From Gammaproteobacteria bacterium (GTDB lineage: Bacteria > Pseudomonadota > Gammaproteobacteria > Beggiatoales > Beggiatoaceae), in assembly GCA_003645255.1 (NCBI GenBank), contig QNES01000004.1, positions 1 through 62,641 of the forward strand: a stretch of 62,641 nucleotides of DNA, given 5' to 3'. Below the pieces are notes generated by a model, which saw nothing but the letters and a program-made list of their open reading frames with translations, was not told the DNA's origin and did not search any database. The translations under genes and the position numbers were made by a program. This document shows, in pieces, positions 1 through 62,641 of this stretch (its first letter is position 1; each line of letters begins with the position of its first letter).

Positions 1-121
1 AATACTGAAGAACTTTATCAAGCTCTAGCAGATGCTTTAGAAACAATTACTCCTGATGATGCACAAAACTGCTTTCAACATTGCCTCTAAAATTGTACTT
101 TATGCAAACGGGAACCGCTAT
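1..121 (+). mobile_element. IS630-type transposase, 3' end fragment
   Basis: Frame 1 reads 29 codons to a TAA at 88-90. The peptide, with ALADALETITPDDAQNCF near its end, resembles the extreme C-terminus of IS630/Tc1-family DDE transposases. About 30 bases follow the stop before a TA at 121-122, where carbamoyltransferase homology begins on the other strand. That fits an IS630 end, since this family inserts at TA. Only this end lies in the window. The family call rests on recognising a short tail. Confidence 0.6.
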
Positions 122-508
122 AAAATACATATTTTTCACCTGCTCAAACGCTTGAAATTGCTTTGAAAGTCCACCTAGGTCAGCACCAAATATATCCCTA
201 ACAGTTTCACTTACCACTTGTTCATTAAAATCCCAAGGTATGGCTATGTAGTCCACCTCTTTTAATGAAATACCTGCTTCGGCCAGACAGTAATTGATAG
301 CGTTTTTTGGAAAATCGGAGGTTTTTTTGATTCTGGAAAACCTTTCTTCTTCCGCTGCTGCTACCAAAATGCCATCTTTGAAGAGTGCGGCCGATGCATC
401 ATGACCTGCAAGCTGATGCTTGTCAATCCCTCTCATTCCAAAGTAGATATCAAAAAACGCGGCTGAATGACTAAAGCCATTGTATCCCAAAACAATCATA
501 ATATTCAA
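47..508 (-). pseudogene. carbamoyltransferase (NodU/CmcH family), N-terminal fragment cut by an IS end
   Basis: The 153-codon frame begins IMIVLGYNGFSHSA and continues through AGHDASAALFKDGILVAAAEEERFSR-type sequence, the conserved N-terminal Kae1-like fold of NodU/CmcH O-carbamoyltransferases, which carbamoylate hydroxyls on antibiotics, Nod factors or glycans. Full-length members are roughly 550-600 residues. Here homology stops at about residue 129 (position 122). The last 24 residues are read out of the inserted IS630 end and are not family sequence. The rest of the gene is absent from the window, so the product is unlikely to work. No partner biosynthetic genes are visible. Confidence 0.75.
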
Positions 509-745
509 TTTCCTTTAAGGTATTTTAAAATTAACCTATTCAATGACATCCCTGAAAGGGTTTGTCAAGATCAATAAGTAACTAAAGCACAAATTATCGG
601 ATATTATAGAGTCCAAAATGTTAGGAATATACACAAAATAATTTCCAAAACGTTGAATTAAACCTGACAAATTTTTCGACCTGTGCGGTTAAATTTTATC
701 TCACGCTTCGCGCAAAGGCGCAAAGTTTCAAGATTAACTATTTAA

Positions 746-784
746 AGCAGAAATACCATTTTTCCCAAAAATGGTATTTCTGCT
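746..784. repeat. palindromic hairpin repeat, ATACCAT subtype
   Basis: Two perfect 18-base arms, AGCAGAAATACCATTTTT and its complement, are separated by CCC. The layout (GAAAT, variable core, T-run, short loop, A-run, complementary core, ATTTC) matches the ATCCGAT hairpins elsewhere, but the core differs and both arms have changed together. Confidence 0.75.
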
Positions 785-1059
785 CCAAAAAACGGGTTCA
801 TTCCAGTGATTTTGAAAAATGGGGGGAACGAACTATCCACCTACATTTTTATTTACCACCAAATTTTGATAGGATACGATTAACAGATTATGCTTCAGAA
901 ATAGCTGATAATAGATTAATAATTAACATTAATATACTTCACTGTAATAAAATCTGTGAAAATGTTGAGCAGTATACTCAACGCGGGAACAAACTTAACT
1001 TTTTTCAATGAGATAGCCGTTGCACAGACTTTATGGGCCCTAGATAAAAGGTAAATGTC

Positions 1060-1096
1060 GGGTTACGTTTTTTTGCCGCGCAAAAAAATCTAACCC
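1060..1096. repeat. hairpin repeat with TTTTGCCGCGCAAAA centre
   Basis: GGGTT...AACCC arms enclose TTTTTTTGC-C-GCGCAAAAAAA. A second copy of the centre, followed by a similar TCTNACC..ACCTACTTGGCTG tail, is at about 24379-24420. It belongs to the dispersed small inverted repeats of this genome. Confidence 0.65.
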
Positions 1097-1195
1097 AACC
1101 TACCTGGCTTGAGTAAAATGTGGTTATGAATAGAAATTGTTAAGTCAGGGCGAACACGCAGGTTAGCACCGAAAATCCTGAATATATGGTGTTTT

Positions 1196-1222
1196 GTAGG
1201 GGCAGACCTGCGTGTCTGCCCT
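1196..1222. repeat. GTAGGGGC hairpin repeat
   Basis: GTAGGGGCAGAC and GTCTGCCC form an 8-bp stem around CTGCGT. The hairpin sits directly against the stop of the lipB remnant on the minus strand. Relatives with GTAGGG(G)C/GCCC arms occur near 2553, 9993, 24426, 26777, 28258 and 29076. Confidence 0.6.
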
Positions 1223-1576
1223 TAATGGCTGTGCCCTTGTTTGAGATAAAGGCTATCTAATAAATAGCGCAAAAATTGTGTAGAAACTTGAGTAAAATGA
1301 TCGGTAACCCCTAAATCACGTAATTGTGTCACTTCTAAGCCGGTATAACCACATGGATTAATCCCGGCAAAAGGGGTAAACTGCTATATCGCCAGTATTG
1401 AGTAAATGCTCACGCTTGCCCGCTTGCCCTAATGTGTATACGGACGGGTGTTGAAGCACCCACAGTTCATCAAGGGTATCTACATGCCTGGTATTGGTAA
1501 ATTGCCGCATAGCTTGATAAGTCGGTTGATAGGAAACAAGTCCAAGGTGACGAATAAGAACGGGAATAAAGGGCAT
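1222..1576 (-). pseudogene. lipB: lipB remnant (octanoyltransferase) with central deletion and frameshift
   Basis: The N-terminal 66 or so codons match LipB (LDELWVLQHPSVYTLGQAGK, then LNTGDIAVY). The sequence then jumps into a different frame that reads PFAGINPCGYTGLEVTQL, the C-terminal LipB block, and ends at a TAA at 1222-1224. Compared with the usual length of about 210 residues, roughly 95 are missing, including the RGGQ.TYHGPGQ region and the GL.I..G.SFHG block that carry the active site. LipB moves octanoate from acyl-ACP to lipoyl domains, so this copy cannot function. lipA, which acts next in the pathway, is intact at 33662-34546. A functional LipB must be elsewhere or replaced, unless the join is an assembly error. 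Confidence 0.88.
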
Positions 1577-1652
1577 AATTAGCGTGAGTTTTTATATCAA
1601 AATTTAATTTTTAAGTTACCACAGGTGGAACCTGTGGTAGTGGTTAATTCAA

Positions 1653-1955
1653 ATGGAAACCTACAAACCTAAATACAAAAAAAGACAGCACCCAACTTAT
1701 TATAAAACAATCTGCCCAGATTGTGATCTCATCTTGACTGTGAGGTGGGCATATTTTAGCGCATTGCCTACACATATTCATCGTACTCGACAAAATGTTT
1801 GCCCTTTTTGTCAAGGTACCGTTATTCAAACGGTAAAAATTAATCAATCAGAATATATTGCTATTAATCAACAATGGGATATAGTTGATCTAAGCGAAAT
1901 AAAAGATGATAATTTGAGTGATTGGACATCCTGGGGTTGTTTAAACGAAACATGA
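1653..1955 (+). CDS. small zinc-ribbon protein, function unknown
   Basis: A 100-residue soluble protein with two CxxC knuckles, CPDC at about residues 22-25 and CPFC about 30 residues later, as in a treble-clef or zinc-ribbon metal site. The basic N-terminus (KPKYKKRQHP) could contact nucleic acid. No family is recognised. Its stop overlaps the likely ATG of the DUF99 gene in an ATGA arrangement, a sign of translational coupling, which supports it as coding over the antisense frame at 1644-1847. Confidence 0.6.
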   Translation: METYKPKYKKRQHPTYYKTICPDCDLILTVRWAYFSALPTHIHRTRQNVCPFCQGTVIQTVKINQSEYIAINQQWDIVDLSEIKDDNLSDWTSWGCLNET

Positions 1956-2539
1956 AAACACTGGAAATATTGCTACAACAAAATCGTATCCTCCGAGTTA
2001 TCGGTTTCGATGATGCACCCTTTGAACATCATCAGGGGGCTAATGTCAATGTGGCAGGTGTCGTGTGTGCAGGTACCCAATTTGAAGGAATGCTATGGGG
2101 AAAAGTACAAAAAGATGGCGATGACGCGACGGAAGTATTGAGCCAATTACTCTTAAAAAGCAAATTTTATGATCAAGTGCATTTAGTATTGATTGACGGC
2201 TTAGCGATGGGCGGATTTAATCTTATTGATTTACCCGAATTAGCCCTCAGTCTTAATCGCCCCTGTGTGACTGTCATGCGAAAACAACCTAATTTGGCTG
2301 CGATCCAAAAAGCTCTTCAAAACCTACCCAATAGCACTAAACGTTGGAACTTGATTCATAAAGCAGGTCCCATTTATCAGCAAAAGCCCTTTTATTTTCA
2401 AACGCAGGGCGCAAACCCTGATGTAGTCGGTAAAGCCCTTGAACGCCTTACCAGATTGGGACATGTACCTGAAGCTTTGCGATTAGCACATTTAATCGGT
2501 TCAGCTGTGATGACTGGACAAAGTAGTAATCGGGCATAA
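1952..2539 (+). CDS. DUF99 (UPF0215) family protein
   Basis: 195 residues from the ATG at 1952, which overlaps the previous stop by four bases. An in-frame upstream ATG at 1922 lies inside the preceding gene and is less likely. The sequence has the DUF99 signature: RVIGFDDAPF near the start, a VLIDGLAMGGFNLID block mid-protein and P.....RKQPNL after it. DUF99 proteins share the endonuclease V-like fold and occur mostly in archaea and some bacteria. No activity is established, so none is asserted here. A short GGGCGAAC/GTTCGCCC hairpin follows the stop and may end transcription. Coupling to a zinc-ribbon protein hints at nucleic-acid metabolism, by inference only. Confidence 0.8.
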   Translation: MKTLEILLQQNRILRVIGFDDAPFEHHQGANVNVAGVVCAGTQFEGMLWGKVQKDGDDATEVLSQLLLKSKFYDQVHLVLIDGLAMGGFNLIDLPELALSLNRPCVTVMRKQPNLAAIQKALQNLPNSTKRWNLIHKAGPIYQQKPFYFQTQGANPDVVGKALERLTRLGHVPEALRLAHLIGSAVMTGQSSNRA

Positions 2540-2552
2540 AATCGGCATATTC

Positions 2553-2582
2553 GGAGGGCGAACCTGTGTGTTCGCCCCTACA
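2553..2582. repeat. GGGCGAAC hairpin repeat
   Basis: GGGCGAAC and GTTCGCCC pair around CTGTGT, ending in CCCTAC. It lies between the convergent DUF99 and AAA ATPase genes. Close relatives are at 1196-1222 and 9993-10021. Confidence 0.6.
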
Positions 2583-2596
2583 AGCCATATCTCGTC

Positions 2597-4705
2597 CTAA
2601 GAAATTTCAGGGCGTTTGAAAATCTGAATCAGCCAATAATCACTCATAAGAGATTCTAAAGTAATGAGGGCGTGTTCTAAATTGACTTCAAAATCTTTAT
2701 TTTGAATATCGACGATCAGTTTATAAATCAGTTCAAAATTGATTCTACTTTCTTTGTTCATATAAATAAACTGACCATTTTCAGCATTGTTCAATTTCTC
2801 TATTTCATCACAACCCACTTTGCCAGTAATCGTGGTTTCTCTTACATCTCTAAACAGGATAAAGTGTAAATCTTTTCGATTGAACACTAGCCCATTAAAG
2901 TTCTTAATGCGAGCAGGAAACACCATATCGCTCACCTGCAAAAAGCCGATAACAACAGACTGTGTGGATGCTTTTATAAGCACATGTTCTGGAAGCTTTC
3001 TAGAACCCACTTTTAAGTAGCTCACTTCGACGTTTTTAAAGAGCATGTTAAATGCTTCTGCCACGTTCAATAGTTTACCAATATCGTCACTGTCACTAAT
3101 GATGACGAGTTTTTCATACTCCTCTTCTAGTAATTTTCTCTCTCTGTCAAGATAATCCGTTATCAATTGGCTCATAGGCTGTGGTGTCCCTTCAAGAACA
3201 TTCGACATTTTTTGCAGAGAAAGTGCTTGAACCGGTGACGTTATGCTAGTAGAAGGAACAAGCAATGCAGGATCAATCTGAGTAGATGTATGTTGCAGAC
3301 TCAATGCCATCAGTTGTCGCAAAAGCCCTATTTCATTAATAATGCTTTTGAATCCTTCTCTCACTTCATTTTCAAAACTGGAATTTTTTTGTTCTAAATT
3401 TGAACCACCGAGTTGTTCTTTTATACCACTGAGGTGTTCTTTGACTTCATCTTCAAAGCTTTTAACCTGACGAATCGTGGGTAAAGGAATGCCCTGAGTT
3501 CTGAATCTATAGTAATGAGAAGCTCGATTTAAGACTTCTCGAATAGATTCTTGACTTAAAATATCCTGCAAATCATCCTGCGTAAACAGTTGATCAATAT
3601 CGGTACCATGCGCTTGTGCTTTGACAGCCAAGATTTTTTTGAGCTGTTCTTGCGTCGGTTTATTGAGGACGACTTGACATTGAGAAACCCGTCCAATAAC
3701 GGAGCCATCAAAAAAATCTTTAAAATGTTCCCATCTATCCGGAAACAAGTTGAGAATAATTAAGCTGTTTGGCACATAAGTAAATAGTTCTTTCACGGAA
3801 TCGCCAAAACTTTGGAGCAAATTTTGATTGTAGTCAAGTCCTAAAGCCTCTAATTGATCAAATATAATAATCAAAGGCTCATCCATCATGGACAATTTAC
3901 CAAACACGGTCATAGCATCAAGTGAAAATGCTTCCTTAGTGCTTTCTTCTTTCCAATTTTTGAGATCAACACTTTTTAATTCTTGTGCCTCCAATTCATT
4001 AGCCGCCAGCCATTTTCCCACTAACTTTTTCTTGTTAGCATCTGAATAACTACAAAATTTGACAATGCCTTTCAAAATAGACGTGGAATAGCCAACATCT
4101 CCGTATTTCCGTTTCCACCATCCATCAATGATGATTTCAATACGTTGCCAATATTCACGTTTGTTACGCGCCCCATCTTCTCCCAGCTTTTTATAAATAT
4201 TAAGCGGATCAACGGATAGTTCTTTTAAGAGATATCTGTCTTTATCGGTGAGTTTTCTGAAATAGTCAAAAATGCCAGTCGATTTTTTATTGCGAATTTC
4301 CAGGAAGGTTTCATGGATAATTTTAGAAAAACTAGTCGCCAGGAGATGTTCCATTTGGGAATAAGAACTGTTAGGTACTTTTTCCACAAAGGATTCTAAT
4401 ACTCGGCTATAAATATGGTATAAAACCGAATTGAGATTATTGGGTTGGCGGATAAAAAGCAAACGATTGTGTTCTAGGTGGTCCTTTGCCAGCCTCATCA
4501 TCAGATGCGTTTTTCCCGTACCCGGATAGCCGGTTACAATAGCCCCTTTACTTTGATGGTTTTCCACATCATTCTTGATATCTCCTAAGACAGACTTGAC
4601 TCTTTCAAATTCATCATAAAAAATTTCCTTTAAATCCAGATGGTTTTGAAAGGGGGTATCAACCCGACTATCACTAAAGGGATTAGTTGTTGTTATCTTT
4701 TCCAC
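2597..4705 (-). CDS. large AAA/P-loop ATPase, function unknown
   Basis: 702 residues. Walker A GYPGTGKT is at residues 59-66 and Walker B PLIIIFDQLEAL near 276-287, so this is an ATP-binding NTPase of the AAA or STAND type. A low-complexity linker (about 425-520) contains two similar segments, SFEDEVKEHLSGIKEQL and SFENEVREGFKSIINEI. The C-terminal part, from LDRERKLLEEEYEKLVII (about 530-702), is a separate mixed alpha/beta region resembling nothing I can name. Size and layout recall single-gene regulatory or defence ATPases, but no effector or nuclease domain is visible and the neighbours are unrelated. It appears to be monocistronic. The start follows an AT-rich leader that contains a palindrome (4748-4780). 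Confidence 0.7.
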   Translation of the reverse strand: MEKITTTNPFSDSRVDTPFQNHLDLKEIFYDEFERVKSVLGDIKNDVENHQSKGAIVTGYPGTGKTHLMMRLAKDHLEHNRLLFIRQPNNLNSVLYHIYSRVLESFVEKVPNSSYSQMEHLLATSFSKIIHETFLEIRNKKSTGIFDYFRKLTDKDRYLLKELSVDPLNIYKKLGEDGARNKREYWQRIEIIIDGWWKRKYGDVGYSTSILKGIVKFCSYSDANKKKLVGKWLAANELEAQELKSVDLKNWKEESTKEAFSLDAMTVFGKLSMMDEPLIIIFDQLEALGLDYNQNLLQSFGDSVKELFTYVPNSLIILNLFPDRWEHFKDFFDGSVIGRVSQCQVVLNKPTQEQLKKILAVKAQAHGTDIDQLFTQDDLQDILSQESIREVLNRASHYYRFRTQGIPLPTIRQVKSFEDEVKEHLSGIKEQLGGSNLEQKNSSFENEVREGFKSIINEIGLLRQLMALSLQHTSTQIDPALLVPSTSITSPVQALSLQKMSNVLEGTPQPMSQLITDYLDRERKLLEEEYEKLVIISDSDDIGKLLNVAEAFNMLFKNVEVSYLKVGSRKLPEHVLIKASTQSVVIGFLQVSDMVFPARIKNFNGLVFNRKDLHFILFRDVRETTITGKVGCDEIEKLNNAENGQFIYMNKESRINFELIYKLIVDIQNKDFEVNLEHALITLESLMSDYWLIQIFKRPEIS

Positions 4706-4747
4706 CGGTTGCTCCGATACTTTAAGAAATTAAAAAATTATAATGTA

Positions 4748-4780
4748 GAAATTCGATTTTTCACAAAAATCGAATTTTTT
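4748..4780. repeat. palindromic hairpin repeat, ATTCGAT subtype
   Basis: GAAATTCGATTTTT and AAAAATCGAATTTTT form a hairpin with a short loop, upstream of the AAA ATPase. It is a member of the dispersed palindrome family; this copy has ATTCGAT/ATCGAAT where others have ATCCGAT/ATCGGAT. Confidence 0.75.
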
Positions 4781-4835
4781 AATTAAGTAGGCACGCATAA
4801 ATCTTTTAGCTGTGCATTCCCACTATGAACCAAAC

Positions 4836-5081
4836 TTAAAATATGCCCAACGATATTTTTCCTGCGGTTATTGGGGGTAAGGTTTTTTCTTCTTGTTTTA
4901 AAATGGTAATCCATTCATCTACGATTTGGCATAGTTCAGCATAAACTTGGGCTTCATTGTTCCCATGACAACAAGGTCCAACAATACCAGGACATTGTCC
5001 CACAAAACAATGATCTTCTTCAGACCATTCCACAATTTTCAAATAGTGTTGACTTTCTTTCATTAACACATAAGATATCAT
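4836..5081 (-). pseudogene. HicB-like antitoxin, probably frameshifted, no HicA partner
   Basis: 81 codons. HYLKIVEWSEEDHCFVGQCP followed by a GNNEAQVYAELCQIVDEWI block resembles the HicB antitoxin-like fold of orphan 'HicB' proteins. Family members usually continue after TAGK with a DNA-binding tail. Here the frame ends at ISLGIF, while a shift of one base after TAGK opens about 25 more codons (KNIVGHILSLVHSGNAQ...) that loosely resemble such a tail. This suggests a frameshifted gene, at modest confidence. The start could be ATG 5081 or ATG 5063 (MKESQHYLK); the latter matches the family start better because a palindromic repeat abuts the former. No HicA toxin is adjacent. Confidence 0.5.
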
Positions 5082-5084
5082 GTA

Positions 5085-5116
5085 GAAATTCGATTTGTCA
5101 CAAAAATCGGATTTCT
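5085..5116. repeat. palindromic hairpin repeat
   Basis: GAAATTCGATTTGTCACAAA and AAATCGGATTTCT arms lie immediately upstream of the HicB-like gene. The two arms mix the ATTCGAT and ATCCGAT subtypes, leaving a G-T-type mismatch, so this copy looks like an intermediate or recombinant. Confidence 0.65.
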
Positions 5117-5134
5117 TATAATGTTCAAAAAAAA

Positions 5135-8100
5135 CTAATAAATCACCTTAACTTTATTTTCTCCAACCACCCCTTCTAATTTTTCAATCAAAGCCGCCTC
5201 CGGTTTCACTCGCCATTTATCCCCTAATACTAATTCCACTTGGGCATCTCGACGCTGATAATGAATCAATACTTGACAGCGTCCTTCTTCTTGAAGATGG
5301 GGAGTGAGAGTGGCGACTAATTGAGGTGCAAAGGTTTCCGGCTGAGTTTGCAGGGCTGATATGGTGATTTCTAAACGCAGTGCTTTGTTTTCACGCGCCG
5401 TTTCCAGAGTCAAAAGGTTATTGGCAGTCATGCTATAACCGCCGTTGTAGTTATCAACACGCACTTCTCCTTCTGCTATTAATAAGGTGTCTTTAGTCAA
5501 AATATGAGATACAGTAGCATATAATTCTGAAAAAATCTTAATTTCCATTCGCGCCGAGCTATCATCTAAAGTGACAAAAGCCATGCGTCCACCACCGTGT
5601 TTAGTACTCATACGCACTTGTGTCACCCAACCGGCGATGCGGACCGTTTGTTTATGGTTAGTTGGTTTCACCTCAATCAGGCTCGTACATTTGAGTTTAG
5701 CTAATTCAGGTAAATAGGGTGTAATAGGATGCCCACTTAAATAAAAACCTAAACATTCTTTTTCATAATTTAAGCGTTTTGCTTGCTCCCATTCTGATAC
5801 ATTTTTTACAAAAGGTAATTCTTTTGTCTGTTTTTTCGTTCCTGCGAGTGAACTAAATATATCATTTTGTCCCACAGCACTATCAGTAGAATGTCGTTCT
5901 GCTGATTTAATGGCACCGTCTAAAGAAGCCATCATCACGGCTCTACTTGGTCCTAATTTGTCTAATGCCCCTGTTTTAATTAAGGGTTCTAACACGCGCC
6001 GGCTGGCTTTGCGGAGATCAATACGGCGGCAAAAATCAAATAAATCGGTAAAAGCTCCCTTTTCTTCACGCTCAGTAATCATACATTCCAGTGCGGCTTC
6101 ACCAGCACCTTTAATGGCGCCTAAACCATAATGAATGGATTTATTTTGATCATCTGCGATAGTGAACTTGTATCGAGAAACATTGATTTGAGGCGGTAAA
6201 ACTTTAAGCTTCATCGTGCGACATTCTTCAATCAATGGGATCACTTTATCCGTATTATCCATATCTGCTGATAAAACGGCAGCCATAAATGCGGCTGGAT
6301 AATGGGCTTTTAGCCAGGCGGTTTGATAGGCAAGGAGGGCGTAGCCGGCACTATGACTACGATTAAAACCATAAGCGGCAAATTTTTCCATTAAATCAAA
6401 GATATAAGTCGCTTTTTTCTCTTTGACACCCCGATTAGTAGCACCTTCAACAAATACTGATCTTTGTTCTGCCATTTCTTTAGGAATTTTTTTACCCATG
6501 CAATTATGGACAATAAAATCATTGGCAACAAAGTTGTGGGTTTCTGAAATGCTTAAATCGAATACTTCTTCTTTACCAATATATTCAATAGAAAGAATAT
6601 CGTCCCAAAATACCTCAGATTCAGCAATGTGCCTCAATTGTTCATTTTGTAGAGCGATTGCAAAATTGCGTACTCTATGGCGTGCTAAATTTCGAGTTGG
6701 TGCTTTTTGGAAATTTAAAGCAGAAGCCATAGAGCCTTTTTTTGCGTCAACGGCTTGATCAATATCAGCCCAAGTCATACCACTGGCATATTTGGCAGAT
6801 GCAATTAGTTTAATCACATCCGCTGGAATAGTATGTTTAGACTGATTTCGTGATTTATCTTTAATAACAAAATAACAAGCTTGAGCCTTTTTCCATTTGT
6901 AACGACTCAACGAAGGTTGAATTGAGTCACAGAATTTAAGCATATCCTCACGCCCAGTTACTTGTGCTCGATATGAAATATATGGTTTGCCTCGATATAT
7001 TGCTTTTTTAAGATTAAAAAGAGCAACAATCCCTAAACGCAATAGTAAATGCTGAATTTGTCTAATAAGCACTTTGGAAGTTGAGTTGTAATCAGCATGT
7101 CCAATCAATGTGTCAAAGCTACCATCCGTTGACCATAGCGTTCCCAAAAATAATTGTAATTGACATTTAGGTAATGAAAACACCCAAATAGGAATTTCTT
7201 TATCTCTAGAATAAGCACGTTTTATATGCCAATCTACCCAACTCTTAAATTCTGGAACAAAACCAATTCTAGCGTATGCGACTGTTTTATGACCAGGATG
7301 TACCTGATAATCTATAGGTGCAGGATAACCAAAAAGTTCTTCCGCACAGAGATTAAAATCAGCAATTAAATCAGGATCAGTATTACAAAAGTAACTACGA
7401 GATGATGTTTGGGGGCAGAGATGTCCATCACCAATTAAATAAGCTGTTAATTTGATTTGAGCATCTGAAATCTCGTTATTATGAGTAATAGGAATGTTTT
7501 TAGCTAAAGCAATACGATCTCCAATTTGAAAAGCCTTTAGCGGTTTCCATCCTAATAAGGTGTAAAAGAGATGATCTTCCGTTGCTCGAATTTTGCGATG
7601 GGTTTTAGTTATAATTTCCCAAACATCTCGGATGCCATTAGGATAAATTGCAGTGATTGGCTGTTGAGTTATCTTTTGTGTTTTTAAATCTAAGGTGAAA
7701 ATATTACGTCCTAACCAAAATTTTGGATATAACGCAATTTCACTTAAAGTCAATAAACGCCCGGTACTGGCATCAACGATTTCAGTTGTTCCACTCAAAC
7801 AACGACGGAGTAAATCAGCACCCCCCAACGTATAACCAGCTAACACTTGAGCAATTTGCATCACCTGTTCTTGATAGACAATGACACCGTAAGTCGGTTT
7901 TAAAATGGGGGCGAGATCGGGGTGCGGGTATTCTACTTTAGCACGCCCTTGTTTACGTTCAATAAAATCATCTACCATGCCCGACTGTAAAGGACCTGGA
8001 CGGTATAAAGCGACTAATGCAACAATATCTTCAAAGCAATCCGGGCGCATTCGCCGAATCAGTTTTTTAAGACCTCCAGATTCCAATTGGAAAACCGCCG

Positions 8101-9898
8101 TTGTATCACCCCGTTTAAGTAAACTATAAGTACCAGGATCATCAAGGGGAATTTTGGAAATATCAATGGGACGGTCAGCAAAATGATTAATGGTTTGTAA
8201 AGCCCATTTGATAATCGTTAGGGTTCGCAGCCCTAAAAAGTCGAATTTGACTAAGCCAACGGCTTCAACATCGCCCTTGTCAAATTGAGTCATTAAATCG
8301 GTACTGTCTTCTTCACAATAAAGAGGGGTAAAATCGGTCAAGACACTAGGTGCAATCACCACTCCCCCAGCATGTTTACCTGAATTACGAGTCAGTCCTT
8401 CAAGCTTACGCGCCATATCTATTAAGGCACGCACCTCTTCTTCTTGCTTGTAGCGGCTGCGTAAAGTATCTTCTTTTTCGAGTGCTTTACCCAGGGTAAT
8501 ACCGAGTTCAAAGGGGATGAGTTTGGCAATTTTATCAACAAAACCGTGTGGGTGTGCTAATACGCGCCCGACATCCCGCACGACCGCTTTAGCAGCCATG
8601 GTGCCATAAGTGATAATTTGTGAAACGCGCTCCCGCCCATAGCGTTTTGCAACATAGCTAATAACATCGTCGCGACCTTCTATACAAAAATCAATATCAA
8701 AGTCGGGCATCGAAACCCGTTCAGGATTTAAGAAGCGTTCAAATAGGAGTTCATAGTGAATTGGATCTAAATCGGTGATATTAAGCGCATAAGCGACTAA
8801 TGAACCGGCACCGGAGCCACGACCAGGACCCACTGGAATATTATTTTCTTTTGCCCACTGAATAAAATCGGCTACGATCAAAAAATAACCGGGAAAGCCC
8901 ATTTGTATAATGGTGTCAAGTTCCAGGACTAACCGTTCATCATAAGGGCGGCGTTGCTCGGTAAAGGTTTCATTGCTTTTGTCAAAAAGGGTGTTTAAAC
9001 GTTCTTCTAAACCAATGCGAGCTTGGTTGCGAAAATATTCTTCAACGCTTTGCCCTTGGGGAATGGGGAAATCAGGTAAAAAGTTTTTGCCCAGGGTTAA
9101 TTCTAAATTGCAGCGTTGGGCAATTTGCCAGGTGTTTTCAATGGCTTCTGGTATATCGGCAAATAATTCTGCCATTTCCTGTGGGGTTCGCAAATATTGC
9201 TGGGGACTGTAGCGATGGGGACGATTTTGATCTGCCAGTATAAGACCGTCGTGAATGCACACGCGCACCTCATGCGATTCAAAATCGTCACTGTTTAGGA
9301 AACAGACATCATTGGTTGCAACGACCGGGACACCGCTTTCTATAGCAAGTTCAACAGCCGCGTGGATATATTCTTCTTCGTGGGGTCGTCCGGTACGTTG
9401 CAATTCTAAATAAAAACGCTGTGGAAACCAGGCGTTCCATTTATCCAGGCGTTGTCGCGCTAAATGACTATGTCCGGCTAACAGGGCTTGTCCTATATTA
9501 CCTTCGCGCCCCCCAGATAGAGCAATTAAACCTTCCGTTGCGCCGTCTAACCATTGATAGTGTAAATAAGGAATACCGTCTTTTTGCCCTTCGGTATAAC
9601 AACGCGAAACTAAACGGGTTAGATTACGATAACCTGTATGATTTTGACATAATAGGACCAGACGGGTAGAGGGTTCAGCTTCCTGGGGAAGCTGTACCTC
9701 GACACCAATAATGGGTTTAATTCCTTCCTTATGTGCGGCGCGATAGAATTTAACCAGGGCAAACAGATTACTATAATCAGTGATTGCCCCGGCGGGCATT
9801 CCAGCCTCACGCATTGTTTTCACTAAGGGTTTAATGCGAATGAGGCTATCAATTATGGAATATTCGGTGTGTAAATGTAGATGAACGAAATGGGACAT
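5135..9898 (-). CDS. dnaE: DNA polymerase III alpha subunit with in-frame intein
   Basis: 1587 codons, of which about 1154 remain after removal of a 433-residue intein; E. coli DnaE has 1160. The N-terminal PHP domain begins HLHLHTEYS. The polymerase core follows with GPGRGSGAGS and the catalytic PDFDIDFC. After the intein come the rest of the fingers region (MGKKIPKEMAEQR), the helix-hairpin-helix region and an OB fold near RIAGWVTQVR. This is the replicative polymerase subunit, joining epsilon and the beta clamp. The intein splits the conserved LGGADLLRR/(A)MGKK block, so splicing is essential for activity; the residue after it is Cys instead of the usual Ala. The gene stands alone. Upstream lie about 250 bp with hairpins and no gene. 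Confidence 0.97.
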   Translation of the reverse strand: MSHFVHLHLHTEYSIIDSLIRIKPLVKTMREAGMPAGAITDYSNLFALVKFYRAAHKEGIKPIIGVEVQLPQEAEPSTRLVLLCQNHTGYRNLTRLVSRCYTEGQKDGIPYLHYQWLDGATEGLIALSGGREGNIGQALLAGHSHLARQRLDKWNAWFPQRFYLELQRTGRPHEEEYIHAAVELAIESGVPVVATNDVCFLNSDDFESHEVRVCIHDGLILADQNRPHRYSPQQYLRTPQEMAELFADIPEAIENTWQIAQRCNLELTLGKNFLPDFPIPQGQSVEEYFRNQARIGLEERLNTLFDKSNETFTEQRRPYDERLVLELDTIIQMGFPGYFLIVADFIQWAKENNIPVGPGRGSGAGSLVAYALNITDLDPIHYELLFERFLNPERVSMPDFDIDFCIEGRDDVISYVAKRYGRERVSQIITYGTMAAKAVVRDVGRVLAHPHGFVDKIAKLIPFELGITLGKALEKEDTLRSRYKQEEEVRALIDMARKLEGLTRNSGKHAGGVVIAPSVLTDFTPLYCEEDSTDLMTQFDKGDVEAVGLVKFDFLGLRTLTIIKWALQTINHFADRPIDISKIPLDDPGTYSLLKRGDTTAVFQLESGGLKKLIRRMRPDCFEDIVALVALYRPGPLQSGMVDDFIERKQGRAKVEYPHPDLAPILKPTYGVIVYQEQVMQIAQVLAGYTLGGADLLRRCLSGTTEIVDASTGRLLTLSEIALYPKFWLGRNIFTLDLKTQKITQQPITAIYPNGIRDVWEIITKTHRKIRATEDHLFYTLLGWKPLKAFQIGDRIALAKNIPITHNNEISDAQIKLTAYLIGDGHLCPQTSSRSYFCNTDPDLIADFNLCAEELFGYPAPIDYQVHPGHKTVAYARIGFVPEFKSWVDWHIKRAYSRDKEIPIWVFSLPKCQLQLFLGTLWSTDGSFDTLIGHADYNSTSKVLIRQIQHLLLRLGIVALFNLKKAIYRGKPYISYRAQVTGREDMLKFCDSIQPSLSRYKWKKAQACYFVIKDKSRNQSKHTIPADVIKLIASAKYASGMTWADIDQAVDAKKGSMASALNFQKAPTRNLARHRVRNFAIALQNEQLRHIAESEVFWDDILSIEYIGKEEVFDLSISETHNFVANDFIVHNCMGKKIPKEMAEQRSVFVEGATNRGVKEKKATYIFDLMEKFAAYGFNRSHSAGYALLAYQTAWLKAHYPAAFMAAVLSADMDNTDKVIPLIEECRTMKLKVLPPQINVSRYKFTIADDQNKSIHYGLGAIKGAGEAALECMITEREEKGAFTDLFDFCRRIDLRKASRRVLEPLIKTGALDKLGPSRAVMMASLDGAIKSAERHSTDSAVGQNDIFSSLAGTKKQTKELPFVKNVSEWEQAKRLNYEKECLGFYLSGHPITPYLPELAKLKCTSLIEVKPTNHKQTVRIAGWVTQVRMSTKHGGGRMAFVTLDDSSARMEIKIFSELYATVSHILTKDTLLIAEGEVRVDNYNGGYSMTANNLLTLETARENKALRLEITISALQTQPETFAPQLVATLTPHLQEEGRCQVLIHYQRRDAQVELVLGDKWRVKPEAALIEKLEGVVGENKVKVIY
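6503..7801 (-). other. DnaE intein with LAGLIDADG homing endonuclease
   Basis: DnaE residues 700-1132 (433 residues). The first residue is Cys (CLSGTTEIVD, block A). The block B histidine is in RATEDHLF (intein residues 72-79). Two LAGLIDADG-type motifs, LTAYLIGDGHL (about 118-128) and LGTLWSTDGSF about 120 residues later, indicate a homing endonuclease. The C-terminal splice block is NFVANDFIVHN with Cys at +1 of the extein. All residues needed for standard class 1 splicing (C1, block B His, penultimate His, terminal Asn, C+1) are present. The insertion site, between LLRR and (A/C)MGKK, differs from the cyanobacterial split DnaE site. Confidence 0.93.
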
Positions 9899-9992
9899 AA
9901 TTGTGAATGGGGAATGGGATCAAAAATTGGGAATAGCAGACATGAACACAGAATTTTATAACGTTCTTTAGATGTTCATCAAAATCATATCA

Positions 9993-10021
9993 AAGGGCGA
10001 TAACGAACGGTTCGCCCCTAC
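9993..10021. repeat. GGGCGA hairpin repeat
   Basis: GGGCGA-TAACGAACGGT-TCGCCC followed by CTAC lies in the 255-bp gap between dnaE and the DUF4389 gene. It belongs to the GTAGGGGC/GCCCCTAC hairpin family. The rest of the gap shows no gene. Confidence 0.5.
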
Positions 10022-10153
10022 GTCAAATATTTCATTGTAAAGGCAGCCTCCTTATGAAACTTGCCCGTTTATGGGTAAAAATATTTTCCTGAATATCAAT
10101 AGAATCATCAATCAGTGATAATTCAACTTTATCCATTCACAATTCACAATTAA

Positions 10154-10510
10154 TTATTCATCCTTCTGTGGCGGTTCTGACTCTTTGGGGAGACTGACAA
10201 CAACCGGGCTGGTATCATATTCATCTACTGCGGGCCAACTACTAAGTGGAAAGGGTTTTTCATCACTAATGTAGCTAAGGTAATTAAAGATTTGATGAAT
10301 ATATAGGCTGAGACTTTGAGCTAGGGGAAGTAAACGTTCATTAGGCTTGCCTGATATTAACACCACACCAAATTGAAATAATATGACGATAGCCGTGATA
10401 ATAATGGCAATATAACAAATAAAGCTATACACCAGCATAAAAAATCCGCGTAACCAAGTGCTGCCTGACAATAAGTTTTCTCTTAATTGTTCCCTTATAT
10501 TTTCTTTCAT
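10154..10510 (-). CDS. DUF4389 membrane protein
   Basis: 118 residues. One long hydrophobic stretch, about residues 20-55 (FFMLVYSFICYIAIIITAIV onward), could span the membrane once or as a hairpin. It is followed by NERLLPLAQSLSLYIHQIFN and a YISDEKPFPLS motif, the hallmark of DUF4389 proteins, small inner-membrane proteins common in gammaproteobacteria with no known function. The C-terminus is acidic and proline-containing. The gene is flanked by heptamer repeats upstream and is probably monocistronic. Confidence 0.8.
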   Translation of the reverse strand: MKENIREQLRENLLSGSTWLRGFFMLVYSFICYIAIIITAIVILFQFGVVLISGKPNERLLPLAQSLSLYIHQIFNYLSYISDEKPFPLSSWPAVDEYDTSPVVVSLPKESEPPQKDE

Positions 10511-10518
10511 GTTTTTTT

Positions 10519-10571
10519 GTTAATGATTAGTTAATGAATCATGATTAATGATTAATGATTAATGATTAATT
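10519..10571. repeat. heptamer tandem repeat (ATTAATG)
   Basis: Four direct head-to-tail copies of GATTAAT occur here, with degenerate neighbours on the left. Similar short runs recur at 10633-10650, 12738-12756, 12898-12912, 33549-33566 and 48186-48202, always between genes. They resemble the short tandemly repeated repetitive sequences of filamentous bacteria. Confidence 0.6.
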
Positions 10572-10656
10572 GTGCTGCTTTAAAAATCTAATAGAATTTG
10601 GAAAATTCATAAAAGTTTTTCCAATTCACCATTAACCATTAATCATTAAGCACTAT

Positions 10657-11364
10657 TTAGTCACTTTTATTTTTGAGTAATTCTACAATTTCTTTGAGCA
10701 GGTTTTCGATGTTTTCCAAACGCTGCTCCATCTTTGCTGGATGTCCACCAGGCATTGGCGGCATTTTTTGAGCAAAACCGCGTGCTCCAGGACCAATAGG
10801 TGGCATGGGTCTTTTGCCATAGTAACCGTGTCCTGGTCCTTGTGGACCACCCCAACCAGGAGTGCGTCCCATGCCAAAAGGTCCCCCATGCATACCACCT
10901 TGTTGCAACAATTCACGCATACTTTGGCGATTTTGTTGAAGTTGTTCCCTTAACTGTTGCCGTTCTTCATCTGACTTGGCTTGGTTCATATTCCGCCTGA
11001 GCGTTTGCATTTCTTGCCACAGGCTATCCCTTTTTTCCCTCATTTCATGGAAAGATTTGGCAGCATCAGATGGTGACGTGGCACCTGATGGCGGTTGCGG
11101 TGCGATAGGGAGAGGCGGTGCTGGAGGCGGCGGCGGTGGTATCAATTCAGAATCAGGCATTTGCATCGCAGGTGGGGCTGATGTTTCAGGTTCCGCCGGG
11201 GCTGGTGCTTGCTCCGCTGTCGGAGCAGGTGTTTGTTCTGCCGCTTGTTCTGCTGTAGGAGGAGTCCATTCCGGTGCTGCCGCTGCAGACTCTGTTTGTG
11301 CTAAGACATAGCCACTGCTCAGTGCGAGTGAAATTAAACTCGGTAAAACATATTTTTTCATCAA
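10657..11364 (-). CDS. secreted proline/alanine-rich protein with coiled coil
   Basis: 235 residues. The signal peptide is about residues 1-22 (KKYVLPSLISLALSSGYVLA, cleaved after AQ or LA). A proline/alanine-rich segment with APTAEQ-type repeats and PPPPPAPPLP (about 25-95) follows. Then comes a charged helix with many Arg, Glu and Gln residues (about 105-150, REKRDSLWQEMQTLRR) and a Gly/Met/Pro-rich stretch. A final short helix (ENIENLLKEIVELLKN) is typical of a coiled coil. It is probably periplasmic. The helix faintly recalls Spy/CpxP-type chaperones but lacks their LTxxQ motif, so no function is assigned. Confidence 0.7.
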   Translation of the reverse strand: MMKKYVLPSLISLALSSGYVLAQTESAAAAPEWTPPTAEQAAEQTPAPTAEQAPAPAEPETSAPPAMQMPDSELIPPPPPPAPPLPIAPQPPSGATSPSDAAKSFHEMREKRDSLWQEMQTLRRNMNQAKSDEERQQLREQLQQNRQSMRELLQQGGMHGGPFGMGRTPGWGGPQGPGHGYYGKRPMPPIGPGARGFAQKMPPMPGGHPAKMEQRLENIENLLKEIVELLKNKSD

Positions 11365-11500
11365 AAAATTTCCTTTGAGTTATGGGATAAATTAAAAACG
11401 TTTCAAAAACGTTTCCTACATAATGAGGGCATGGATGGCGTGTATCAAGCTTTAATCTTTTTTGTTGTTGTTAATTAATATATTATAGTTATTTATAATA

Positions 11501-12091
11501 TTATAATTTTAAAGAATCCTTACAAGCATCATCAAGTTTTGCGCCATTCAAATCCGCTTCGCTTAAATTAGCTTTAAACAAATTAGCCCCCACTAAGTAG
11601 GCTTCAATTAAATTAGCTTCAGTCAAATTAGCTTTAAACAAATTGGCTCCTGTCAAATTAGCACGAAATAAATCGGATTCAAATAAATTACTTCTAAATA
11701 AATTAGCCTCAGATAGGTTAGCCCCTGGTAAAAAGGATTCAATCAAATACGCTTTCATTAAATTGGCTTCCGCCAAATTAGCATCAGCTAGATTAGTTTT
11801 AGCTAGATAGGTTTCACAAAGATTAGCTTCACTTAAATTCGCTTTGGTGAAATTGGCTTCACTCAAATTGGCTTCACTGAGGTTAGCACCGGACAAATTC
11901 GCACCTGAAAAATTGGCATGACTCAAATCTGCCTTACTGAGATTGGCCCGAAAAAAATCGGCATTAGTCAGATTAAGTCCAACCAAATTGGCCCCCGATA
12001 AATCGGGCCAAGTACCACTGGCTGTTTTTCTCCATTTATTCCACGCTGAAACTCCCTGTTGGAGAATAGCTACGTGTTCCTCATTTGCCAT
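11501..12091 (-). CDS. pentapeptide repeat protein
   Basis: 196 residues. After a 30-residue head (LQQGVSAWNKWRKTASGTWP) about 30 consecutive A(N/D)LSXA pentapeptides run to residue 188. Such repeats form a right-handed quadrilateral beta helix. The head is common to cyanobacterial and sulfur-bacterial members. Some pentapeptide proteins mimic DNA and protect gyrase, but nothing here shows that role. There is no signal peptide, so it is cytosolic. A Cys-containing tail ends the repeat. The DNA is correspondingly repetitive (many AAATTAGC units). Confidence 0.9.
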   Translation of the reverse strand: MANEEHVAILQQGVSAWNKWRKTASGTWPDLSGANLVGLNLTNADFFRANLSKADLSHANFSGANLSGANLSEANLSEANFTKANLSEANLCETYLAKTNLADANLAEANLMKAYLIESFLPGANLSEANLFRSNLFESDLFRANLTGANLFKANLTEANLIEAYLVGANLFKANLSEADLNGAKLDDACKDSLKL

Positions 12092-12149
12092 TATTTATTC
12101 CTTTTTTTGATATTATTCTGTGGCAATCAATTCAAAGTATAATACTATT

Positions 12150-12725
12150 TTACCACCCAGTTGGAATATTAATACCAATCTCAGCTAATAATGCTGTCGT
12201 TTCATACAAAGGCAAGCCCATCACGCCTGAATAACTTCCTTCAATACGCTTAATAAAAACACCGCCTAATCCTTGAATAGCATAAGCCCCCGCTTTATCT
12301 AAGGGCTCACCCGTTGCAATATAAGCTTGTATATCAGCCTCCGTCAATTGACAAAAAGATACCTTACTAATATTCAAACGCACCCGTTCAATTGTGTTTG
12401 TCACTAAAGCGACTGCTGTCATCACTTGATGGCTACCATTTGATAATTGTCTTAATTTATGTTTTGCATCTTCTTCGTCAACGGGTTTACCGAATAATTG
12501 CCCATGACAAACTATCACCGTGTCAGCTCCTAATACGGGGAATGTTGGTGATAGTGCTAAGCATCCTGCTTGTGCTTTTGCTAAAGCCAAGCGACTCACA
12601 TAATCTTGTGGCATTTCATTAAGCAGTGGCGTTTCATCAACAGTTACGGCAATTTGTTGATAATGAAGCTTAATTTGTTTAAGTAATTCACAACGGCGCG
12701 GGGAAAGAGAAGCAAGATAAATCAT
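12150..12725 (-). CDS. maf: Maf-like nucleoside triphosphate pyrophosphatase
   Basis: 191 residues, the family's usual length. The N-terminal substrate loop YLASLSPRRCELLKQI, the central GADTVIVCHGQLFGKP block with catalytic acidic residue, and the C-terminal GSYSGVMGLPLYET are all present. Maf proteins hydrolyse non-canonical or regulatory nucleoside triphosphates to monophosphates. The SPRR and DTVI sequences resemble the dTTP/UTP-active YhdE branch, although the subgroup cannot be settled by eye. It lies upstream of nothing in its own direction except the pentapeptide gene, 58 bp further on. Confidence 0.92.
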   Translation of the reverse strand: MIYLASLSPRRCELLKQIKLHYQQIAVTVDETPLLNEMPQDYVSRLALAKAQAGCLALSPTFPVLGADTVIVCHGQLFGKPVDEEDAKHKLRQLSNGSHQVMTAVALVTNTIERVRLNISKVSFCQLTEADIQAYIATGEPLDKAGAYAIQGLGGVFIKRIEGSYSGVMGLPLYETTALLAEIGINIPTGW

Positions 12726-12755
12726 GATTTTAATGGTTATGATTAATGATTAATG

Positions 12756-12898
12756 ATGAACCTATCCTGCCTATTCGTTTTTAATTTAAAAATCCGATTT
12801 TTTGAAAAATCGGATTTCTTAAAGCTCGTGTTTTTGTCAAAAACCAAACAATTTTTCTTTAGGATTCTGCATTTTTGAATAGGGCCAGATAGGTTCAT
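12756..12898. mobile_element. MITE-like element with nested palindrome (143 bp)
   Basis: Terminal inverted repeats ATGAACCTATC-ctg-CCTATTC and GAATAGG-gcca-GATAGGTTCAT flank an internal GAAATCC-type hairpin (12789-12820). A second copy with the same ends and the same internal hairpin is at 44111-44210. There is no coding capacity. The flanks are heptamer repeats, which obscure any target duplication. This is a non-autonomous element by structure only; no matching transposase is in the window. Confidence 0.65.
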
Positions 12899-12989
12899 TA
12901 ATGATTAATAGTTAATGATAAAAAAATTGGGTGGCATAATAAATATGACGATATCAAACGGGAAGATATTTTATGATTGTTCCTAACCA

Positions 12990-13460
12990 TTAACCTCGAT
13001 GGTAAGGATGATTATTTAATAAGCTCCATGCTCTGTATAATTGTTCAGCTACGAGAATTCGTACCATCAAATGTGGAAAAGTTAATGTCGATAAGGACCA
13101 ACGTTGTTGTGCCCGTTGTAAACAACTCGGTGATAAACCCTCAGGTCCACCTACCAGTAAAGCGACACTCGAATATTCCTGCATCCAATGTGCTAATTGA
13201 TCGGATAATTGCAAACTATTCCAAGTTTGCCCTTGCTCATCAAGAGCTATGACATACGCGCTCTTAGTAATCGCTGCTAACATTTGTTCACCTTCATTGC
13301 GTTGCAAACGAATTAAATCAGCATTTTTAGTACGTTTACGTAAAGGAATTTCAATTAATTGTAAAGTACATGTAGAAGGAAAGCGTTTACTATACTCATT
13401 AAAACCCCTTTCTACCCATGAGGGCATTTTTTGCCCAATACAAATTAAGTCAATGTGCAT
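12990..13460 (-). CDS. rlmH: 23S rRNA pseudouridine-1915 N3-methyltransferase
   Basis: 156 residues, the full RlmH length. IDLICIGQKMPSWVERGF opens the protein; ALLVGGPEGLS forms the SAM-binding knot of the SPOUT fold; the C-terminal EQLYRAWSLLNNHPYHRG motif contacts the ribosome. RlmH methylates m3-pseudouridine 1915 in helix 69 of 70S ribosomes. The usual neighbours rsfS and nadD are not next to it here. The MITE-like element separates it from maf. Confidence 0.95.
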   Translation of the reverse strand: MHIDLICIGQKMPSWVERGFNEYSKRFPSTCTLQLIEIPLRKRTKNADLIRLQRNEGEQMLAAITKSAYVIALDEQGQTWNSLQLSDQLAHWMQEYSSVALLVGGPEGLSPSCLQRAQQRWSLSTLTFPHLMVRILVAEQLYRAWSLLNNHPYHRG

Positions 13461-13711
13461 AAGTTTAAATGAACAAAACAGTGTAACTATTCATAAATAT
13501 CTTTTCGAGAGAGAAAACAATTTTCAGAGTGAAAGGTAACCATCAGAAAAAATTGCTATTATGAAGAGGAACGAAATTGCAGGACATTCCATGACATTGG
13601 AATTATATTTTATGACAAACTTTAACGATTTATCTAAAAAACCTTATTGATTTTATCGCTTACTGGTTTTTCCATCAAAAAATTTGACCTTAACCTTAAA
13701 TTTACATCATT

Positions 13712-14284
13712 ATGGCAAGTATTTCAACTCAAACAGGTGATCACGGACAAACTGGACTTATTGGTGGTATCCGTGTATCAAAAAGTCATCTACGTATTGA
13801 AGCAGGTGGTACCATTGACGAATTAAATTCCGTAATGGGATTAGCGCGTTCATTCTGCGATGATGCTGAAGTGTGTCAACTGCTCAAAACGATTCAACGT
13901 GAATTATTTATCATTGGTTCTTCCCTAGCAACCCTGCCTCATAGTCAAAAACAAGCATCCCCTATCACGAGCGATAGGGTTGACGCACTGACGGCACACG
14001 TCCACCGTATTGAAAAAATTAAGGGGATAGTATTTGACTGGATTTTACCAGGCGAACATACCACTTCAGCCACATTTGATATGGCGCGAACCGTTTGTCG
14101 CCGCGCTGAACGTTGTATCGTTCGTTTGACAGAATCAGGTGAAAAAATCGACTCAAACATTCTACCTTACCTTAATCGTCTGTCTGATATGCTATGGTTA
14201 ATAGGACGCTTAGTTGAATTACGGGCTGGTGTGAAAACCACACCATCAAAAACAATGCATGGTATCAATTCGACTTCTCCATAA
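13712..14284 (+). CDS. PduO-type cob(I)alamin adenosyltransferase
   Basis: 190 residues. The N-terminal TQTGDHGQTGLIGG carries the ATP-binding motif of PduO-type enzymes. EAGGTIDELNSVMGLAR and, later, ARTVCRRAERCIVRL with NRLSDMLWLIGRL are the conserved helices of the five-helix bundle. The enzyme transfers adenosyl from ATP to cob(I)alamin to give coenzyme B12. No other B12 genes are nearby. The 250 bp upstream has no gene. A CTGACAGG hairpin follows about 50 bp after the stop. Confidence 0.93.
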   Translation: MASISTQTGDHGQTGLIGGIRVSKSHLRIEAGGTIDELNSVMGLARSFCDDAEVCQLLKTIQRELFIIGSSLATLPHSQKQASPITSDRVDALTAHVHRIEKIKGIVFDWILPGEHTTSATFDMARTVCRRAERCIVRLTESGEKIDSNILPYLNRLSDMLWLIGRLVELRAGVKTTPSKTMHGINSTSP

Positions 14285-14332
14285 TAGACAGTCTTACGTT
14301 GCGCTATAGCTTTTCAGAAAAAGTTTTTAGAG

Positions 14333-14356
14333 CTGACAGGTTCCCAAAACCTGTCA
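14333..14356. repeat. CTGACAGGTT hairpin repeat
   Basis: CTGACAGGTT-CCCA-AAACCTGTCA, between the convergent adenosyltransferase and GGDEF-EAL genes, can act as a bidirectional hairpin. It is a member of the ACCTGNCAGGT family (also at 32188, 47278, 48105 and a half copy at 52902). Confidence 0.65.
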
Positions 14357-14423
14357 AATATTAAGAACCCAATATTTATCTGAAGAGCTATATCGCTACA
14401 ATGCCATTAAGTTAAGGGCAACC

Positions 14424-17400
14424 CTATTTGACGTTATCAATTTCCAAATTCCAATCCCCAATTTCGTTTAAATTATGCGTTTTAATTTTAAGATATTCTT
14501 CTATCGTTTTAGAATCTTTAGGTGGAGAAAAAAAGTAGCCCTGTACATGATGACACTGTGCCGCTTTTAACATGGTAATTTGCATAAGAGTTTCTACACC
14601 TTCTGCCACCACTCTCAAATCAAAAGCTTTACATAATGCAATGATAGCATGAGCTATTTGTGTCGATTTAGCCGATATGTTGATTTCCTGGATAAAACTT
14701 TTATCAATTTTTAAAGCATCTATGGGAAATTTTTGTAAATAACTCAAAGACGAATAACCTGTACCAAAATCATCAATATATAGCAAAACTTTTAAACTCT
14801 TTAAATCATTAAGGACTGCCAACGCCGCTTCTGGATCTTGCATCATAGCACTTTCAGTAATTTCCACGCGGCAAGTTGGGGCTTTGATACCTGTTTTGCT
14901 AATAATTTCTTGAATTTGATAGACTAAATGTGCTTGTTTCATTTGAATAGGTGAAACATTGATATTCATACCTAAATTGGCATGATGTGAAAACTGAGTT
15001 TGCCAATGGCTTAACTGAACACAAGCAGTTTCAAATACCCATAACCCTAATTCTTTAATTAAACCCGTTTCTTCTGCTAACGGAATAAATAAATCCGGTC
15101 TTATCATTCCTCGCTGCGGATGTTCCCAACGCACTAATGCTTCTAAACTAACCGTTTTGAATGTTTCAAGCGAAATAATGGGTTGATAATAAAGACGAAA
15201 TTCTTCCCGTTCTAAAGCCTTACGTAAATCTGATTCCATGCGTAGTTTTGATATCATACGCTTACGCATTTTTGGATCGAAAACCAGGCTTTTTCCCCGT
15301 CCTTCTTGTTTAGCCACATACATAGCAGTATCAGCATCGCGTAATACCTCATCAGCACACTTATATTTTAGATTGTTCAGTTCGTTCAGGGCAATCCCGA
15401 TACTGGCTGTGGGATTAAATGTTTCATTTTTTAAAGTATAGGGTTGGCTCAATCGCTCTTGAATACTTTCGACTAGCGGTTCAAGGGTGGCTAAATCACG
15501 CTTATTTTTGAATAGTAAGGCAAATTCATCACCACCAAATCGTGCCACTACACTACTTTCATTCGTGTAATAATTTAAACGAGAAGCCATTTCAGTCAAT
15601 AGTTGATCCCCCACCAAATGTCCCATGTAATCATTAACAATTTTAAAGTTATCCAAATCCACAAAAAGCACGGCAAAATTTTTCTGTTTTTCAATCGCCT
15701 GAGTTAACCTGGTAGTAAAAGCGGCACGGTTTAATAATCCGGTGAGTTGATCATGAGTGGCATCATAACGTAATTTTTCTTCCACCTGTTTGCGTTTTGT
15801 CACATTTTCGACAATGCCTTCATAGTAGCTAATTTGCCCGAGACTATCATGCACCACCCGCACAGTTTTATTGATCCAAATCACCGAACCATCCCGACAA
15901 CGTGCTTGATATTCAAAGTTTTGCACCTGGGAATGCGTTTTTATTAATCCCATAAATTCAAGCCGCCGCTTTTGCTCAACATAAAGTTGTTGTCCAATAT
16001 CTGTGATTTGAGTCAATATTTGTTCTTCAGAATCATAACCAAACATACGAACAAAAGCCGGATTGACGCTTAAATATCGCCCACTGGATGTACATTGAAA
16101 AATACCTTCTATAGCATTTTCAAAAATATCACGATATTTCTTTTCCGCTTCTAACCGAGCTTCTTCAGCCAGTTTGCGTTCCGTGATATCTTCAATCATG
16201 TTAATCAGAAAGGGATCGTTAGTATCGCGGACAATAGAACAACTTTGATTGGTCCAAACAATCGCCCCGTTTTTGCTTATGTAACGTTTACTCACCTGAT
16301 AGGTATCATATTTTCCGACTAATATTTTTTCCAACATAAATTGATCTAGGTTAGCATCATCCGGATAAGCAAAATTTGTTAATGATTTTTTATTTAATTC
16401 CGTTTCTTGATAACGTAGCAGGCTTTGCAAAGCTCGGTTGCTGTCCAAAATTTCGTTATTTAGGCTCGTTTGTGCTATTCCAATAGGGGCTTCGTCAAAA
16501 ATCGCTTGAAAACGCTGTTGACTATTCTCTAATTCTTTAGTAATTCGCTCTCGGTTTTTGATTTCCTGGTTAAGTGCTTGATTAGCTTTTAACAAACTGA
16601 GTGTTCGTTTAGTGACTAACTCTTCAGCCCAATGTGCTTGGAGGGTTATAATATACAGATAACGCAATATTCCCATCGTAAATAAAAGCCCAACAATTAG
16701 GACTATCCATGCATACCAAACTTGGAAAAACGGATTATTTTGAGTTTTATAAAACACAATACGCCATAGCCGTCCGCCAAACTCAAAGTTCTGTCTTGTT
16801 TTCTTTGACGATAATTCTGAAGCTTGAGATTTTTCTGGTCCACGATACCAGGTTGGCGCATATAAAATCGGATTCTGGGTATCTGGGGTTTCATCTTTAA
16901 TCAGTAAAAATACATTGGTTCTTTGTTTAGGTAGTCGTAGCACTTGTTCTACCAATTCATTAAATAAAAATACGCCCACAGCAAATCCCAATAATTGTTG
17001 TCGTCGTGCAGCCCGTGTTGGGGGTATAAAACCATTCTGATAAATAGGAAGAAATACGCGAAACCCAAGCTGGTTACCTTGAGCTGTGCGTATCAAAATA
17101 GCACCGCTCGTGGTCAACTGTCCTAAATCACGCGCTTTTTTTATAGCCGTTTTGAGTATCGGATTGGAGCCGAGATCATAGCCAGGGGTGAAGGCATTGG
17201 CAGATTTAGATTCACTAAACAGAACAGGATAATAAATTTTTCTAAGACCGGCTATCCGTTTATCACCATTGGGTGAATATTCCCAAAAATTAAAATGGTT
17301 GACTTCTTCGGATTGTATCTGGTTGATGATGGCTTGACGAGACGAGGAAGGAACGACGGCTACCCATTCCAAAGCCTGGGTCCCTGGTTGGGTTAACATA

Positions 17401-17671
17401 TCACCCTTGACAAAACGGGTAAAATTTTTGCGGGTAATCGGGTAATGCACATTCGCTAAACCACGAATAGCATTTAGAATATTATCAAAGGTGGTAAATG
17501 TTTGACGTAATACGCGCACATGCTCATCTGTTTGTCTGATTGTTTCATTGATAGCCAGTGTTAATTCCCATTGCTTAACGTAAGAAAAGCTAGTCAAAGA
17601 TAGTCCTAGACCAATAACGGCTACAAAGAGTAACGATAAGTAAGTTTTTTTTTTAAAATTTTATGAGGCAT
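14424..17671 (-). CDS. CHASE-PAS-PAS-GGDEF-EAL cyclic-di-GMP protein; N-terminus displaced by an A10 frameshift
   Basis: The continuous frame runs from a TTG at 17597 for 1057 codons. In order it encodes a CHASE periplasmic sensor domain (about 10-270), a transmembrane helix (WYAWIVLIVGLLFTMGIL, about 290-315), a linker helix, two PAS domains each followed by a PAC segment (ITERK..., about 360-620), GGDEF with an intact GGDEFALL, and EAL with an intact SLEALVRWEHP. Both cyclase and phosphodiesterase motifs look usable. CHASE domains are normally flanked by two membrane helices. The missing first helix (SLLFVAVIGLGLSLTSFSYV) is encoded just upstream, but its only ATG (17669-17671) is out of frame by one base. 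The shift falls at a run of ten A's (17645-17654); eleven would join the frames. Either slippage or a sequencing error would explain it. Confidence 0.9.
17645..17654 (-). other. A10 homopolymer at a frame junction
   Basis: On the minus strand ATG CCT CAT AAA ATT TTA is followed by the A run, and the zero frame meets TAG eight codons later. With one extra A the reading becomes KKKTYLSLLFVAVIGLG and runs into the GGDEF-EAL frame without a break. Tracts of nine or more A's are known sites of RNA-polymerase and replication slippage. Confidence 0.8.
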
Positions 17672-17781
17672 AAAAAATTGATATAAGAATTGTAATTAAT
17701 ATTGTAATTAATATTACAATTTAATAAATGCAATTACTATTAATAATTAAAATTAAAAAAATGTTTTAAAATTTTTCAAAA

Positions 17782-17814
17782 AAATAGTAGTGGTCAACTT
17801 GACCACTACTATTT
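17782..17814. repeat. near-perfect 33-bp palindrome
   Basis: AAATAGTAGTGGTCAA is followed by one C and then its exact complement. It lies between the HD-domain gene and the cyclase gene, both on the minus strand, so in RNA it would form a stable hairpin downstream of the HD gene. The AAATAGT/ACTATTT ends link it to the ATACTAT subtype (56155-56184). Confidence 0.75.
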
Positions 17815-17865
17815 CTTCAAAAATAGTATTTCTTTAAAATCTGTTTATTTTTAATATAAATAACA

Positions 17866-18705
17866 TTATACGTTGTAAAATTCTTTATGTTCTGAAGCAA
17901 AGACATGTGAATATAAATTAGCAATCCATTGTTTACCTTCTTGAGTGACCCTTAAGTAATGCAATGCTTCTTGAATATAACGACTGACAATACCCCAGTA
18001 AAATGAGGGATAATTAGTCCGTAAGTCTAATGGAGAAGAATAACCGAGCTGTTTATTGACACCGGTTTCTTGAAATTCATAATATAATGTTGGTAACTTA
18101 CGAAGATAATGTGGATCAGCCAATTGTCCAATGAGATCAGCCGCACGTACCAAACCAGGATGTGAAGAAGTTGTTTGATGATCATTATCATCAGGCACCG
18201 GAAAACGAGTTAATTCAATATTAGCGGCAATGATCTCAGCATCAACCAGAGGATTACCCCCAAAACGTTCACGGATAAAAAGTTTGCCACGATCAACATG
18301 ATAGGGCGACATAGAAGCATCTGTTGCCCCATCAGGTAAAGTTATCACGTCATTTTTTATGCCGGTTGTATAACGACCTTCACGGTCATCACGACAAATT
18401 CCACGAATATGTCCGATGTCATGACAAAGCAAGGAAATAATAAAATTAAGCCAATCACGATGTGAGACACCCCCTTCACGGATATGTTTACCGCGAAGAA
18501 TTTCTTGTCCAACTAAAGTGACCATAATCGTGTGTTCCATATTATGGTAAAGTGCATCACTATTGGCAAAATGTTCCAAAGCCATGCGTCCTGCCCAGGC
18601 AATTATTTCGCTATTTGAGCTTTCTAATTCCCCATAGTTACGGCGATAAGCAATTTGGAGTTGTTCAACAAAGCCTTCAATAGCTAATTCAGTAGGATTA
18701 AACAT
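17866..18705 (-). CDS. HD-domain metal-dependent phosphohydrolase
   Basis: 279 residues. The HD signature is present: YHNMEHTIMVT at about 53-63, LLCHDIGHIRG at about 92-102 and an acidic residue in the later RAADLIGQLAD helix, giving the H...HD...D metal site. Members of this superfamily hydrolyse nucleotides or cyclic nucleotides; the substrate cannot be told here. It is not an HD-GYP protein (no GYP motif). It sits just upstream of the c-di-GMP protein in the same direction with a 195-bp gap, so co-expression is possible but unproven. Upstream is a long non-coding stretch. Confidence 0.8.
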   Translation of the reverse strand: MFNPTELAIEGFVEQLQIAYRRNYGELESSNSEIIAWAGRMALEHFANSDALYHNMEHTIMVTLVGQEILRGKHIREGGVSHRDWLNFIISLLCHDIGHIRGICRDDREGRYTTGIKNDVITLPDGATDASMSPYHVDRGKLFIRERFGGNPLVDAEIIAANIELTRFPVPDDNDHQTTSSHPGLVRAADLIGQLADPHYLRKLPTLYYEFQETGVNKQLGYSSPLDLRTNYPSFYWGIVSRYIQEALHYLRVTQEGKQWIANLYSHVFASEHKEFYNV

Positions 18706-18932
18706 GTCAAATCACTCAATTTTTTAATGATCTAAATAGTCCAATTGATGTTAAAGTTAGAGTATGCGCTATCATTCTTTTTTTTCACCAATATCAGTTT
18801 ACCCGGTGTTGAACAAAACTTTTTTTACTTTTTTAGGCACCCTTCATATTCCTACAAAAGTCATGAACAGTTTGTGAGCCTTAGAATAAATTTTAAGGCG
18901 AAATTCTGAGGCTGTCAACTTTTGAAAGGTTA

Positions 18933-19266
18933 GTGTTGTTAATAATCACTTATTGATTGACTTTTAATGACTTTACATTGCATTTAAATATATTGACTTG
19001 TACTCAATTTCATGATAGCATGTCGCTGTGATAAAAACTTCGATAAAACGCTTATATTTTGTAACTAATAGCCACAGCCTGAAAATGCACGACTTCGGCA
19101 AGGCATAAGTTCAGTCATTGTTTCATTTCAAATTTTGAGTAAAAGTCACCAAGAATTCTTATGATGACTTGGTAGAGGATGTGCAGTTCATCCATCGTTG
19201 CGTCACACCTAAGTTTATTTAGGTGGACACATCAGCGAAAAACTAAAAAGTCACATTTTTAGTAAC
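18933..19266 (+). repeat. left copy of a 330-360 bp diverged direct repeat; candidate structured RNA
   Basis: This non-coding segment aligns end to end with 20228-20591 on the other side of trxA. The best-conserved core is 19031-19224. Visible foldings are ATGC-CTT-CGGC-AAG-GCAT (19085-19107), CCAAG/CTTGG (19149-19172), GGATG/CATCC (19177-19193) and CACCTAA/TTTAGGTG (19205-19224). The third stem reads GGATA/TATCC in the other copy, a compensatory change. No open frame is conserved. The strand is assumed to follow trxA. Confidence 0.6.
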
Positions 19267-19662
19267 GGTATATTACTTAATTTAGTCACTATATTATAGT
19301 GGCAATCTTCTATCAGTTTCCAGAGTAGTTACTTAATTTATTAATTAATTCTAATAAAAGCTAACAACTTTAAAATATAAAAAAATATTGCCATCAAAAT
19401 GACGATTTTAAAAGTTGACAAACTGTCATTTTTAGGATAACATACAGGGCTGAATATTCATAATTAGAGTTTATTTACCGACATTTTTTTAACCTTATGT
19501 ACTGAGCGTATAAATACGATTTTTTCAAAATTCGATTTATGAACTGCTCAACATTCTAAAAAATAAGTTTATTAGCGCGCTGAGTATAGATTAAATTGTT
19601 ATTTGTTATAATGTTTATATGTTAGGTTTTAAATACAGGGAGTTCATCGGGAATTGACACCT

Positions 19663-19733
19663 ATGGACCAGACGGCTCTGTTTACAATACCATGTCCATG
19701 AGATATTTGTCCATAAATTGGAGAACGGAGTCG
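19663..19733 (+). promoter_or_regulatory. trxA leader with alternative pairings
   Basis: ATGGAC (19663-19668) can pair with either of two GTCCAT copies, at 19694-19699 and 19709-19714, so two mutually exclusive stems are possible. An outer stem, ACGGCTC (19672-19678) with GAGTCGT (19728-19734), allows one G-U pair. This pattern is typical of a conformational switch or attenuator. No known riboswitch consensus was recognised. Confidence 0.45.
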
Positions 19734-19743
19734 TAAATAAATA

Positions 19744-19772
19744 ATATACCCCAATTGATAATTAGGGTATAT
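19744..19772 (+). terminator. hairpin in the trxA leader
   Basis: ATATACCC and GGGTATAT pair around CAATTGATAATTA and are followed by ATTTTATT. It is a weak intrinsic-terminator shape about 120 bp before the trxA start, just after the alternative-pairing segment. Confidence 0.45.
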
Positions 19773-19891
19773 ATTTTATTAGGAGTCCCTTAGGTTAAAT
19801 TTTTGGGTACTCATCAAGTTTTATTGACTTTTATTGATTAAAAACTTATGTGTCATTTCATCATTCACAATACATTCGGAGAACAGTCATT

Positions 19892-20218
19892 ATGAGCGAA
19901 CATATTGTCCATGTCACTGACGACACGTTTACAGACAAAATACTCAAATCGGATATTCCGGTATTAGTTGACTATTGGGCAGAATGGTGTGGCCCCTGTA
20001 AAATGATAACCCCCATCTTGGATGAAATTGCACAAGAATATGTGGGTAAGTTGAAAATGGCTAAATTGAATATTGATGAAAATCCTAACACGCCTCCTAA
20101 ATATGGTATTCGTGGCATTCCCACCTTGATGCTATTTTCTGAGGGTGAGGTCGTAGCGACTAAAGTCGGGGCACTTTCTAAATCACAATTAACAGTATTT
20201 ATAGATAAAAATTTATAA
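19892..20218 (+). CDS. trxA: thioredoxin
   Basis: 108 residues from the ATG at 19892, preceded by CGGAGA as a ribosome-binding site; an in-frame ATG at 19850 would add an unlikely 14-residue leader. The active site is [10 protein letters not shown] and the cis-Pro region is [11 protein letters not shown], so it is a standard cytosolic thioredoxin that reduces protein disulfides using thioredoxin reductase. The trxA-rho order is typical of gammaproteobacteria, but here about 1.2 kb separates the two genes. The gene is framed by the diverged direct repeat. The leader holds alternative hairpins, so post-transcriptional control is plausible. Confidence 0.96.
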
Positions 20219-20227
20219 TACTATTTT

Positions 20228-20591
20228 GTGTTGTTAATAATTACTTATTGATTTACTTTTAATTACTTTATATTGCATTTAAATCTATTGAATTGTACTA
20301 AATTTCATGATAGCATATCGCTCATTATGTGATAAAAACTTAGATTAAATGCTTATCTTTTGTAACTAATAGCCACAGCATGTAAATGCACTACTTCGGC
20401 AAGGCATAAGTTAAGTCTAAGTTTAATTTAAAATTTTGAGTAAAAGTCGCCAAGAATTCATTTGATGACTTGGTATCGGATAAGCAGTTTATCCATCATT
20501 GCGCTACACCTAAGTTTTTTAAAATTAGATGGGCATATCAATGAAATCACAAAAAGTCACTTTTTTCATAAAAAGTCACTTCTTTTGTAAC
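20228..20591 (+). repeat. right copy of the diverged direct repeat; candidate structured RNA
   Basis: Matches 18933-19266 along its whole length, with scattered substitutions and small insertions. It begins 10 bp after the trxA stop. It keeps the ATGC-CTT-CGGC-AAG-GCAT fold, CCAAG/CTTGG, GGATAA/TTATCC (compensated relative to the left copy) and a CACCTAA/TTAGATG stem with one mismatch. Divergence with retained pairing argues against a recent duplication artefact. Confidence 0.6.
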
Positions 20592-20979
20592 TGTTCATCA
20601 AACATTTTACCCAAAATCCCCCTGTTTCTTTTTTATTCATATTCAATAAGTTAGATTTATTTGGGTATATCACATTGATGCTTGAGATTGAAACTTAAGC
20701 GTTTGTAATGAAAATTCATTTTTAGGGGTTCGCCCAGATTTTCCTTTGAATATCTGATAACCAATATGTTATTTTATCTAAAGTGCATGATATAGCCCTT
20801 TTAATTGGTAGAGCTTATCATTTTTTCAAATAGCCATTATAATAAGTTCACAATCCGTTTTTAATTTTATATAATTACTAATCTTAATTTTAGATTTCAC
20901 TGTAAAAAACGGGCTTCCAATACGTCACTACAATGCCATTAAGTTTTACCAGGCGTTCGCGCTTTTATCACCCCTACAG

Positions 20980-21008
20980 CCCCTAAATACGCTGTCTAGG
21001 GGTTTTTT
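20980..21008 (+). terminator. intrinsic terminator or attenuator in the rho leader
   Basis: CCCCTA and TAGGGG stems are followed by TTTTTT. An overlapping stem, ACAGC (20976-20980) with GCTGT (20991-20995), competes with it or makes a pseudoknot, which is the kind of arrangement seen in attenuators. Confidence 0.65.
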
Positions 21009-21176
21009 AAGTTGCTCCCATTTTTATTTCCTGACAAAAAATATTCATTTAAAAACCAATCATTTATGAATTGTGTTGAAATGAACAATTTACAATTACA
21101 CAGTGAAACAATTTTCATTACCCCAGGGCAAACCTTTCATCGTTATACATAAATCAAAATGGTAGGTATTGTAGGC

Positions 21177-21210
21177 AGCAGCGCGTATCCACAAGCGGTG
21201 CTGAAAGCTT
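21177..21210 (+). promoter_or_regulatory. GC-rich hairpin in the rho leader
   Basis: CAGCA-G-CGC and GCG-G-TGCTG pair around GTATCCACAA with a single G-G mismatch. It lies inside a longer AGGTAT/ATACCT pairing, giving a two-level stem upstream of the second terminator-like hairpin. Confidence 0.5.
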
Positions 21211-21286
21211 TATTTACTACAAAATCTCTTTATATTTCAAATACTTAAGGAACATACCTGAAATAACAAGGCTATCCGAAAGTCTT

Positions 21287-21323
21287 GCCCCTACATCAAT
21301 TGAGATATCGTAGGGGCTTTTTT
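21287..21323 (+). terminator. terminator-like hairpin just before rho
   Basis: GCCCCTAC and GTAGGGGC pair around a loop of about 15 bases and are followed by TTTTTT. It would stop transcripts before rho unless read through. Its arms also match the dispersed GTAGGGGC repeat family. Confidence 0.7.
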
Positions 21324-21398
21324 AGTGTATTCCCCCTTCTATTGTGAAATCTTTTATCTGAAAAAAACTATATATCTGTTGAAATTTACGTCTAAATT

Positions 21399-22655
21399 AT
21401 GAATTTAACCGAACTCAAAAAACAAACTGCGAGTGATCTCATTCAAATCGCTCAAGAACTCAATTTGGAAGGAACCGCACGTTCACGTAAACAGGATGTC
21501 ATTTTTGCCTTACTCAAAGCACATGCCAAAAAGGGTGAAGATATTTTTGGTGATGGTGTTTTAGAAATTTTACAGGATGGCTTTGGTTTTTTACGTTCTG
21601 CGGATAGTTCTTACCTTGCTGGACCTGACGATATTTATGTATCTCCCAGTCAAATTCGCCGTTTTAGTCTGCGCACAGGTGATACCGTCGCAGGTAAAAT
21701 TCGTCCCCCCAAGGAAGGTGAACGTTATTTTGCCCTTTTGAAAGTCAGTGAAATTAACTTTGAAGCGCCAGAACAGGCAAGAAATAAGGTTTTATTTGAA
21801 AATTTGACTCCTTTATTTGCCAATAGCCAACTGTCACTAGAAATGGGTAATGGCAGTACGGAGGACTTAACACCACGTATTATTGATTTAGTTGCCCCGA
21901 TAGGTAAGGGGCAACGTGGTTTAATTGTCTCTCCGCCCAAATCGGGTAAAACCATGATGTTACAAAATATTGCCCAATCTATTGAAGTTAATTATCCGGA
22001 ATGTTATTTAATTGTTTTGCTCATTGATGAGCGTCCGGAAGAAGTCACGGAAATGATGCGCTCGGTGCGGGGAGAGGTTATTTCAAGTACCTTTGATGAA
22101 CCGGCGAGTCGCCATGTTCAAGTGACAGAGATGGTGATGGAAAAAGCCAAACGTTTGGTGGAGCATAAACTTGATGTAATTGTTTTACTTGATTCAATTA
22201 CTCGTTTAGCACGGGCTTATAATACCGTTGTACCTACTTCAGGTAAAGTGCTCACTGGGGGAGTTGATGCTAATGCTTTGCAGCGTCCTAAGCGATTTTT
22301 CGGTGCTGCCCGCAATGCTGAGGAGGGAGGTAGCTTGACCATTATTGCTACCGCTCTTATTGATACAGGATCACGCATGGATGATGTGATCTATGAGGAA
22401 TTTAAGGGAACAGGTAATAATGAACTTCACCTTGATCGCAAGATTGCTGAAAAACGTATTTATCCCGCCATCAATATCAATCGCTCTGGTACCCGCCGAG
22501 AAGAATTACTTATCCCCGATGAAGAATTAAAAAAGATTTGGATTTTGCGCAAAATTCTTCACCCAATGGACGAAATTGCCGCAATGGAATTTTTGTTAGA
22601 TCGTCTCCTGGTGACTAAAACCAATAGTCAATTTTTTGAATCTATGAAGCGGTGA
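21399..22655 (+). CDS. rho: transcription termination factor Rho
   Basis: 418 residues, close to the E. coli length of 419. The N-terminal helix bundle begins [20 protein letters not shown]; the RNA-binding cold-shock-like domain contains GFGFLRS; Walker A is SPPKSGKT (about 178-185). [13 protein letters not shown] and [14 protein letters not shown] cover the catalytic and Walker B segments, and the Q/R-loop regions are intact. It is a hexameric RNA-DNA helicase that ends transcription. The leader contains two terminator-like hairpins. Confidence 0.98.
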
Positions 22656-22690
22656 ATTCGGTTATCAGTTGAGTTCATATTGAACTGATT

Positions 22691-23569
22691 ATGGCTATAG
22701 AAAATATTGTTTCAGTTATTATTGTTAATTTTAACAGCGGGGAGCTTCTTAGCCAATCCGTGTGTTCTGTATTGGCTTCTCGTATTGCGGTAAGCATTCA
22801 GGTTGTCGATAATGCATCGACTGATGACAGTTTGTTGCGGCTACAGCAAGCTATTAATCATGATAAACGGGTGCAAATTATCAAAAACACTGATAATCTT
22901 GGATTTGCCCAGGCGGCTAATTTAGCATTGCCTTATAGCACGGGTAAATATATGCTCTTTCTTAATCCTGATTGTTTGATTCGTCCCGATACATTGGCAC
23001 ACTTTGTGAAAATCATGGACGAAAATCCACAAGCGGGGATGGCAGGGGGCTTAGTACAAAATCTTGATGGTTCAGAACAAGCAGGTTGTCGGCGCAGTGT
23101 ACCTACCCCGTGGCGGACCATTGTGCGCGTATTTCATCTTGATAAACTTTTTCCCCATTCAAAACGCTTCAAAAACTTCGTGCTTCACAATCAACCATTA
23201 CCTACTGAACCGATAGAAATTGAAGGGATTTCAGGTGCTTGCATGTTTGTACGGCGGACAGCTTTGGAAGTTGTGGGACCCATGGATGAAGCCTATTTTT
23301 TACATTGCGAGGACCTTGACTGGTTTATGCGTTTTCAGGCGAAAAATTTGAGCATTTTGTTTATTCCAGAGATTGAAATTGTCCATGTTAAGGGGGGATG
23401 TAGCCACGGACAGCCCTTGCGTGTTTTATGGTATAAACATCGAGGAATGGTTCGATTTTATCGCAAATTTTTTCGCAAGCAATATCCGTTACCACTTTTT
23501 TGGGCTGTCATATTGGCAGTGTGGGTACGTTTCATTATCCTTGCTATAGGAATAGTGTTTAATGGGTAA
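22691..23569 (+). CDS. family 2 glycosyltransferase (rhamnosyltransferase-like)
   Basis: 292 residues. A GT-A fold starts VSVIIVNFNSGELL, with QVVDNASTDDSL, the NLGFAQAANLAL block and the DXD-like FLNPDC. The middle GISGACMFVRR and the HCEDLDWFMRFQ motif match WbbL/RfbF-type rhamnosyl- and related transferases. A basic C-terminus with a hydrophobic end (about 265-290) suggests membrane association. It probably adds a sugar in cell-surface polysaccharide synthesis. It begins 35 bp after rho, across a small AGTTCA/TGAACT hairpin. No other polysaccharide genes are adjacent except glf far away at 56 kb. Confidence 0.87.
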   Translation: MAIENIVSVIIVNFNSGELLSQSVCSVLASRIAVSIQVVDNASTDDSLLRLQQAINHDKRVQIIKNTDNLGFAQAANLALPYSTGKYMLFLNPDCLIRPDTLAHFVKIMDENPQAGMAGGLVQNLDGSEQAGCRRSVPTPWRTIVRVFHLDKLFPHSKRFKNFVLHNQPLPTEPIEIEGISGACMFVRRTALEVVGPMDEAYFLHCEDLDWFMRFQAKNLSILFIPEIEIVHVKGGCSHGQPLRVLWYKHRGMVRFYRKFFRKQYPLPLFWAVILAVWVRFIILAIGIVFNG

Positions 23570-23681
23570 TTCGTGAATCAAATTTCAAAACAAAAAGTCC
23601 AGTTCTTAGCCGTGCGAAGTATATTTGGGGGGCATTCTTTAGTGTCTGCCCTTCGGCAAGAACTTGAAACAAGTTTACAAA

Positions 23682-24287
23682 CTATGCAATTAATTCATCG
23701 ATCTGCTTAAAAACAAAGTTTAATGCAGCAAACAGCATTGATAAATCATCTATTGTAAAACTTCTGAGATTTTTTGTGAAAATTTTATGGTTCAACAAAC
23801 CAAATTCCCATGTTTTACCATCAGTGACAATTCCATAAACAGGCAAATCGACATTATCATTCAATTTTTGAGAAGCAACCAATTCAGCTAAACATTGCCC
23901 CCAGCCTTGTTCAAAATCATTCTTTTTGGCTTCTACCACCGCTAAAACAGGATAGTCAAGGAGTAATTTGCCATATTCTGATTTTCTTGAAACAAGATAA
24001 TCCGGTATTCCAGTTAATTCAGTATCATAAGAAAGTGATTTTTGCACCCAGATGGCAAATTTTGTTGAATAACTTTTATAAACTTCTCTCAATATCGGAA
24101 AAATGATAATTTCACATCTCGCTGCTTCTGAGGAAAAAATATCCATATTTTTCACATTAAAATCAAATTCTTGCTGAAAAATATTTGAAACAATAAAGTT
24201 ATCGATTGTGATGAAATGACTTTCCCGATATTTTATATCATATTTTCGTTGAACTTGAGGTATATTTTTAAAATCACTAAATGGCAT
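23682..24287 (-). CDS. PD-(D/E)XK nuclease-like protein, intact copy
   Basis: 201 residues. A TGIPDYLVS followed by LAVVEAKKNDFEQGWGQCLAEL pattern gives the Asp...Glu-x-Lys motif of the PD-(D/E)XK fold, as in type I restriction HsdR N-termini and many small uncharacterised proteins. SSEAARCEIIIFPILREVY matches the E-containing helix before it. VYGIVTDGKTWEFGLL is the usual following strand. No methyltransferase or specificity subunit is near, so restriction activity is not implied. A broken relative lies on the other strand at 25169-25787. Confidence 0.65.
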   Translation of the reverse strand: MPFSDFKNIPQVQRKYDIKYRESHFITIDNFIVSNIFQQEFDFNVKNMDIFSSEAARCEIIIFPILREVYKSYSTKFAIWVQKSLSYDTELTGIPDYLVSRKSEYGKLLLDYPVLAVVEAKKNDFEQGWGQCLAELVASQKLNDNVDLPVYGIVTDGKTWEFGLLNHKIFTKNLRSFTIDDLSMLFAALNFVFKQIDELIA

Positions 24288-24378
24288 AATTTAAGCTTTT
24301 ATATTTGATGTTCCAGTTTAGAGTCAAAAAGCTTCAAGAAATTTTTCCAAAATTCGGATTTCTAATTGTATCAAAACA

Positions 24379-24454
24379 TTTTTTGCCGCGCAAAAAAATC
24401 TCACCTGACTTACTTGGCTGTGCCTGTAGGGGCAGTCCCTTGTGGTTGCCCCTA
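24379..24454. repeat. two adjoining small inverted repeats
   Basis: TTTTTTGCCGCGCAAAAAAATCT (24379-24401) repeats the centre seen at 1060-1096. It is followed by GTAGGGGCA...TGCCCCTATT (24426-24454) of the GTAGGGGC family. The order of the two elements is the same as at 1060-1222, suggesting a composite unit. Confidence 0.6.
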
Positions 24455-24466
24455 TTAAAAACGGCA

Positions 24467-24895
24467 TTATTCTTCAGAAGCCGAGGTAAAACAATTTTTA
24501 TCAATGTAATATCGTATTTTTTCCCGTTCTTGTAGGCGCTGTTCTTCAGTCAAGATGATAAATTTTTCAGGGTTTTTGGGATCAGATTTACTCACTTGAT
24601 TTTTGGAATTGAGTACCGCCAAGTTTTGACGAACTATTTTGCATTTTTCGACTAATGAAGTAGCAGCTTGATCAGAAGGTGCCGTTTCTTCTTCTTCTAC
24701 CTGGCTTTCATTCAGCACCGCTTCAGGTGTGTCAGATTGAGCAGACTTAAATTTAATTTCTTCCTGACACGCGGGTGAGGGCGTTTGTGTGTATTGGATA
24801 TTGCCTTGTTCATCATGGCAGCGATAGATTTTGCCGGCATACGCATTGATGACAAATCCACTGAATAATATGAGTAAAAATAGTTGTTTTATCAT
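24467..24895 (-). CDS. DUF4124 domain secreted protein
   Basis: 142 residues. The signal peptide is about 1-20 (KQLFLLILFSGFVINAYAG). GKIYRCHDEQGNIQYTQTPS is the DUF4124 signature, a short beta domain common in gammaproteobacterial periplasmic proteins. A charged, Glu-rich linker follows, then a helical C-terminus with LTEEQRLQEREKIRYYIDKNC. Two cysteines (C26-type and C43-type) in the N-terminal domain may pair. Function is unknown. It lies between the two PD-(D/E)XK-like genes. Confidence 0.82.
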   Translation of the reverse strand: MIKQLFLLILFSGFVINAYAGKIYRCHDEQGNIQYTQTPSPACQEEIKFKSAQSDTPEAVLNESQVEEEETAPSDQAATSLVEKCKIVRQNLAVLNSKNQVSKSDPKNPEKFIILTEEQRLQEREKIRYYIDKNCFTSASEE

Positions 24896-24927
24896 ATAAG
24901 TTATCAGTTATCAGTTAAGTTCAAAAT

Positions 24928-24956
24928 AAATCCGATTTTTATTACATTGGATTTCT
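24928..24956. repeat. degenerate palindromic repeat, ATCCGAT subtype
   Basis: AAATCCGATTTTT is intact, but the right arm reads CATTGGATTTCTA, breaking part of the stem. It is a decayed copy upstream of the DUF4124 gene, next to a TTATCAG direct repeat (24901-24917). Confidence 0.5.
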
Positions 24957-25168
24957 ATACCAATACCTTCGCCAATTTAAAATGCTAGCCATTTTCCAAA
25001 AAATACGGATTTTTATTTTTAGTAAAATCAATAAGTTACAAATTGACGGCTGCTTGATATTAACGATTTTTACATTAGACGAAGGTATTGTATACTGTTA
25101 AAATATAATCTTTGAAAGATTTGATAGAAGTGCTGTTATTGTAACATACCATTATTAAATGAGTAAAC

Positions 25169-25787
25169 ATGGGAACCATTTTTAAAAAAGATAAGAAATA
25201 TACCTTTTCTGATTATTTTGATCTCAATAATCCGACTAAAGAAATTATTGAAAAGTTTGAATATCAATATCGTTTTGAAGAGTTGAAGTTGCCAAAGTCT
25301 TCAGAGATTGTTGGAAATCTCGACAAACTAAAAGAGACTTATATCAAAAAGTTGCCCTTGATTTCTTTAAATTCAGAAATGGCAAGAAGAGAGTTTTATA
25401 TTTATCCATTATTGTTAGAACTTCTTGAATATATTCCCGCAAAAATTAATGTTGAGTATCCTTTGGATGCGGGTGAAAATTTAAGGGGTAATTATTGATT
25501 ACTTGATTAAATTCACCAGTAACGTTATCATTCTTGAAGCTAAAAATGGAGATTTAGAACGAGGTTTTAATCAATTGGCAGTTGAACTGATTGCATTGGA
25601 TAAATATATTGAAAGTGATCAAGAGTTACTGTATGGGGCAATCACTTTAGGTGATGTTTGGCGATTCGGCGTATTGGATCGGTCAAATAAGCTATTAAAA
25701 AAGGATATGGAAGCTTATACTTTGTTATCTGATTTAAAAGAGATTGTTTTAATACTAATAGGCATGTTAGAACTAAAAGCTAATTAG
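25169..25787 (+). pseudogene. PD-(D/E)XK nuclease-like protein, frameshifted copy
   Basis: Two frames make one gene of about 206 codons. The first (25169-25498) ends LRGNY-stop; one base later the second reads IDYLIKFTSNVIILEAKNGD to a TAA at 25785-25787. Removing the single extra T at about 25496 restores the GNYDYLI...IILEAKNGDLERG motif, with the same Asp...Glu-x-Lys layout as the intact paralogue at 23682. NSEMARREFYIYPLLLELLE matches the paralogue's SSEAARCEIIIFPILREVY. It could be a true inactivation or a sequencing error in an A/T-rich stretch. Confidence 0.7.
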
Positions 25788-25803
25788 TCTCTATCCGGAT
25801 TAA

Positions 25804-25834
25804 GAAATCCCATTTTTCAAAAAATCGGATTTCT
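25804..25834. repeat. palindromic repeat, ATCCGAT subtype
   Basis: GAAATCCCATTTTTC and AAAAAATCGGATTTCT lie between the PD-(D/E)XK remnant and ispA. One C for G substitution leaves a single mismatch in the stem. Confidence 0.6.
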
Positions 25835-25870
25835 ATTGAAAAAAATTTAATTCAAAATTGTTATAACATA

Positions 25871-26761
25871 ATGTCTCTAAAGTCTTTAATAAAAACTTAC
25901 CAGCAACAAGTTGATAGTGCCCTAGATACATGGTTACCGGCAGCTAATATTCAACCGCCTCGCCTACATGAAGCGATGCGTTATATTGTACAGGGCGGCG
26001 GCAAACGAGTGCGCCCCATGCTCGTTTATTTAACAGGCCATGCCCTTAGTGTTAATTCTATTATGCTAGATGCCCCTGCTTGTGCGGTAGAACTTATCCA
26101 TGCTTATTCATTAGTACATGATGACTTACCTGGGATGGATGATGATGATTTACGCCGTGGTAAACCTACCTGTCACAAAGCATTTGATGAAGCAACAGCG
26201 ATTTTGGTAGGTGATGCCCTACAAACATTGGCATTTTATGTATTGAGTCACGATCCTCATTTACAAACCAGCGACAAACGACGTTTAGAAATGATTGAAA
26301 CCTTAGCGCATGCGACTGGATCACGCGGTATGGCAGGAGGGCAAGCCATTGATATGGCATCTGTTGGGCAATCTTTAAATATTGCGGAATTGGAAAATAT
26401 GCACATCCACAAAACAGGGGCGCTGATTCGCGCCAGTGTTAAACTGGGAGCTCTAACTTGTAGCACGATTGATGATAATCAATTGAACAAACTAGATCAT
26501 TATGCCAAATGCATTGGTTTAGCCTTTCAAATTCAAGATGATATTTTAGATGTCGAATCAAGTACTGAAATGCTAGGCAAACGCCAAGGCTCAGATATCG
26601 CCCATCATAAAGTGACTTATCCAGCCTTATTAGGGCTACGGGGTGCAAAACAAATGGCGATAGAGTTAATTGAGGATGCTAAAACTAGCCTCACCGATTT
26701 TGATGAAAAAGCGGATCCGCTACGTTGGATGGCGAGTTATATTGTGACACGTCATTATTGA
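25871..26761 (+). CDS. ispA: farnesyl diphosphate synthase
   Basis: 296 residues. The first aspartate-rich motif is HDDLPGMDDDDLRRGKPT and the second FQIQDDILDVES; GGGKRVRPMLVY near residue 38 binds pyrophosphate. The enzyme condenses isopentenyl diphosphate with dimethylallyl and geranyl diphosphate to make farnesyl diphosphate for quinones, carriers and hopanoids. The usual partners xseB and dxs are not adjacent here, so the gene has left its common operon. Confidence 0.95.
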   Translation: MSLKSLIKTYQQQVDSALDTWLPAANIQPPRLHEAMRYIVQGGGKRVRPMLVYLTGHALSVNSIMLDAPACAVELIHAYSLVHDDLPGMDDDDLRRGKPTCHKAFDEATAILVGDALQTLAFYVLSHDPHLQTSDKRRLEMIETLAHATGSRGMAGGQAIDMASVGQSLNIAELENMHIHKTGALIRASVKLGALTCSTIDDNQLNKLDHYAKCIGLAFQIQDDILDVESSTEMLGKRQGSDIAHHKVTYPALLGLRGAKQMAIELIEDAKTSLTDFDEKADPLRWMASYIVTRHY

Positions 26762-26776
26762 TATCCGAAACATCAT

Positions 26777-26802
26777 GTAGGGGCAATCTTTTATGATTGC
26801 CT
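26777..26802. repeat. GTAGGGGCAATC hairpin repeat
   Basis: GTAGGGGCAATC and GATTGCCT pair around TTTTAT just after ispA. An apparent upstream start for the next gene (26793) would lie in this repeat, which is why the ATG at 26832 is preferred. Confidence 0.6.
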
Positions 26803-26831
26803 TATGTCATTTGCCAAATAAATTAACCAAT

Positions 26832-27920
26832 ATGAAAAAATTAGCCCTATTTTTAGTTATTTTAACATTATCTTTTACTTACAAAGATGTGTTTAGCAGC
26901 ACTTTTGATACAAATATTGAATCGCTCCGCGCCGTTGCTGAACAGGGTAATACTGCGGCGCAATTTCAATTAGGTACGGCTTATTATACCGGTCAAGGTG
27001 TCTCTAAAAATTACCAAGAAGCCATTAAATGGTATCGCAAAGCGGCAATAAAAGGACTTGCTATTGCTCAACACAATTTTGGGCTCATGTATAGTCGGGG
27101 GGAAGGGATTCCTCAAGATTATGAAAAAGCGGCGTATTGGTATCGCAAAGCGGCTGAACAAGGAGATAGCCATGCTCAAAATAATTTAGGCAGCTTGTAT
27201 AAAAGAGGTCAAGGTGTATCTCAAGATGACAAAGAGGCGAACAAATGGTATCAAAAAGCTGCCGAACAAGAGTGTGTTATAGCTCAATATAATTTAGGAC
27301 TAGCATATAGTCGGGGAGAAGGCGTTCCCAAAGATCATCAAAAGGCGATCAAATGGTTTAGCGAAGCTGCTGAACAGGAGCATGCTGAAGCAAAAAAAGA
27401 ATTAACCAATCAAAAACAGATGCTTATCCGTTCGGTAGAAAACCGTCCCTTTGATGAACCAACAATGATACCGGTTCAAGACCCCCTCCAAACTTTACCG
27501 AGCCATTCGCTAGAAAACCGTCCTAAGCTAGAAGCGACGGATATACCGGCTCAATCAAAACCCTTAGTCAATACGGTAAAAGTTATACAGGGTAAATACT
27601 ATTTGGCTCTATATTATGCTCGTAAAGCAGATAAGTCATTGATAAATCAACTTGCCTCTTTTTTGAAAGATCTAGGTTATACTGTTGATAAAATCAATCG
27701 GGTGAAGATTCCAAAAAATTATCGTTCACAGTGGGATATTCGCTATTTCTATGACCGAAAGGCGGCAAATGTGCTTAGAACACACTTCAAGGAATTTTTA
27801 GAGCATACTGACGCATGGAATGATGTTAAAATAAAGCTCAAAAATTTCAGCTTTATGCTAAACAGCAAAAGGAAAATTAGAAAAGGGCGAATTGAAATGT
27901 GGATACTTAATAAACCTTAA
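26832..27920 (+). CDS. periplasmic Sel1-repeat protein
   Basis: 362 residues from ATG 26832, which begins a clear signal peptide (KKLALFLVILTLSFTYKDVF). Four Sel1-like repeats of 36 residues (about 35-185) are recognised by AQFQLGTAYYTGQGVSKNYQ-type units. A Pro-rich linker follows. The C-terminal domain (about 245-362) contains KYYLALYYARKAD and DIRYFYDRKAANVL and resembles sugar- or partner-binding C-terminal domains of the LytR_C/SPOR kind, though this is tentative. Sel1 proteins usually mediate protein contacts. Start choice: the ATG at 26793 would put a repeat-derived leader in front of the signal peptide. Confidence 0.8.
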   Translation: MKKLALFLVILTLSFTYKDVFSSTFDTNIESLRAVAEQGNTAAQFQLGTAYYTGQGVSKNYQEAIKWYRKAAIKGLAIAQHNFGLMYSRGEGIPQDYEKAAYWYRKAAEQGDSHAQNNLGSLYKRGQGVSQDDKEANKWYQKAAEQECVIAQYNLGLAYSRGEGVPKDHQKAIKWFSEAAEQEHAEAKKELTNQKQMLIRSVENRPFDEPTMIPVQDPLQTLPSHSLENRPKLEATDIPAQSKPLVNTVKVIQGKYYLALYYARKADKSLINQLASFLKDLGYTVDKINRVKIPKNYRSQWDIRYFYDRKAANVLRTHFKEFLEHTDAWNDVKIKLKNFSFMLNSKRKIRKGRIEMWILNKP

Positions 27921-28017
27921 ATACTGATTGCTCTATCTGGAGTCCAAAGCTTTAGCTTCCCTGCTTTGAACTCTACTCAGGATTTGTTCATGTTATAAAC
28001 GAAAAGGTGTCAAAAAA

Positions 28018-28224
28018 ATGCCAAGAAAAATTATTAAAATCCCCAAGATCAGTTGTGGACATTGTACCTATACAATTGAACAAGAAATAAGTAAATTAGC
28101 AGGTGTCACCTCTATTGAAGCTGATAAAAATAGTCGGATGGTAACGATTGAATGGGATGAACCACCTCTTAGTTGGCGGAAAATAATGGATTTGTTAGAT
28201 GAAATCGGTTATCCTGCGGCGTGA
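28018..28224 (+). CDS. heavy-metal-associated (CopZ/MerP-like) protein
   Basis: 68 residues forming a single ferredoxin-like HMA domain. The metal site is ISCGHCTYTIEQEI (CxxC at about residues 13-16). The usual Met before the first Cys is replaced by Ile-Ser. Such small cytosolic proteins carry copper or zinc to P-type ATPases or regulators. No metal ATPase is adjacent. It has a spacing of about 97 bp to the Sel1 gene, and a GTAGGGTGGGC hairpin follows its stop. Confidence 0.87.
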   Translation: MPRKIIKIPKISCGHCTYTIEQEISKLAGVTSIEADKNSRMVTIEWDEPPLSWRKIMDLLDEIGYPAA

Positions 28225-28257
28225 TATACTACTAACAGGCATAATATGGCATGTTAT

Positions 28258-28293
28258 GTAGGGTGGGCTGCAAAAACACGCTGCCCACCAGCC
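28258..28293. repeat. GTAGGGTGGGC hairpin repeat
   Basis: GGGTGGGC-TGCAAAAACACGCT-GCCCACC lies between the convergent HMA and ccmC genes. It is a second subtype of the GTAGGG family; a related copy is at 29076-29111. Confidence 0.65.
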
Positions 28294-28308
28294 CAAACTG
28301 ATTTTCCG

Positions 28309-29052
28309 TTACGTTTCGTATTTTTTGACCAATTCTTGCACCCAACTACTATTCCGCTCCCTCTCTAAAACTTCGCAACGCGCCCGTTTCAAAACAACGA
28401 CGACATAAAACAATTTAAACGCTATCGCCATTAACAATAAAGGAATCAACATAGAAATATGAATAGAGGGGGCATCAAGTTTGGTAAAAGTCGCCCCTTG
28501 ATGTAGGGTATTCCACCATTCTACTGAATAATGAATAATAGGAATATTAACCACCCCAACTAATGCTAAAACTGCACTCGCTCGTGAAGCAGTACGCTTA
28601 TCTTCAATCGCAGAGTTAAGGGCGATGACACCTAAATATAAGAATAATAAAATTAATTCAGATGTCAAGCGGGCATCCCATACCCACCATGTACCCCACA
28701 TAGGTTTACCCCATAAAGCACCGGTAGCTAAAGCCAAAAAAGTAAATGATGCACCGATGGGGGCAGAGCTTGCCGCTATCACTTCAGCCAATTTGATTCG
28801 CCAAACCAGCCCAATGCCTCCGGCAATCGCCATTACCATATAAACAAACATAGACATCCACGCTGCGGGAACATGAACAAACATAATTCGATAGCTTTCC
28901 CCTTGTTGATAATCAGGGGGGGCAACAAATAAGCCATAATATAATCCTGCCAGCATAAATGCGAGACAAAACCAACCAAACCAAGGAATTAAACGCCCTG
29001 AAAGCGCGTAAAAATATTTCGGAGATGAAAATTTATGTAAAAAAGCCCACAT
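28309..29052 (-). CDS. ccmC: heme exporter protein CcmC
   Basis: 247 residues from the ATG at 29052 (MWAFLHKFSSPKYFY), matching the family start. A longer frame to 29109 would read through the GTAGGGTGGGC repeat. Six membrane helices are visible, with the heme-handling W-rich motif WGKPMWGTWWVWDARLTSEL and periplasmic conserved histidines (VHVPAAWMSM, IHYSVEWWNTLHQG). It delivers heme to CcmE in system I cytochrome c maturation. It lies directly downstream of ccmB. ccmD and the later ccm genes are not here. Confidence 0.95.
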   Translation of the reverse strand: MWAFLHKFSSPKYFYALSGRLIPWFGWFCLAFMLAGLYYGLFVAPPDYQQGESYRIMFVHVPAAWMSMFVYMVMAIAGGIGLVWRIKLAEVIAASSAPIGASFTFLALATGALWGKPMWGTWWVWDARLTSELILLFLYLGVIALNSAIEDKRTASRASAVLALVGVVNIPIIHYSVEWWNTLHQGATFTKLDAPSIHISMLIPLLLMAIAFKLFYVVVVLKRARCEVLERERNSSWVQELVKKYET

Positions 29053-29075
29053 TTTCAGTTTTAAGTTATCAGTTA

Positions 29076-29111
29076 TGTAGGGTGGGCAAAATCTTTTTTT
29101 GCCGACCAACC
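29076..29111. repeat. GTAGGGTGGGC repeat, degenerate
   Basis: GTAGGGTGGGCAA and TTGCCGACCAACC, with A/T-rich centre AATCTTTTT, lie between ccmB and ccmC. Adjacent to it is the short direct repeat TTATCAGTTAT (29057-29076). Confidence 0.55.
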
Positions 29112-29168
29112 GTTAAAAAAAGTGTTCAATTCGCAAAAAGTGAATAAAAAATCGGATTTGTCAAACCA

Positions 29169-29846
29169 TTAACTTAAACTAATTCGTAAAGCAGCTGCTA
29201 CAGCAAAAGGGGCAAGTGTTAGGGATAAAGAAAGTAAGGCCGCTAAAAAATATAATTGTCCTGCTACCGGAAAACCCCTAGCCGCTTCATTAACCGCCCC
29301 AGCCGCAAAAATTAAAACAGGAATATATAAAGGTAAGACTAACAAAGAAAGTAATACACCACCGCGCCGTAAGCCTACCGTTAAAGCAACGCCAATTGCT
29401 CCCACTAAACTTAAAACAGGTGTACCTAGAGCCAGTGTTGCGATAAGTGTCAGCATGGCTGTATCCGGCAAAAAAAGCAAGATACCCAAAAATGGCGCTA
29501 AAACGATTAGCGGTAAGCCAGTCACTAGCCAATGTGCCAAAACTTTTCCCAACACCAGTAACGGTAAAGAATGGGCAGATAATGCTATTTGCTCTAAACT
29601 ACCATCTTCAAAGTCGGAACGAAATAGACTATCAAGCGATAACATGGCTGCTAATAATGCTGCCACCCAAATCACACCAGGGGCAATACTTTGTAAAGCC
29701 TTTGATTCAGATGAAATTCCCAACGGAAATAAGCTGACAACAATAATAAAAAATAACAAAGGATTAGCTAATTCGGCACGATGCCGATAAGCTAAAGTTA
29801 AATCACGTTTTAATAAAATATAAAAGGCAGATAAGTCAGAAGCCAT
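29169..29846 (-). CDS. ccmB: heme exporter protein CcmB
   Basis: 225 residues, the usual length. About six membrane helices are present, with RDLTLAYRHRAELANPLLFF at the start, GVIWVAALLAAMLSLDSLF and DGSLEQIALS in the first loop, typical of CcmB. It forms the CcmAB ABC complex that releases holo-CcmE from CcmC. The ATPase gene ccmA, usually immediately upstream, is absent; rpmE lies there instead. The operon has therefore been broken up. Confidence 0.95.
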   Translation of the reverse strand: MASDLSAFYILLKRDLTLAYRHRAELANPLLFFIIVVSLFPLGISSESKALQSIAPGVIWVAALLAAMLSLDSLFRSDFEDGSLEQIALSAHSLPLLVLGKVLAHWLVTGLPLIVLAPFLGILLFLPDTAMLTLIATLALGTPVLSLVGAIGVALTVGLRRGGVLLSLLVLPLYIPVLIFAAGAVNEAARGFPVAGQLYFLAALLSLSLTLAPFAVAAALRISLS

Positions 29847-29878
29847 ATTAGCATGTTTTTAAATATACTTGAAAAAAA

Positions 29879-29910
29879 GAAATCCGATTTTTGAAAAAAT
29901 CGGATTTCTA
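29879..29910. repeat. palindromic repeat, ATCCGAT subtype
   Basis: GAAATCCGATTTTT-G-AAAAAATCGGATTTC is nearly perfect, between rpmE and ccmB, both on the minus strand. It may also act as a terminator for rpmE. Confidence 0.75.
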
Positions 29911-29922
29911 TCACCCATTAAT

Positions 29923-30141
29923 CTACGTATTAAGACCGATTTGTCCTCCAAACCGACGACGGAATTTATCCACGCGCCCTGCACTATCAATGATTTTCTG
30001 TTTACCTGTATAAAATGGATGGCAAGCAGAACAAACTTCAATCTGTAAATCCTTGTTTACTGTTGAACGGGTTTGAAAAGTATTACCACAGCTACAAGTC
30101 ACTGTCATGTCATGGTAGGCGGGATGAATTTTAGCTTTCAT
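29923..30141 (-). CDS. rpmE: ribosomal protein L31 (zinc form)
   Basis: 72 residues. It begins [20 protein letters not shown] and carries two Cys pairs, CSC in the first strand and [13 protein letters not shown] later, so it is the zinc-binding C+ type of L31. Non-zinc paralogues (ykgM type) replace it under zinc starvation in other bacteria; none is visible here. It is a standalone gene divergent from ubiA. Confidence 0.95.
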
Positions 30142-30221
30142 AATCGTTTTAAATTAATATGTGTGAGTATTTAAAATCATAACATCTGAAATTTTACTGA
30201 GATATTATACTATAAAGTACT

Positions 30222-31076
30222 ATGAAACGTTTATATCAATATGCCCTATTAATGCGCTTACACCGCCCAATAGGAATTCTTCTACTACTTTGGCCCACAC
30301 TCTGGGCCCTATGGATTGCCGGCCAGGGTTATCCTGATGTACTGGTAACAACTGTATTTGTATTAGGCGTTATCATAATGCGTTCCGCCGGTTGTGTTAT
30401 TAATGACTATGCTGATCGCCACATTGATCCATACGTGCGTCGCACTCATGATCGTCCACTGGCAGCTAAACGCGTGACTACACGCGAAGCCCTCACTTTA
30501 TTTATCATTTTGTGTTTGCTGGCTTTTGGATTAGTTTTATTAATGAATCTATTAACCATTATCTTATCCGTTATAGCTGCCCTATTAGCTGCCAGTTATC
30601 CCTTCATGAAACGTTATACTCATTGGCCCCAAGTATATTTAGGCGTAGCATTTGGCTGGTCAATCCCAATGGCTTTTGCTGCTCAAACCGATAGCATACC
30701 CACATTAGCATGGTGGTTATTATTAACCAATGTATTATGGACTGTTGCCTATGACACGATGTATGCCATGGTGGATAGGGCAGATGATTTAGCAATTGGC
30801 GTTAAATCGACCGCTATTTTATTTGGTCAAGCAGATAAAGCCATTATTGCTAGTTTACAAATAGTTGTATTACTACTATTATTATGGATAGGCATTAAAA
30901 TTCATTTAGGTACCTGGTATTATCTCGGATTGCTTGTAGCAGCAGGATTGGTCATTTATCAACAATGGCTTATTAAAGATCGTGATCCACAACGCTGCTT
31001 TCAAGCATTTTTAAATAATAACTGGTTTGGTGCGACTATTTTTGCGGGCATCGCCGCTCATTACTACTGGGGATAA
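30222..31076 (+). CDS. ubiA: 4-hydroxybenzoate octaprenyltransferase
   Basis: 284 residues with eight or nine membrane helices. [19 protein letters not shown] and the first Asp motif, [10 protein letters not shown], followed by RTHDRPLAA, match UbiA. The second Asp region, [16 protein letters not shown] with KSTAILFG, is also intact. It attaches the polyprenyl tail to 4-hydroxybenzoate for ubiquinone synthesis. ubiC, often just upstream, is not present. The stop is followed after 3 bp by the protease gene, so the two are probably co-transcribed. Confidence 0.96.
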
Positions 31077-31079
31077 AAA

Positions 31080-32177
31080 ATGCGTTTATTTTTTCAATTT
31101 GGTTTCAGTATTTTTTTCCTATTGGTGCAAACCAGTTTATTAGCAACCCCTCGAATTATTAATGGCATTCGGGCTAAACCAGATAATTGGTCCTGGATAG
31201 TCGCTATTATCTCTCAAGGTGTGGTCCCAGTTAAAGGGCAGTTTTGTGGTGGAACATTAATCCATCCTTCTTGGGTATTGACAGCGGCGCATTGCGCCGA
31301 TGGTGAAACAACATCTAGTATAAACGTTCTATTAGGAACCAATGACTTAACGGATGAAAACAGAGAAATTATTGGCATTAAGCGGATTGTCAGACATCCT
31401 GATTATGATTATGATCCGGAAACACCAAACTCAGATATTGCTTTATTACAACTCGAAAAACCTTCCACACAACCGGTGATACGAATAGCAGATCGTTACA
31501 CAGTACTAATTCAGCCAGGGCTTGATGCGACAGTGATGGGATGGGGTGCGACAAATAGTTTATCAGACCCGGTCTATCCTGAACACTTACAGCAAGTAAC
31601 CGTACCCATCGTTTCAAATACACAGTGCAATGAACATTTTTCGTATGCAGGTGATGTTAAGGAGACTATGCTTTGTGCCGGTTTTGCTGATGGAGGTGCC
31701 GATGCTTGTATAGGAGACAGTGGTGGACCTCTCGTTATGAAAACGGGCAGTGGTTGGCAACAAGTCGGTATTGTCAGTTGGGGAGAAGGCTGCGCCTTAC
31801 CCAACTATTATGGTGTTTATACCCGTGTTCCTTTTTTTCAATCGTTCATGACTGAAAATATTTGTCAACAGGCGGATATTCCCCCTTCACCACATTTAGA
31901 AGTGCATAAAGATGAAAAGTCCGTCACTATTTCCTGGAATCAGGTGAAAGCAGATGGCTATCAACTTTACTATGCGCCTTATTCTAAGCCACTGAGTAAT
32001 GTTACCCTGGACAATATTGAAAGCCTGGAACTTGGCAATCGCACCTCTTTCAATGTGAAATTAACCTCATTAAAAGTATTTTCTGACCAAAATTTTTATG
32101 TCGCAGTACGCGCCTATAACGGTAATTGCTATAGTGATTATTCTAATCTTTGCACGATTATGATGGACGAACTATGA
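31080..32177 (+). CDS. secreted trypsin-like serine protease (S1A) with C-terminal Fn3-like domain
   Basis: 365 residues. The signal peptide is about 1-22 (RLFFQFGFSIFFLLVQTSLL). The mature-like start is RIINGIRAKPDNWSWIVAI, where trypsin activation normally gives IVGG. The catalytic triad is LTAAHC, SDIALLQL and GDSGGPLV. The Asp six residues before the catalytic Ser (DACIGDSGG) predicts trypsin-like Lys/Arg specificity. Cys pairs of the chymotrypsin fold are present. The C-terminal 90 residues look like a fibronectin III beta sandwich (SVTISWNQVKADGYQLYYAP). It is probably periplasmic or exported. Chymotrypsin-fold proteases of this animal-like type are scattered in bacteria. Confidence 0.93.
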   Translation: MRLFFQFGFSIFFLLVQTSLLATPRIINGIRAKPDNWSWIVAIISQGVVPVKGQFCGGTLIHPSWVLTAAHCADGETTSSINVLLGTNDLTDENREIIGIKRIVRHPDYDYDPETPNSDIALLQLEKPSTQPVIRIADRYTVLIQPGLDATVMGWGATNSLSDPVYPEHLQQVTVPIVSNTQCNEHFSYAGDVKETMLCAGFADGGADACIGDSGGPLVMKTGSGWQQVGIVSWGEGCALPNYYGVYTRVPFFQSFMTENICQQADIPPSPHLEVHKDEKSVTISWNQVKADGYQLYYAPYSKPLSNVTLDNIESLELGNRTSFNVKLTSLKVFSDQNFYVAVRAYNGNCYSDYSNLCTIMMDEL

Positions 32178-32187
32178 CTTTCAAGCC

Positions 32188-32221
32188 AAACCTGACAGGT
32201 TGAAAAAACCTGGCAGGTTTA
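32188..32221. repeat. ACCTGACAGGT hairpin repeat
   Basis: AAACCTGACAGGTT and AACCTGGCAGGTTT pair with one A-G mismatch, 11 bp after the protease stop and convergent with nuoF. It probably helps end transcription from both sides. Confidence 0.65.
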
Positions 32222-32251
32222 GTTTTCAAGGCTCTTATTAAATTCTTACAT

Positions 32252-33529
32252 CTAAGCTGAAACCATACTTTTGCCATGATCAATATAATACTGAAATTCC
32301 TCTCGGAAATTTTTGACAAAGTTTATGACAGGCATAGCGGCAGCATCTCCTAACGCACAAACTGTTCGCCCACCAATCTTATCAGCAATATCGGATAACA
32401 AATCTAAATCCCCTGGCTGCCCTTCACCATGATAAATACGCTTTACCACACGCGCCATCCAACCGGTACCTTCACGACAGGGAGTGCATTGTCCACAAGA
32501 TTCCTCATAATAGAAATGAGCAATACGGGCTAATACTTTTACCATATCAGTGGTTTCATCCATCACTATAATGGCTCCAGAACCTAACATGGAACCAGCT
32601 TTGGCTAGGGAATCATAATCCATCGTTAAATCCATCATGATATCCGCCTTCAGTACGGGGGTAGAAGATCCGCCAGGAATAACCGCTTTGAGCTTGCGCC
32701 CTTTCCACACACCGCCCGCCATTTCTAATAATTCGGCAAAAGAAGTTCCCAATGGCACTTCATAATTACCCGGCTTATTGACATGCCCAGAAATAGCAAA
32801 AACTTTCGGACCCGTATTTTTCGGTTTACCTATATTTGAAAACCAATCTGCACCGTTATTGAGAATACTGGGAACAGAAGCTAACGTTTCAGCATTATTA
32901 ATAGTAGTGGGTTTACCATATAAACCACAGGCGGCAGGAAAGGGGGGTTTATTGCGAGGTTGCCCTTTTTTACCTTCAATGGATTCTAACAAGGCACTTT
33001 CTTCACCACAAATATAGGCACCTGCACCATAATGTGCATAAAGATCAATATCCACACCGGAACCTAAAATATTCTGACCCAACAAACCAGCTTGATAAGC
33101 TTCTTCCAACGCGCTTTCAAAACGCTCAATGGGTTCTATAAATTCACCGCGAATATAATTATAACCCACAGTTGCACCTATGCTATAACAGGCAATCGCC
33201 ATGCCCTCAACGACAGCATGGGGATTATAACGTAAAATATCGCGATCCTTAAAAGTGCCAGGCTCCCCCTCGTCAGAATTGCACGCCAAGTATTTTTGCA
33301 CAGGCTTATCGCGTACCCCCAACATAAAACTCCATTTTAACCCAGCAGGAAAACCTGCACCACCACGCCCACGTAAACCTGACGCTTTGACTTGATCAAT
33401 AATATCTTTAGCAGGTGTTTTTTCTGTCAATATTTTACGCAGTGCTTTGTAACCACCTGTGCTTTCATAGACAGGAAGCGTCCATGAATTTTCTAAGTGT
33501 CTGTTTTTAAAGCAAAGTTCATTTGCCAT
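32252..33529 (-). CDS. nuoF: NADH-quinone oxidoreductase subunit F
   Basis: 425 residues. The NADH/FMN-binding [13 protein letters not shown] is near residue 54. [15 protein letters not shown] contacts FMN, and [13 protein letters not shown] with a later Cys (VCALGDAA) holds the N3 4Fe-4S cluster. It is the NADH-oxidising flavoprotein of complex I. The other nuo genes (usually nuoA-N in one operon) are not adjacent, and lipA lies upstream on the same strand. Either the operon is split or this is an extra copy used with another diaphorase partner. Confidence 0.95.
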
Positions 33530-33622
33530 CCTATAAATCCTTCTTTAATAATGGTTAATGGTTAATGACTAAAGTAGTCTATTATACTCTATGTTCTAAT
33601 TTTTAAAGTCAAAATTTCTAAA

Positions 33623-33653
33623 GAAATCCGATTTTTTCAAAAATCGGATTTCT
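33623..33653. repeat. palindromic repeat, ATCCGAT subtype
   Basis: GAAATCCGATTTTTT-C-AAAAATCGGATTTC lies between lipA and nuoF. Near-perfect arms place it among the best-kept copies of the family. Confidence 0.75.
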
Positions 33654-33661
33654 AATGCGCT

Positions 33662-34546
33662 CTATACGGAACTAAGCACATGCCTATCAGCATGATAAGA
33701 AGAACGTACTAAAGGTCCACTGGCAATATTTTTAAAACCCATTTGATTTCCCTGTACCGCTAATTGTTCAAATTCCGTAGGGCTAACATAACGTTGTACT
33801 GGTAAATGGTGGCGAGTCGGCTGTAAATATTGTCCCAGGGTAAGCATATCACAGGCAGAAGCTCGTAAATCGCGCATCACTTGTAATACTTCCTCAACGC
33901 TTTCTCCTAAACCTAACATAAGACCGGATTTAGTTGATACTTGTGGATGTTGTGCTTTAAAATCTTTAAGTAATTGCAATGAGCATTGATAATCTGCTCC
34001 TGGGCGAACATGTTGATATAAACGCGGTACCGTTTCCAGATTATGATTAAAAACATTTGGGTATGTTTCTTGAAAGTTTTTTAAAGCCACCTCCAGTCGT
34101 CCCCGAAAATCGGGTACTAAGATTTCAATTTTGGTTTGCTTCGAAATTTCACGCACCGCCTGAATACAGGCAACAAAATGACCTGCCCCCCCATCACGTA
34201 AATCATCACGATTCACAGAAGTGATGACCACATATTTCAATTGCATAGCCAAAATGCTATTGGCTAGATTAATAGGTTCATTGTTATCCAAAGGTGCCGG
34301 GCGACCATGTGCCACATCACAAAATGGACATCGCCGTGTGCAAATATCGCCCATTATTATAAAAGTGGCGGTGCCATCTGAAAAGCATTCATTTAAATTG
34401 GGGCATGAAGCTTCTTCACATACCGTATGTAAATGATGCTTTCGCAGGAGTGCTTTCAGATGGGAAATTTTGTGGCCAGTAGTCGGTTTGATACGTATCC
34501 ACTTGGGTTTACGGAGGGGTTTATCAGTGTTTTTGATAGGAGCCAT
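33662..34546 (-). CDS. lipA: lipoyl synthase
   Basis: 294 residues. It has both 4Fe-4S cluster motifs: the N-terminal [12 protein letters not shown] (CX4CX5C) and the radical-SAM CTRRCPFC (CX3CX2C). The C-terminal RSSYHAD serine ligand is kept ([14 protein letters not shown]). It inserts two sulfurs into octanoyl groups on E2 and GcvH domains. Its usual partner lipB is a broken remnant at 1222-1576. It starts 31 bp after the MscS-CNB gene and could be the third gene of that transcript. Confidence 0.97.
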
Positions 34547-34577
34547 TTTGTTTGTGCCTTCAAAGTAGAATTAACCA

Positions 34578-37500
34578 TTAACCTTTTCCTTTAAGCTCAT
34601 CTCCCAAACCAAAGAATTGCTCAACCTGTTTAAGTAGCTTTTTATAAATGGCTTCTTTTTCGGTTTCAACATCATGTTCAACAGACGTTTTAACCGATTG
34701 GGTCGCCATCTGTCGCTGGGTTAATACTTTAGTCACGAGTTCTTTAACTTCTGGTTGCTGTGCAATTAAAGGCGCGATATCAGCCTGAGTTAATTCAAAT
34801 AAATAGGTATCAACAATAGCAACGACAGTAGCAGCTCTATCTTCACCCGTTAAAAGTGCCATTTCACCAAAGAAATTACCAGCACCTAACCGAGCCACTT
34901 CTTTAATTATTCCTTCATCCGTTCGCACCTTGACGACAACAGCCCCTTCAACAATAATGAATAAAGAATCACCTACGTCTCCTTGTTGAACAATAACATC
35001 ACCTTTTTCTATGTGATGATGGCGGATCTGCTGGCTGAGGTGAAGTTTAGCTTGTTCAGAAAAGGGTTTAAATATCTCGACTTCTTTTAATAGAGTAATC
35101 GGCTTAGTCGCTTCATCCCCTCCTCTTTCTTTAATCCCCTTAAATAAATGAATTTCTTGCCGTTGGACTGCTGGGGTGATACCAGCCCGATTGAGATGAA
35201 ACCAAACTCGCGTCCAAACATCTTCTAAAATAAAAAATTTATTGGCATAGTCATCGGAGCAAAACGCTATCCAATAACTGGCTGCCCATTCATTAATACC
35301 TGTTAAAAAAACCACAGGTGCAGGCTCTTTAAGTACTTGATTACTTGATAACAAAGCATCAAGAAGAACTTTTTTAACGCGTTCCGGGGAATGCATAGGA
35401 TGAATGTAAACAGTAGGCCATAACCAATAAACATTATCGGGAAAACAGAAATTAAGAATAGGAGATTCAGAAGCCATACTATTTGGAATGCTTAAAATAC
35501 ATTGTTTGCGGGTTAAAAGGCGAGTGGTTCGCCAAGTAATATCAACGATTTTACCTTCCTCAAATTCTCCTATTTGGACCCAATCACCAATTCGAAAGGG
35601 TCTTTCTATATTAATAGCAATGCCTGAAAAAATATTAGAAATATTGATTTGAATCGCAAGACCAATAATCATCGCGATCACACCTGAAGTTGCTAAAATA
35701 CTGGTAAGTTGTTGCTCGTACACAAAGGCAATAATACCAACTACCGCCATAAAGTAAATAATAAAAGCTAAAAATAGCCGAACAATATTAGGTATTAGGC
35801 GACCGGTTCTTTCTTCTATGGGTGTCCAAATAAAACTTTCTGAGGCTAAGTTAAGTAAAAAAGCGGGTATTATCCACCATAATATATTGAATATTCTTAT
35901 CACAAATTTCATATTATAAGCTTCGATATTATTAGACAACCACTCAACTAATAGTACTTCGCTTGATAATAATAAAATAAAGGCTAAAATACTCTGAAAA
36001 AACCAGATAATTTTGGATAAGTCTTTGAATTTCTTTGCAAAAATATTAAGAAATAAAATAAAAATACTGCTGAACACCATCATATAATAGGCCTGTTGAT
36101 ATGGAATTTTTCCCCGTAAGGTAAATTCATTCTTTTTAATCTGAATGGCGGCATTAAACAAAGAATATTCAACCGTTCCACCTTGCACATTGAGATATTC
36201 AGGATCACCTAAAGAATATTTTTTAGCAATATCGGGAAAAAAGCGGAGTTCCTCAATGGACCAACCCGTTGTCGGACTAAGCACTTGTTTTTTCTGCATA
36301 CTTTGTAAGACGGTTTGAATATCTCCCATACCCAAAAGATCAGTCACATAAATGAGATTATTTCTGGTTAATGATTTATGATGAAAGTTAACACCCAGGG
36401 TATGTTGTTTGTACACATAATGATTGGAAAAAAAGTCAGCCTTAAAACGGCTTTTAATCCGATAAAGACGGTAAGTCATTTGATCAGCCGTTTCTTCTTT
36501 GAGCGGTTGTTTTAATTGTTCTTTGATTTTTTCAAACGCGGTTTTTTCAGATTCGACTTCAACGGCATTGAGAAATTCAATATCTTGAGGTCTAAAATCA
36601 CTTCGTGATCTAAACCACAAATGAAAATCCAATAAAAAAGTTGAATTATTACTAATATGACTCATTTCATTAATTTTTATACCTGTATAAACGACATTGG
36701 TTTTATAATACAGATTATCGCCAATAAGTAAGACTCTTTCTTGAGCACGTGCTTTCTCTAAATCAGCTACTTCATTGCGGTTACGCATGACTTGAAACTG
36801 AGTGAGGGCGGAAACGAGTTGTTTATTTTTATAAACCCCAATGACAACCGGTTTTTGAGCATCTCTATTTTCATCAAAATAGTTAAAGCCTGTTGTTCCC
36901 TCTATGGCATCATGAATATTGGTGAAACTGGCTAGGGTATTGCGAATTTTTTGACGATCAGCTTGGAGGCTTTCTTGACTACCGGTAATGTTAGCCTGTT
37001 TGATGGCTTTAACGAGTACCTGTGCGCTATCATAAGCATAAGCGGCGGACCAATCAGGTTCATCTTGATATTTGGCATAATACTTGTCTTTAAATTTCTG
37101 AGCCTTCTCGTTGGCGGTATCAAATATCAATGGTGTTGCCACATAAATGTCATTAGTATAATAGCCAGGATTGCCCTTTTCCCTCGGAGAATCTTTAAAA
37201 CTATTAACAAAAGTTTGTTCAGAAAAACCAGAACCACTGATAATAGGGTTTGGTATATTTTCATCTTTAATGAGTTTGACCAGGGGAGTACCTTCACTGG
37301 CTTGTGTCGCCAATAAAATGGCACCGGCCTGTTGTTCGTCTTGCTTCAATTGAGCAATGTAATTTTCAAAATCTTTATGGTCACCTGTTTTAAAATCCCA
37401 TTTATGTCTAATTTCCATACCGAGTTCACGAGCTGATTTTTCAAATACTTCAGCAAGGTATGAGCCATAACCACTATCATCACGAATGATAGTCACTTGA

Positions 37501-38030
37501 TTAAGCCGAAATACTTCTTTAACATAATAAGCTAAAAATTGGCCGGAAACACTTGCATTATAGATATTTCTAAAATACCATTCGTTATCCTCAGTGACTT
37601 CCTTTTTAACCGAACCTGGTGTGATAGCAGGAATACCATATTTTTTATAAATTTTTCCACCGGTTATAGAACAAGAACTATACCAATGTCCAATAACGGC
37701 AACCACTTCATTTTCTTCCACAATTCTAAGAGCTTCATCTTTGGCGGCGGTTTCATCACCTTCTTCTTTGCATTGGTTTTGATCATCAAAATCCTTTAAT
37801 TCAAATTTTTGGTGATTGTCTTTATCTCTTTCATTATTGACTTCATCAAAATATAATTGGATAGCTTGCTTCATTAATTTACCCGCAACGTCGCCCTTGA
37901 CTGACATAGGACCTATAAAAGCAATTTTTACGGTTTGTTCTTTATCGTAAAAAAAATATTTTTGGATTGCCGTCCAAAATAAAAAAGATAAAATGACGAC
38001 AATAGCTAACATGAAAAAGTTGTTTTTCAT
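34578..38030 (-). CDS. fusion channel: periplasmic binding domain, beta-rich periplasmic domain, MscS pore, cyclic-nucleotide-binding domain
   Basis: 1150 residues. A signal anchor (about 5-23, FFMLAIVVILSFLFWTA) precedes a LivJ/Peripla_BP_6-type binding domain (about 32-420; VKIAFIGPMSVKGDVAG, VVAVIGHWYSS, YGIPAITPG). A second periplasmic beta-rich domain (about 440-640) follows with NSTFLLDFHLWFR, the RIKSRFKADFF block and NNLIYVTDLLGM. It loosely resembles the ligand-binding sandwich of Cys-loop channels. Several membrane helices (about 645-800) lead into the MscS pore and beta domain (GVIAMIIGLAIQINIS, ERPFRIGDWVQIG, LSIPNS). The C-terminal cyclic-nucleotide-binding domain (about 990-1110) has the phosphate cassette GEMALLTGEDRAATV. 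It is inferred to be a channel gated from outside by a small solute and from inside by a nucleotide. It lies 28 bp downstream of its paralogue. Confidence 0.88.
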   Translation of the reverse strand: MKNNFFMLAIVVILSFLFWTAIQKYFFYDKEQTVKIAFIGPMSVKGDVAGKLMKQAIQLYFDEVNNERDKDNHQKFELKDFDDQNQCKEEGDETAAKDEALRIVEENEVVAVIGHWYSSCSITGGKIYKKYGIPAITPGSVKKEVTEDNEWYFRNIYNASVSGQFLAYYVKEVFRLNQVTIIRDDSGYGSYLAEVFEKSARELGMEIRHKWDFKTGDHKDFENYIAQLKQDEQQAGAILLATQASEGTPLVKLIKDENIPNPIISGSGFSEQTFVNSFKDSPREKGNPGYYTNDIYVATPLIFDTANEKAQKFKDKYYAKYQDEPDWSAAYAYDSAQVLVKAIKQANITGSQESLQADRQKIRNTLASFTNIHDAIEGTTGFNYFDENRDAQKPVVIGVYKNKQLVSALTQFQVMRNRNEVADLEKARAQERVLLIGDNLYYKTNVVYTGIKINEMSHISNNSTFLLDFHLWFRSRSDFRPQDIEFLNAVEVESEKTAFEKIKEQLKQPLKEETADQMTYRLYRIKSRFKADFFSNHYVYKQHTLGVNFHHKSLTRNNLIYVTDLLGMGDIQTVLQSMQKKQVLSPTTGWSIEELRFFPDIAKKYSLGDPEYLNVQGGTVEYSLFNAAIQIKKNEFTLRGKIPYQQAYYMMVFSSIFILFLNIFAKKFKDLSKIIWFFQSILAFILLLSSEVLLVEWLSNNIEAYNMKFVIRIFNILWWIIPAFLLNLASESFIWTPIEERTGRLIPNIVRLFLAFIIYFMAVVGIIAFVYEQQLTSILATSGVIAMIIGLAIQINISNIFSGIAINIERPFRIGDWVQIGEFEEGKIVDITWRTTRLLTRKQCILSIPNSMASESPILNFCFPDNVYWLWPTVYIHPMHSPERVKKVLLDALLSSNQVLKEPAPVVFLTGINEWAASYWIAFCSDDYANKFFILEDVWTRVWFHLNRAGITPAVQRQEIHLFKGIKERGGDEATKPITLLKEVEIFKPFSEQAKLHLSQQIRHHHIEKGDVIVQQGDVGDSLFIIVEGAVVVKVRTDEGIIKEVARLGAGNFFGEMALLTGEDRAATVVAIVDTYLFELTQADIAPLIAQQPEVKELVTKVLTQRQMATQSVKTSVEHDVETEKEAIYKKLLKQVEQFFGLGDELKGKG

Positions 38031-38058
38031 AATGGCTTATTTACCCTTTCAAATTGAA

Positions 38059-41000
38059 TTAATGAGAATGTATAGTAAACGGATTTTTAAGGCGATCCTG
38101 TTTGACCAGGTTCCCTTCCTGTGCAGGAACAAATTCCTGTATGGGTTCCAATGTGCCTGTTTTTGAGTTTTTTGAAGATGATTTATTGGGTAAAACCATT
38201 CCTTGCCCACCTTTAAAAACATAAATTTCTTGTCGCATAACCGCCGGTCCAATGTTAGCGCGATTAAGATGAAACCAAACCCGTGTCCAAACTTCCTCTA
38301 AAATCATATATTTATTACTATAATCTTCAGCACAAAATGCAACCCAATAAGAAGCTGACCATTCGTTGAGGCCTGTCATAAAAATAAAAGGTTCAGGCTC
38401 TTTAAGTACTTGATTGGCTGACAATAAAGCATCCATGAGAATTTTTTTCACCCGTACGGGTGAATGTTTAGGGTGAACATAAACGGTAGGCCATAACCAG
38501 TAAACAGGTTTTGGATAATGGAAATTGAGAATGGCCGATTCTGATGCAATACTATTAGGAATACTGAGTATACAGCCATTTCTAACTCTAAGACGAGTTG
38601 CCCGCCAATTAATATCAATGACTTCTCCTTCATCAAATTTTGAAATTTTGATCCAGTCACCAATTCTAAAAGGACGTTCCATGTTAATCACAATACCTGC
38701 AAATACATTGGAAATATTAATTTGAATAGCTAAACCAACAATCATTGCAATGACACTAGAAGCCGCTAATAAACTGGTGAATTGCTGTTCATATACAAAC
38801 ACAATAATCCCAATGATGGCGATAGAGTAAACCAACAGAGAAAAAAAGTGACGAATAATAAGAGGGAATGGACCAATTTTTTCCTCTAAACGTCTCCAAA
38901 TAAAACGTTCGGTTGCGACATTACATAAAAATGCAGGGATTAACCACCACAATATATCAAATATTTGGATGATAGATTTCATTTGCTGTAAGCCTGTATT
39001 TTCAGCCAGCCATTCAGCAAAAATAATTTCACCACTGAGCAGCCAAAGAAAGGCAAAAATCACTTGAAAAAACCAAGTCAATTTGGGAAATTTTCTCAAA
39101 CCTATCACCGTCAATATTAAAAAGAGAATACCACTTAATACCATGATATGCTTGGCATATTGATAGGCAATCATTCCCCTTAGCGTTAATTGATCTTTTT
39201 TAATTTGAATGACAGCATTAAATTGAGAATATTCGACTATACCTTCTAGCTTGTTGAGATATTCAGGATCACCGGCAGAATATTCTTTGATGATATTGGG
39301 AAAAAACCAGACACGATTAATTTTCCAAGCTTCAGTTGGACTGAGTACTTTATTTTCTATTAATCTTTTTTCGACAGAGTTTTTTTGATTTATTAAGCCG
39401 ATGCCTAAAATATCAGTCACATAAATGAGATGATTGCGACTTAAAGTACGATGTCGAAATTTGACACCAACAATATGTTGTTTATAAGCATAAAACTTGT
39501 CAATAAAATCCGCCCGAAAACGGCTTTTGATTCGACAAACATTGTAGATAATATCTTTAACCTTCTTGCTTTGACAGGATTTTTTTAATTGCCGTATAAT
39601 ATCAATACGATCAACTGCATTGAGAAATTCAATATCTTGGGGATTGAAATCCCCAGCAAATCGAAACCATAATTTAAATTCCAAATTAAACTGTAATTCT
39701 TTAATATTGATATCGCTAATTTCAATAATATCTAAACCAACATAGACTACATTGGTTTTATACATATACTTATCATTAATTTTTAAGACCTGTTTATTAA
39801 GAGGTGCTTGTTCAAAATGGGCAATTTCAGTCGGGTTACGTACTATTTGTAACTGTGTTAAAGCAGAAACGGAGTGTTTATGTTTATATACGCCAAGTGT
39901 AACTGGCTTTTGTGCATCTCGATTTTTGTCAAAATAATTAAAACCCGTAACCCCTTCCAATGCGTTATATAGATTGGTCAAGCTTGCTAGTGTATCTCTA
40001 ATTTTTTTTCTATCGGCAGCTAACGTTTCTCGTCTCCCTTGTATTTCTGCCTTTTTAATGGCATCAACAAGTATCATAACAGTATCGTAAGCATAAGCGG
40101 CGGACCAATCTGGGGCTTCATTATATTCCGCTTGATAGCTTTTAAAAAATTGTTGTGCTTTTTCATTAGCTGTGTCAAATATTAGAGGAGTTGCTACATA
40201 AATATTATTGGTATAAAACCCAGGGTATTCTTTTGATACTGGATAATTATCAAACCCATCACGGAAGGTTTTTTCAGAAAGTGAGGAACCACCTATGATA
40301 GGATTTTGAATGCTCTCATCTTTAATTAATTTGACTAGGCGAACAGCTTCAGTTGCTTGCACAGCTAAAAGAATGATTCCCGCATCTTTTCCTTTTAATT
40401 TTAATTCATCAACTATTTTTTCAAACTTATTATCTAAATTTTTATCATGATTATTATAATGCCAATGATTTTTAACATTCATACCGAGTTTATAAGATTC
40501 TTGTTCAAATACCTGAGCAATGTAAGAACCATAAGCCGCTTTTTCACTAATAATACTGACATCATTTTGTAAAAAAACATATTTGATATAGTTAGCTAAA
40601 AATTGACCGGGTGCTTTAGCACTATAAATATTTCTAAAATACCAGGGGTTATCTTCAGTGACTTTAATACTTGTAGAGCCGGGTGTAATGGCAGGAATTT
40701 CATATTCTTTATAAATTTCGCCGGCACTGATAGATGCGGAACTATACCAATGTCCAATAACGGCAACCGCTTCTTTTTCGTCAATAATTTGTTTAGCTTG
40801 TTGCTGAGCTATTTTGCTATCATTTTGATCATCAAATTCTTTGAGTATCACTTTTTTTCCATTAATTCCTCCCTTTTGATTTATTTTCTTTAAATATAAT
40901 TGGATAGCTTGAGTCATCAATCGACCAGCAGCGGCTCCCTCACCCGTAAGGGGACCAACAAAAGCAATATGTATAGATTTTCCATAATCTTTTAGGTAAT

Positions 41001-41073
41001 CATAATAGGCTAAAAAAATTAAACAAACCGATAAGATGATTGCACCTAAAAGAAAAAAATTATATCTTTTCAT
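38059..41073 (-). CDS. fusion channel: periplasmic binding domain, beta-rich periplasmic domain, MscS pore (no nucleotide domain)
   Basis: 1004 residues, paralogous to the next gene over its whole length. Membrane anchor about 6-25; LivJ-type binding domain about 33-420 (IHIAFVGPLTGEGAAAGRL, AVAVIGHWYSSASI, YEIPAITPGS); second periplasmic domain about 437-625 (QFNLEFKLWFRFAGDF, NHLIYVTDILGIG); several helices; then the MscS segment (SSVIAMIVGLAIQINIS, ERPFRIGDWIKIS, LSIPNS). It ends in a Ser/Lys-rich tail where the paralogue has a cyclic-nucleotide domain. The binding domain keeps the Ser-Ala/Thr ligand-contact region but differs from the paralogue at several positions, so the ligands may differ. 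The pair may form a heteromeric channel, by inference. PII and sucCD lie upstream. Confidence 0.87.
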   Translation of the reverse strand: MKRYNFFLLGAIILSVCLIFLAYYDYLKDYGKSIHIAFVGPLTGEGAAAGRLMTQAIQLYLKKINQKGGINGKKVILKEFDDQNDSKIAQQQAKQIIDEKEAVAVIGHWYSSASISAGEIYKEYEIPAITPGSTSIKVTEDNPWYFRNIYSAKAPGQFLANYIKYVFLQNDVSIISEKAAYGSYIAQVFEQESYKLGMNVKNHWHYNNHDKNLDNKFEKIVDELKLKGKDAGIILLAVQATEAVRLVKLIKDESIQNPIIGGSSLSEKTFRDGFDNYPVSKEYPGFYTNNIYVATPLIFDTANEKAQQFFKSYQAEYNEAPDWSAAYAYDTVMILVDAIKKAEIQGRRETLAADRKKIRDTLASLTNLYNALEGVTGFNYFDKNRDAQKPVTLGVYKHKHSVSALTQLQIVRNPTEIAHFEQAPLNKQVLKINDKYMYKTNVVYVGLDIIEISDINIKELQFNLEFKLWFRFAGDFNPQDIEFLNAVDRIDIIRQLKKSCQSKKVKDIIYNVCRIKSRFRADFIDKFYAYKQHIVGVKFRHRTLSRNHLIYVTDILGIGLINQKNSVEKRLIENKVLSPTEAWKINRVWFFPNIIKEYSAGDPEYLNKLEGIVEYSQFNAVIQIKKDQLTLRGMIAYQYAKHIMVLSGILFLILTVIGLRKFPKLTWFFQVIFAFLWLLSGEIIFAEWLAENTGLQQMKSIIQIFDILWWLIPAFLCNVATERFIWRRLEEKIGPFPLIIRHFFSLLVYSIAIIGIIVFVYEQQFTSLLAASSVIAMIVGLAIQINISNVFAGIVINMERPFRIGDWIKISKFDEGEVIDINWRATRLRVRNGCILSIPNSIASESAILNFHYPKPVYWLWPTVYVHPKHSPVRVKKILMDALLSANQVLKEPEPFIFMTGLNEWSASYWVAFCAEDYSNKYMILEEVWTRVWFHLNRANIGPAVMRQEIYVFKGGQGMVLPNKSSSKNSKTGTLEPIQEFVPAQEGNLVKQDRLKNPFTIHSH

Positions 41074-41277
41074 AATCAGTTATCAGTTATCAGTTACCCG
41101 TTAGGAAAACTGACTACAGTTCATTATCAAAATGTGATCTGAAATTTATTGAAAAGGAATGTCAAAAAATTAGAATTGAGCGGATGGCATACCCGTTGAA
41201 AATTTCGTCAATTCAAGCAACGTAGCCATAAGACTTTCGTCTTTAAAAGGAATAGACGATAATGTTAAGTAACTGAT

Positions 41278-41309
41278 TTTCACGCAAACGTTTTTGCGTT
41301 TGCGTGAAA
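41278..41309. repeat. perfect 13-bp palindrome after the PII gene
   Basis: TTTCACGCAAACG and its complement are separated by TTTTTG, 26 bp beyond the PII stop on its downstream side. There is no T-run, so terminator function is uncertain. A second small stem, CGTC/GACG, is at 41239-41259. Confidence 0.65.
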
Positions 41310-41334
41310 CTAATAACTGAGATAAAAAATTGAC

Positions 41335-41703
<369 letters not shown>

Positions 41704-41735
41704 TTAACTAATTGGAAATTCCTAATTCCCAATTA

Positions 41736-42614
41736 TTAACTCTTCAAACATTCCAAAATACGAGCTCCTATGTCGGTAGGATTTCGTGCGAGTGTCACGC
41801 CGGCGGCTTCTAAGGCCGCAAATTTATCCTGTGCCGTTCCTTTACCACCCGCAATAATCGCCCCGGCATGTCCCATACGTTTACCAGGGGGAGCTGTCAC
41901 CCCAGCAATATAAGCAACGACCGGTTTGCTTACAGATGACTTAATATAATTAGCAGCTTCTTCTTCATCCGTCCCCCCAATTTCACCAACCATAACAATA
42001 CCTTCAGTTTGGGGATCTTGCTCAAATAATTTTAAACAGTCTATAAAATCCATACCATGAATGGGATCGCCACCAATGCCAATACAAGTACTTTGTCCTA
42101 AATCATTGTTTGTCGTTTGAGCAACTGCTTCATAAGTTAAAGTACCAGAACGCGAAACAATGCCGACTTTTCCAGGTTGATGTATTGATCCTGGCATAAT
42201 TCCTATTTTACAAGCACCAGGAGTAATAATGCCAGGACAATTGGGTCCTATTAGGTAGATTTGCGGATAATGATCAGTGAGAACCGTTTTAACTTTAAGC
42301 ATATCTAATACTGGAATACCTTCAGTAATACAGGCAATGATTTTAATGCCAGCCTCTGCGGCTTCCAAAATGGCATCTGCTGCAAAGGCTGCCGGCACAT
42401 AAATCATCGTCGCATTTGCCTCTGTCGCAAATACGGCATCACGCACAGTATCAAATACAGGAAACTCCAAATGAGTTTGTCCACCACGTCCCGGGGTCAC
42501 GCCACCCACTAACTTCGTTCCATAAGCCAGGCATTGTTCAGAGTGAAAAGTGCCTTGTTTGCCGGTAAATCCTTGGCAAATTACTTTCGTGTCTGCATCA
42601 ACTAAAATACTCAT
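41736..42614 (-). CDS. sucD: succinyl-CoA ligase alpha subunit
   Basis: 292 residues. [18 protein letters not shown] and [13 protein letters not shown] form the CoA-binding Rossmann part. The active-site histidine is in the [10 protein letters not shown]...MGHAGAI region ([14 protein letters not shown]). The enzyme makes succinate and ATP or GTP from succinyl-CoA in the TCA cycle. It starts 4 bp after sucC, so the pair is one operon. Confidence 0.97.
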
Positions 42615-42618
42615 TTTG

Positions 42619-43782
42619 TCATCCTTTAACGGCTAAGACGGCTTTTTTAGCCGCATCATCCAAATCATCGGCTGGAATAACCGATAAACCACTTTCTTTC
42701 AACAGGGCTTTGCCCTTATCAACATGAGTGCCTTCTAAACGAACCACCACCGGTAACTGAGTCCCCGTTTCTTTAATCGCATGAATCACACCTTCAGCAA
42801 TTAAATCACACCTGACGATACCACCAAAGATATTGACCAAAATGGCTTGAACTTTTTGATCAGACAAGATGATTTTAAAAGCTTCCGTCACTTTTTCAGC
42901 CGTTGTTCCGCCACCCACATCCAGGAAATTTGCTGGCTCCCCACCGCGCATTTTTATCACGTCCATAGTTGCCATTGCCAACCCAGCACCATTAACCATA
43001 CAGGCAATATTACCATCCAGGGTAACATAATTAAGATCAAACTGACGTGCCTTTTGTTCCTTTTCATCCTCCTGCGTTGGATCATAAAGGGCTGATAAAT
43101 CAGTATGCCGATAAAGGGCATTATCATCCAGATTAATTTTGGCATCCAATGCCAATAAATTCCCCTGTTCAGTGATGATTAAGGGATTAATTTCCACTAA
43201 ACTGAGATCTTTATCTATAAATAAACGATATAAACTGAATAATAAAGAAGTTAATTGCTTACGCTGATTAGCATCTAATCCTAAAACAAAGGCTATTTCA
43301 CGACATTGATAAGCCCCTATACCGACCAAGGGATTAATACGACAACGAATAATTTTCTCAGGCGTTTGAGCGGCGACTTCTTCAATATCCATTCCCCCAG
43401 CAGATGAGGCAATAACGGTAATACGGGCTAGGGCACGATCAATCACTAAACTCAAATAAAGTTCTTTCTTGATTGCAGTGGTTTTTTCGATCAGTACACT
43501 ATGTATCGGTTGTCCACTGGCACCTGTTTGATGAGTGACTAACTGAGTTCCAATTAAACGGTGCGTGATATCCATCACTTCATCTAAACTTTTTGCCATA
43601 AGAACGCCACCGGCTTTCCCACGTCCACCAGCATGGACTTGTGCCTTCGCCATCCAAGCATCACCACCTAAGCGTTGTGCTTGTTGTTTAGCTTCTTCAG
43701 CGTTCCAAGCAGCGTATCCCATAGGTACTGGGATATTATAATTGACAAACAATTGCTTGGCTTGATATTCATGTATATTCAT
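42619..43782 (-). CDS. sucC: succinyl-CoA ligase beta subunit
   Basis: 387 residues. The ATP-grasp domain begins [36 protein letters not shown] binds nucleotide; the C-terminal [18 protein letters not shown] and [13 protein letters not shown] contact CoA and the alpha subunit. It is the first gene of sucCD. A divergent 770-bp intergenic region separates it from mlaF. Confidence 0.97.
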
Positions 43783-43900
43783 TAATTGATCCTAAAGCTT
43801 CTAAAATATTTACTTTTGAAAAGTTATAAAAATTATATATAGGTGTCAAATCGCAATTGTTATATTGGTTGCCCTTGATTTTTGTGAAAACATGGCATCA

Positions 43901-43930
43901 AAAAACCCCGTTTTAAAAAAACGGGGTTTC
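43901..43930. repeat. palindromic repeat, ACCCCGT subtype
   Basis: AAACCCCGTTTT-AAA-AAAACGGGGTTTC keeps the layout of the ATCCGAT family but has CCCCG/CGGGG in the core, with both arms changed together. Confidence 0.7.
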
Positions 43931-44062
43931 TGAATTTTCACAAATTTCAAGTATGCTCAATATGAGTCTTGATATTGTTGCTAAATGTTAATAAACCTGA
44001 ACACAAAACTTGAACCGATTTTTTTAATGTGGAAGATTATTAACGAAATAAGTATCAATCTT

Positions 44063-44093
44063 ACTTGACATTTTTATAAATGTCAAGTTTTTT
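44063..44093 (+). terminator. orphan terminator-like hairpin
   Basis: ACTTGACATTT-TTAT-AAATGTCAAGT is a perfect 11-bp stem followed by TTTTT. No annotated gene ends here. A related stem is at 57463-57487, also in a divergent gap. Confidence 0.6.
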
Positions 44094-44110
44094 AAGTGAA
44101 GGGATATTAT

Positions 44111-44210
44111 ATGAACCTATCCCATTCGCCGTTCAGAAATCCGATTTTTTGAAAAAATCGGATTTCTTAAACCTCGAAAGCATTTTTTGAATAGAGCCGG
44201 ATAGGTTCAT
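44111..44210. mobile_element. MITE-like element with nested palindrome (100 bp)
   Basis: The ends ATGAACCTATC and GATAGGTTCAT, plus partly matching inner ends CATTC/GAATAGAG, enclose a GAAATCCGATTTTTT-G-AAAAAATCGGATTTC hairpin. It is the same design as 12756-12898, with about 43 bp less between hairpin and ends. The flanks read TA on both sides if the repeat is taken to begin at TGAACC. Confidence 0.65.
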
Positions 44211-44554
44211 AGGTGAATAAAAAATTTATTTTTCTGAAAGTCTATAAACTTGAAGGATCATAATGCTCTATGATTTGTTATGCGTGTCGCTTCGGGAAGC
44301 CGTGTCAGGGCTTTTTTTGACATTGGCATCAGTTTTGGCATCGGTTTTGGCGTTGCCTTCAAATGTGGCTTGGAATTTTGTGGTTTTCGATTTTTTTTTG
44401 CCTTGTGATTCTTTCATAATTGAGTTTTCAGATTATTTAGACCATTTTTTTAAATAAATGGGAATTGATGATATTTAAATAATAAGTGACTTATTTTTTC
44501 AATATGGTTTATAATGGCAAAATTCAACCTAAATACAGGGTATACTATTAGCAA

Positions 44555-45367
44555 ATGAATCACACACAATCCCTTATCAAAATCCGTGATCTCCGATTTG
44601 CCAGGGGGGAACAGTTAATTTTTGATGGCATTGATATGGATCTACCACGCGGTAAAGTGGCTGCTATTATGGGACCAAGTGGCACCGGAAAAACAACATT
44701 ATTACGTTTGATAGGTGGACAATTAAGACCGCATACGGGTACTATTGAAGTCGATGGTTTAAATGTGCCAAGTTTATCAACTTCTGAACTCTATACATTA
44801 CGTAAGCGTATGGGTATGTTATTTCAAAGTGGTGCTTTGTTGACCGATTTGAATGTCTTTGAAAATGTCGCTTTTCCATTACGTGAACATACACAGTTGC
44901 CAGAATCTTTGATCCATCATTTAGTTTTAATGAAATTACATGCCGTTGGTTTACGTGGGGCGCGTGATTTAATGCCCAGTCAATTGTCAGGTGGTATGGC
45001 GCGGCGGGTGGCTTTAGCCAGGTCATTAGTGTTAGACCCTATGATGATAATGTATGATGAGCCTTTTACTGGACAAGATCCGATTTCTATGGGTGTTTTA
45101 GTCAGGCTTATTCGTTCTATTAATGATGCGCTGGGTTTGACTAGCGTGATTGTATCGCATGATGTGCATGAAACGGCGGAAATTGCAGATGTGATTTATG
45201 TCATTTCTAATGGCAAAGTAGTTGGTACAGGTACACCTGATGAATTAAAAAATTCTGATTCCGCTTGGGTTAAACAATTTATCAATGCCGAATCAGATGG
45301 TCCGGTACCTTTTCACTATCCCGCACGGGATTATGCTGAAGATCTGTTAGGGAGCAGGATATGTTAG
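44555..45367 (+). CDS. mlaF: phospholipid transport ABC ATPase MlaF
   Basis: 270 residues. Walker A is GPSGTGKTTLL, the ABC signature LSGGMARRVALARSL, and Walker B MIMYDEPFTGQDP (the Mla-family GMARR signature is typical). It drives retrograde lipid transport at the inner membrane together with MlaE. It overlaps mlaE by 7 bp. Confidence 0.95.
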   Translation: MNHTQSLIKIRDLRFARGEQLIFDGIDMDLPRGKVAAIMGPSGTGKTTLLRLIGGQLRPHTGTIEVDGLNVPSLSTSELYTLRKRMGMLFQSGALLTDLNVFENVAFPLREHTQLPESLIHHLVLMKLHAVGLRGARDLMPSQLSGGMARRVALARSLVLDPMMIMYDEPFTGQDPISMGVLVRLIRSINDALGLTSVIVSHDVHETAEIADVIYVISNGKVVGTGTPDELKNSDSAWVKQFINAESDGPVPFHYPARDYAEDLLGSRIC

Positions 45368-46143
45368 ATTTATTTCAACACCTGGGTCGTACTGTTTTAA
45401 ATGTGTTTGAACGTTTAGGACGGGCTGTTATATTTTTTACACAGCTATTGGCTGGTTTCCCCAGTTTATTTTTTCGCCCTTATTTAGTGATTGCACAAAT
45501 CTATGCTGTGGGTGTATTATCTTTAACTATCATTATTGTATCCGGCTTTTTTGTTGGTATGGTATTAGGTTTACAAGGCTATAATACCTTGGTTAACTTC
45601 GGTGCTACTGAAACACTTGGTGCGGTTGTTTCCTTATCTTTAGTGCGTGAATTGGGTCCTGTGCTAACTTCCTTATTGTTTGCCGGTCGCGCAGGTTCTG
45701 CTTTGACGGCTGAAATTGGTTTAATGAAAGCGACGGAACAGTTATCCGGTATGGAAATGATGGCAGTCAATCCAATCAAGCGTATTATCGCACCCCGTTT
45801 TATCGCTGGTATGATTTCCATGCCTTTACTGGCAGCTATTTTTAGTGCCGTCGGTATTTTGGGCGGCTATTTGGTTGTGGTTGAATTATTAGGTGTGGAT
45901 GCGGGCTCTTACTGGTCCCAAATGCAGGATAAAACTGATTTGTTTGAAGATATTTTTAATGGTGTAATTAAAAGTATTGTATTTGGAATCGTAGTGACTT
46001 GGATTGCTGTTTTTGAAGGTTATGATTGTACGCCAACTTCTGAAGGGGTAAGTCGAGCAACGACGCGAACGGTCGTACATGCTTCATTAGCAACCTTAGG
46101 GCTAGATTTTATGTTGACTGCTTTGATGTTTAGTGATGTGTAA
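45361..46143 (+). CDS. mlaE: phospholipid transport permease MlaE
   Basis: 260 residues, the MlaE/DUF140 family length, with about five membrane helices. The conserved LVRELGPVLTSLLFAGRAG and EIGLMKATEQLSGMEMMAVNP stretch and the MISMPLLAAI block are present. It forms the MlaE2F2 core. It overlaps mlaF. The next gene is not mlaD, unlike the standard mlaFEDCB order. Confidence 0.95.
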   Translation: MLDLFQHLGRTVLNVFERLGRAVIFFTQLLAGFPSLFFRPYLVIAQIYAVGVLSLTIIIVSGFFVGMVLGLQGYNTLVNFGATETLGAVVSLSLVRELGPVLTSLLFAGRAGSALTAEIGLMKATEQLSGMEMMAVNPIKRIIAPRFIAGMISMPLLAAIFSAVGILGGYLVVVELLGVDAGSYWSQMQDKTDLFEDIFNGVIKSIVFGIVVTWIAVFEGYDCTPTSEGVSRATTRTVVHASLATLGLDFMLTALMFSDV

Positions 46144-46170
46144 AAAATGAGTTGTTTTCATTGAATATAA

Positions 46171-46203
46171 AAACTCCGATTTTTGAAAAAAATAGGATTT
46201 TTA
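46171..46203. repeat. degenerate palindromic repeat
   Basis: AAACTCCGATTTTTG and AAAAAATAGGATTTTT show several unpaired positions. It is a decayed ATCCGAT copy between mlaE and the duplicated-domain gene. Confidence 0.5.
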
Positions 46204-46248
46204 CGAATTCTTTTTTATAAATGATCCAAAAATTAAAGGCTGAAATAG

Positions 46249-47268
46249 ATGAAAAACAAAAATGTGATAAATACGATACTAATGAGTGCCATTAGTTTGA
46301 CTCTGTCAGTATCGGTGCTTCAAGCAGACGAGCCGAAAAATTTTTCGGCGGCTACTGAGATCGAACTCACCAACCGTTCCCCCTCGGTTAAAAGTGTGGC
46401 GGTGAAATTAAAAGGTACCGAACGAGAAAAAGAGGCACTTGATACCTTGGGGAGTTTGGTTCAGGACATTCTCAGTCATGCAAAATTAGGGGTGGTAAAA
46501 CTCCCTAAAGCTGATAATTTTTCACCCATTTCTGTGAAAGGAACGGCACAAAAATTGGAAATTGTTATTGACGTAAAAGCAGCCTTTGAGGTGGGACAGC
46601 CTTACAAAGTGAGCCTCACATTGCAAGAAGCAGGCAGTCAAGGAATGCCAGCTTTTTTTGACTACAGTGCCAACGCGCAAGACAAAATTCGCCAACAGTT
46701 AGAAGAATACTTGACAGAACGTTTAGATTTACAGCCAATTAGGGAGAGTTTCACTAAAAAAGTGGAAGTGCCGCCGCAAACTGTATTACCTTTTCAGTCG
46801 GTTAAGAAACTTCAGCCGATTTTACCTTCATTGGTTGAAGAACGTCAACAGTCTGTCCCTCAACATATTTCGTCCGGGACTGAGGTGCAGCTCAAAAATC
46901 TGAGTCCCAGTGTCAAAAGTATTTCCATAAAGTTGCAGGGTACCCAGAGAGAACAAAAAGTACTTGATAATGTGCAGAGTATGGTCAAGGACATTCTTAA
47001 TGCTTCTAAACTTGGTGTCGTCAGAATTCCGATTGCCGCGGAACCAATGACAACGCCGGTTATCAAAGTTTATGAATATCTGGAGATTGTCATTGGCGCA
47101 AAGTCACCTGATGAAGCTGAACAACCTTATCAGGTGAGTATCACCTTACAAGAAAAGGGCGGTCAAGGAGAACCTCGGCTCTTTGACTATAAGGCAGATG
47201 ATTGGTGGTATTTTTTTAAGGATTTGAAGGCTTACTTGACTGAGCAATTGAATTTGAAGCCGAAATAA
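46249..47268 (+). CDS. secreted protein with two homologous domains, function unknown
   Basis: 339 residues. The signal peptide is about 1-25 (ISLTLSVSVLQADEP). Two copies of a domain of about 130 residues follow. They begin ATEIELTNRSPSVKSVAVK and GTEVQLKNLSPSVKSISIK, share a LGVVKLP or LGVVRIP strand and a PYKVSLTLQEAG or PYQVSITLQEKG strand, and end DYSA...LEEYLTERLDLQP or DYKA...LKAYLTEQLNLKP. The repeat is clear by eye. No known family is recognised. It follows mlaFE, where MlaD would be expected, but has no MCE motif. It could still share the transcript (105-bp gap with a decayed palindrome). Confidence 0.75.
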   Translation: MKNKNVINTILMSAISLTLSVSVLQADEPKNFSAATEIELTNRSPSVKSVAVKLKGTEREKEALDTLGSLVQDILSHAKLGVVKLPKADNFSPISVKGTAQKLEIVIDVKAAFEVGQPYKVSLTLQEAGSQGMPAFFDYSANAQDKIRQQLEEYLTERLDLQPIRESFTKKVEVPPQTVLPFQSVKKLQPILPSLVEERQQSVPQHISSGTEVQLKNLSPSVKSISIKLQGTQREQKVLDNVQSMVKDILNASKLGVVRIPIAAEPMTTPVIKVYEYLEIVIGAKSPDEAEQPYQVSITLQEKGGQGEPRLFDYKADDWWYFFKDLKAYLTEQLNLKPK

Positions 47269-47277
47269 ACGGACAAG

Positions 47278-47304
47278 ACCTGACAGGTTTTTAAAACCTG
47301 TCAG
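47278..47304. repeat. ACCTGACAGGT hairpin repeat
   Basis: ACCTGACAGGTTTT and AAAACCTGTCAG form a near-perfect stem 10 bp after the duplicated-domain gene stop. It is convergent with the transglycosylase gene. Confidence 0.7.
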
Positions 47305-47326
47305 CTTTAAAACTTGTTGGTTTAAA

Positions 47327-47827
47327 TTATTTATTTTTTCGCCAACTCGCCATAACGCGCTTGACATAGCGTTGTGTTTCACGTATGCGAGGAACACGAC
47401 CGAGTTTGGCAACTCGTTTTTCACCACTGTTGTAAGCAGCTAATGCCAATTTGACATTCTTGAATCTTTTCAATAACCTACTGAAATAAGAAGCTCCACA
47501 GTTTAGGTTCAGTTTCGGATCAAATAAAGAATCACGTTTTAAACCGCAGTAAGCTTTGCCCGTGCGTGGCATAATTTGGGTTAATCCCCGTGCCCCTTTA
47601 CGCGAAATAGCTTTGGGGTTCCAAGCCGATTCGTGTTTAATTAGGGCATGAAAAAGTCGATGATCAATGCCATGCCTATAAGCAGCTTGAGTTGCTAATC
47701 CTTCTAAGCGAGCCGTTGCTTGGCGACTGATAGGAACAGCGCTAATTTTATTTTGGGGTATATTTCCCGTACAGCCAATGAGTGTCGTAACGAAAACTAA
47801 AGCCGTACAATAAAGCTTCATATTCAT
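47327..47827 (-). CDS. SLT-type lytic transglycosylase, lipoprotein
   Basis: 166 residues. The signal peptide has lipobox LIGC at about 17-20. The catalytic Glu is in LIKHESAWNPKAIS, followed by KGARGLTQIMP and the C-terminal LALAAYNSGEKRVAK motif of family 1 transglycosylases (Slt/MltC-like core). It cleaves peptidoglycan glycan strands, probably anchored to the outer membrane. It is small, with no accessory domain. Confidence 0.9.
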   Translation of the reverse strand: MNMKLYCTALVFVTTLIGCTGNIPQNKISAVPISRQATARLEGLATQAAYRHGIDHRLFHALIKHESAWNPKAISRKGARGLTQIMPRTGKAYCGLKRDSLFDPKLNLNCGASYFSRLLKRFKNVKLALAAYNSGEKRVAKLGRVPRIRETQRYVKRVMASWRKNK

Positions 47828-48104
47828 TTTTGTTCCTCTATTTTACTGATTATACTGCTAACAGTTGAGTTTTATTTTTCATTGTCAGAATCAAAATTAA
47901 CAGGATTTTAGAATTATTCAGAATAAAACATCAATAACGTCAATAAACTCATTCTAAAAATGTTCTGTACAAAAGTTTAAAGTATACAATGATTGTATAT
48001 AAAAAAAGATTACCAGAAAATAATTTAATCAAGACGGAAATTCAAAAATGTCAACCCAGCAGCCCAATGCCTTTAACTTAGGAATGAGAATTGAATAATA
48101 TACT

Positions 48105-48137
48105 AAACCTGCCAGGTTTTTTAAACCTGGCAGGTTT
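48105..48137. repeat. ACCTGCCAGGT hairpin repeat
   Basis: AAACCTGCCAGG-TTTTTTA-AACCTGGCAGGTTT lies between the divergent transglycosylase and TgpA-like genes. The core is GCC/GGC where other copies have GAC/GTC, a compensated difference. Confidence 0.75.
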
Positions 48138-48206
48138 GGCTTGAAAGTTTTTTCAGTTCTTAAAATTTCATTCCTTAATGGCATTGATTAATCATTAACC
48201 ATTATT

Positions 48207-50195
48207 ATGAATCCACCTCCATTTTTATTGGGTTGTACACTATTGTTTTGGGGTTGGCAAAGCCACTTGCTCATTTTTGCGGTGCCAATCGCTTTTATTT
48301 TTGAAATGGCTCACTGGATTAAATGGCGCTGGGCTTTTTCTGATAAAGATTTTAATCGTGTGACGGATTTCACATCATTATCATTAATTATCGTCATGCT
48401 TTATCTCGTTAATCAGCAATCTATTCATGGGCTTATGACATTACTTAATTGGCTGCCCATGTTATTTTTCTTGCTGATAACAGCCCAAATTTATAGTACT
48501 CAGGGTGCTGTCAAACTAAGTAGTTTGTTTTTATCATTGAGGGGTGATAAAGTAAAAGGTTCATTATCTTATTATAAAGCTAATAAGCTTGTGAATCTCA
48601 GTTATCCTTATATGATGGTCTGTTTGCTATCAGCCAGTATTAGCCAAAGTGCGTTGTTTTTTGTGGGAGCCTGCCTATTGCTTAGCTATGGATTATGGAC
48701 GGTGCGCCCGGTCCGTTATTCTGTTGTGAGCTGGGTATTATTACTTGGAATGGCTGGTACACTCGCTTATATCAGCCAATTTGGACTTTACCGTTTACAA
48801 TCCCAGATAGAAGAAGTTATTCTCAATTGGTTTCAATATAGGTTATTTGCAAATAATGATCCTTATCGGCAAAGCACCGCTATTGGTGATATTGGGTTAC
48901 TTAAACAGTCGGATAAGATTATTCTACGGGTGGAAAGTCGCTATCCATTACTTTTACGTGAGACGAGTTATAATAGTTATTTTAAGACGATTTGGCGAGT
49001 TAAAAAATCTCATTTTACTGATGTACCTTCCCAGATTAATCATAAGACTTGGGATTTTGCTAATATTCTTCCTAACACTTCTTTTTATAAACAGAATTTT
49101 TTTAAATCTGTCAAAATATCCACTTATCTCCACAATGGTAATGGCATGTTGGCATTACCTCATGGCACTTATCAAGTGTCTAATTTCAGCGTTCCTGCTT
49201 TGCAGCGTAATGATTTTGGAGCGGTTAAAGTTGAAAATGGACCAGGATTGATAAAATACAGCGCACATTTTAGTCAAACAACACCACTTGATAGTTTCCC
49301 GACTCAAGAGGATTTACATCTGCCCCCTTTAGAAAAAGAACATTTAACGACATTATCTAATAAGTTGAATTTACCGCTGAAAAACTCTCAACAAGTACTT
49401 AATACTTTAACCACTTTTTTTAATCAATTTCAATATTCACTCAATCTTACAGCACCGCTCAAAAAAAATATCACGCCGCTCGAATATTTTTTACGCGATA
49501 GTCGTGCAGGGCATTGTGAATATTTTGCAACTGCTACTGTATTATTATTACGTACTGCGGGTATTCCTTCCCGTTATGCATCTGGTTATGCAGTGGAAGA
49601 ATTTAGCTATTTAGAAAATGCTTATTTAGTGCGTAAACGTCATGCTCATGCTTGGGCACTCGCCTATATTGACGGGCAATGGCAAATTTATGACACCACA
49701 CCAGCGGCTTGGTTTAGTTTGGAAGAAAAAATGGCTGCTTGGTGGGAACCATTTTATGATTTAAGTTCTTGGATAACTTACCAGTTTTATCGGTGGCGTT
49801 GGCGTGAAAGTGAAACTTCTAATGATTGGCTTTTGTGGTTGATTTTACCGCTTTGTTTGGTATTAATTTGGCGACTTTATTCAAGAGAAAAGGTTGCCCG
49901 TTTACAAAAACATTCTGCTAAACTGTCAAATAAACTCAAACATGCGGGAGCCGATTCTGCGTTTTATCAAATCATACAACAATTAAATGCTGCCGGTTTC
50001 ATTCGCCAACCTGGAGAAACGCTCACAACTTGGTTAAAGCGTATTCAAGTTCCACTTCTATCAAAAGTCGATATGCAAACCATGCTCACATTACACCAAC
50101 GTTATCGCTTTGATCCAGTTGGTATCAGCATGCAAGAACAGGCTGCATTAGTCACGTATGTTAAATTATGCTTCAAAGAAATAAAAAAGGGATAA
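48207..50195 (+). CDS. TgpA-like membrane transglutaminase (DUF3488)
   Basis: 662 residues. The N-terminal half has about seven membrane helices (DUF3488, about 5-200). A periplasmic transglutaminase domain follows, with catalytic Cys in GHCEYFATATVLLLRTAGIP (C about 437), His in RKRHAHAWALAY (about 478) and Asp in IYDTTPAAW (about 495). One more helix (about 545-560) and a DUF4129-like cytosolic tail complete it. TgpA of Pseudomonas is a periplasmic transglutaminase needed for envelope integrity; the exact substrate is unknown. It is followed after 13 bp by a hybrid kinase gene; the stop lies in a tandem GGGATAAAAA duplication (50189-50208). Confidence 0.9.
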   Translation: MNPPPFLLGCTLLFWGWQSHLLIFAVPIAFIFEMAHWIKWRWAFSDKDFNRVTDFTSLSLIIVMLYLVNQQSIHGLMTLLNWLPMLFFLLITAQIYSTQGAVKLSSLFLSLRGDKVKGSLSYYKANKLVNLSYPYMMVCLLSASISQSALFFVGACLLLSYGLWTVRPVRYSVVSWVLLLGMAGTLAYISQFGLYRLQSQIEEVILNWFQYRLFANNDPYRQSTAIGDIGLLKQSDKIILRVESRYPLLLRETSYNSYFKTIWRVKKSHFTDVPSQINHKTWDFANILPNTSFYKQNFFKSVKISTYLHNGNGMLALPHGTYQVSNFSVPALQRNDFGAVKVENGPGLIKYSAHFSQTTPLDSFPTQEDLHLPPLEKEHLTTLSNKLNLPLKNSQQVLNTLTTFFNQFQYSLNLTAPLKKNITPLEYFLRDSRAGHCEYFATATVLLLRTAGIPSRYASGYAVEEFSYLENAYLVRKRHAHAWALAYIDGQWQIYDTTPAAWFSLEEKMAAWWEPFYDLSSWITYQFYRWRWRESETSNDWLLWLILPLCLVLIWRLYSREKVARLQKHSAKLSNKLKHAGADSAFYQIIQQLNAAGFIRQPGETLTTWLKRIQVPLLSKVDMQTMLTLHQRYRFDPVGISMQEQAALVTYVKLCFKEIKKG

Positions 50196-50208
50196 AAAGG
50201 GATAAAAA

Positions 50209-52245
50209 ATGAATTTAAATAAACCTGTTATTTTAGTCATTGAAGATAGCTTAACCAATCTAGCCCTTGCTAAGGCTATTTTGCAACCAAAAGGTTTTCA
50301 AGTTTTATCAGCCAAAAATGGTGAAAAAGCTCTGGCTATAGCAAAGGAGGAACTACCCGATTTAATTTTACTGGATGTCGATATGCCAGGTTGGAGTGGT
50401 TATGAAACCTGTCGGCATTTTAAAAATGATGCTAGATTAGCTCCCATTCCGGTTTTGTTTGTTTCAGCCCTCGACAATACCGAGGATAAATTACAGGCGT
50501 TTGCCGCAGGTGGCATTGATTATGTCAGCAAACCTTTTCAAGAAGAAGAATTGCTGGCGAGGGTGCATACCCATATTGAATTGTATCGTTTACGCGAAAA
50601 ATTGGAACAAAAAATTATTCAACGCGATCAAAAGATATTAGCTTATACTAATGAATTAGAAAGCAAAGTCGAAGAGCGTACTGCTGCGCTCAGTAAGGCG
50701 AAGGAGATGGCTGAAGCGGCTAATATTGCCAAAATTCAATTTCTGGCTAATATGAGCCATGAATTGCGTACTCCAATGAATGCCATTATTGGCTATAGCG
50801 AAATGCTCATAGAAGATGCCCAAAATTTAGAGAAGGCTGAATTGGTTGGTGATCTTGAAAAAATTCATTCATCAGGGCAACACTTGTTGGAACTTATCAA
50901 TGGTGTGCTGGATTTGTCCAAAATTGAATCCGGTCAAATGGATTTATATTTGGAAAGTTTTTCACTTGAAACTTTGCTCAATGAAGTTATCACCACCATT
51001 AAGCCACTGGTTAAACAGAAAAACAACCAATTGAAGTTACATAAGACTAACGAATTGGGAGAAATTTATGCTGATTTTTCAAAAATGCAGCAAATTTTGT
51101 TCAATTTGTTGAGTAATGCGGTTAAATTCACTGAAGATGGCACTATTTACCTGGAAGTTAGACGTGATCTGGTGCAAGGTGAAGAAGAAATCTGTTTTGA
51201 TATTGGTGATGATGGGATTGGTATGACTCCCCAACAACAACAAAAGCTTTTTCAACCCTTCATCCAAATTGATGCTTCCAGTACGCGCCGTTTTGGTGGA
51301 ACGGGCTTAGGGTTGGCGATTACTAAGCAATTTACGGAAATGATGGGGGGTAGGATCAATGTTAAGAGTGAATTTGGAGAAGGTAGTACGTTTTCTGTTT
51401 ATTTACCGGTACAAGTTGCTGAACCGTTGACTAAAGAACGAAACATTGATGATAATCTAGATGAATTATTAAACACTGAAGGTCATCATGGCATTGTTTT
51501 GGTGATTGACGACGACGAAAACACGCAGAGGTTATTCAAAAATTACTTAAGCAAGATGGGTTACGCGGTGGCAGTTGCTACTGGAGGAGAAGTTGGACTT
51601 AAATTAGCTAAAAAATTGCGTCCTGATGCCATTCTTCTTGATATTAAAATGCCTGGTATGGACGGTTGGAAAGTTCTTTCAGTACTCAAAGGCAATCCAT
51701 TGTTATCAGATATCCCGATTATTATGACTTCAATGATAGAGGAACGAAACAAGGGCATTATACTAGGCGCGGAGGATTACCTGGTTAAACCGGTGACTCG
51801 TCACCAATTAGCAATAACTTTAAGTAAATATCATATTGGTGATGAATCTCAAAATTTAGTGATGATTATTGATGACGATGACATTGTTCGTGATACGATG
51901 GCAGAAATACTCAAACTTTCAGGGTGGCGGGTTTTTAAAGCAGAAAATGGGCGAGTTGCCCTAGAACAGCTTGAAAATAAAAAGCCATCCATAATTTTGT
52001 TAGATTTGTTGATGCCAGAAATGGATGGGTTTGAATTTTTGCAACGCCTACGCGAACAGGAAAAATGGCGTTCCATTCCGGTTATTGTCTTAACGGCGAC
52101 TAAATTAAGTGTTGAAGATCAGATACGATTACATAATTATGTAGAAACCATCTTTCAGAAAGAAAGCTATAGTCGTGACAAACTATTATCAGTTATCAGT
52201 GAACAGTTGTCAGCTATCAGTGAGCGGTGTCATATAGTAAACTGA
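50209..52245 (+). CDS. hybrid histidine kinase with three receiver domains
   Basis: 678 residues, order REC-HisKA-HATPase-REC-REC. The first receiver has phosphoacceptor D56 ([10 protein letters not shown]). HisKA has [19 protein letters not shown] (about 179-197), followed by an ATPase with [14 protein letters not shown] and FGGTGLGL. The second ([14 protein letters not shown]) and third ([14 protein letters not shown]) receivers are about residues 427-545 and 547-665. There is no membrane segment, so it is cytosolic. The C-terminal 15 residues ([15 protein letters not shown]) are read from a TTATCAGT repeat, an addition to the domain. It overlaps nothing; the stop abuts the next gene's stop. 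Confidence 0.92.
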
Positions 52246-52839
52246 TTATCGGGGAAACGGAAATAATTTCATTGGACTTGCCATCCTATCAACATTGTAT
52301 CCCATTGCCCCAAGTTGACTGTTTAAGCCGCTAAATTGATAACTCATTTTGGCTATATCAACACTCATCAAATCAATATTTTTATTGAGTGATGCAATAT
52401 TAATGTTAATATGATTGATATTGGAATTGAGCTTAAGCATATTGTTACTAATCTGATTCACAGAAACATTGATAAGCGGCATCACTTTAATATGTTCATC
52501 CACCTGATTGATTGATAAATTGACCAAATCGACTGACTGTTTTGCCCCCCGCACGTTTTCTGCTACAACTATGATATTTTCATTAATTTGTTTCATCTGG
52601 GAAGCCACTTCTTCCAAACGTTGAGTTATGTTTCCCATATCTGCCAATAAGATAGTTATAAGAGCAAACACGGCAACCATCAAAAGTATTAAGCCAATCA
52701 TACTCACTCGGATAATTTGAGCGGTTTGTAAACCCATTCTAACAATCAACGCCTCTCGACGTTTCATCGCTAGATTGAATAGACGCATGGTATTTTCAAC
52801 AATTTCGACTATTTCTCTTGGGTTTGTATTTTCTTCCAT
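52246..52839 (-). CDS. coiled-coil inner-membrane protein, function unknown
   Basis: 197 residues. The N-terminal cytosolic part (about 1-45) contains FNLAMKRREALIVRMGLQTA; one membrane helix (about 50-72, VSMIGLILLMVAVFALITIL) follows. A long, regular amphipathic region (about 75-180) has many Asn, Ile and Leu in heptads (INENIIVVAENVRGAKQSVD). The tail is GYNVDRMASPMKLFPFPR. It is probably a periplasmic coiled coil with an inner-membrane anchor. The gene ends exactly where the hybrid kinase ends (no bases between the two stops). No family is recognised. Confidence 0.7.
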   Translation of the reverse strand: MEENTNPREIVEIVENTMRLFNLAMKRREALIVRMGLQTAQIIRVSMIGLILLMVAVFALITILLADMGNITQRLEEVASQMKQINENIIVVAENVRGAKQSVDLVNLSINQVDEHIKVMPLINVSVNQISNNMLKLNSNINHININIASLNKNIDLMSVDIAKMSYQFSGLNSQLGAMGYNVDRMASPMKLFPFPR

Positions 52840-52901
52840 ATTTTTATACCTGCTTTAAGTTAAGGAGTCAGGATTTAATAATACAAAAATCTTAAATGTC
52901 C

Positions 52902-52918
52902 AAACCTGGCAGGTTTAG
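52902..52918. repeat. half copy of the ACCTGGCAGGT repeat
   Basis: AAACCTGGCAGGTTTAG matches the right arm of the other copies but has no partner arm. Confidence 0.45.
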
Positions 52919-53003
52919 TATTCGAGGGTATTATTGAATCCTAATTCCTAAGTACAACGGATTTTGGAAATTAACGGATTATATCGGGGTTCCTTTTATT
53001 CTA

Positions 53004-53282
53004 TTAACTAATCTCAAATCCAGATAAAAATTCTTTCTGTGCAATAGTTTGACAGTTTACCTCTGTGACATAGGCTGAAGGGGGACCTTTATGTAACCAA
53101 GTACATAATTTTTCCACCGCTTTTATTTCACCACAGGCTAAAACTTCGACTCGTCCATCTGCTAAATTTCGCGCCCATCCGGATATGCCTAGCCCTAGTG
53201 CTTGTTTTCGTGTATAATAACGAAAAGATACACCTTGAACATGTCCGCTGATGAAGCAGTTTTTACTTATGTTGTTTTCCAT
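53004..53282 (-). CDS. acyP: acylphosphatase
   Basis: 92 residues, the full length. The oxyanion motif GHVQGVSFRYYT carries the essential Arg, and GWARNLADGRVEV the essential Asn. It hydrolyses acyl phosphates such as carbamoyl phosphate and acetyl phosphate. It starts MENNISKNCFI and is likely cytosolic. A 39-bp gap separates it from the sensor kinase upstream on the same strand, so they may share a transcript. Confidence 0.95.
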   Translation of the reverse strand: MENNISKNCFISGHVQGVSFRYYTRKQALGLGISGWARNLADGRVEVLACGEIKAVEKLCTWLHKGPPSAYVTEVNCQTIAQKEFLSGFEIS

Positions 53283-53321
53283 TGTTCTTGTTTTACTCGT
53301 TATTTCGCAAACCTGCTGACT

Positions 53322-56126
53322 TCATTTACAAAAGGGTTTAATCAATTCACGGATTTTCCGCACCTTAAATGCTTCAGCTAATTGTAGGAGTTCAGTAGCA
53401 AAGGGCTTTAATTTATCGTTTTGTTCTAATTGGATAGCCTGTTTTACAAGCTTAGACACATTACCTTGCATAGCCAGGTGATATAGCATTTTAGCTTCTT
53501 CTGGTGACGGACCAACTAATATAATTTTTTTATCAGTCTCTTTTTCCGTTTGAACCACGTTATTATCAAAATTAAATGCGGTGTTCAAAGGCTTGTGCAG
53601 CGACTCTTCAGCATTGATAACGGATAAAACTAAGTCAAACCCAAAAAGACTGCCAATACCCTGGGTACTTTCAACTTTGAGTGTACCCCCCATCATGTCT
53701 ATCCACTTTTTACTTAAAGATAAACCTAATCCGGAGCCTTCTGTTTTATGAGTATAATCACCAATTTTTTTGAAAGGTTCAAAAAGAGTTCCTAACTCTT
53801 CAGGCGCAATTCCACAGCCCGTATCTTTAATCTGAAAACAGGTTTTATTTTCGTGCTGACTGACTTTAAAAGTCACTTGTCCTTTATCAGTAAACTTAAC
53901 CGCATTACCTAGTAAATTAATTAATACCTGGCGTAATATGCTCTCATCGCTATTGACGATACAGGGTAAATCTGGTTGAAATTCACAGATAAGATCAAGA
54001 TTTTTTTCCTGAACACGAACTTGAAAAATATTGACAACCCGTTTTAAAAAATCATGAAAATAAAAATCCTTTGTATTGAACTGCATTTTCCCTGCTTCAA
54101 TGGTAGACATATCCAAAATATCATTGAGTAGAACCAACAAATTGTTACCTGATTGGTAAATAGTACGAATGGCGTTTTGTTGTTTTGAATTGAGCGTTTT
54201 ATCGTTCATAAGAAATTGAGCAAAGCCTAAGACAGCATTAAGTGGCGTTCTCAATTCGTGATTCATATTGGCTATAAACGCACTTTTGGCATAGTTAGCG
54301 GCTTCAGCTGCCTCCTTAGCTTGTGCCAAATTTTCCAACATCTGCTTACGTTCGGTAATATCCCTAATCACGACTAATAAATGGGTTTTTCCTTTATAAT
54401 TAAAGGCTGTTCCTCTGATTTCTGCATTAAATACCGTGCCATCTTTACGGATATTCACAGACTCCATTTGAAATTCACCCGCATTTTGAATGTCTGAATA
54501 AAGATGCTCAAAACTAGAGTAAAAGTCTGAATGAATAAAGCTTTTATAGGGCAATTTTGCAAATTCTGCTTCAGAATACCCATACATTTTTTGTGCTTGG
54601 GGATTGGTTTCTACAATTCTTCTCGCAAAATTAAAGATAATAAAAGCATCGGTTGTTGCATTGAAAATACCATAATATTGCGCCTCACGTTCCAGCAAGG
54701 CTTTTTCCACTTCACGCTTACGTTCAGTTATGTCGATGCTATAAACTGCCATTTCTTTGATATGATCTGACTCATCAAAAATCGGATGTCCATGAACCTC
54801 AATATTGACCATTTTGCCCTGCTGATCATAGTGAATGTGTTCAACCATAACTGATTTTTTCGTTTTTTGGACCTCTGTAATAGGGCAAATACATTCATTA
54901 TTATTGCATGGCTGATTAGTATGATGTGTTAACTTATAACAGGTTGAATTTTTGGGTAATTGACCAAATTTAGCTGCCGCATTTGCGATTTTTATCGTGA
55001 AATCTTCAACATTGATCACATAGAAAGGATGAGATAGCGAATCCAAAACATTTTGCAAAAATTTGTGTTGCTCCCGTATTTGTTTTTCATTCGTTATCAA
55101 CTCATTGTGAGCTTTGAAAAGTCTCACTTCTATACGACCAATAAAAAAATAGAAAAATCCAAGCAATGCGCCGCCAATGATAATAGAAATACTTATCAGA
55201 ATAGCTAATAATGTATGTAAAGCCGTTTCTTTTTCCGAAACATCATTGAGAACGGCTATATGTCCAACTTCACGCTGACCTGCATCTATCAAAGGCACAA
55301 ATCCGCCACGATAGGATTGATCGCGAATAGATACTTTAAAAGTCGTTGTCAAATGTTCATGTTTGGAAAATAATGCGGGTGATTCAAAATAGTCCTTGAG
55401 CATTTTGGGCATTGAAGATAGCGTCTGGTCAATAATCACTATCAAGGGAAACAACATCCAATCCCCAGTACGCCCTATCATTTTTAAACCTTCTTCCCAA
55501 TCAGTACGATTAAGATAAGATTTATTCACCGCAAAAAAAAGTTCAACACTCAGAATTTTTTTCAGGGCGACGGTGATATGTTCAATTTCCTTACCCAATT
55601 CTATATAACCTATTAATTTACCATTGATTCGCCAGGGATAGACGACACGCAATGTAAATGTGCCAAACTTACCTAACTCAATACCATAAACCGGGATATC
55701 TTTACGCACCGCACCATCCAATGTGAAGCGAGGAATAGTATCTCCATAGCGTGGTGGATTATGTATGCGTAAAAAGCAAATCCGATCTAAATCAATAAAA
55801 TAAAAATGGGTGACTTGATATTTGGCTTTAATAGAGTTAAAAAATGGCGTGGAATGACGAACTAAAGCTTCCCGATCCCGTGTTAGATAGGCATTTTGTA
55901 AATTTTTATCTAATTGTAGGAGATTAATCTGGCTTTCCAAAACTTTTGCATCTTCATCTAGTTTCATCTGAAATAATTGTTCCACCTCTTTAAGATGTAC
56001 TTCAACTTCTTCATTAAAATGCAATCGTTGGATCCAATAAATACTAAGCATAGAAATGCTTAATAGGAATAGCAGCGTCAAGCCAAGTGGAATAAGAATG
56101 CGTTTAGTTAAGTTTTCTTTTTTCAT
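53322..56126 (-). CDS. membrane sensor histidine kinase with Cys-rich PAS domain
   Basis: 934 residues from ATG 56126; a start at 56153 would add nine residues derived from a palindrome region. A membrane helix (about 8-28) and a periplasmic double-CACHE-like sensor (to about 305) lead to a second helix (about 303-329). The first PAS domain contains a cluster of cysteines, CYKLTHHTNQPCNNNECICP (about 396-415), reminiscent of metal- or redox-binding PAS domains. A second PAS, HisKA (FIANMNHELRTPLNAVLGF, about 622) and HATPase follow. The helical C-terminus usually follows a receiver in hybrid kinases, but no receiver is present. The signal is unknown. Confidence 0.9.
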   Translation of the reverse strand: MKKENLTKRILIPLGLTLLFLLSISMLSIYWIQRLHFNEEVEVHLKEVEQLFQMKLDEDAKVLESQINLLQLDKNLQNAYLTRDREALVRHSTPFFNSIKAKYQVTHFYFIDLDRICFLRIHNPPRYGDTIPRFTLDGAVRKDIPVYGIELGKFGTFTLRVVYPWRINGKLIGYIELGKEIEHITVALKKILSVELFFAVNKSYLNRTDWEEGLKMIGRTGDWMLFPLIVIIDQTLSSMPKMLKDYFESPALFSKHEHLTTTFKVSIRDQSYRGGFVPLIDAGQREVGHIAVLNDVSEKETALHTLLAILISISIIIGGALLGFFYFFIGRIEVRLFKAHNELITNEKQIREQHKFLQNVLDSLSHPFYVINVEDFTIKIANAAAKFGQLPKNSTCYKLTHHTNQPCNNNECICPITEVQKTKKSVMVEHIHYDQQGKMVNIEVHGHPIFDESDHIKEMAVYSIDITERKREVEKALLEREAQYYGIFNATTDAFIIFNFARRIVETNPQAQKMYGYSEAEFAKLPYKSFIHSDFYSSFEHLYSDIQNAGEFQMESVNIRKDGTVFNAEIRGTAFNYKGKTHLLVVIRDITERKQMLENLAQAKEAAEAANYAKSAFIANMNHELRTPLNAVLGFAQFLMNDKTLNSKQQNAIRTIYQSGNNLLVLLNDILDMSTIEAGKMQFNTKDFYFHDFLKRVVNIFQVRVQEKNLDLICEFQPDLPCIVNSDESILRQVLINLLGNAVKFTDKGQVTFKVSQHENKTCFQIKDTGCGIAPEELGTLFEPFKKIGDYTHKTEGSGLGLSLSKKWIDMMGGTLKVESTQGIGSLFGFDLVLSVINAEESLHKPLNTAFNFDNNVVQTEKETDKKIILVGPSPEEAKMLYHLAMQGNVSKLVKQAIQLEQNDKLKPFATELLQLAEAFKVRKIRELIKPFCK

Positions 56127-56154
56127 TTTTATTATTTTATGTGGAAGAAACAAA

Positions 56155-56184
56155 GAAATACTATTTCTTGAAGAAATAGTATTT
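56155..56184. repeat. palindromic repeat, ATACTAT subtype
   Basis: GAAATACTATTTCTT-GA-AGAAATAGTATTT sits upstream of the sensor kinase and downstream of glf, both on the minus strand. The AAATAGT arms link it to 17782-17814. Confidence 0.7.
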
Positions 56185-56201
56185 TTAATGTGTGAGCTAG
56201 T

Positions 56202-57335
56202 TTATAACTGATCAAACAAATTTAATGCCCGTGCGACCGCCTGATCCATATTATAGTATTGGTAATCTGCTAATCTGCCGGCGAATAGTACTCGATCTTT
56301 GAGTTTTTCGGCTTCTACCTGATATTTTTTATACAGGGTACGATATTCTTCTTTCGGTATTGGATAATAGGGAATATTTTCACCGCGCTTATAGGCTTGG
56401 GGATATTCTTCTATGTAGGTACTGCCATAAACTCGCTGCCCGGTGAGGTGTTTATATTCGGTGGTGCGAGTGTAATGGTACTCGTTGGGATAGTTGATTG
56501 TTCCAACGGGTTGTTTATACTCCTGTTCGGTGTGGAAAAATTTAAAGTACAAACTACGATAGGGTAGTTCTGCACTCCATGGAAATATATAACCCTGATC
56601 TTCAAAAAACTGATCTATTGGTCCCGTGAAAATCATTTTTTGATATTGAATTTCTTCAATAACTTCTTGATAAGTGGTATTTAATAACAGTTTAATATTT
56701 GGATGATTCAGCAGTTTCTGAAATAGGGCAGTGTAACCAGCTTGAGGTAAGCCTTGGTAAGCATCCTGAAAATAACGATCATCGCGGCTAATATAAATAG
56801 GTACCCGTGCTGTCACCGAGGCGGCTAATTCTTCAGGTTTCAAATTCCACTGCTTGAGCGTGTAATTATGAAATACATTTTCATAAATGTAGTCAGCTAA
56901 AAACTTTAAATCACCGCTACTGGCACTTTCACGAATTTTCAAAATAGGCACTTTGACATTAAAGCCATATTTTTCAACCAGTTGCTGTGCTATTTTATCA
57001 GCATAGTAGGTTGGAAAAAGCGCGTAAAGGGAGTTGAGATTAAATGGCACTGGCACCGTTTTACCATCAATGATTCCTAAAACATGATGATAATAACTGC
57101 GCCATTCCGTAAATTGAGCCAAATAATCCCAAACAGGTTTCATATTGGTATGAAAAATATGAGGTCCATATTGATGAACCAGTACACCTTGTTCGTCATA
57201 ATAATCATAGGCATTACCTGCAATATGATCACGTTGTTCGACGATCAATACTTTTTGCCCCCGTTGTGAGGCAATTCTTTCGGCTAATACACTTCCTGTA
57301 AAGCCTGCACCGACAATGAGCCAATCTACTTTCAT
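56202..57335 (-). CDS. glf: UDP-galactopyranose mutase
   Basis: 377 residues. The FAD-binding GxGxxG is in WLIVGAGFTGSVLAERIA; EQRDHIAGNAYDYYDEQGVL and YGPHIFHT are UGM signatures, and the conserved Arg and Tyr substrate contacts (YISRDDRYF, GTINYPNEYHYTR) are present. It converts UDP-Galp to UDP-Galf for cell-surface glycans. There are no glycan genes beside it; the GT2 gene is far away at 22.7 kb. Divergent from the exonuclease gene. Confidence 0.95.
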   Translation of the reverse strand: MKVDWLIVGAGFTGSVLAERIASQRGQKVLIVEQRDHIAGNAYDYYDEQGVLVHQYGPHIFHTNMKPVWDYLAQFTEWRSYYHHVLGIIDGKTVPVPFNLNSLYALFPTYYADKIAQQLVEKYGFNVKVPILKIRESASSGDLKFLADYIYENVFHNYTLKQWNLKPEELAASVTARVPIYISRDDRYFQDAYQGLPQAGYTALFQKLLNHPNIKLLLNTTYQEVIEEIQYQKMIFTGPIDQFFEDQGYIFPWSAELPYRSLYFKFFHTEQEYKQPVGTINYPNEYHYTRTTEYKHLTGQRVYGSTYIEEYPQAYKRGENIPYYPIPKEEYRTLYKKYQVEAEKLKDRVLFAGRLADYQYYNMDQAVARALNLFDQL

Positions 57336-57883
57336 TTTTTTACTCCGTTGTGATTTTATAAATTAGACGAAGGGTTCCCCTTACGTAGTTACTATTTTTT
57401 TTTAAAGCGCAAAAATATGGTTTTGTAAAATCTTATGAAAAACTTGAACATTGAGTTTAAAAACTTTACATTTATAAAAATGTCAAGTATATTGAAATCA
57501 TTTTTGTGAAAATATATACAATTGTGAATTGTGATTGTGTTTTAGGAAAATTACTTTCATCATTTTGAAGTATGTTTAGTATATAATCAAAAAATCTTGA
57601 TAGTGGTTAGGCAACTCGCAAAAATAATATACAATGGCGAGCATAAAAGATTGCCCTTCTTCGATCTTAGCAAATTTTAAAAAAATCAGACTGAGTCGAT
57701 TTTTTTAGAATAGTTTTTAAGCTTAATAATGATAATTTAATGATATTTATTAATTATTTTTATTAATTTATATTATATTAATAAATATAACTTTAAAGAA
57801 GTTTTTTTTAAATAGTATTTCTGATATTCAGAGGCAACATGGAGCCACTCTATTTATCAGGGCAAGTATAAGGCATTTGACAA
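57336..57883. other. AT-rich divergent intergenic region
   Basis: About 550 bp between glf and the exonuclease gene. It has an ACTTTACATTTATAAAAATGTCAAGT stem (57463-57487) related to that at 44063, and a stretch of almost only A and T at 57720-57810. No gene or known regulatory motif is recognised. Confidence 0.55.
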
Positions 57884-58456
57884 ATGTTTAATCCGTCTCA
57901 TAAGATTTTAGTTATAGACATAGAAGCGACTTGCTGGAAAAGAAAAATTCCCAAAGGACAACAAAATGAAATCATCGAAATTGGGATTTGTGTTTTAAAT
58001 AGTAGTACCCATGAAAAAGTGGCTAGTCATAGTCTTATTGTAAAATCTGTTTCAGAAGTCAGTACATTTTGTACCGCGTTGACGACGCTTACACAAGCAG
58101 ATATTGATAAAGGTATTTCTTTAAAAGAAGCGTGTGAAATATTACAAACGCAATATTTATCAAAAGAACGTACTTGGGCAAGTTATGGTGCTTATGATAA
58201 AAAGCAGTTTGAAAAAGAATGTCAAAACAAGGGCATAGATTATCCTTTTAGTCAAGAGCACATTAACGTTAAACAGTTGTTTACAAATACGCTTCATTTG
58301 AAGAAACCAATGGGTATGGCAGGTGCTTTGAAGCAATTAGAAATTCCTTTAGAAGGTACACATCACCGAGGCATAGATGATGCTTGGAATATTGCTGAAA
58401 TTTTAACGTGGTTACTAAAAGGTAGTGAAAAATACTATTTCTTAAAGAGATCTTAA
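57884..58456 (+). CDS. DEDDh 3'-5' exonuclease (ERI-1/KapD-like)
   Basis: 190 residues. The DEDDh motifs are VIDIEATCW (Exo I, D12 and E14), WASYGAYDKKQFEKEC (Exo II, Asp) and HHRGIDDAWNIA (Exo III, His and Asp). The TCW after the first motif and the spacing match the ERI-1-like RNA/DNA exonucleases of bacteria (KapD-type). Probable function is trimming of RNA 3' ends. It lies 127 bp upstream of topA in the same direction. Confidence 0.85.
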   Translation: MFNPSHKILVIDIEATCWKRKIPKGQQNEIIEIGICVLNSSTHEKVASHSLIVKSVSEVSTFCTALTTLTQADIDKGISLKEACEILQTQYLSKERTWASYGAYDKKQFEKECQNKGIDYPFSQEHINVKQLFTNTLHLKKPMGMAGALKQLEIPLEGTHHRGIDDAWNIAEILTWLLKGSEKYYFLKRS

Positions 58457-58583
58457 AAAAACTTTTGTATATTATTAGAATTAAGATATAAAATATAAAA
58501 TTAAGTATATCGTTGTTACCTGAAATCTGTCATTTATTCATACCCACATTAATTTCCAAAATAACGAGGAAGAAATACCTACA

Positions 58584-60887
58584 GTGAGCCAATTAGTTAT
58601 CGTTGAATCCCCTGCAAAAGCCAAAACGATCAAAAAATACCTGGGTCCAGATTTTGAAGTGTTAGCTTCTTTTGGTCATGTGCGTGACTTATTGCCTAAG
58701 TCGGGAGCTGTTGATACTGAGCATGATTTTGCCATGCAATATCAGTTGATCGAAAAAAATGCTAAGCATCTCAATGCCATTTGCAAAGCAATGCAACAGG
58801 CTGATACCTTGTACCTCGCGACTGACCCGGATCGTGAAGGAGAGGCGATTGCTTGGCATTTGCAAGAAATACTTAAAGATAAGAAAATTTTACTAAATAA
58901 GCCGGTACATCGCGTAGCTTTTCACGAAATTACCCAAAACGCTATTCAAAACGCTATTGCCAATCCACGTCAGTTATCCATGGATTTAGTCAATGCACAG
59001 CAGGCGCGGCGGGCATTGGATTATTTGGTTGGTTTTACTTTATCTCCCTTATTGTGGAAAAAAATTCGTAGAGGATTATCTGCTGGACGGGTGCAAAGCC
59101 CTGCATTGCGTTTGATCGTTGAACGTGAAATTGAAATTGACAATTTCAAACCGCGTGAATATTGGACCATTGATGGCGATTGTCAAAAAATGGTGCAAAG
59201 TTTTAAAGCTAAACTCAATTTATTTGAGGGAAAAAAGCTGACTCAATTTAGTGTCAATAATGAGGAAAAAGCTGCCCATATTAAAACAACTTTGCTGAAT
59301 ATTGCGAATGGTGAATTACAAGTTGCTAAGGTTAATAAAAAACAACGCAAGCGTCAGCCATCGGCACCGTTTACGACTTCGACATTACAACAAGAGGCGG
59401 CGCGTAAATTAGGTTTTACCACTAAACGCACGATGCAAATTGCCCAACAATTGTATGAAGGTATAGATACCGGCAACGGGGCTGTGGGACTCATTACTTA
59501 TATGCGGACCGATTCAGTTAATTTGGCAAATGAAGCCGTTTCAGAAATCCGTGAAATGATTGCTGAACGTTATGGCGAAAATAATTTGCCTAAAAATCCG
59601 CGTAAGTATAAAACTAAAGCGAAAAATGCCCAAGAAGCACATGAAGCGGTTCGTCCTACTTCGGCTAAATGCCATCCAGATTCTTTAGATGGCTATTTAA
59701 AGGCGGAGCAAATGAAACTTTATAGTCTCATTTGGAAACGGACTATTTCTTGTCAAATGATTCATGCCACATTGGATACCGTAGCGGTCGATTTAAGCTG
59801 TGCTGAGGGTAATAACTTTCGGGCAAATGGTTCGGTCATTGTTAATCCTGGCTTTTTACTGGTTTATGAGGAAGGAGTCGATGATAAAAAAGTCACCGAT
59901 GACAATGAAAAAATGCTGCCACCCATGGAAGTTGGTGATCTGATTAAATTAAAAGATATTCGCACTGAACAGCATTTCACCGAACCTCCCCCCCGTTTTT
60001 CTGAAGCGAGTTTGGTAAAGAATTTGGAAGAATTTGGTATAGGGCGCCCCTCTACTTATGCGAGTATTATTTCCACACTCCAATATCGTGAATATGTTGT
60101 ATTGGAAAAAAAGCGCTTTACTCCTACCGATATTGGGCGCATCGTTAATAAACTGCTGACAGACCATTTTAGTCTTTATATTGATTATGATTTTACGGCA
60201 AAGTTAGAAGATCAATTAGATGCTGTTTCTCGTGGTGAGCAAGAATGGATTCCGTTAATGCAAAGATTTTGGTCTAAATTCAAGGCCTTAGTTGATGAAA
60301 AGATGAAAACGGTGCAGCGTAATGAAGTGACCCAGGAACCGTTAGATGAAGATTGTCCTAAATGTGGTGAAAAACTGAATATTCGTTTAGGTAAGCGAGG
60401 GCGTTTTATTGGTTGTTCGGCTTATCCCAAGTGTGATTATACTCGTAATGTTGATAATAACAATGAGTCTGCTGAAAGCGACGCATCTAATGTGGAAGTT
60501 AAAGTGGTAGAAGATCGTACTTGTCCCTTGTGTAAGGGAGAGTTACATTATAAACAGGGTCGCTATAGTAAATTTATTGGTTGTAGCAACTATCCTAAGT
60601 GCAAATTCAATGAATCCTTGGATAAACCGGTTGATACCGGGTTAAAATGCCCTGTTTGTGGTGAAAGTACATTAATTAAGAAAAAATCCCGTTTTGGTAC
60701 TTTTTTCTATTCGTGTTCAAACTACCCAAAATGTAAATATGCCATTTCGAGTGAACCGATAGTGGGACCCTGCCCTACCTGTGATTGGCCAATTTTAATG
60801 CTGAAAACGACTAAACGGCGCGGTACAGAAAAGCTCTGTCCACAAAAAAGCTGTGATTACGTAGTAGCCGTTGAGAAAACGGAATAA
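58584..60887 (+). CDS. topA: DNA topoisomerase I
   Basis: 767 residues from a GTG start at 58584, preceded by GAGGAAG. The TOPRIM domain begins LVIVESPAKAKTIKKYLG, with DPDREGEAIAWHL as its acidic motif. The catalytic tyrosine is in GLITYMRTDSVNL (about 306). Four C-terminal zinc-ribbon units follow, three with CxxC...C-x-YPxC (CPKCGEKL, CPLCKGEL, CPVCGEST) and a last degenerate one (CPTCDWPI...CPQKSCDY). It relaxes negative supercoils. An 11-bp perfect hairpin follows the stop. Confidence 0.97.
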   Translation: MSQLVIVESPAKAKTIKKYLGPDFEVLASFGHVRDLLPKSGAVDTEHDFAMQYQLIEKNAKHLNAICKAMQQADTLYLATDPDREGEAIAWHLQEILKDKKILLNKPVHRVAFHEITQNAIQNAIANPRQLSMDLVNAQQARRALDYLVGFTLSPLLWKKIRRGLSAGRVQSPALRLIVEREIEIDNFKPREYWTIDGDCQKMVQSFKAKLNLFEGKKLTQFSVNNEEKAAHIKTTLLNIANGELQVAKVNKKQRKRQPSAPFTTSTLQQEAARKLGFTTKRTMQIAQQLYEGIDTGNGAVGLITYMRTDSVNLANEAVSEIREMIAERYGENNLPKNPRKYKTKAKNAQEAHEAVRPTSAKCHPDSLDGYLKAEQMKLYSLIWKRTISCQMIHATLDTVAVDLSCAEGNNFRANGSVIVNPGFLLVYEEGVDDKKVTDDNEKMLPPMEVGDLIKLKDIRTEQHFTEPPPRFSEASLVKNLEEFGIGRPSTYASIISTLQYREYVVLEKKRFTPTDIGRIVNKLLTDHFSLYIDYDFTAKLEDQLDAVSRGEQEWIPLMQRFWSKFKALVDEKMKTVQRNEVTQEPLDEDCPKCGEKLNIRLGKRGRFIGCSAYPKCDYTRNVDNNNESAESDASNVEVKVVEDRTCPLCKGELHYKQGRYSKFIGCSNYPKCKFNESLDKPVDTGLKCPVCGESTLIKKKSRFGTFFYSCSNYPKCKYAISSEPIVGPCPTCDWPILMLKTTKRRGTEKLCPQKSCDYVVAVEKTE

Positions 60888-60899
60888 ACTTATCCTATC

Positions 60900-60923
60900 A
60901 GCCTTGAGATCAATCTCAAGGCT
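60900..60923. terminator. bidirectional hairpin between topA and the next gene
   Basis: AGCCTTGAGAT-CA-ATCTCAAGGCT is a perfect 11-bp stem with a 2-base loop. It lies between convergent genes and lacks a clear T-run. Confidence 0.6.
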
Positions 60924-60957
60924 AACAGCTAAAGCAAGCTAAAACAAGCTAATATTG

Positions 60958-62637
60958 TTATTCATTATTACCAATAATAAATGTATTATTCTGTTCTGCT
61001 TGTTTGGGGTATGCTGTTATCTTATTAATATCACATTCCTCTTCAATATAGACTCCGCCAATATTACCCACTTTCATATAAAATGGCGGTGTTCCATTCA
61101 AAGATAATATTTCACCCATATTGCTTATACCTTCATGCAATATTCTTTCTCCACTTTTGTTCGTAATTCTTAGCCACGCCCTTTCTTTAAAAAGCACACA
61201 GATTTTTTGAGCTGAAGTGATCGGCGTAGTTAATGCGACCGTTGTCACTGGCTCTACTATTGGCTCTATCACTGGTTTTGCTATTGGCTCTGTCACTATT
61301 TCCTTGGGAACGACAACTTCTTGAATCGGTAGTGTCTTATGCTGAGTGTTTAAATAAAATTGCCACGAAACTAAAATGATTAATATCATTACCAGCATAA
61401 ATGTTCCAACAGGGAACCAAAAGCGGTTATTTACCGGTTGTTTTTCATGCTCCCGTATTTGAGTAAGAATCATTTCAGTTTGTTTTTGGGCATTTTTTTC
61501 ATTAACTAGCCCTAGTTGAGTTAACTCTTTTTCACGTTGACGGCTTTTTTGGAGTTCATTTTCAACATGATGCAAAGCCTGTTTTTTGCTCTCCAATTCC
61601 TTTTTCAACTGTGGAATTTCTTGCTTGGATTGATGGAGTATTTCATCTTTATCCAATGCTAATCTTTTAGCGTTGTACACATCTCTTTCTTTATCAAGGG
61701 ATTGTATTAATGTTATCTCCTTCAACTTTTGTTCATTCTTTGCTCGTACCTCTTTTTCTTCATCAAGGGATTGTATTAATTCTGCCTCTTTTTGATGAAA
61801 TTGGCTTTTAGCTTCCGTTTCATGCAATTCGCGGTTTTTTAGTTCATTTTGAGCATGATGCAAAGCTTCTTTTTCTTTATCAAGCAACTGGCTTAATTCA
61901 TTCTTAGCTTTTGCCAGGGCATTCTTCTCACTTTCCAGATGTCCAATTAATGCTTGCGCTTGTTTTTGGGAATCAGTGAGTTCTTTTTCAGCATTCGCTC
62001 GTACCTTTTTTTCTTCATCAAGAAGTCGTGTTAATGCTGTTTCTTGTTGACGAGAGGTGCTTATTTCTTCAGTCAATTGCTGCACCTGTTCTAACGCCTT
62101 TTGATAGCGATTGGTTTGCGCCTTTTTATTGACAACATTCAATCGCATTTCAATATCACGTTGCTGTATTTCTTTTTCAAGTTCAGCTACTTTGTCGTCA
62201 AGATTCGCCGTGCGATAATCAATTAATGCCGTTTCTAAATCACCCGATTTATAAGCTTCATCAGCTCGCTGTTGCAAAATTTTTTGCCAAGCACTTTTAG
62301 CTTCTAATTGTTCCGCATCCAATTCAAATATTTGCTTATAAAGTTCAAGCTGATCATTTTCATTATCACAAGCCTTTGCTAATAGCAACAAAGCCTGAAT
62401 TAAACGAGAACGAGCCGCCGCCGGCTGAGATTGATACAGCTTTTCTAAAATTTCACGAGCTTCACCAGCTTCTCCTTGAACGAGCAGAATATCAGCTAAT
62501 AATTGATTAACCCATACCTGTTCCGGGTTAAAATCAAGGGCTTGTTCTAAGGGGGAACGTGCTGCTTCTAATAAACCTTTCTTATATTTATCCGAAGAAA
62601 GTTTAATATTTTCAAGCCAATTCTTATAAGTTAACAT
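60958..62637 (-). CDS. TPR, coiled-coil, membrane protein with RodZ-C-like periplasmic domain
   Basis: 559 residues. A TPR-like N-terminus (about 15-160) has units such as AARSPLEQALDFNPEQVWVN and SGDLETALIDYRTA. A long coiled coil (about 160-395) is rich in Gln, Glu and Lys, with internal copies of EKEALHHAQNELKNRE. One membrane helix (about 405-425, FWFPVGTFMLVMILIIL) and a Pro/Val-rich linker follow. The C-terminal domain (about 470-545) carries ICVLFKERAWLRITNKSGE and SLNGTPPFYMKVGN, closely resembling the DUF4115 beta domain of RodZ. RodZ proper has an HTH N-terminus, which is absent. An envelope or cytoskeletal role is inferred. The start lies 4 bases from the window end; it looks complete. 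Confidence 0.72.
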   Translation of the reverse strand: MLTYKNWLENIKLSSDKYKKGLLEAARSPLEQALDFNPEQVWVNQLLADILLVQGEAGEAREILEKLYQSQPAAARSRLIQALLLLAKACDNENDQLELYKQIFELDAEQLEAKSAWQKILQQRADEAYKSGDLETALIDYRTANLDDKVAELEKEIQQRDIEMRLNVVNKKAQTNRYQKALEQVQQLTEEISTSRQQETALTRLLDEEKKVRANAEKELTDSQKQAQALIGHLESEKNALAKAKNELSQLLDKEKEALHHAQNELKNRELHETEAKSQFHQKEAELIQSLDEEKEVRAKNEQKLKEITLIQSLDKERDVYNAKRLALDKDEILHQSKQEIPQLKKELESKKQALHHVENELQKSRQREKELTQLGLVNEKNAQKQTEMILTQIREHEKQPVNNRFWFPVGTFMLVMILIILVSWQFYLNTQHKTLPIQEVVVPKEIVTEPIAKPVIEPIVEPVTTVALTTPITSAQKICVLFKERAWLRITNKSGERILHEGISNMGEILSLNGTPPFYMKVGNIGGVYIEEECDINKITAYPKQAEQNNTFIIGNNE

Positions 62638-62641
62638 TTAC

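Follow-up and report, generated by a model that had tools for sequence, protein, structure and literature searches.

In textbooks, Cys-loop receptors (pLGICs) and MscS channels stand for families that are unrelated and that differ both in symmetry and in gating. In pLGICs, the pro-loop of the extracellular domain (ECD) touches the channel domain. Ionotropic glutamate receptors offer another layout, in which an N-terminal domain of the LivJ fold is stacked on a further ligand-binding domain, with a pore below. There, the second domain and the pore are unrelated to those of the proteins analyzed here, and the layout alone is similar.

Proteins that begin as ours do have been described. Tasneem et al. 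(Genome Biology, PMC549065) describe a PBP-I (LivJ-type) domain fused N-terminal to the ligand-binding domain of the ART-LGIC/Cys-loop type. The order of a LivJ-type domain followed by an ECD is that of the proteins below, but these fusions end in a four-transmembrane (TM) Cys-loop pore, where our proteins have an MscS pore instead. They are the likely source of the LivJ-ECD sensor module.

On the MscS side, excerpts of a second paper (PMC4560390) report subfamilies with large extracellular loops and with ligand-binding domains as additions, and do not name the LivJ-pLGIC-ECD-MscS architecture among them. Its reference list includes work on bCNG channels (Caldwell et al., 2010), which belong to the MscS superfamily. 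These join an MscS pore to a C-terminal cyclic-nucleotide-binding (CNB) domain, as does one of our two proteins (protein 1), whereas the other (protein 2) has no CNB domain. To our knowledge, bCNG channels carry neither a LivJ nor a pLGIC domain on the periplasmic side. E. coli MscS, YnaI, and MscK (PDB 2vv5, 6urt, 7uw5) have the TM3 pore helix, the beta domain, and the cage in common with our proteins, which differ in adding about 630 periplasmic receptor residues and two extra TM helices. ELIC, GLIC, and the GABA-A receptors share the ECD fold with the middle domain of our proteins, which, unlike them, have no M1-M4 and have mostly lost the pro-loop signature; the solved pLGICs are pentamers.

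Each module is known, of course, and so are LivJ-pLGIC fusions and MscS-CNB channels. The part that appears to be new is the joining of a pLGIC ECD to an MscS pore. No description of this was found in the open-licence literature, and within that literature the initial annotation of this locus was right to call the combination unfamiliar. Because two channel superfamilies are mixed, this MscS-superfamily channel comes close to a new class.

Two adjacent genes with a shared architecture

The window, the whole stretch of 62,641 nucleotides that was analyzed, comes from a 4.4-Mb draft genome in 313 contigs. By these genes, its nearest named relatives are Thiotrichaceae, e.g., Thiomargarita and Parabeggiatoa. 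Both genes lie on the minus strand. The upstream gene (38059..41073) encodes protein 2 (1004 amino acids), with a LivJ-type binding domain, a pLGIC-type ECD, and a predicted five-helix MscS pore, without a CNB domain. After a gap of 28 bp, the downstream gene (34578..38030) encodes protein 1 (1150 amino acids), which has the architecture of protein 2 with a CNB domain added at the C-terminus.

The initial annotation had read a LivJ domain, a beta-rich domain, and an MscS pore from both ORFs, and a CNB domain with an intact phosphate cassette from one; it had proposed a Pfam search and a search for homologs of the same order as checks. The observation holds for both ORFs at these coordinates. 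Pfam finds the binding-protein domain and the MscS domain in both proteins and the CNB domain in protein 1 only, and relatives have the same order.

The LivJ-type periplasmic binding domain of protein 2 spans residues 33-400 (39874..40977, minus strand; Peripla_BP_6, E 4.8e-40). The Pfam match itself covers residues 33-394 (E 5e-40), and residues 33-401 in protein 1 (E 1e-34). When a full-length model of protein 2 was searched with Foldseek, the best structural match was LivJ 4gnr (E 5.4e-25), and the top matches were LivJ/LivK-type proteins, several with leucine bound. All 50 matches listed were type-I binding-protein folds, so that this search is uninformative on the ECD or the pore. LivJ-type fold and family membership are given by the domain search together with the structural matches.

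The middle domain as a Cys-loop-receptor head

Pfam gives no match at residues 410-640 of either window protein, and when the MscS-type ECD by itself was searched as a profile against Pfam and the PDB, no pLGIC was found. The link between the MscS-type ECD and pLGICs rests on paralogs and on a model.

Here, the paralogs are ORFs that match over the LivJ and middle domains only, of which there are many in the 57 genomes searched (own and relatives; 52 with some match). Nine such ORFs were scanned, and some gave weak, below-cut-off matches to Neur_chan_LBD or Neur_chan_memb. A profile was built from six of the LivJ-pLGIC paralogs. Pfam reports, below its curated cut-offs, the ligand-binding domain in three of these and the TM domain in four; all six carry the P and the D of the pro-loop; and the six-paralog profile matches GLIC and GABA-A receptors across the ECD and TM regions (E ~3e-14). 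Judged by sequence, these six are LivJ-pLGICs of the type described in PMC549065.

When the 79-row alignment of MscS-type ECDs was compared with these six paralogs by hhalign, the match reached prob 100 (E 4e-61) over 222 columns. As controls, the LivJ part, the MscS part, and the TM part of the pLGICs were compared in the same way, as were reversed profiles, and prob stayed between 0.1 and 12.5; the ECD alignment, with the first TM helix included, gave prob 0.6 against the pLGIC TM part. In protein 2, the ECD so placed by hhalign, VIA, and the AF2 model comprises residues 428-626 (39196..39792, minus strand). The region that aligns with it in protein 1, residues 415-675 (36006..36788, minus strand), extends into the TM helix that follows and is 51% identical to the protein 2 ECD in the ECD alignment.

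An AF2 model of the protein 2 ECD alone (pLDDT 88.8) was matched by VIA to ELIC with a Z of 15.2 and an rmsd of 2.6 over 159 residues, and to ELIC and GABA-A ECDs generally at Z 15, ~2.6-3.3 Å, and ~160 residues; all 50 matches listed were pLGICs. Of the 50 matches listed by Foldseek, 48 are named as acetylcholine-binding proteins and two as conotoxin complexes; the best E is 1e-9. One might argue that an unrelated beta-sandwich merely resembles a pLGIC ECD here, the MscS-type domain having no direct Pfam or PDB sequence match and the Foldseek superpositions being loose (TM-score to target 0.52-0.57, rmsd 4.8-8.1), yet this is very hard to credit against a prob-100 match, backed by null controls, to paralogs in which the pro-loop and the pLGIC segments M1-M4 are present, and against the VIA matches; a generic beta-sandwich is rejected on the same profile and fold evidence with its controls.

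Because the paralog profile match, the controls, and the fold matches point the same way when taken together, the middle domain is identified, from profiles and model, as a diverged Cys-loop-receptor ECD, with both fold and homology placing it in the pLGIC superfamily. The initial annotation had seen correctly that this second periplasmic domain is beta-rich, but had missed what it is.

An MscS pore in place of M1-M4

The ECD profile match runs out with the last ECD strand (residue ~626-630), at the point where M1 begins in a pLGIC. A pLGIC M1-M4 channel domain was not found after the ECD in the window proteins; an MscS pore is there instead. In protein 2, secondary structure prediction and phmmer place five predicted TM helices in residues 637-799 (38677..39165, minus strand), at 637-657, 663-692, 695-733, 738-760, and 765-799, and the last three correspond to MscS TM1-TM3 in the phmmer alignment. 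The MscS beta domain and cytoplasmic cage follow as residues 800-940 (38254..38676, minus strand).

The pore part aligns by phmmer to residues 39-243 of E. coli MscS 2vv5 (E 2e-15). Pfam places MS_channel_2nd at residues 797-861 of protein 1 (E 9e-16) and 787-852 of protein 2 (E 7e-17), and with 58.1 and 61.7 bits this MscS beta domain (PF00924) exceeds its cut-off, which is 20.2. MS_channel_3rd (PF21082) is weak, with 19.7 bits in protein 1 (below the cut-off of 21) and 21.2 in protein 2 (just over it). Because an odd number of TM helices follows a periplasmic ECD, the cage and the CNB domain would be cytoplasmic.

Profiles and model together place the predicted five-helix MscS pore directly after the ECD, as a replacement for the pLGIC TM domain. 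We infer that the exchange ran from the pLGIC TM domain to the MscS pore. The genome itself also encodes homologous LivJ-ECD modules that carry a true pLGIC pore.

Individual pore positions are named by MscS residue numbers, transferred through the alignment to 2vv5. The equivalents of MscS L105 and L109 are M/L/I and L/M/F in 76 of 76 rows. The gate positions, 777 and 781, are thus hydrophobic in every one of these rows, and the TM3 pore helix aligns to that of MscS. The glycine equivalent to G108 is invariant in the alignment rows, and the hinge glycine of MscS, G113, has a Gly equivalent in none of the 76.

The ECD side of the junction has changed as well. Where LivJ-pLGIC paralogs carry the pro-loop P and D in six of six, MscS-type ECDs carry the P in seven of 79 and the D in two of 79; the corresponding stretches of the window proteins read YAYKQ and YVYKQ. 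Because this coupling loop is changed, coupling of the pLGIC kind cannot be assumed. Loss of a coupling signature where its partner pore is absent fits a real pore swap. This, in turn, makes the family a natural test of the role of the pro-loop.

Among the matches listed, the number of chains is a multiple of seven in the solved MscS-type entries and a multiple of five in most of the solved pLGIC entries. These chain counts make concrete a mismatch of symmetry, with a five-fold ECD on a seven-fold pore, and raise the structural question of how such a head meets such a ring.

Distribution of the architecture

Named genomes were scanned for two peptide patterns of the ECD; of the 115 stretches confirmed, the best 80 were kept, and these make up 74 loci. 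Because the loci were chosen by these patterns, conservation of the scan motifs is partly built in, and a set selected by its ECD cannot, of course, show MscS fusions without one. At 64 of the 74 loci, 77 ORFs (three of them short) have the LivJ, ECD, and MscS parts with both ends inside the locus, in the same order as in the window; at the other ten, ORFs are cut by the end of the contig or locus or lack one part by BLAST (e.g., L097, L102). Because so many ORFs repeat the order, the architecture is neither chance nor an assembly artefact. The full-length alignment consists of 74 of these ORFs plus the two window proteins, the short L073:3780-6284, L116:3792-6449, and L137:1307-3670 having been dropped; the ECD alignment keeps all 77 plus the two. 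Pfam confirmed the LivJ and MscS parts in all six members chosen for this purpose.

The 63 loci of the full-length alignment come from Pseudomonadota (Gamma-, Alpha-, and Betaproteobacteria and Magnetococcia), Thermodesulfobacteriota, SAR324, and others, the Spirochaetota being represented by a Leptospiraceae MAG. Thus, the architecture is widespread across several phyla, beyond what the initial annotation saw. A Cys-loop head on an MscS pore in several phyla means that evolution has moved a receptor head between pores. Among its carriers are Desulfonema magnum 4be13, Desulfoluna spongiiphila AA1, Azospirillum cavernae K2W22B-5, Magnetospirillum moscoviense, and Pseudoduganella ginsengisoli, and since named strains carry it, the architecture is open to experiment. 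In even samples of the class and of the phylum, each including the genome of the window and each counting ORFs of pLGIC size, the ECD is matched at 1e-5 in 12 of 274 and 42 of 398 genomes, respectively.

Trees were quick ones (LG+G4, with SH-aLRT support only). The tree that holds both kinds of output has 111 rows, eight rows with other or cut outputs having been left out, and came with a long-branch warning from the program. On it, MscS-type and pLGIC-type outputs require four changes, only one of which (of the pLGIC label) is forced by starred branches. The number of fusion events may thus be one or more than one.

At one locus, L062, the LivJ-ECD module is fused to an AAA-type NTPase, by a Pfam match that is weak and below cut-off.

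The cyclic-nucleotide arm

The CNB domain of protein 1 occupies residues 1006-1091 (34758..35015, minus strand; Pfam E 4.5e-21) and contains the phosphate cassette FGEMALLTGEDRAAT. In protein 2, Pfam reports no cNMP_binding match at E up to 1. The closest PDB relatives by sequence are the regulatory domains of PKG and PKA, and the MlotiK1 channel is among the matches listed.

Throughout the family, members occur with or without the domain, and many loci show a single member. A long C-terminus is found in 35 of 76 members, and the phosphate cassette pattern in 31 of these 35. Because the presence of the CNB domain changes 11 times on the quick tree, with seven changes forced by starred branches, it behaves as an optional arm. 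What stays constant across the set, which was itself picked by the ECD, is the LivJ-ECD. The host genome has 20 matches to class III cyclase domains, two of them partial; a cyclic nucleotide is therefore probably available in the host.

A proposed mode of action and its alternatives

Most likely, as far as sequence and model can indicate, these are solute-gated MscS-type channels, some having a cyclic-nucleotide arm. The window pair would then consist of MscS-superfamily channel subunits with a LivJ-ECD receptor on an MscS pore, gated as set out here, a reading that we consider fairly probable. The LivJ domain would close on a small, amino-acid-like solute. The ECD would relay this movement to the extra TM helices and to MscS TM1-TM3, and the relayed movement would open or tune a heptameric pore. 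In the CNB-armed subunit, cAMP or cGMP would modulate the channel from inside. Such a scheme gives MscS-family channels a plausible chemical trigger. Control by a solute outside and a nucleotide inside had already been predicted in the initial annotation.

The alternative that survives best is that these proteins are osmotic valves gated by tension, as is E. coli MscS, with the LivJ-ECD part and the CNB arm merely shifting the threshold. The pore module is clearly that of MscS and keeps its hydrophobic gate, and a title in the reference list of PMC4560390 makes at least one MscS-CNB channel tension-gated. Yet the hinge glycine is replaced in all 76 rows, some 630 receptor residues are retained ahead of the pore, and the host has three further MscS genes without an ECD match. 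We regard a simple valve as unlikely, if worth keeping in mind.

The proteins might instead conduct weakly or not at all, the MscS part being an oligomerizing scaffold from which the signal exits through the CNB domain or a partner. That a relative places the LivJ-ECD on a non-channel output (the NTPase noted above, with its weak match) speaks for such receptors; they are made quite improbable by the strong conservation of the pore-lining positions, and by the fact that less than half of the members have a C-terminus long enough to hold a CNB domain or other output.

The cassette in most long-tailed members, along with the abundance of class III cyclase domains in the genome, would suit a bCNG-type channel of the standard kind that is gated by cyclic nucleotide and whose periplasmic part serves localization or assembly only. 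This too is improbable, to a high degree, as the CNB domain is absent from protein 2 and from roughly half of all members, and it is the CNB domain that is optional on the tree while the LivJ-ECD is constant in the ECD-selected set.

The tandem pair in the Thiotrichaceae

Returning to channels gated by a solute, the question arises what two adjacent subunits might do together. The pair stands side by side, with the CNB-less gene first, in 12 of 36 genomes of the same family (own included; several contigs are shared with the named loci, so that the two sets of counts are not additive). At one of these 12 loci the upstream gene is broken. Since the two genes are 28 bp apart in the window and 75-364 bp apart in the 11 relatives, co-transcription is not assured.

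The initial annotation had taken the neighboring PII and sucCD genes as hints of nitrogen or carbon status as the cue. As a general cue this is rejected: PII adjoins the pair in two of the 12 loci (the window and L028) and sucCD in four (the window, L028, L033, and L036), in counts where the contig ends within ~0.5 kb upstream in L027 and L037.

On the tree, a single group (SH-aLRT 99) takes in the 29 pair members of both sides. A single branch (SH-aLRT 92) unites the 14 partners of the CNB side, one of which is truncated where its locus ends; for the CNB-less partners, this quick tree does not resolve a clade of their own. Because pair members group across genomes, the duplication predates the split of these lineages. 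In the Thiotrichaceae, the CNB and CNB-less subunits are an old tandem pair whose members probably act together. More tentative, and something short of an even bet, is the proposal that an ECD of the five-fold type works in or above a seven-fold MscS ring, in which the two subunits would co-assemble and integrate an outside solute with an inside nucleotide.

The two sides of the pair differ in the LivJ domain as well. Residue 134 of protein 2 is at a position that we take to be the Thr of the S-x-T site, which holds the amino acid in LivJ-type proteins. At this position, Thr is found in 32 of 50 rows from loci without the pair. The 13 CNB subunits of the pair all have Val, which suggests, from the alignment, a different or lost binding of solute in that subunit; their 13 CNB-less partners have T, V, A, D, or E.

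Relatives with other partner domains

The module formed by a LivJ-type binding domain and the extracellular domain of a pentameric ligand-gated ion channel (pLGIC; LivJ-ECD) is joined in three proteins to a C-terminal SBP_bac_1 domain, a second binding protein unrelated to the LivJ domain. These are encoded at positions 611-4156 and 8858-12469 of locus L060, and at 6501-10073 of locus L061. The latter two of the three match the pLGIC transmembrane profile. Because of this match, their C-termini should be periplasmic, and the channel would bear a binding protein at each end.

In L066:1831-4704, where the module sits on a pLGIC pore, a DUF697 domain is found at the N-terminus. In L062:3020-6394, the LivJ-ECD module leads, in place of a channel, into a region that looks like an AAA/NACHT-type NTPase; here, the match to Pfam AAA_22 is weak, below the cut-off.

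The genome that holds the window encodes a third LivJ-ECD-MscS protein lacking a cyclic-nucleotide-binding domain (contig C3, L038:4813-7797), 43% identical to protein 2, the 1004-residue LivJ-ECD-MscS product.

Other genes in the window

An intein with a LAGLIDADG domain splits the DNA polymerase III alpha gene (5135-9898). Judged by eye, the translation of the open reading frame at 31080-32177 resembles a secreted serine protease of the trypsin type.
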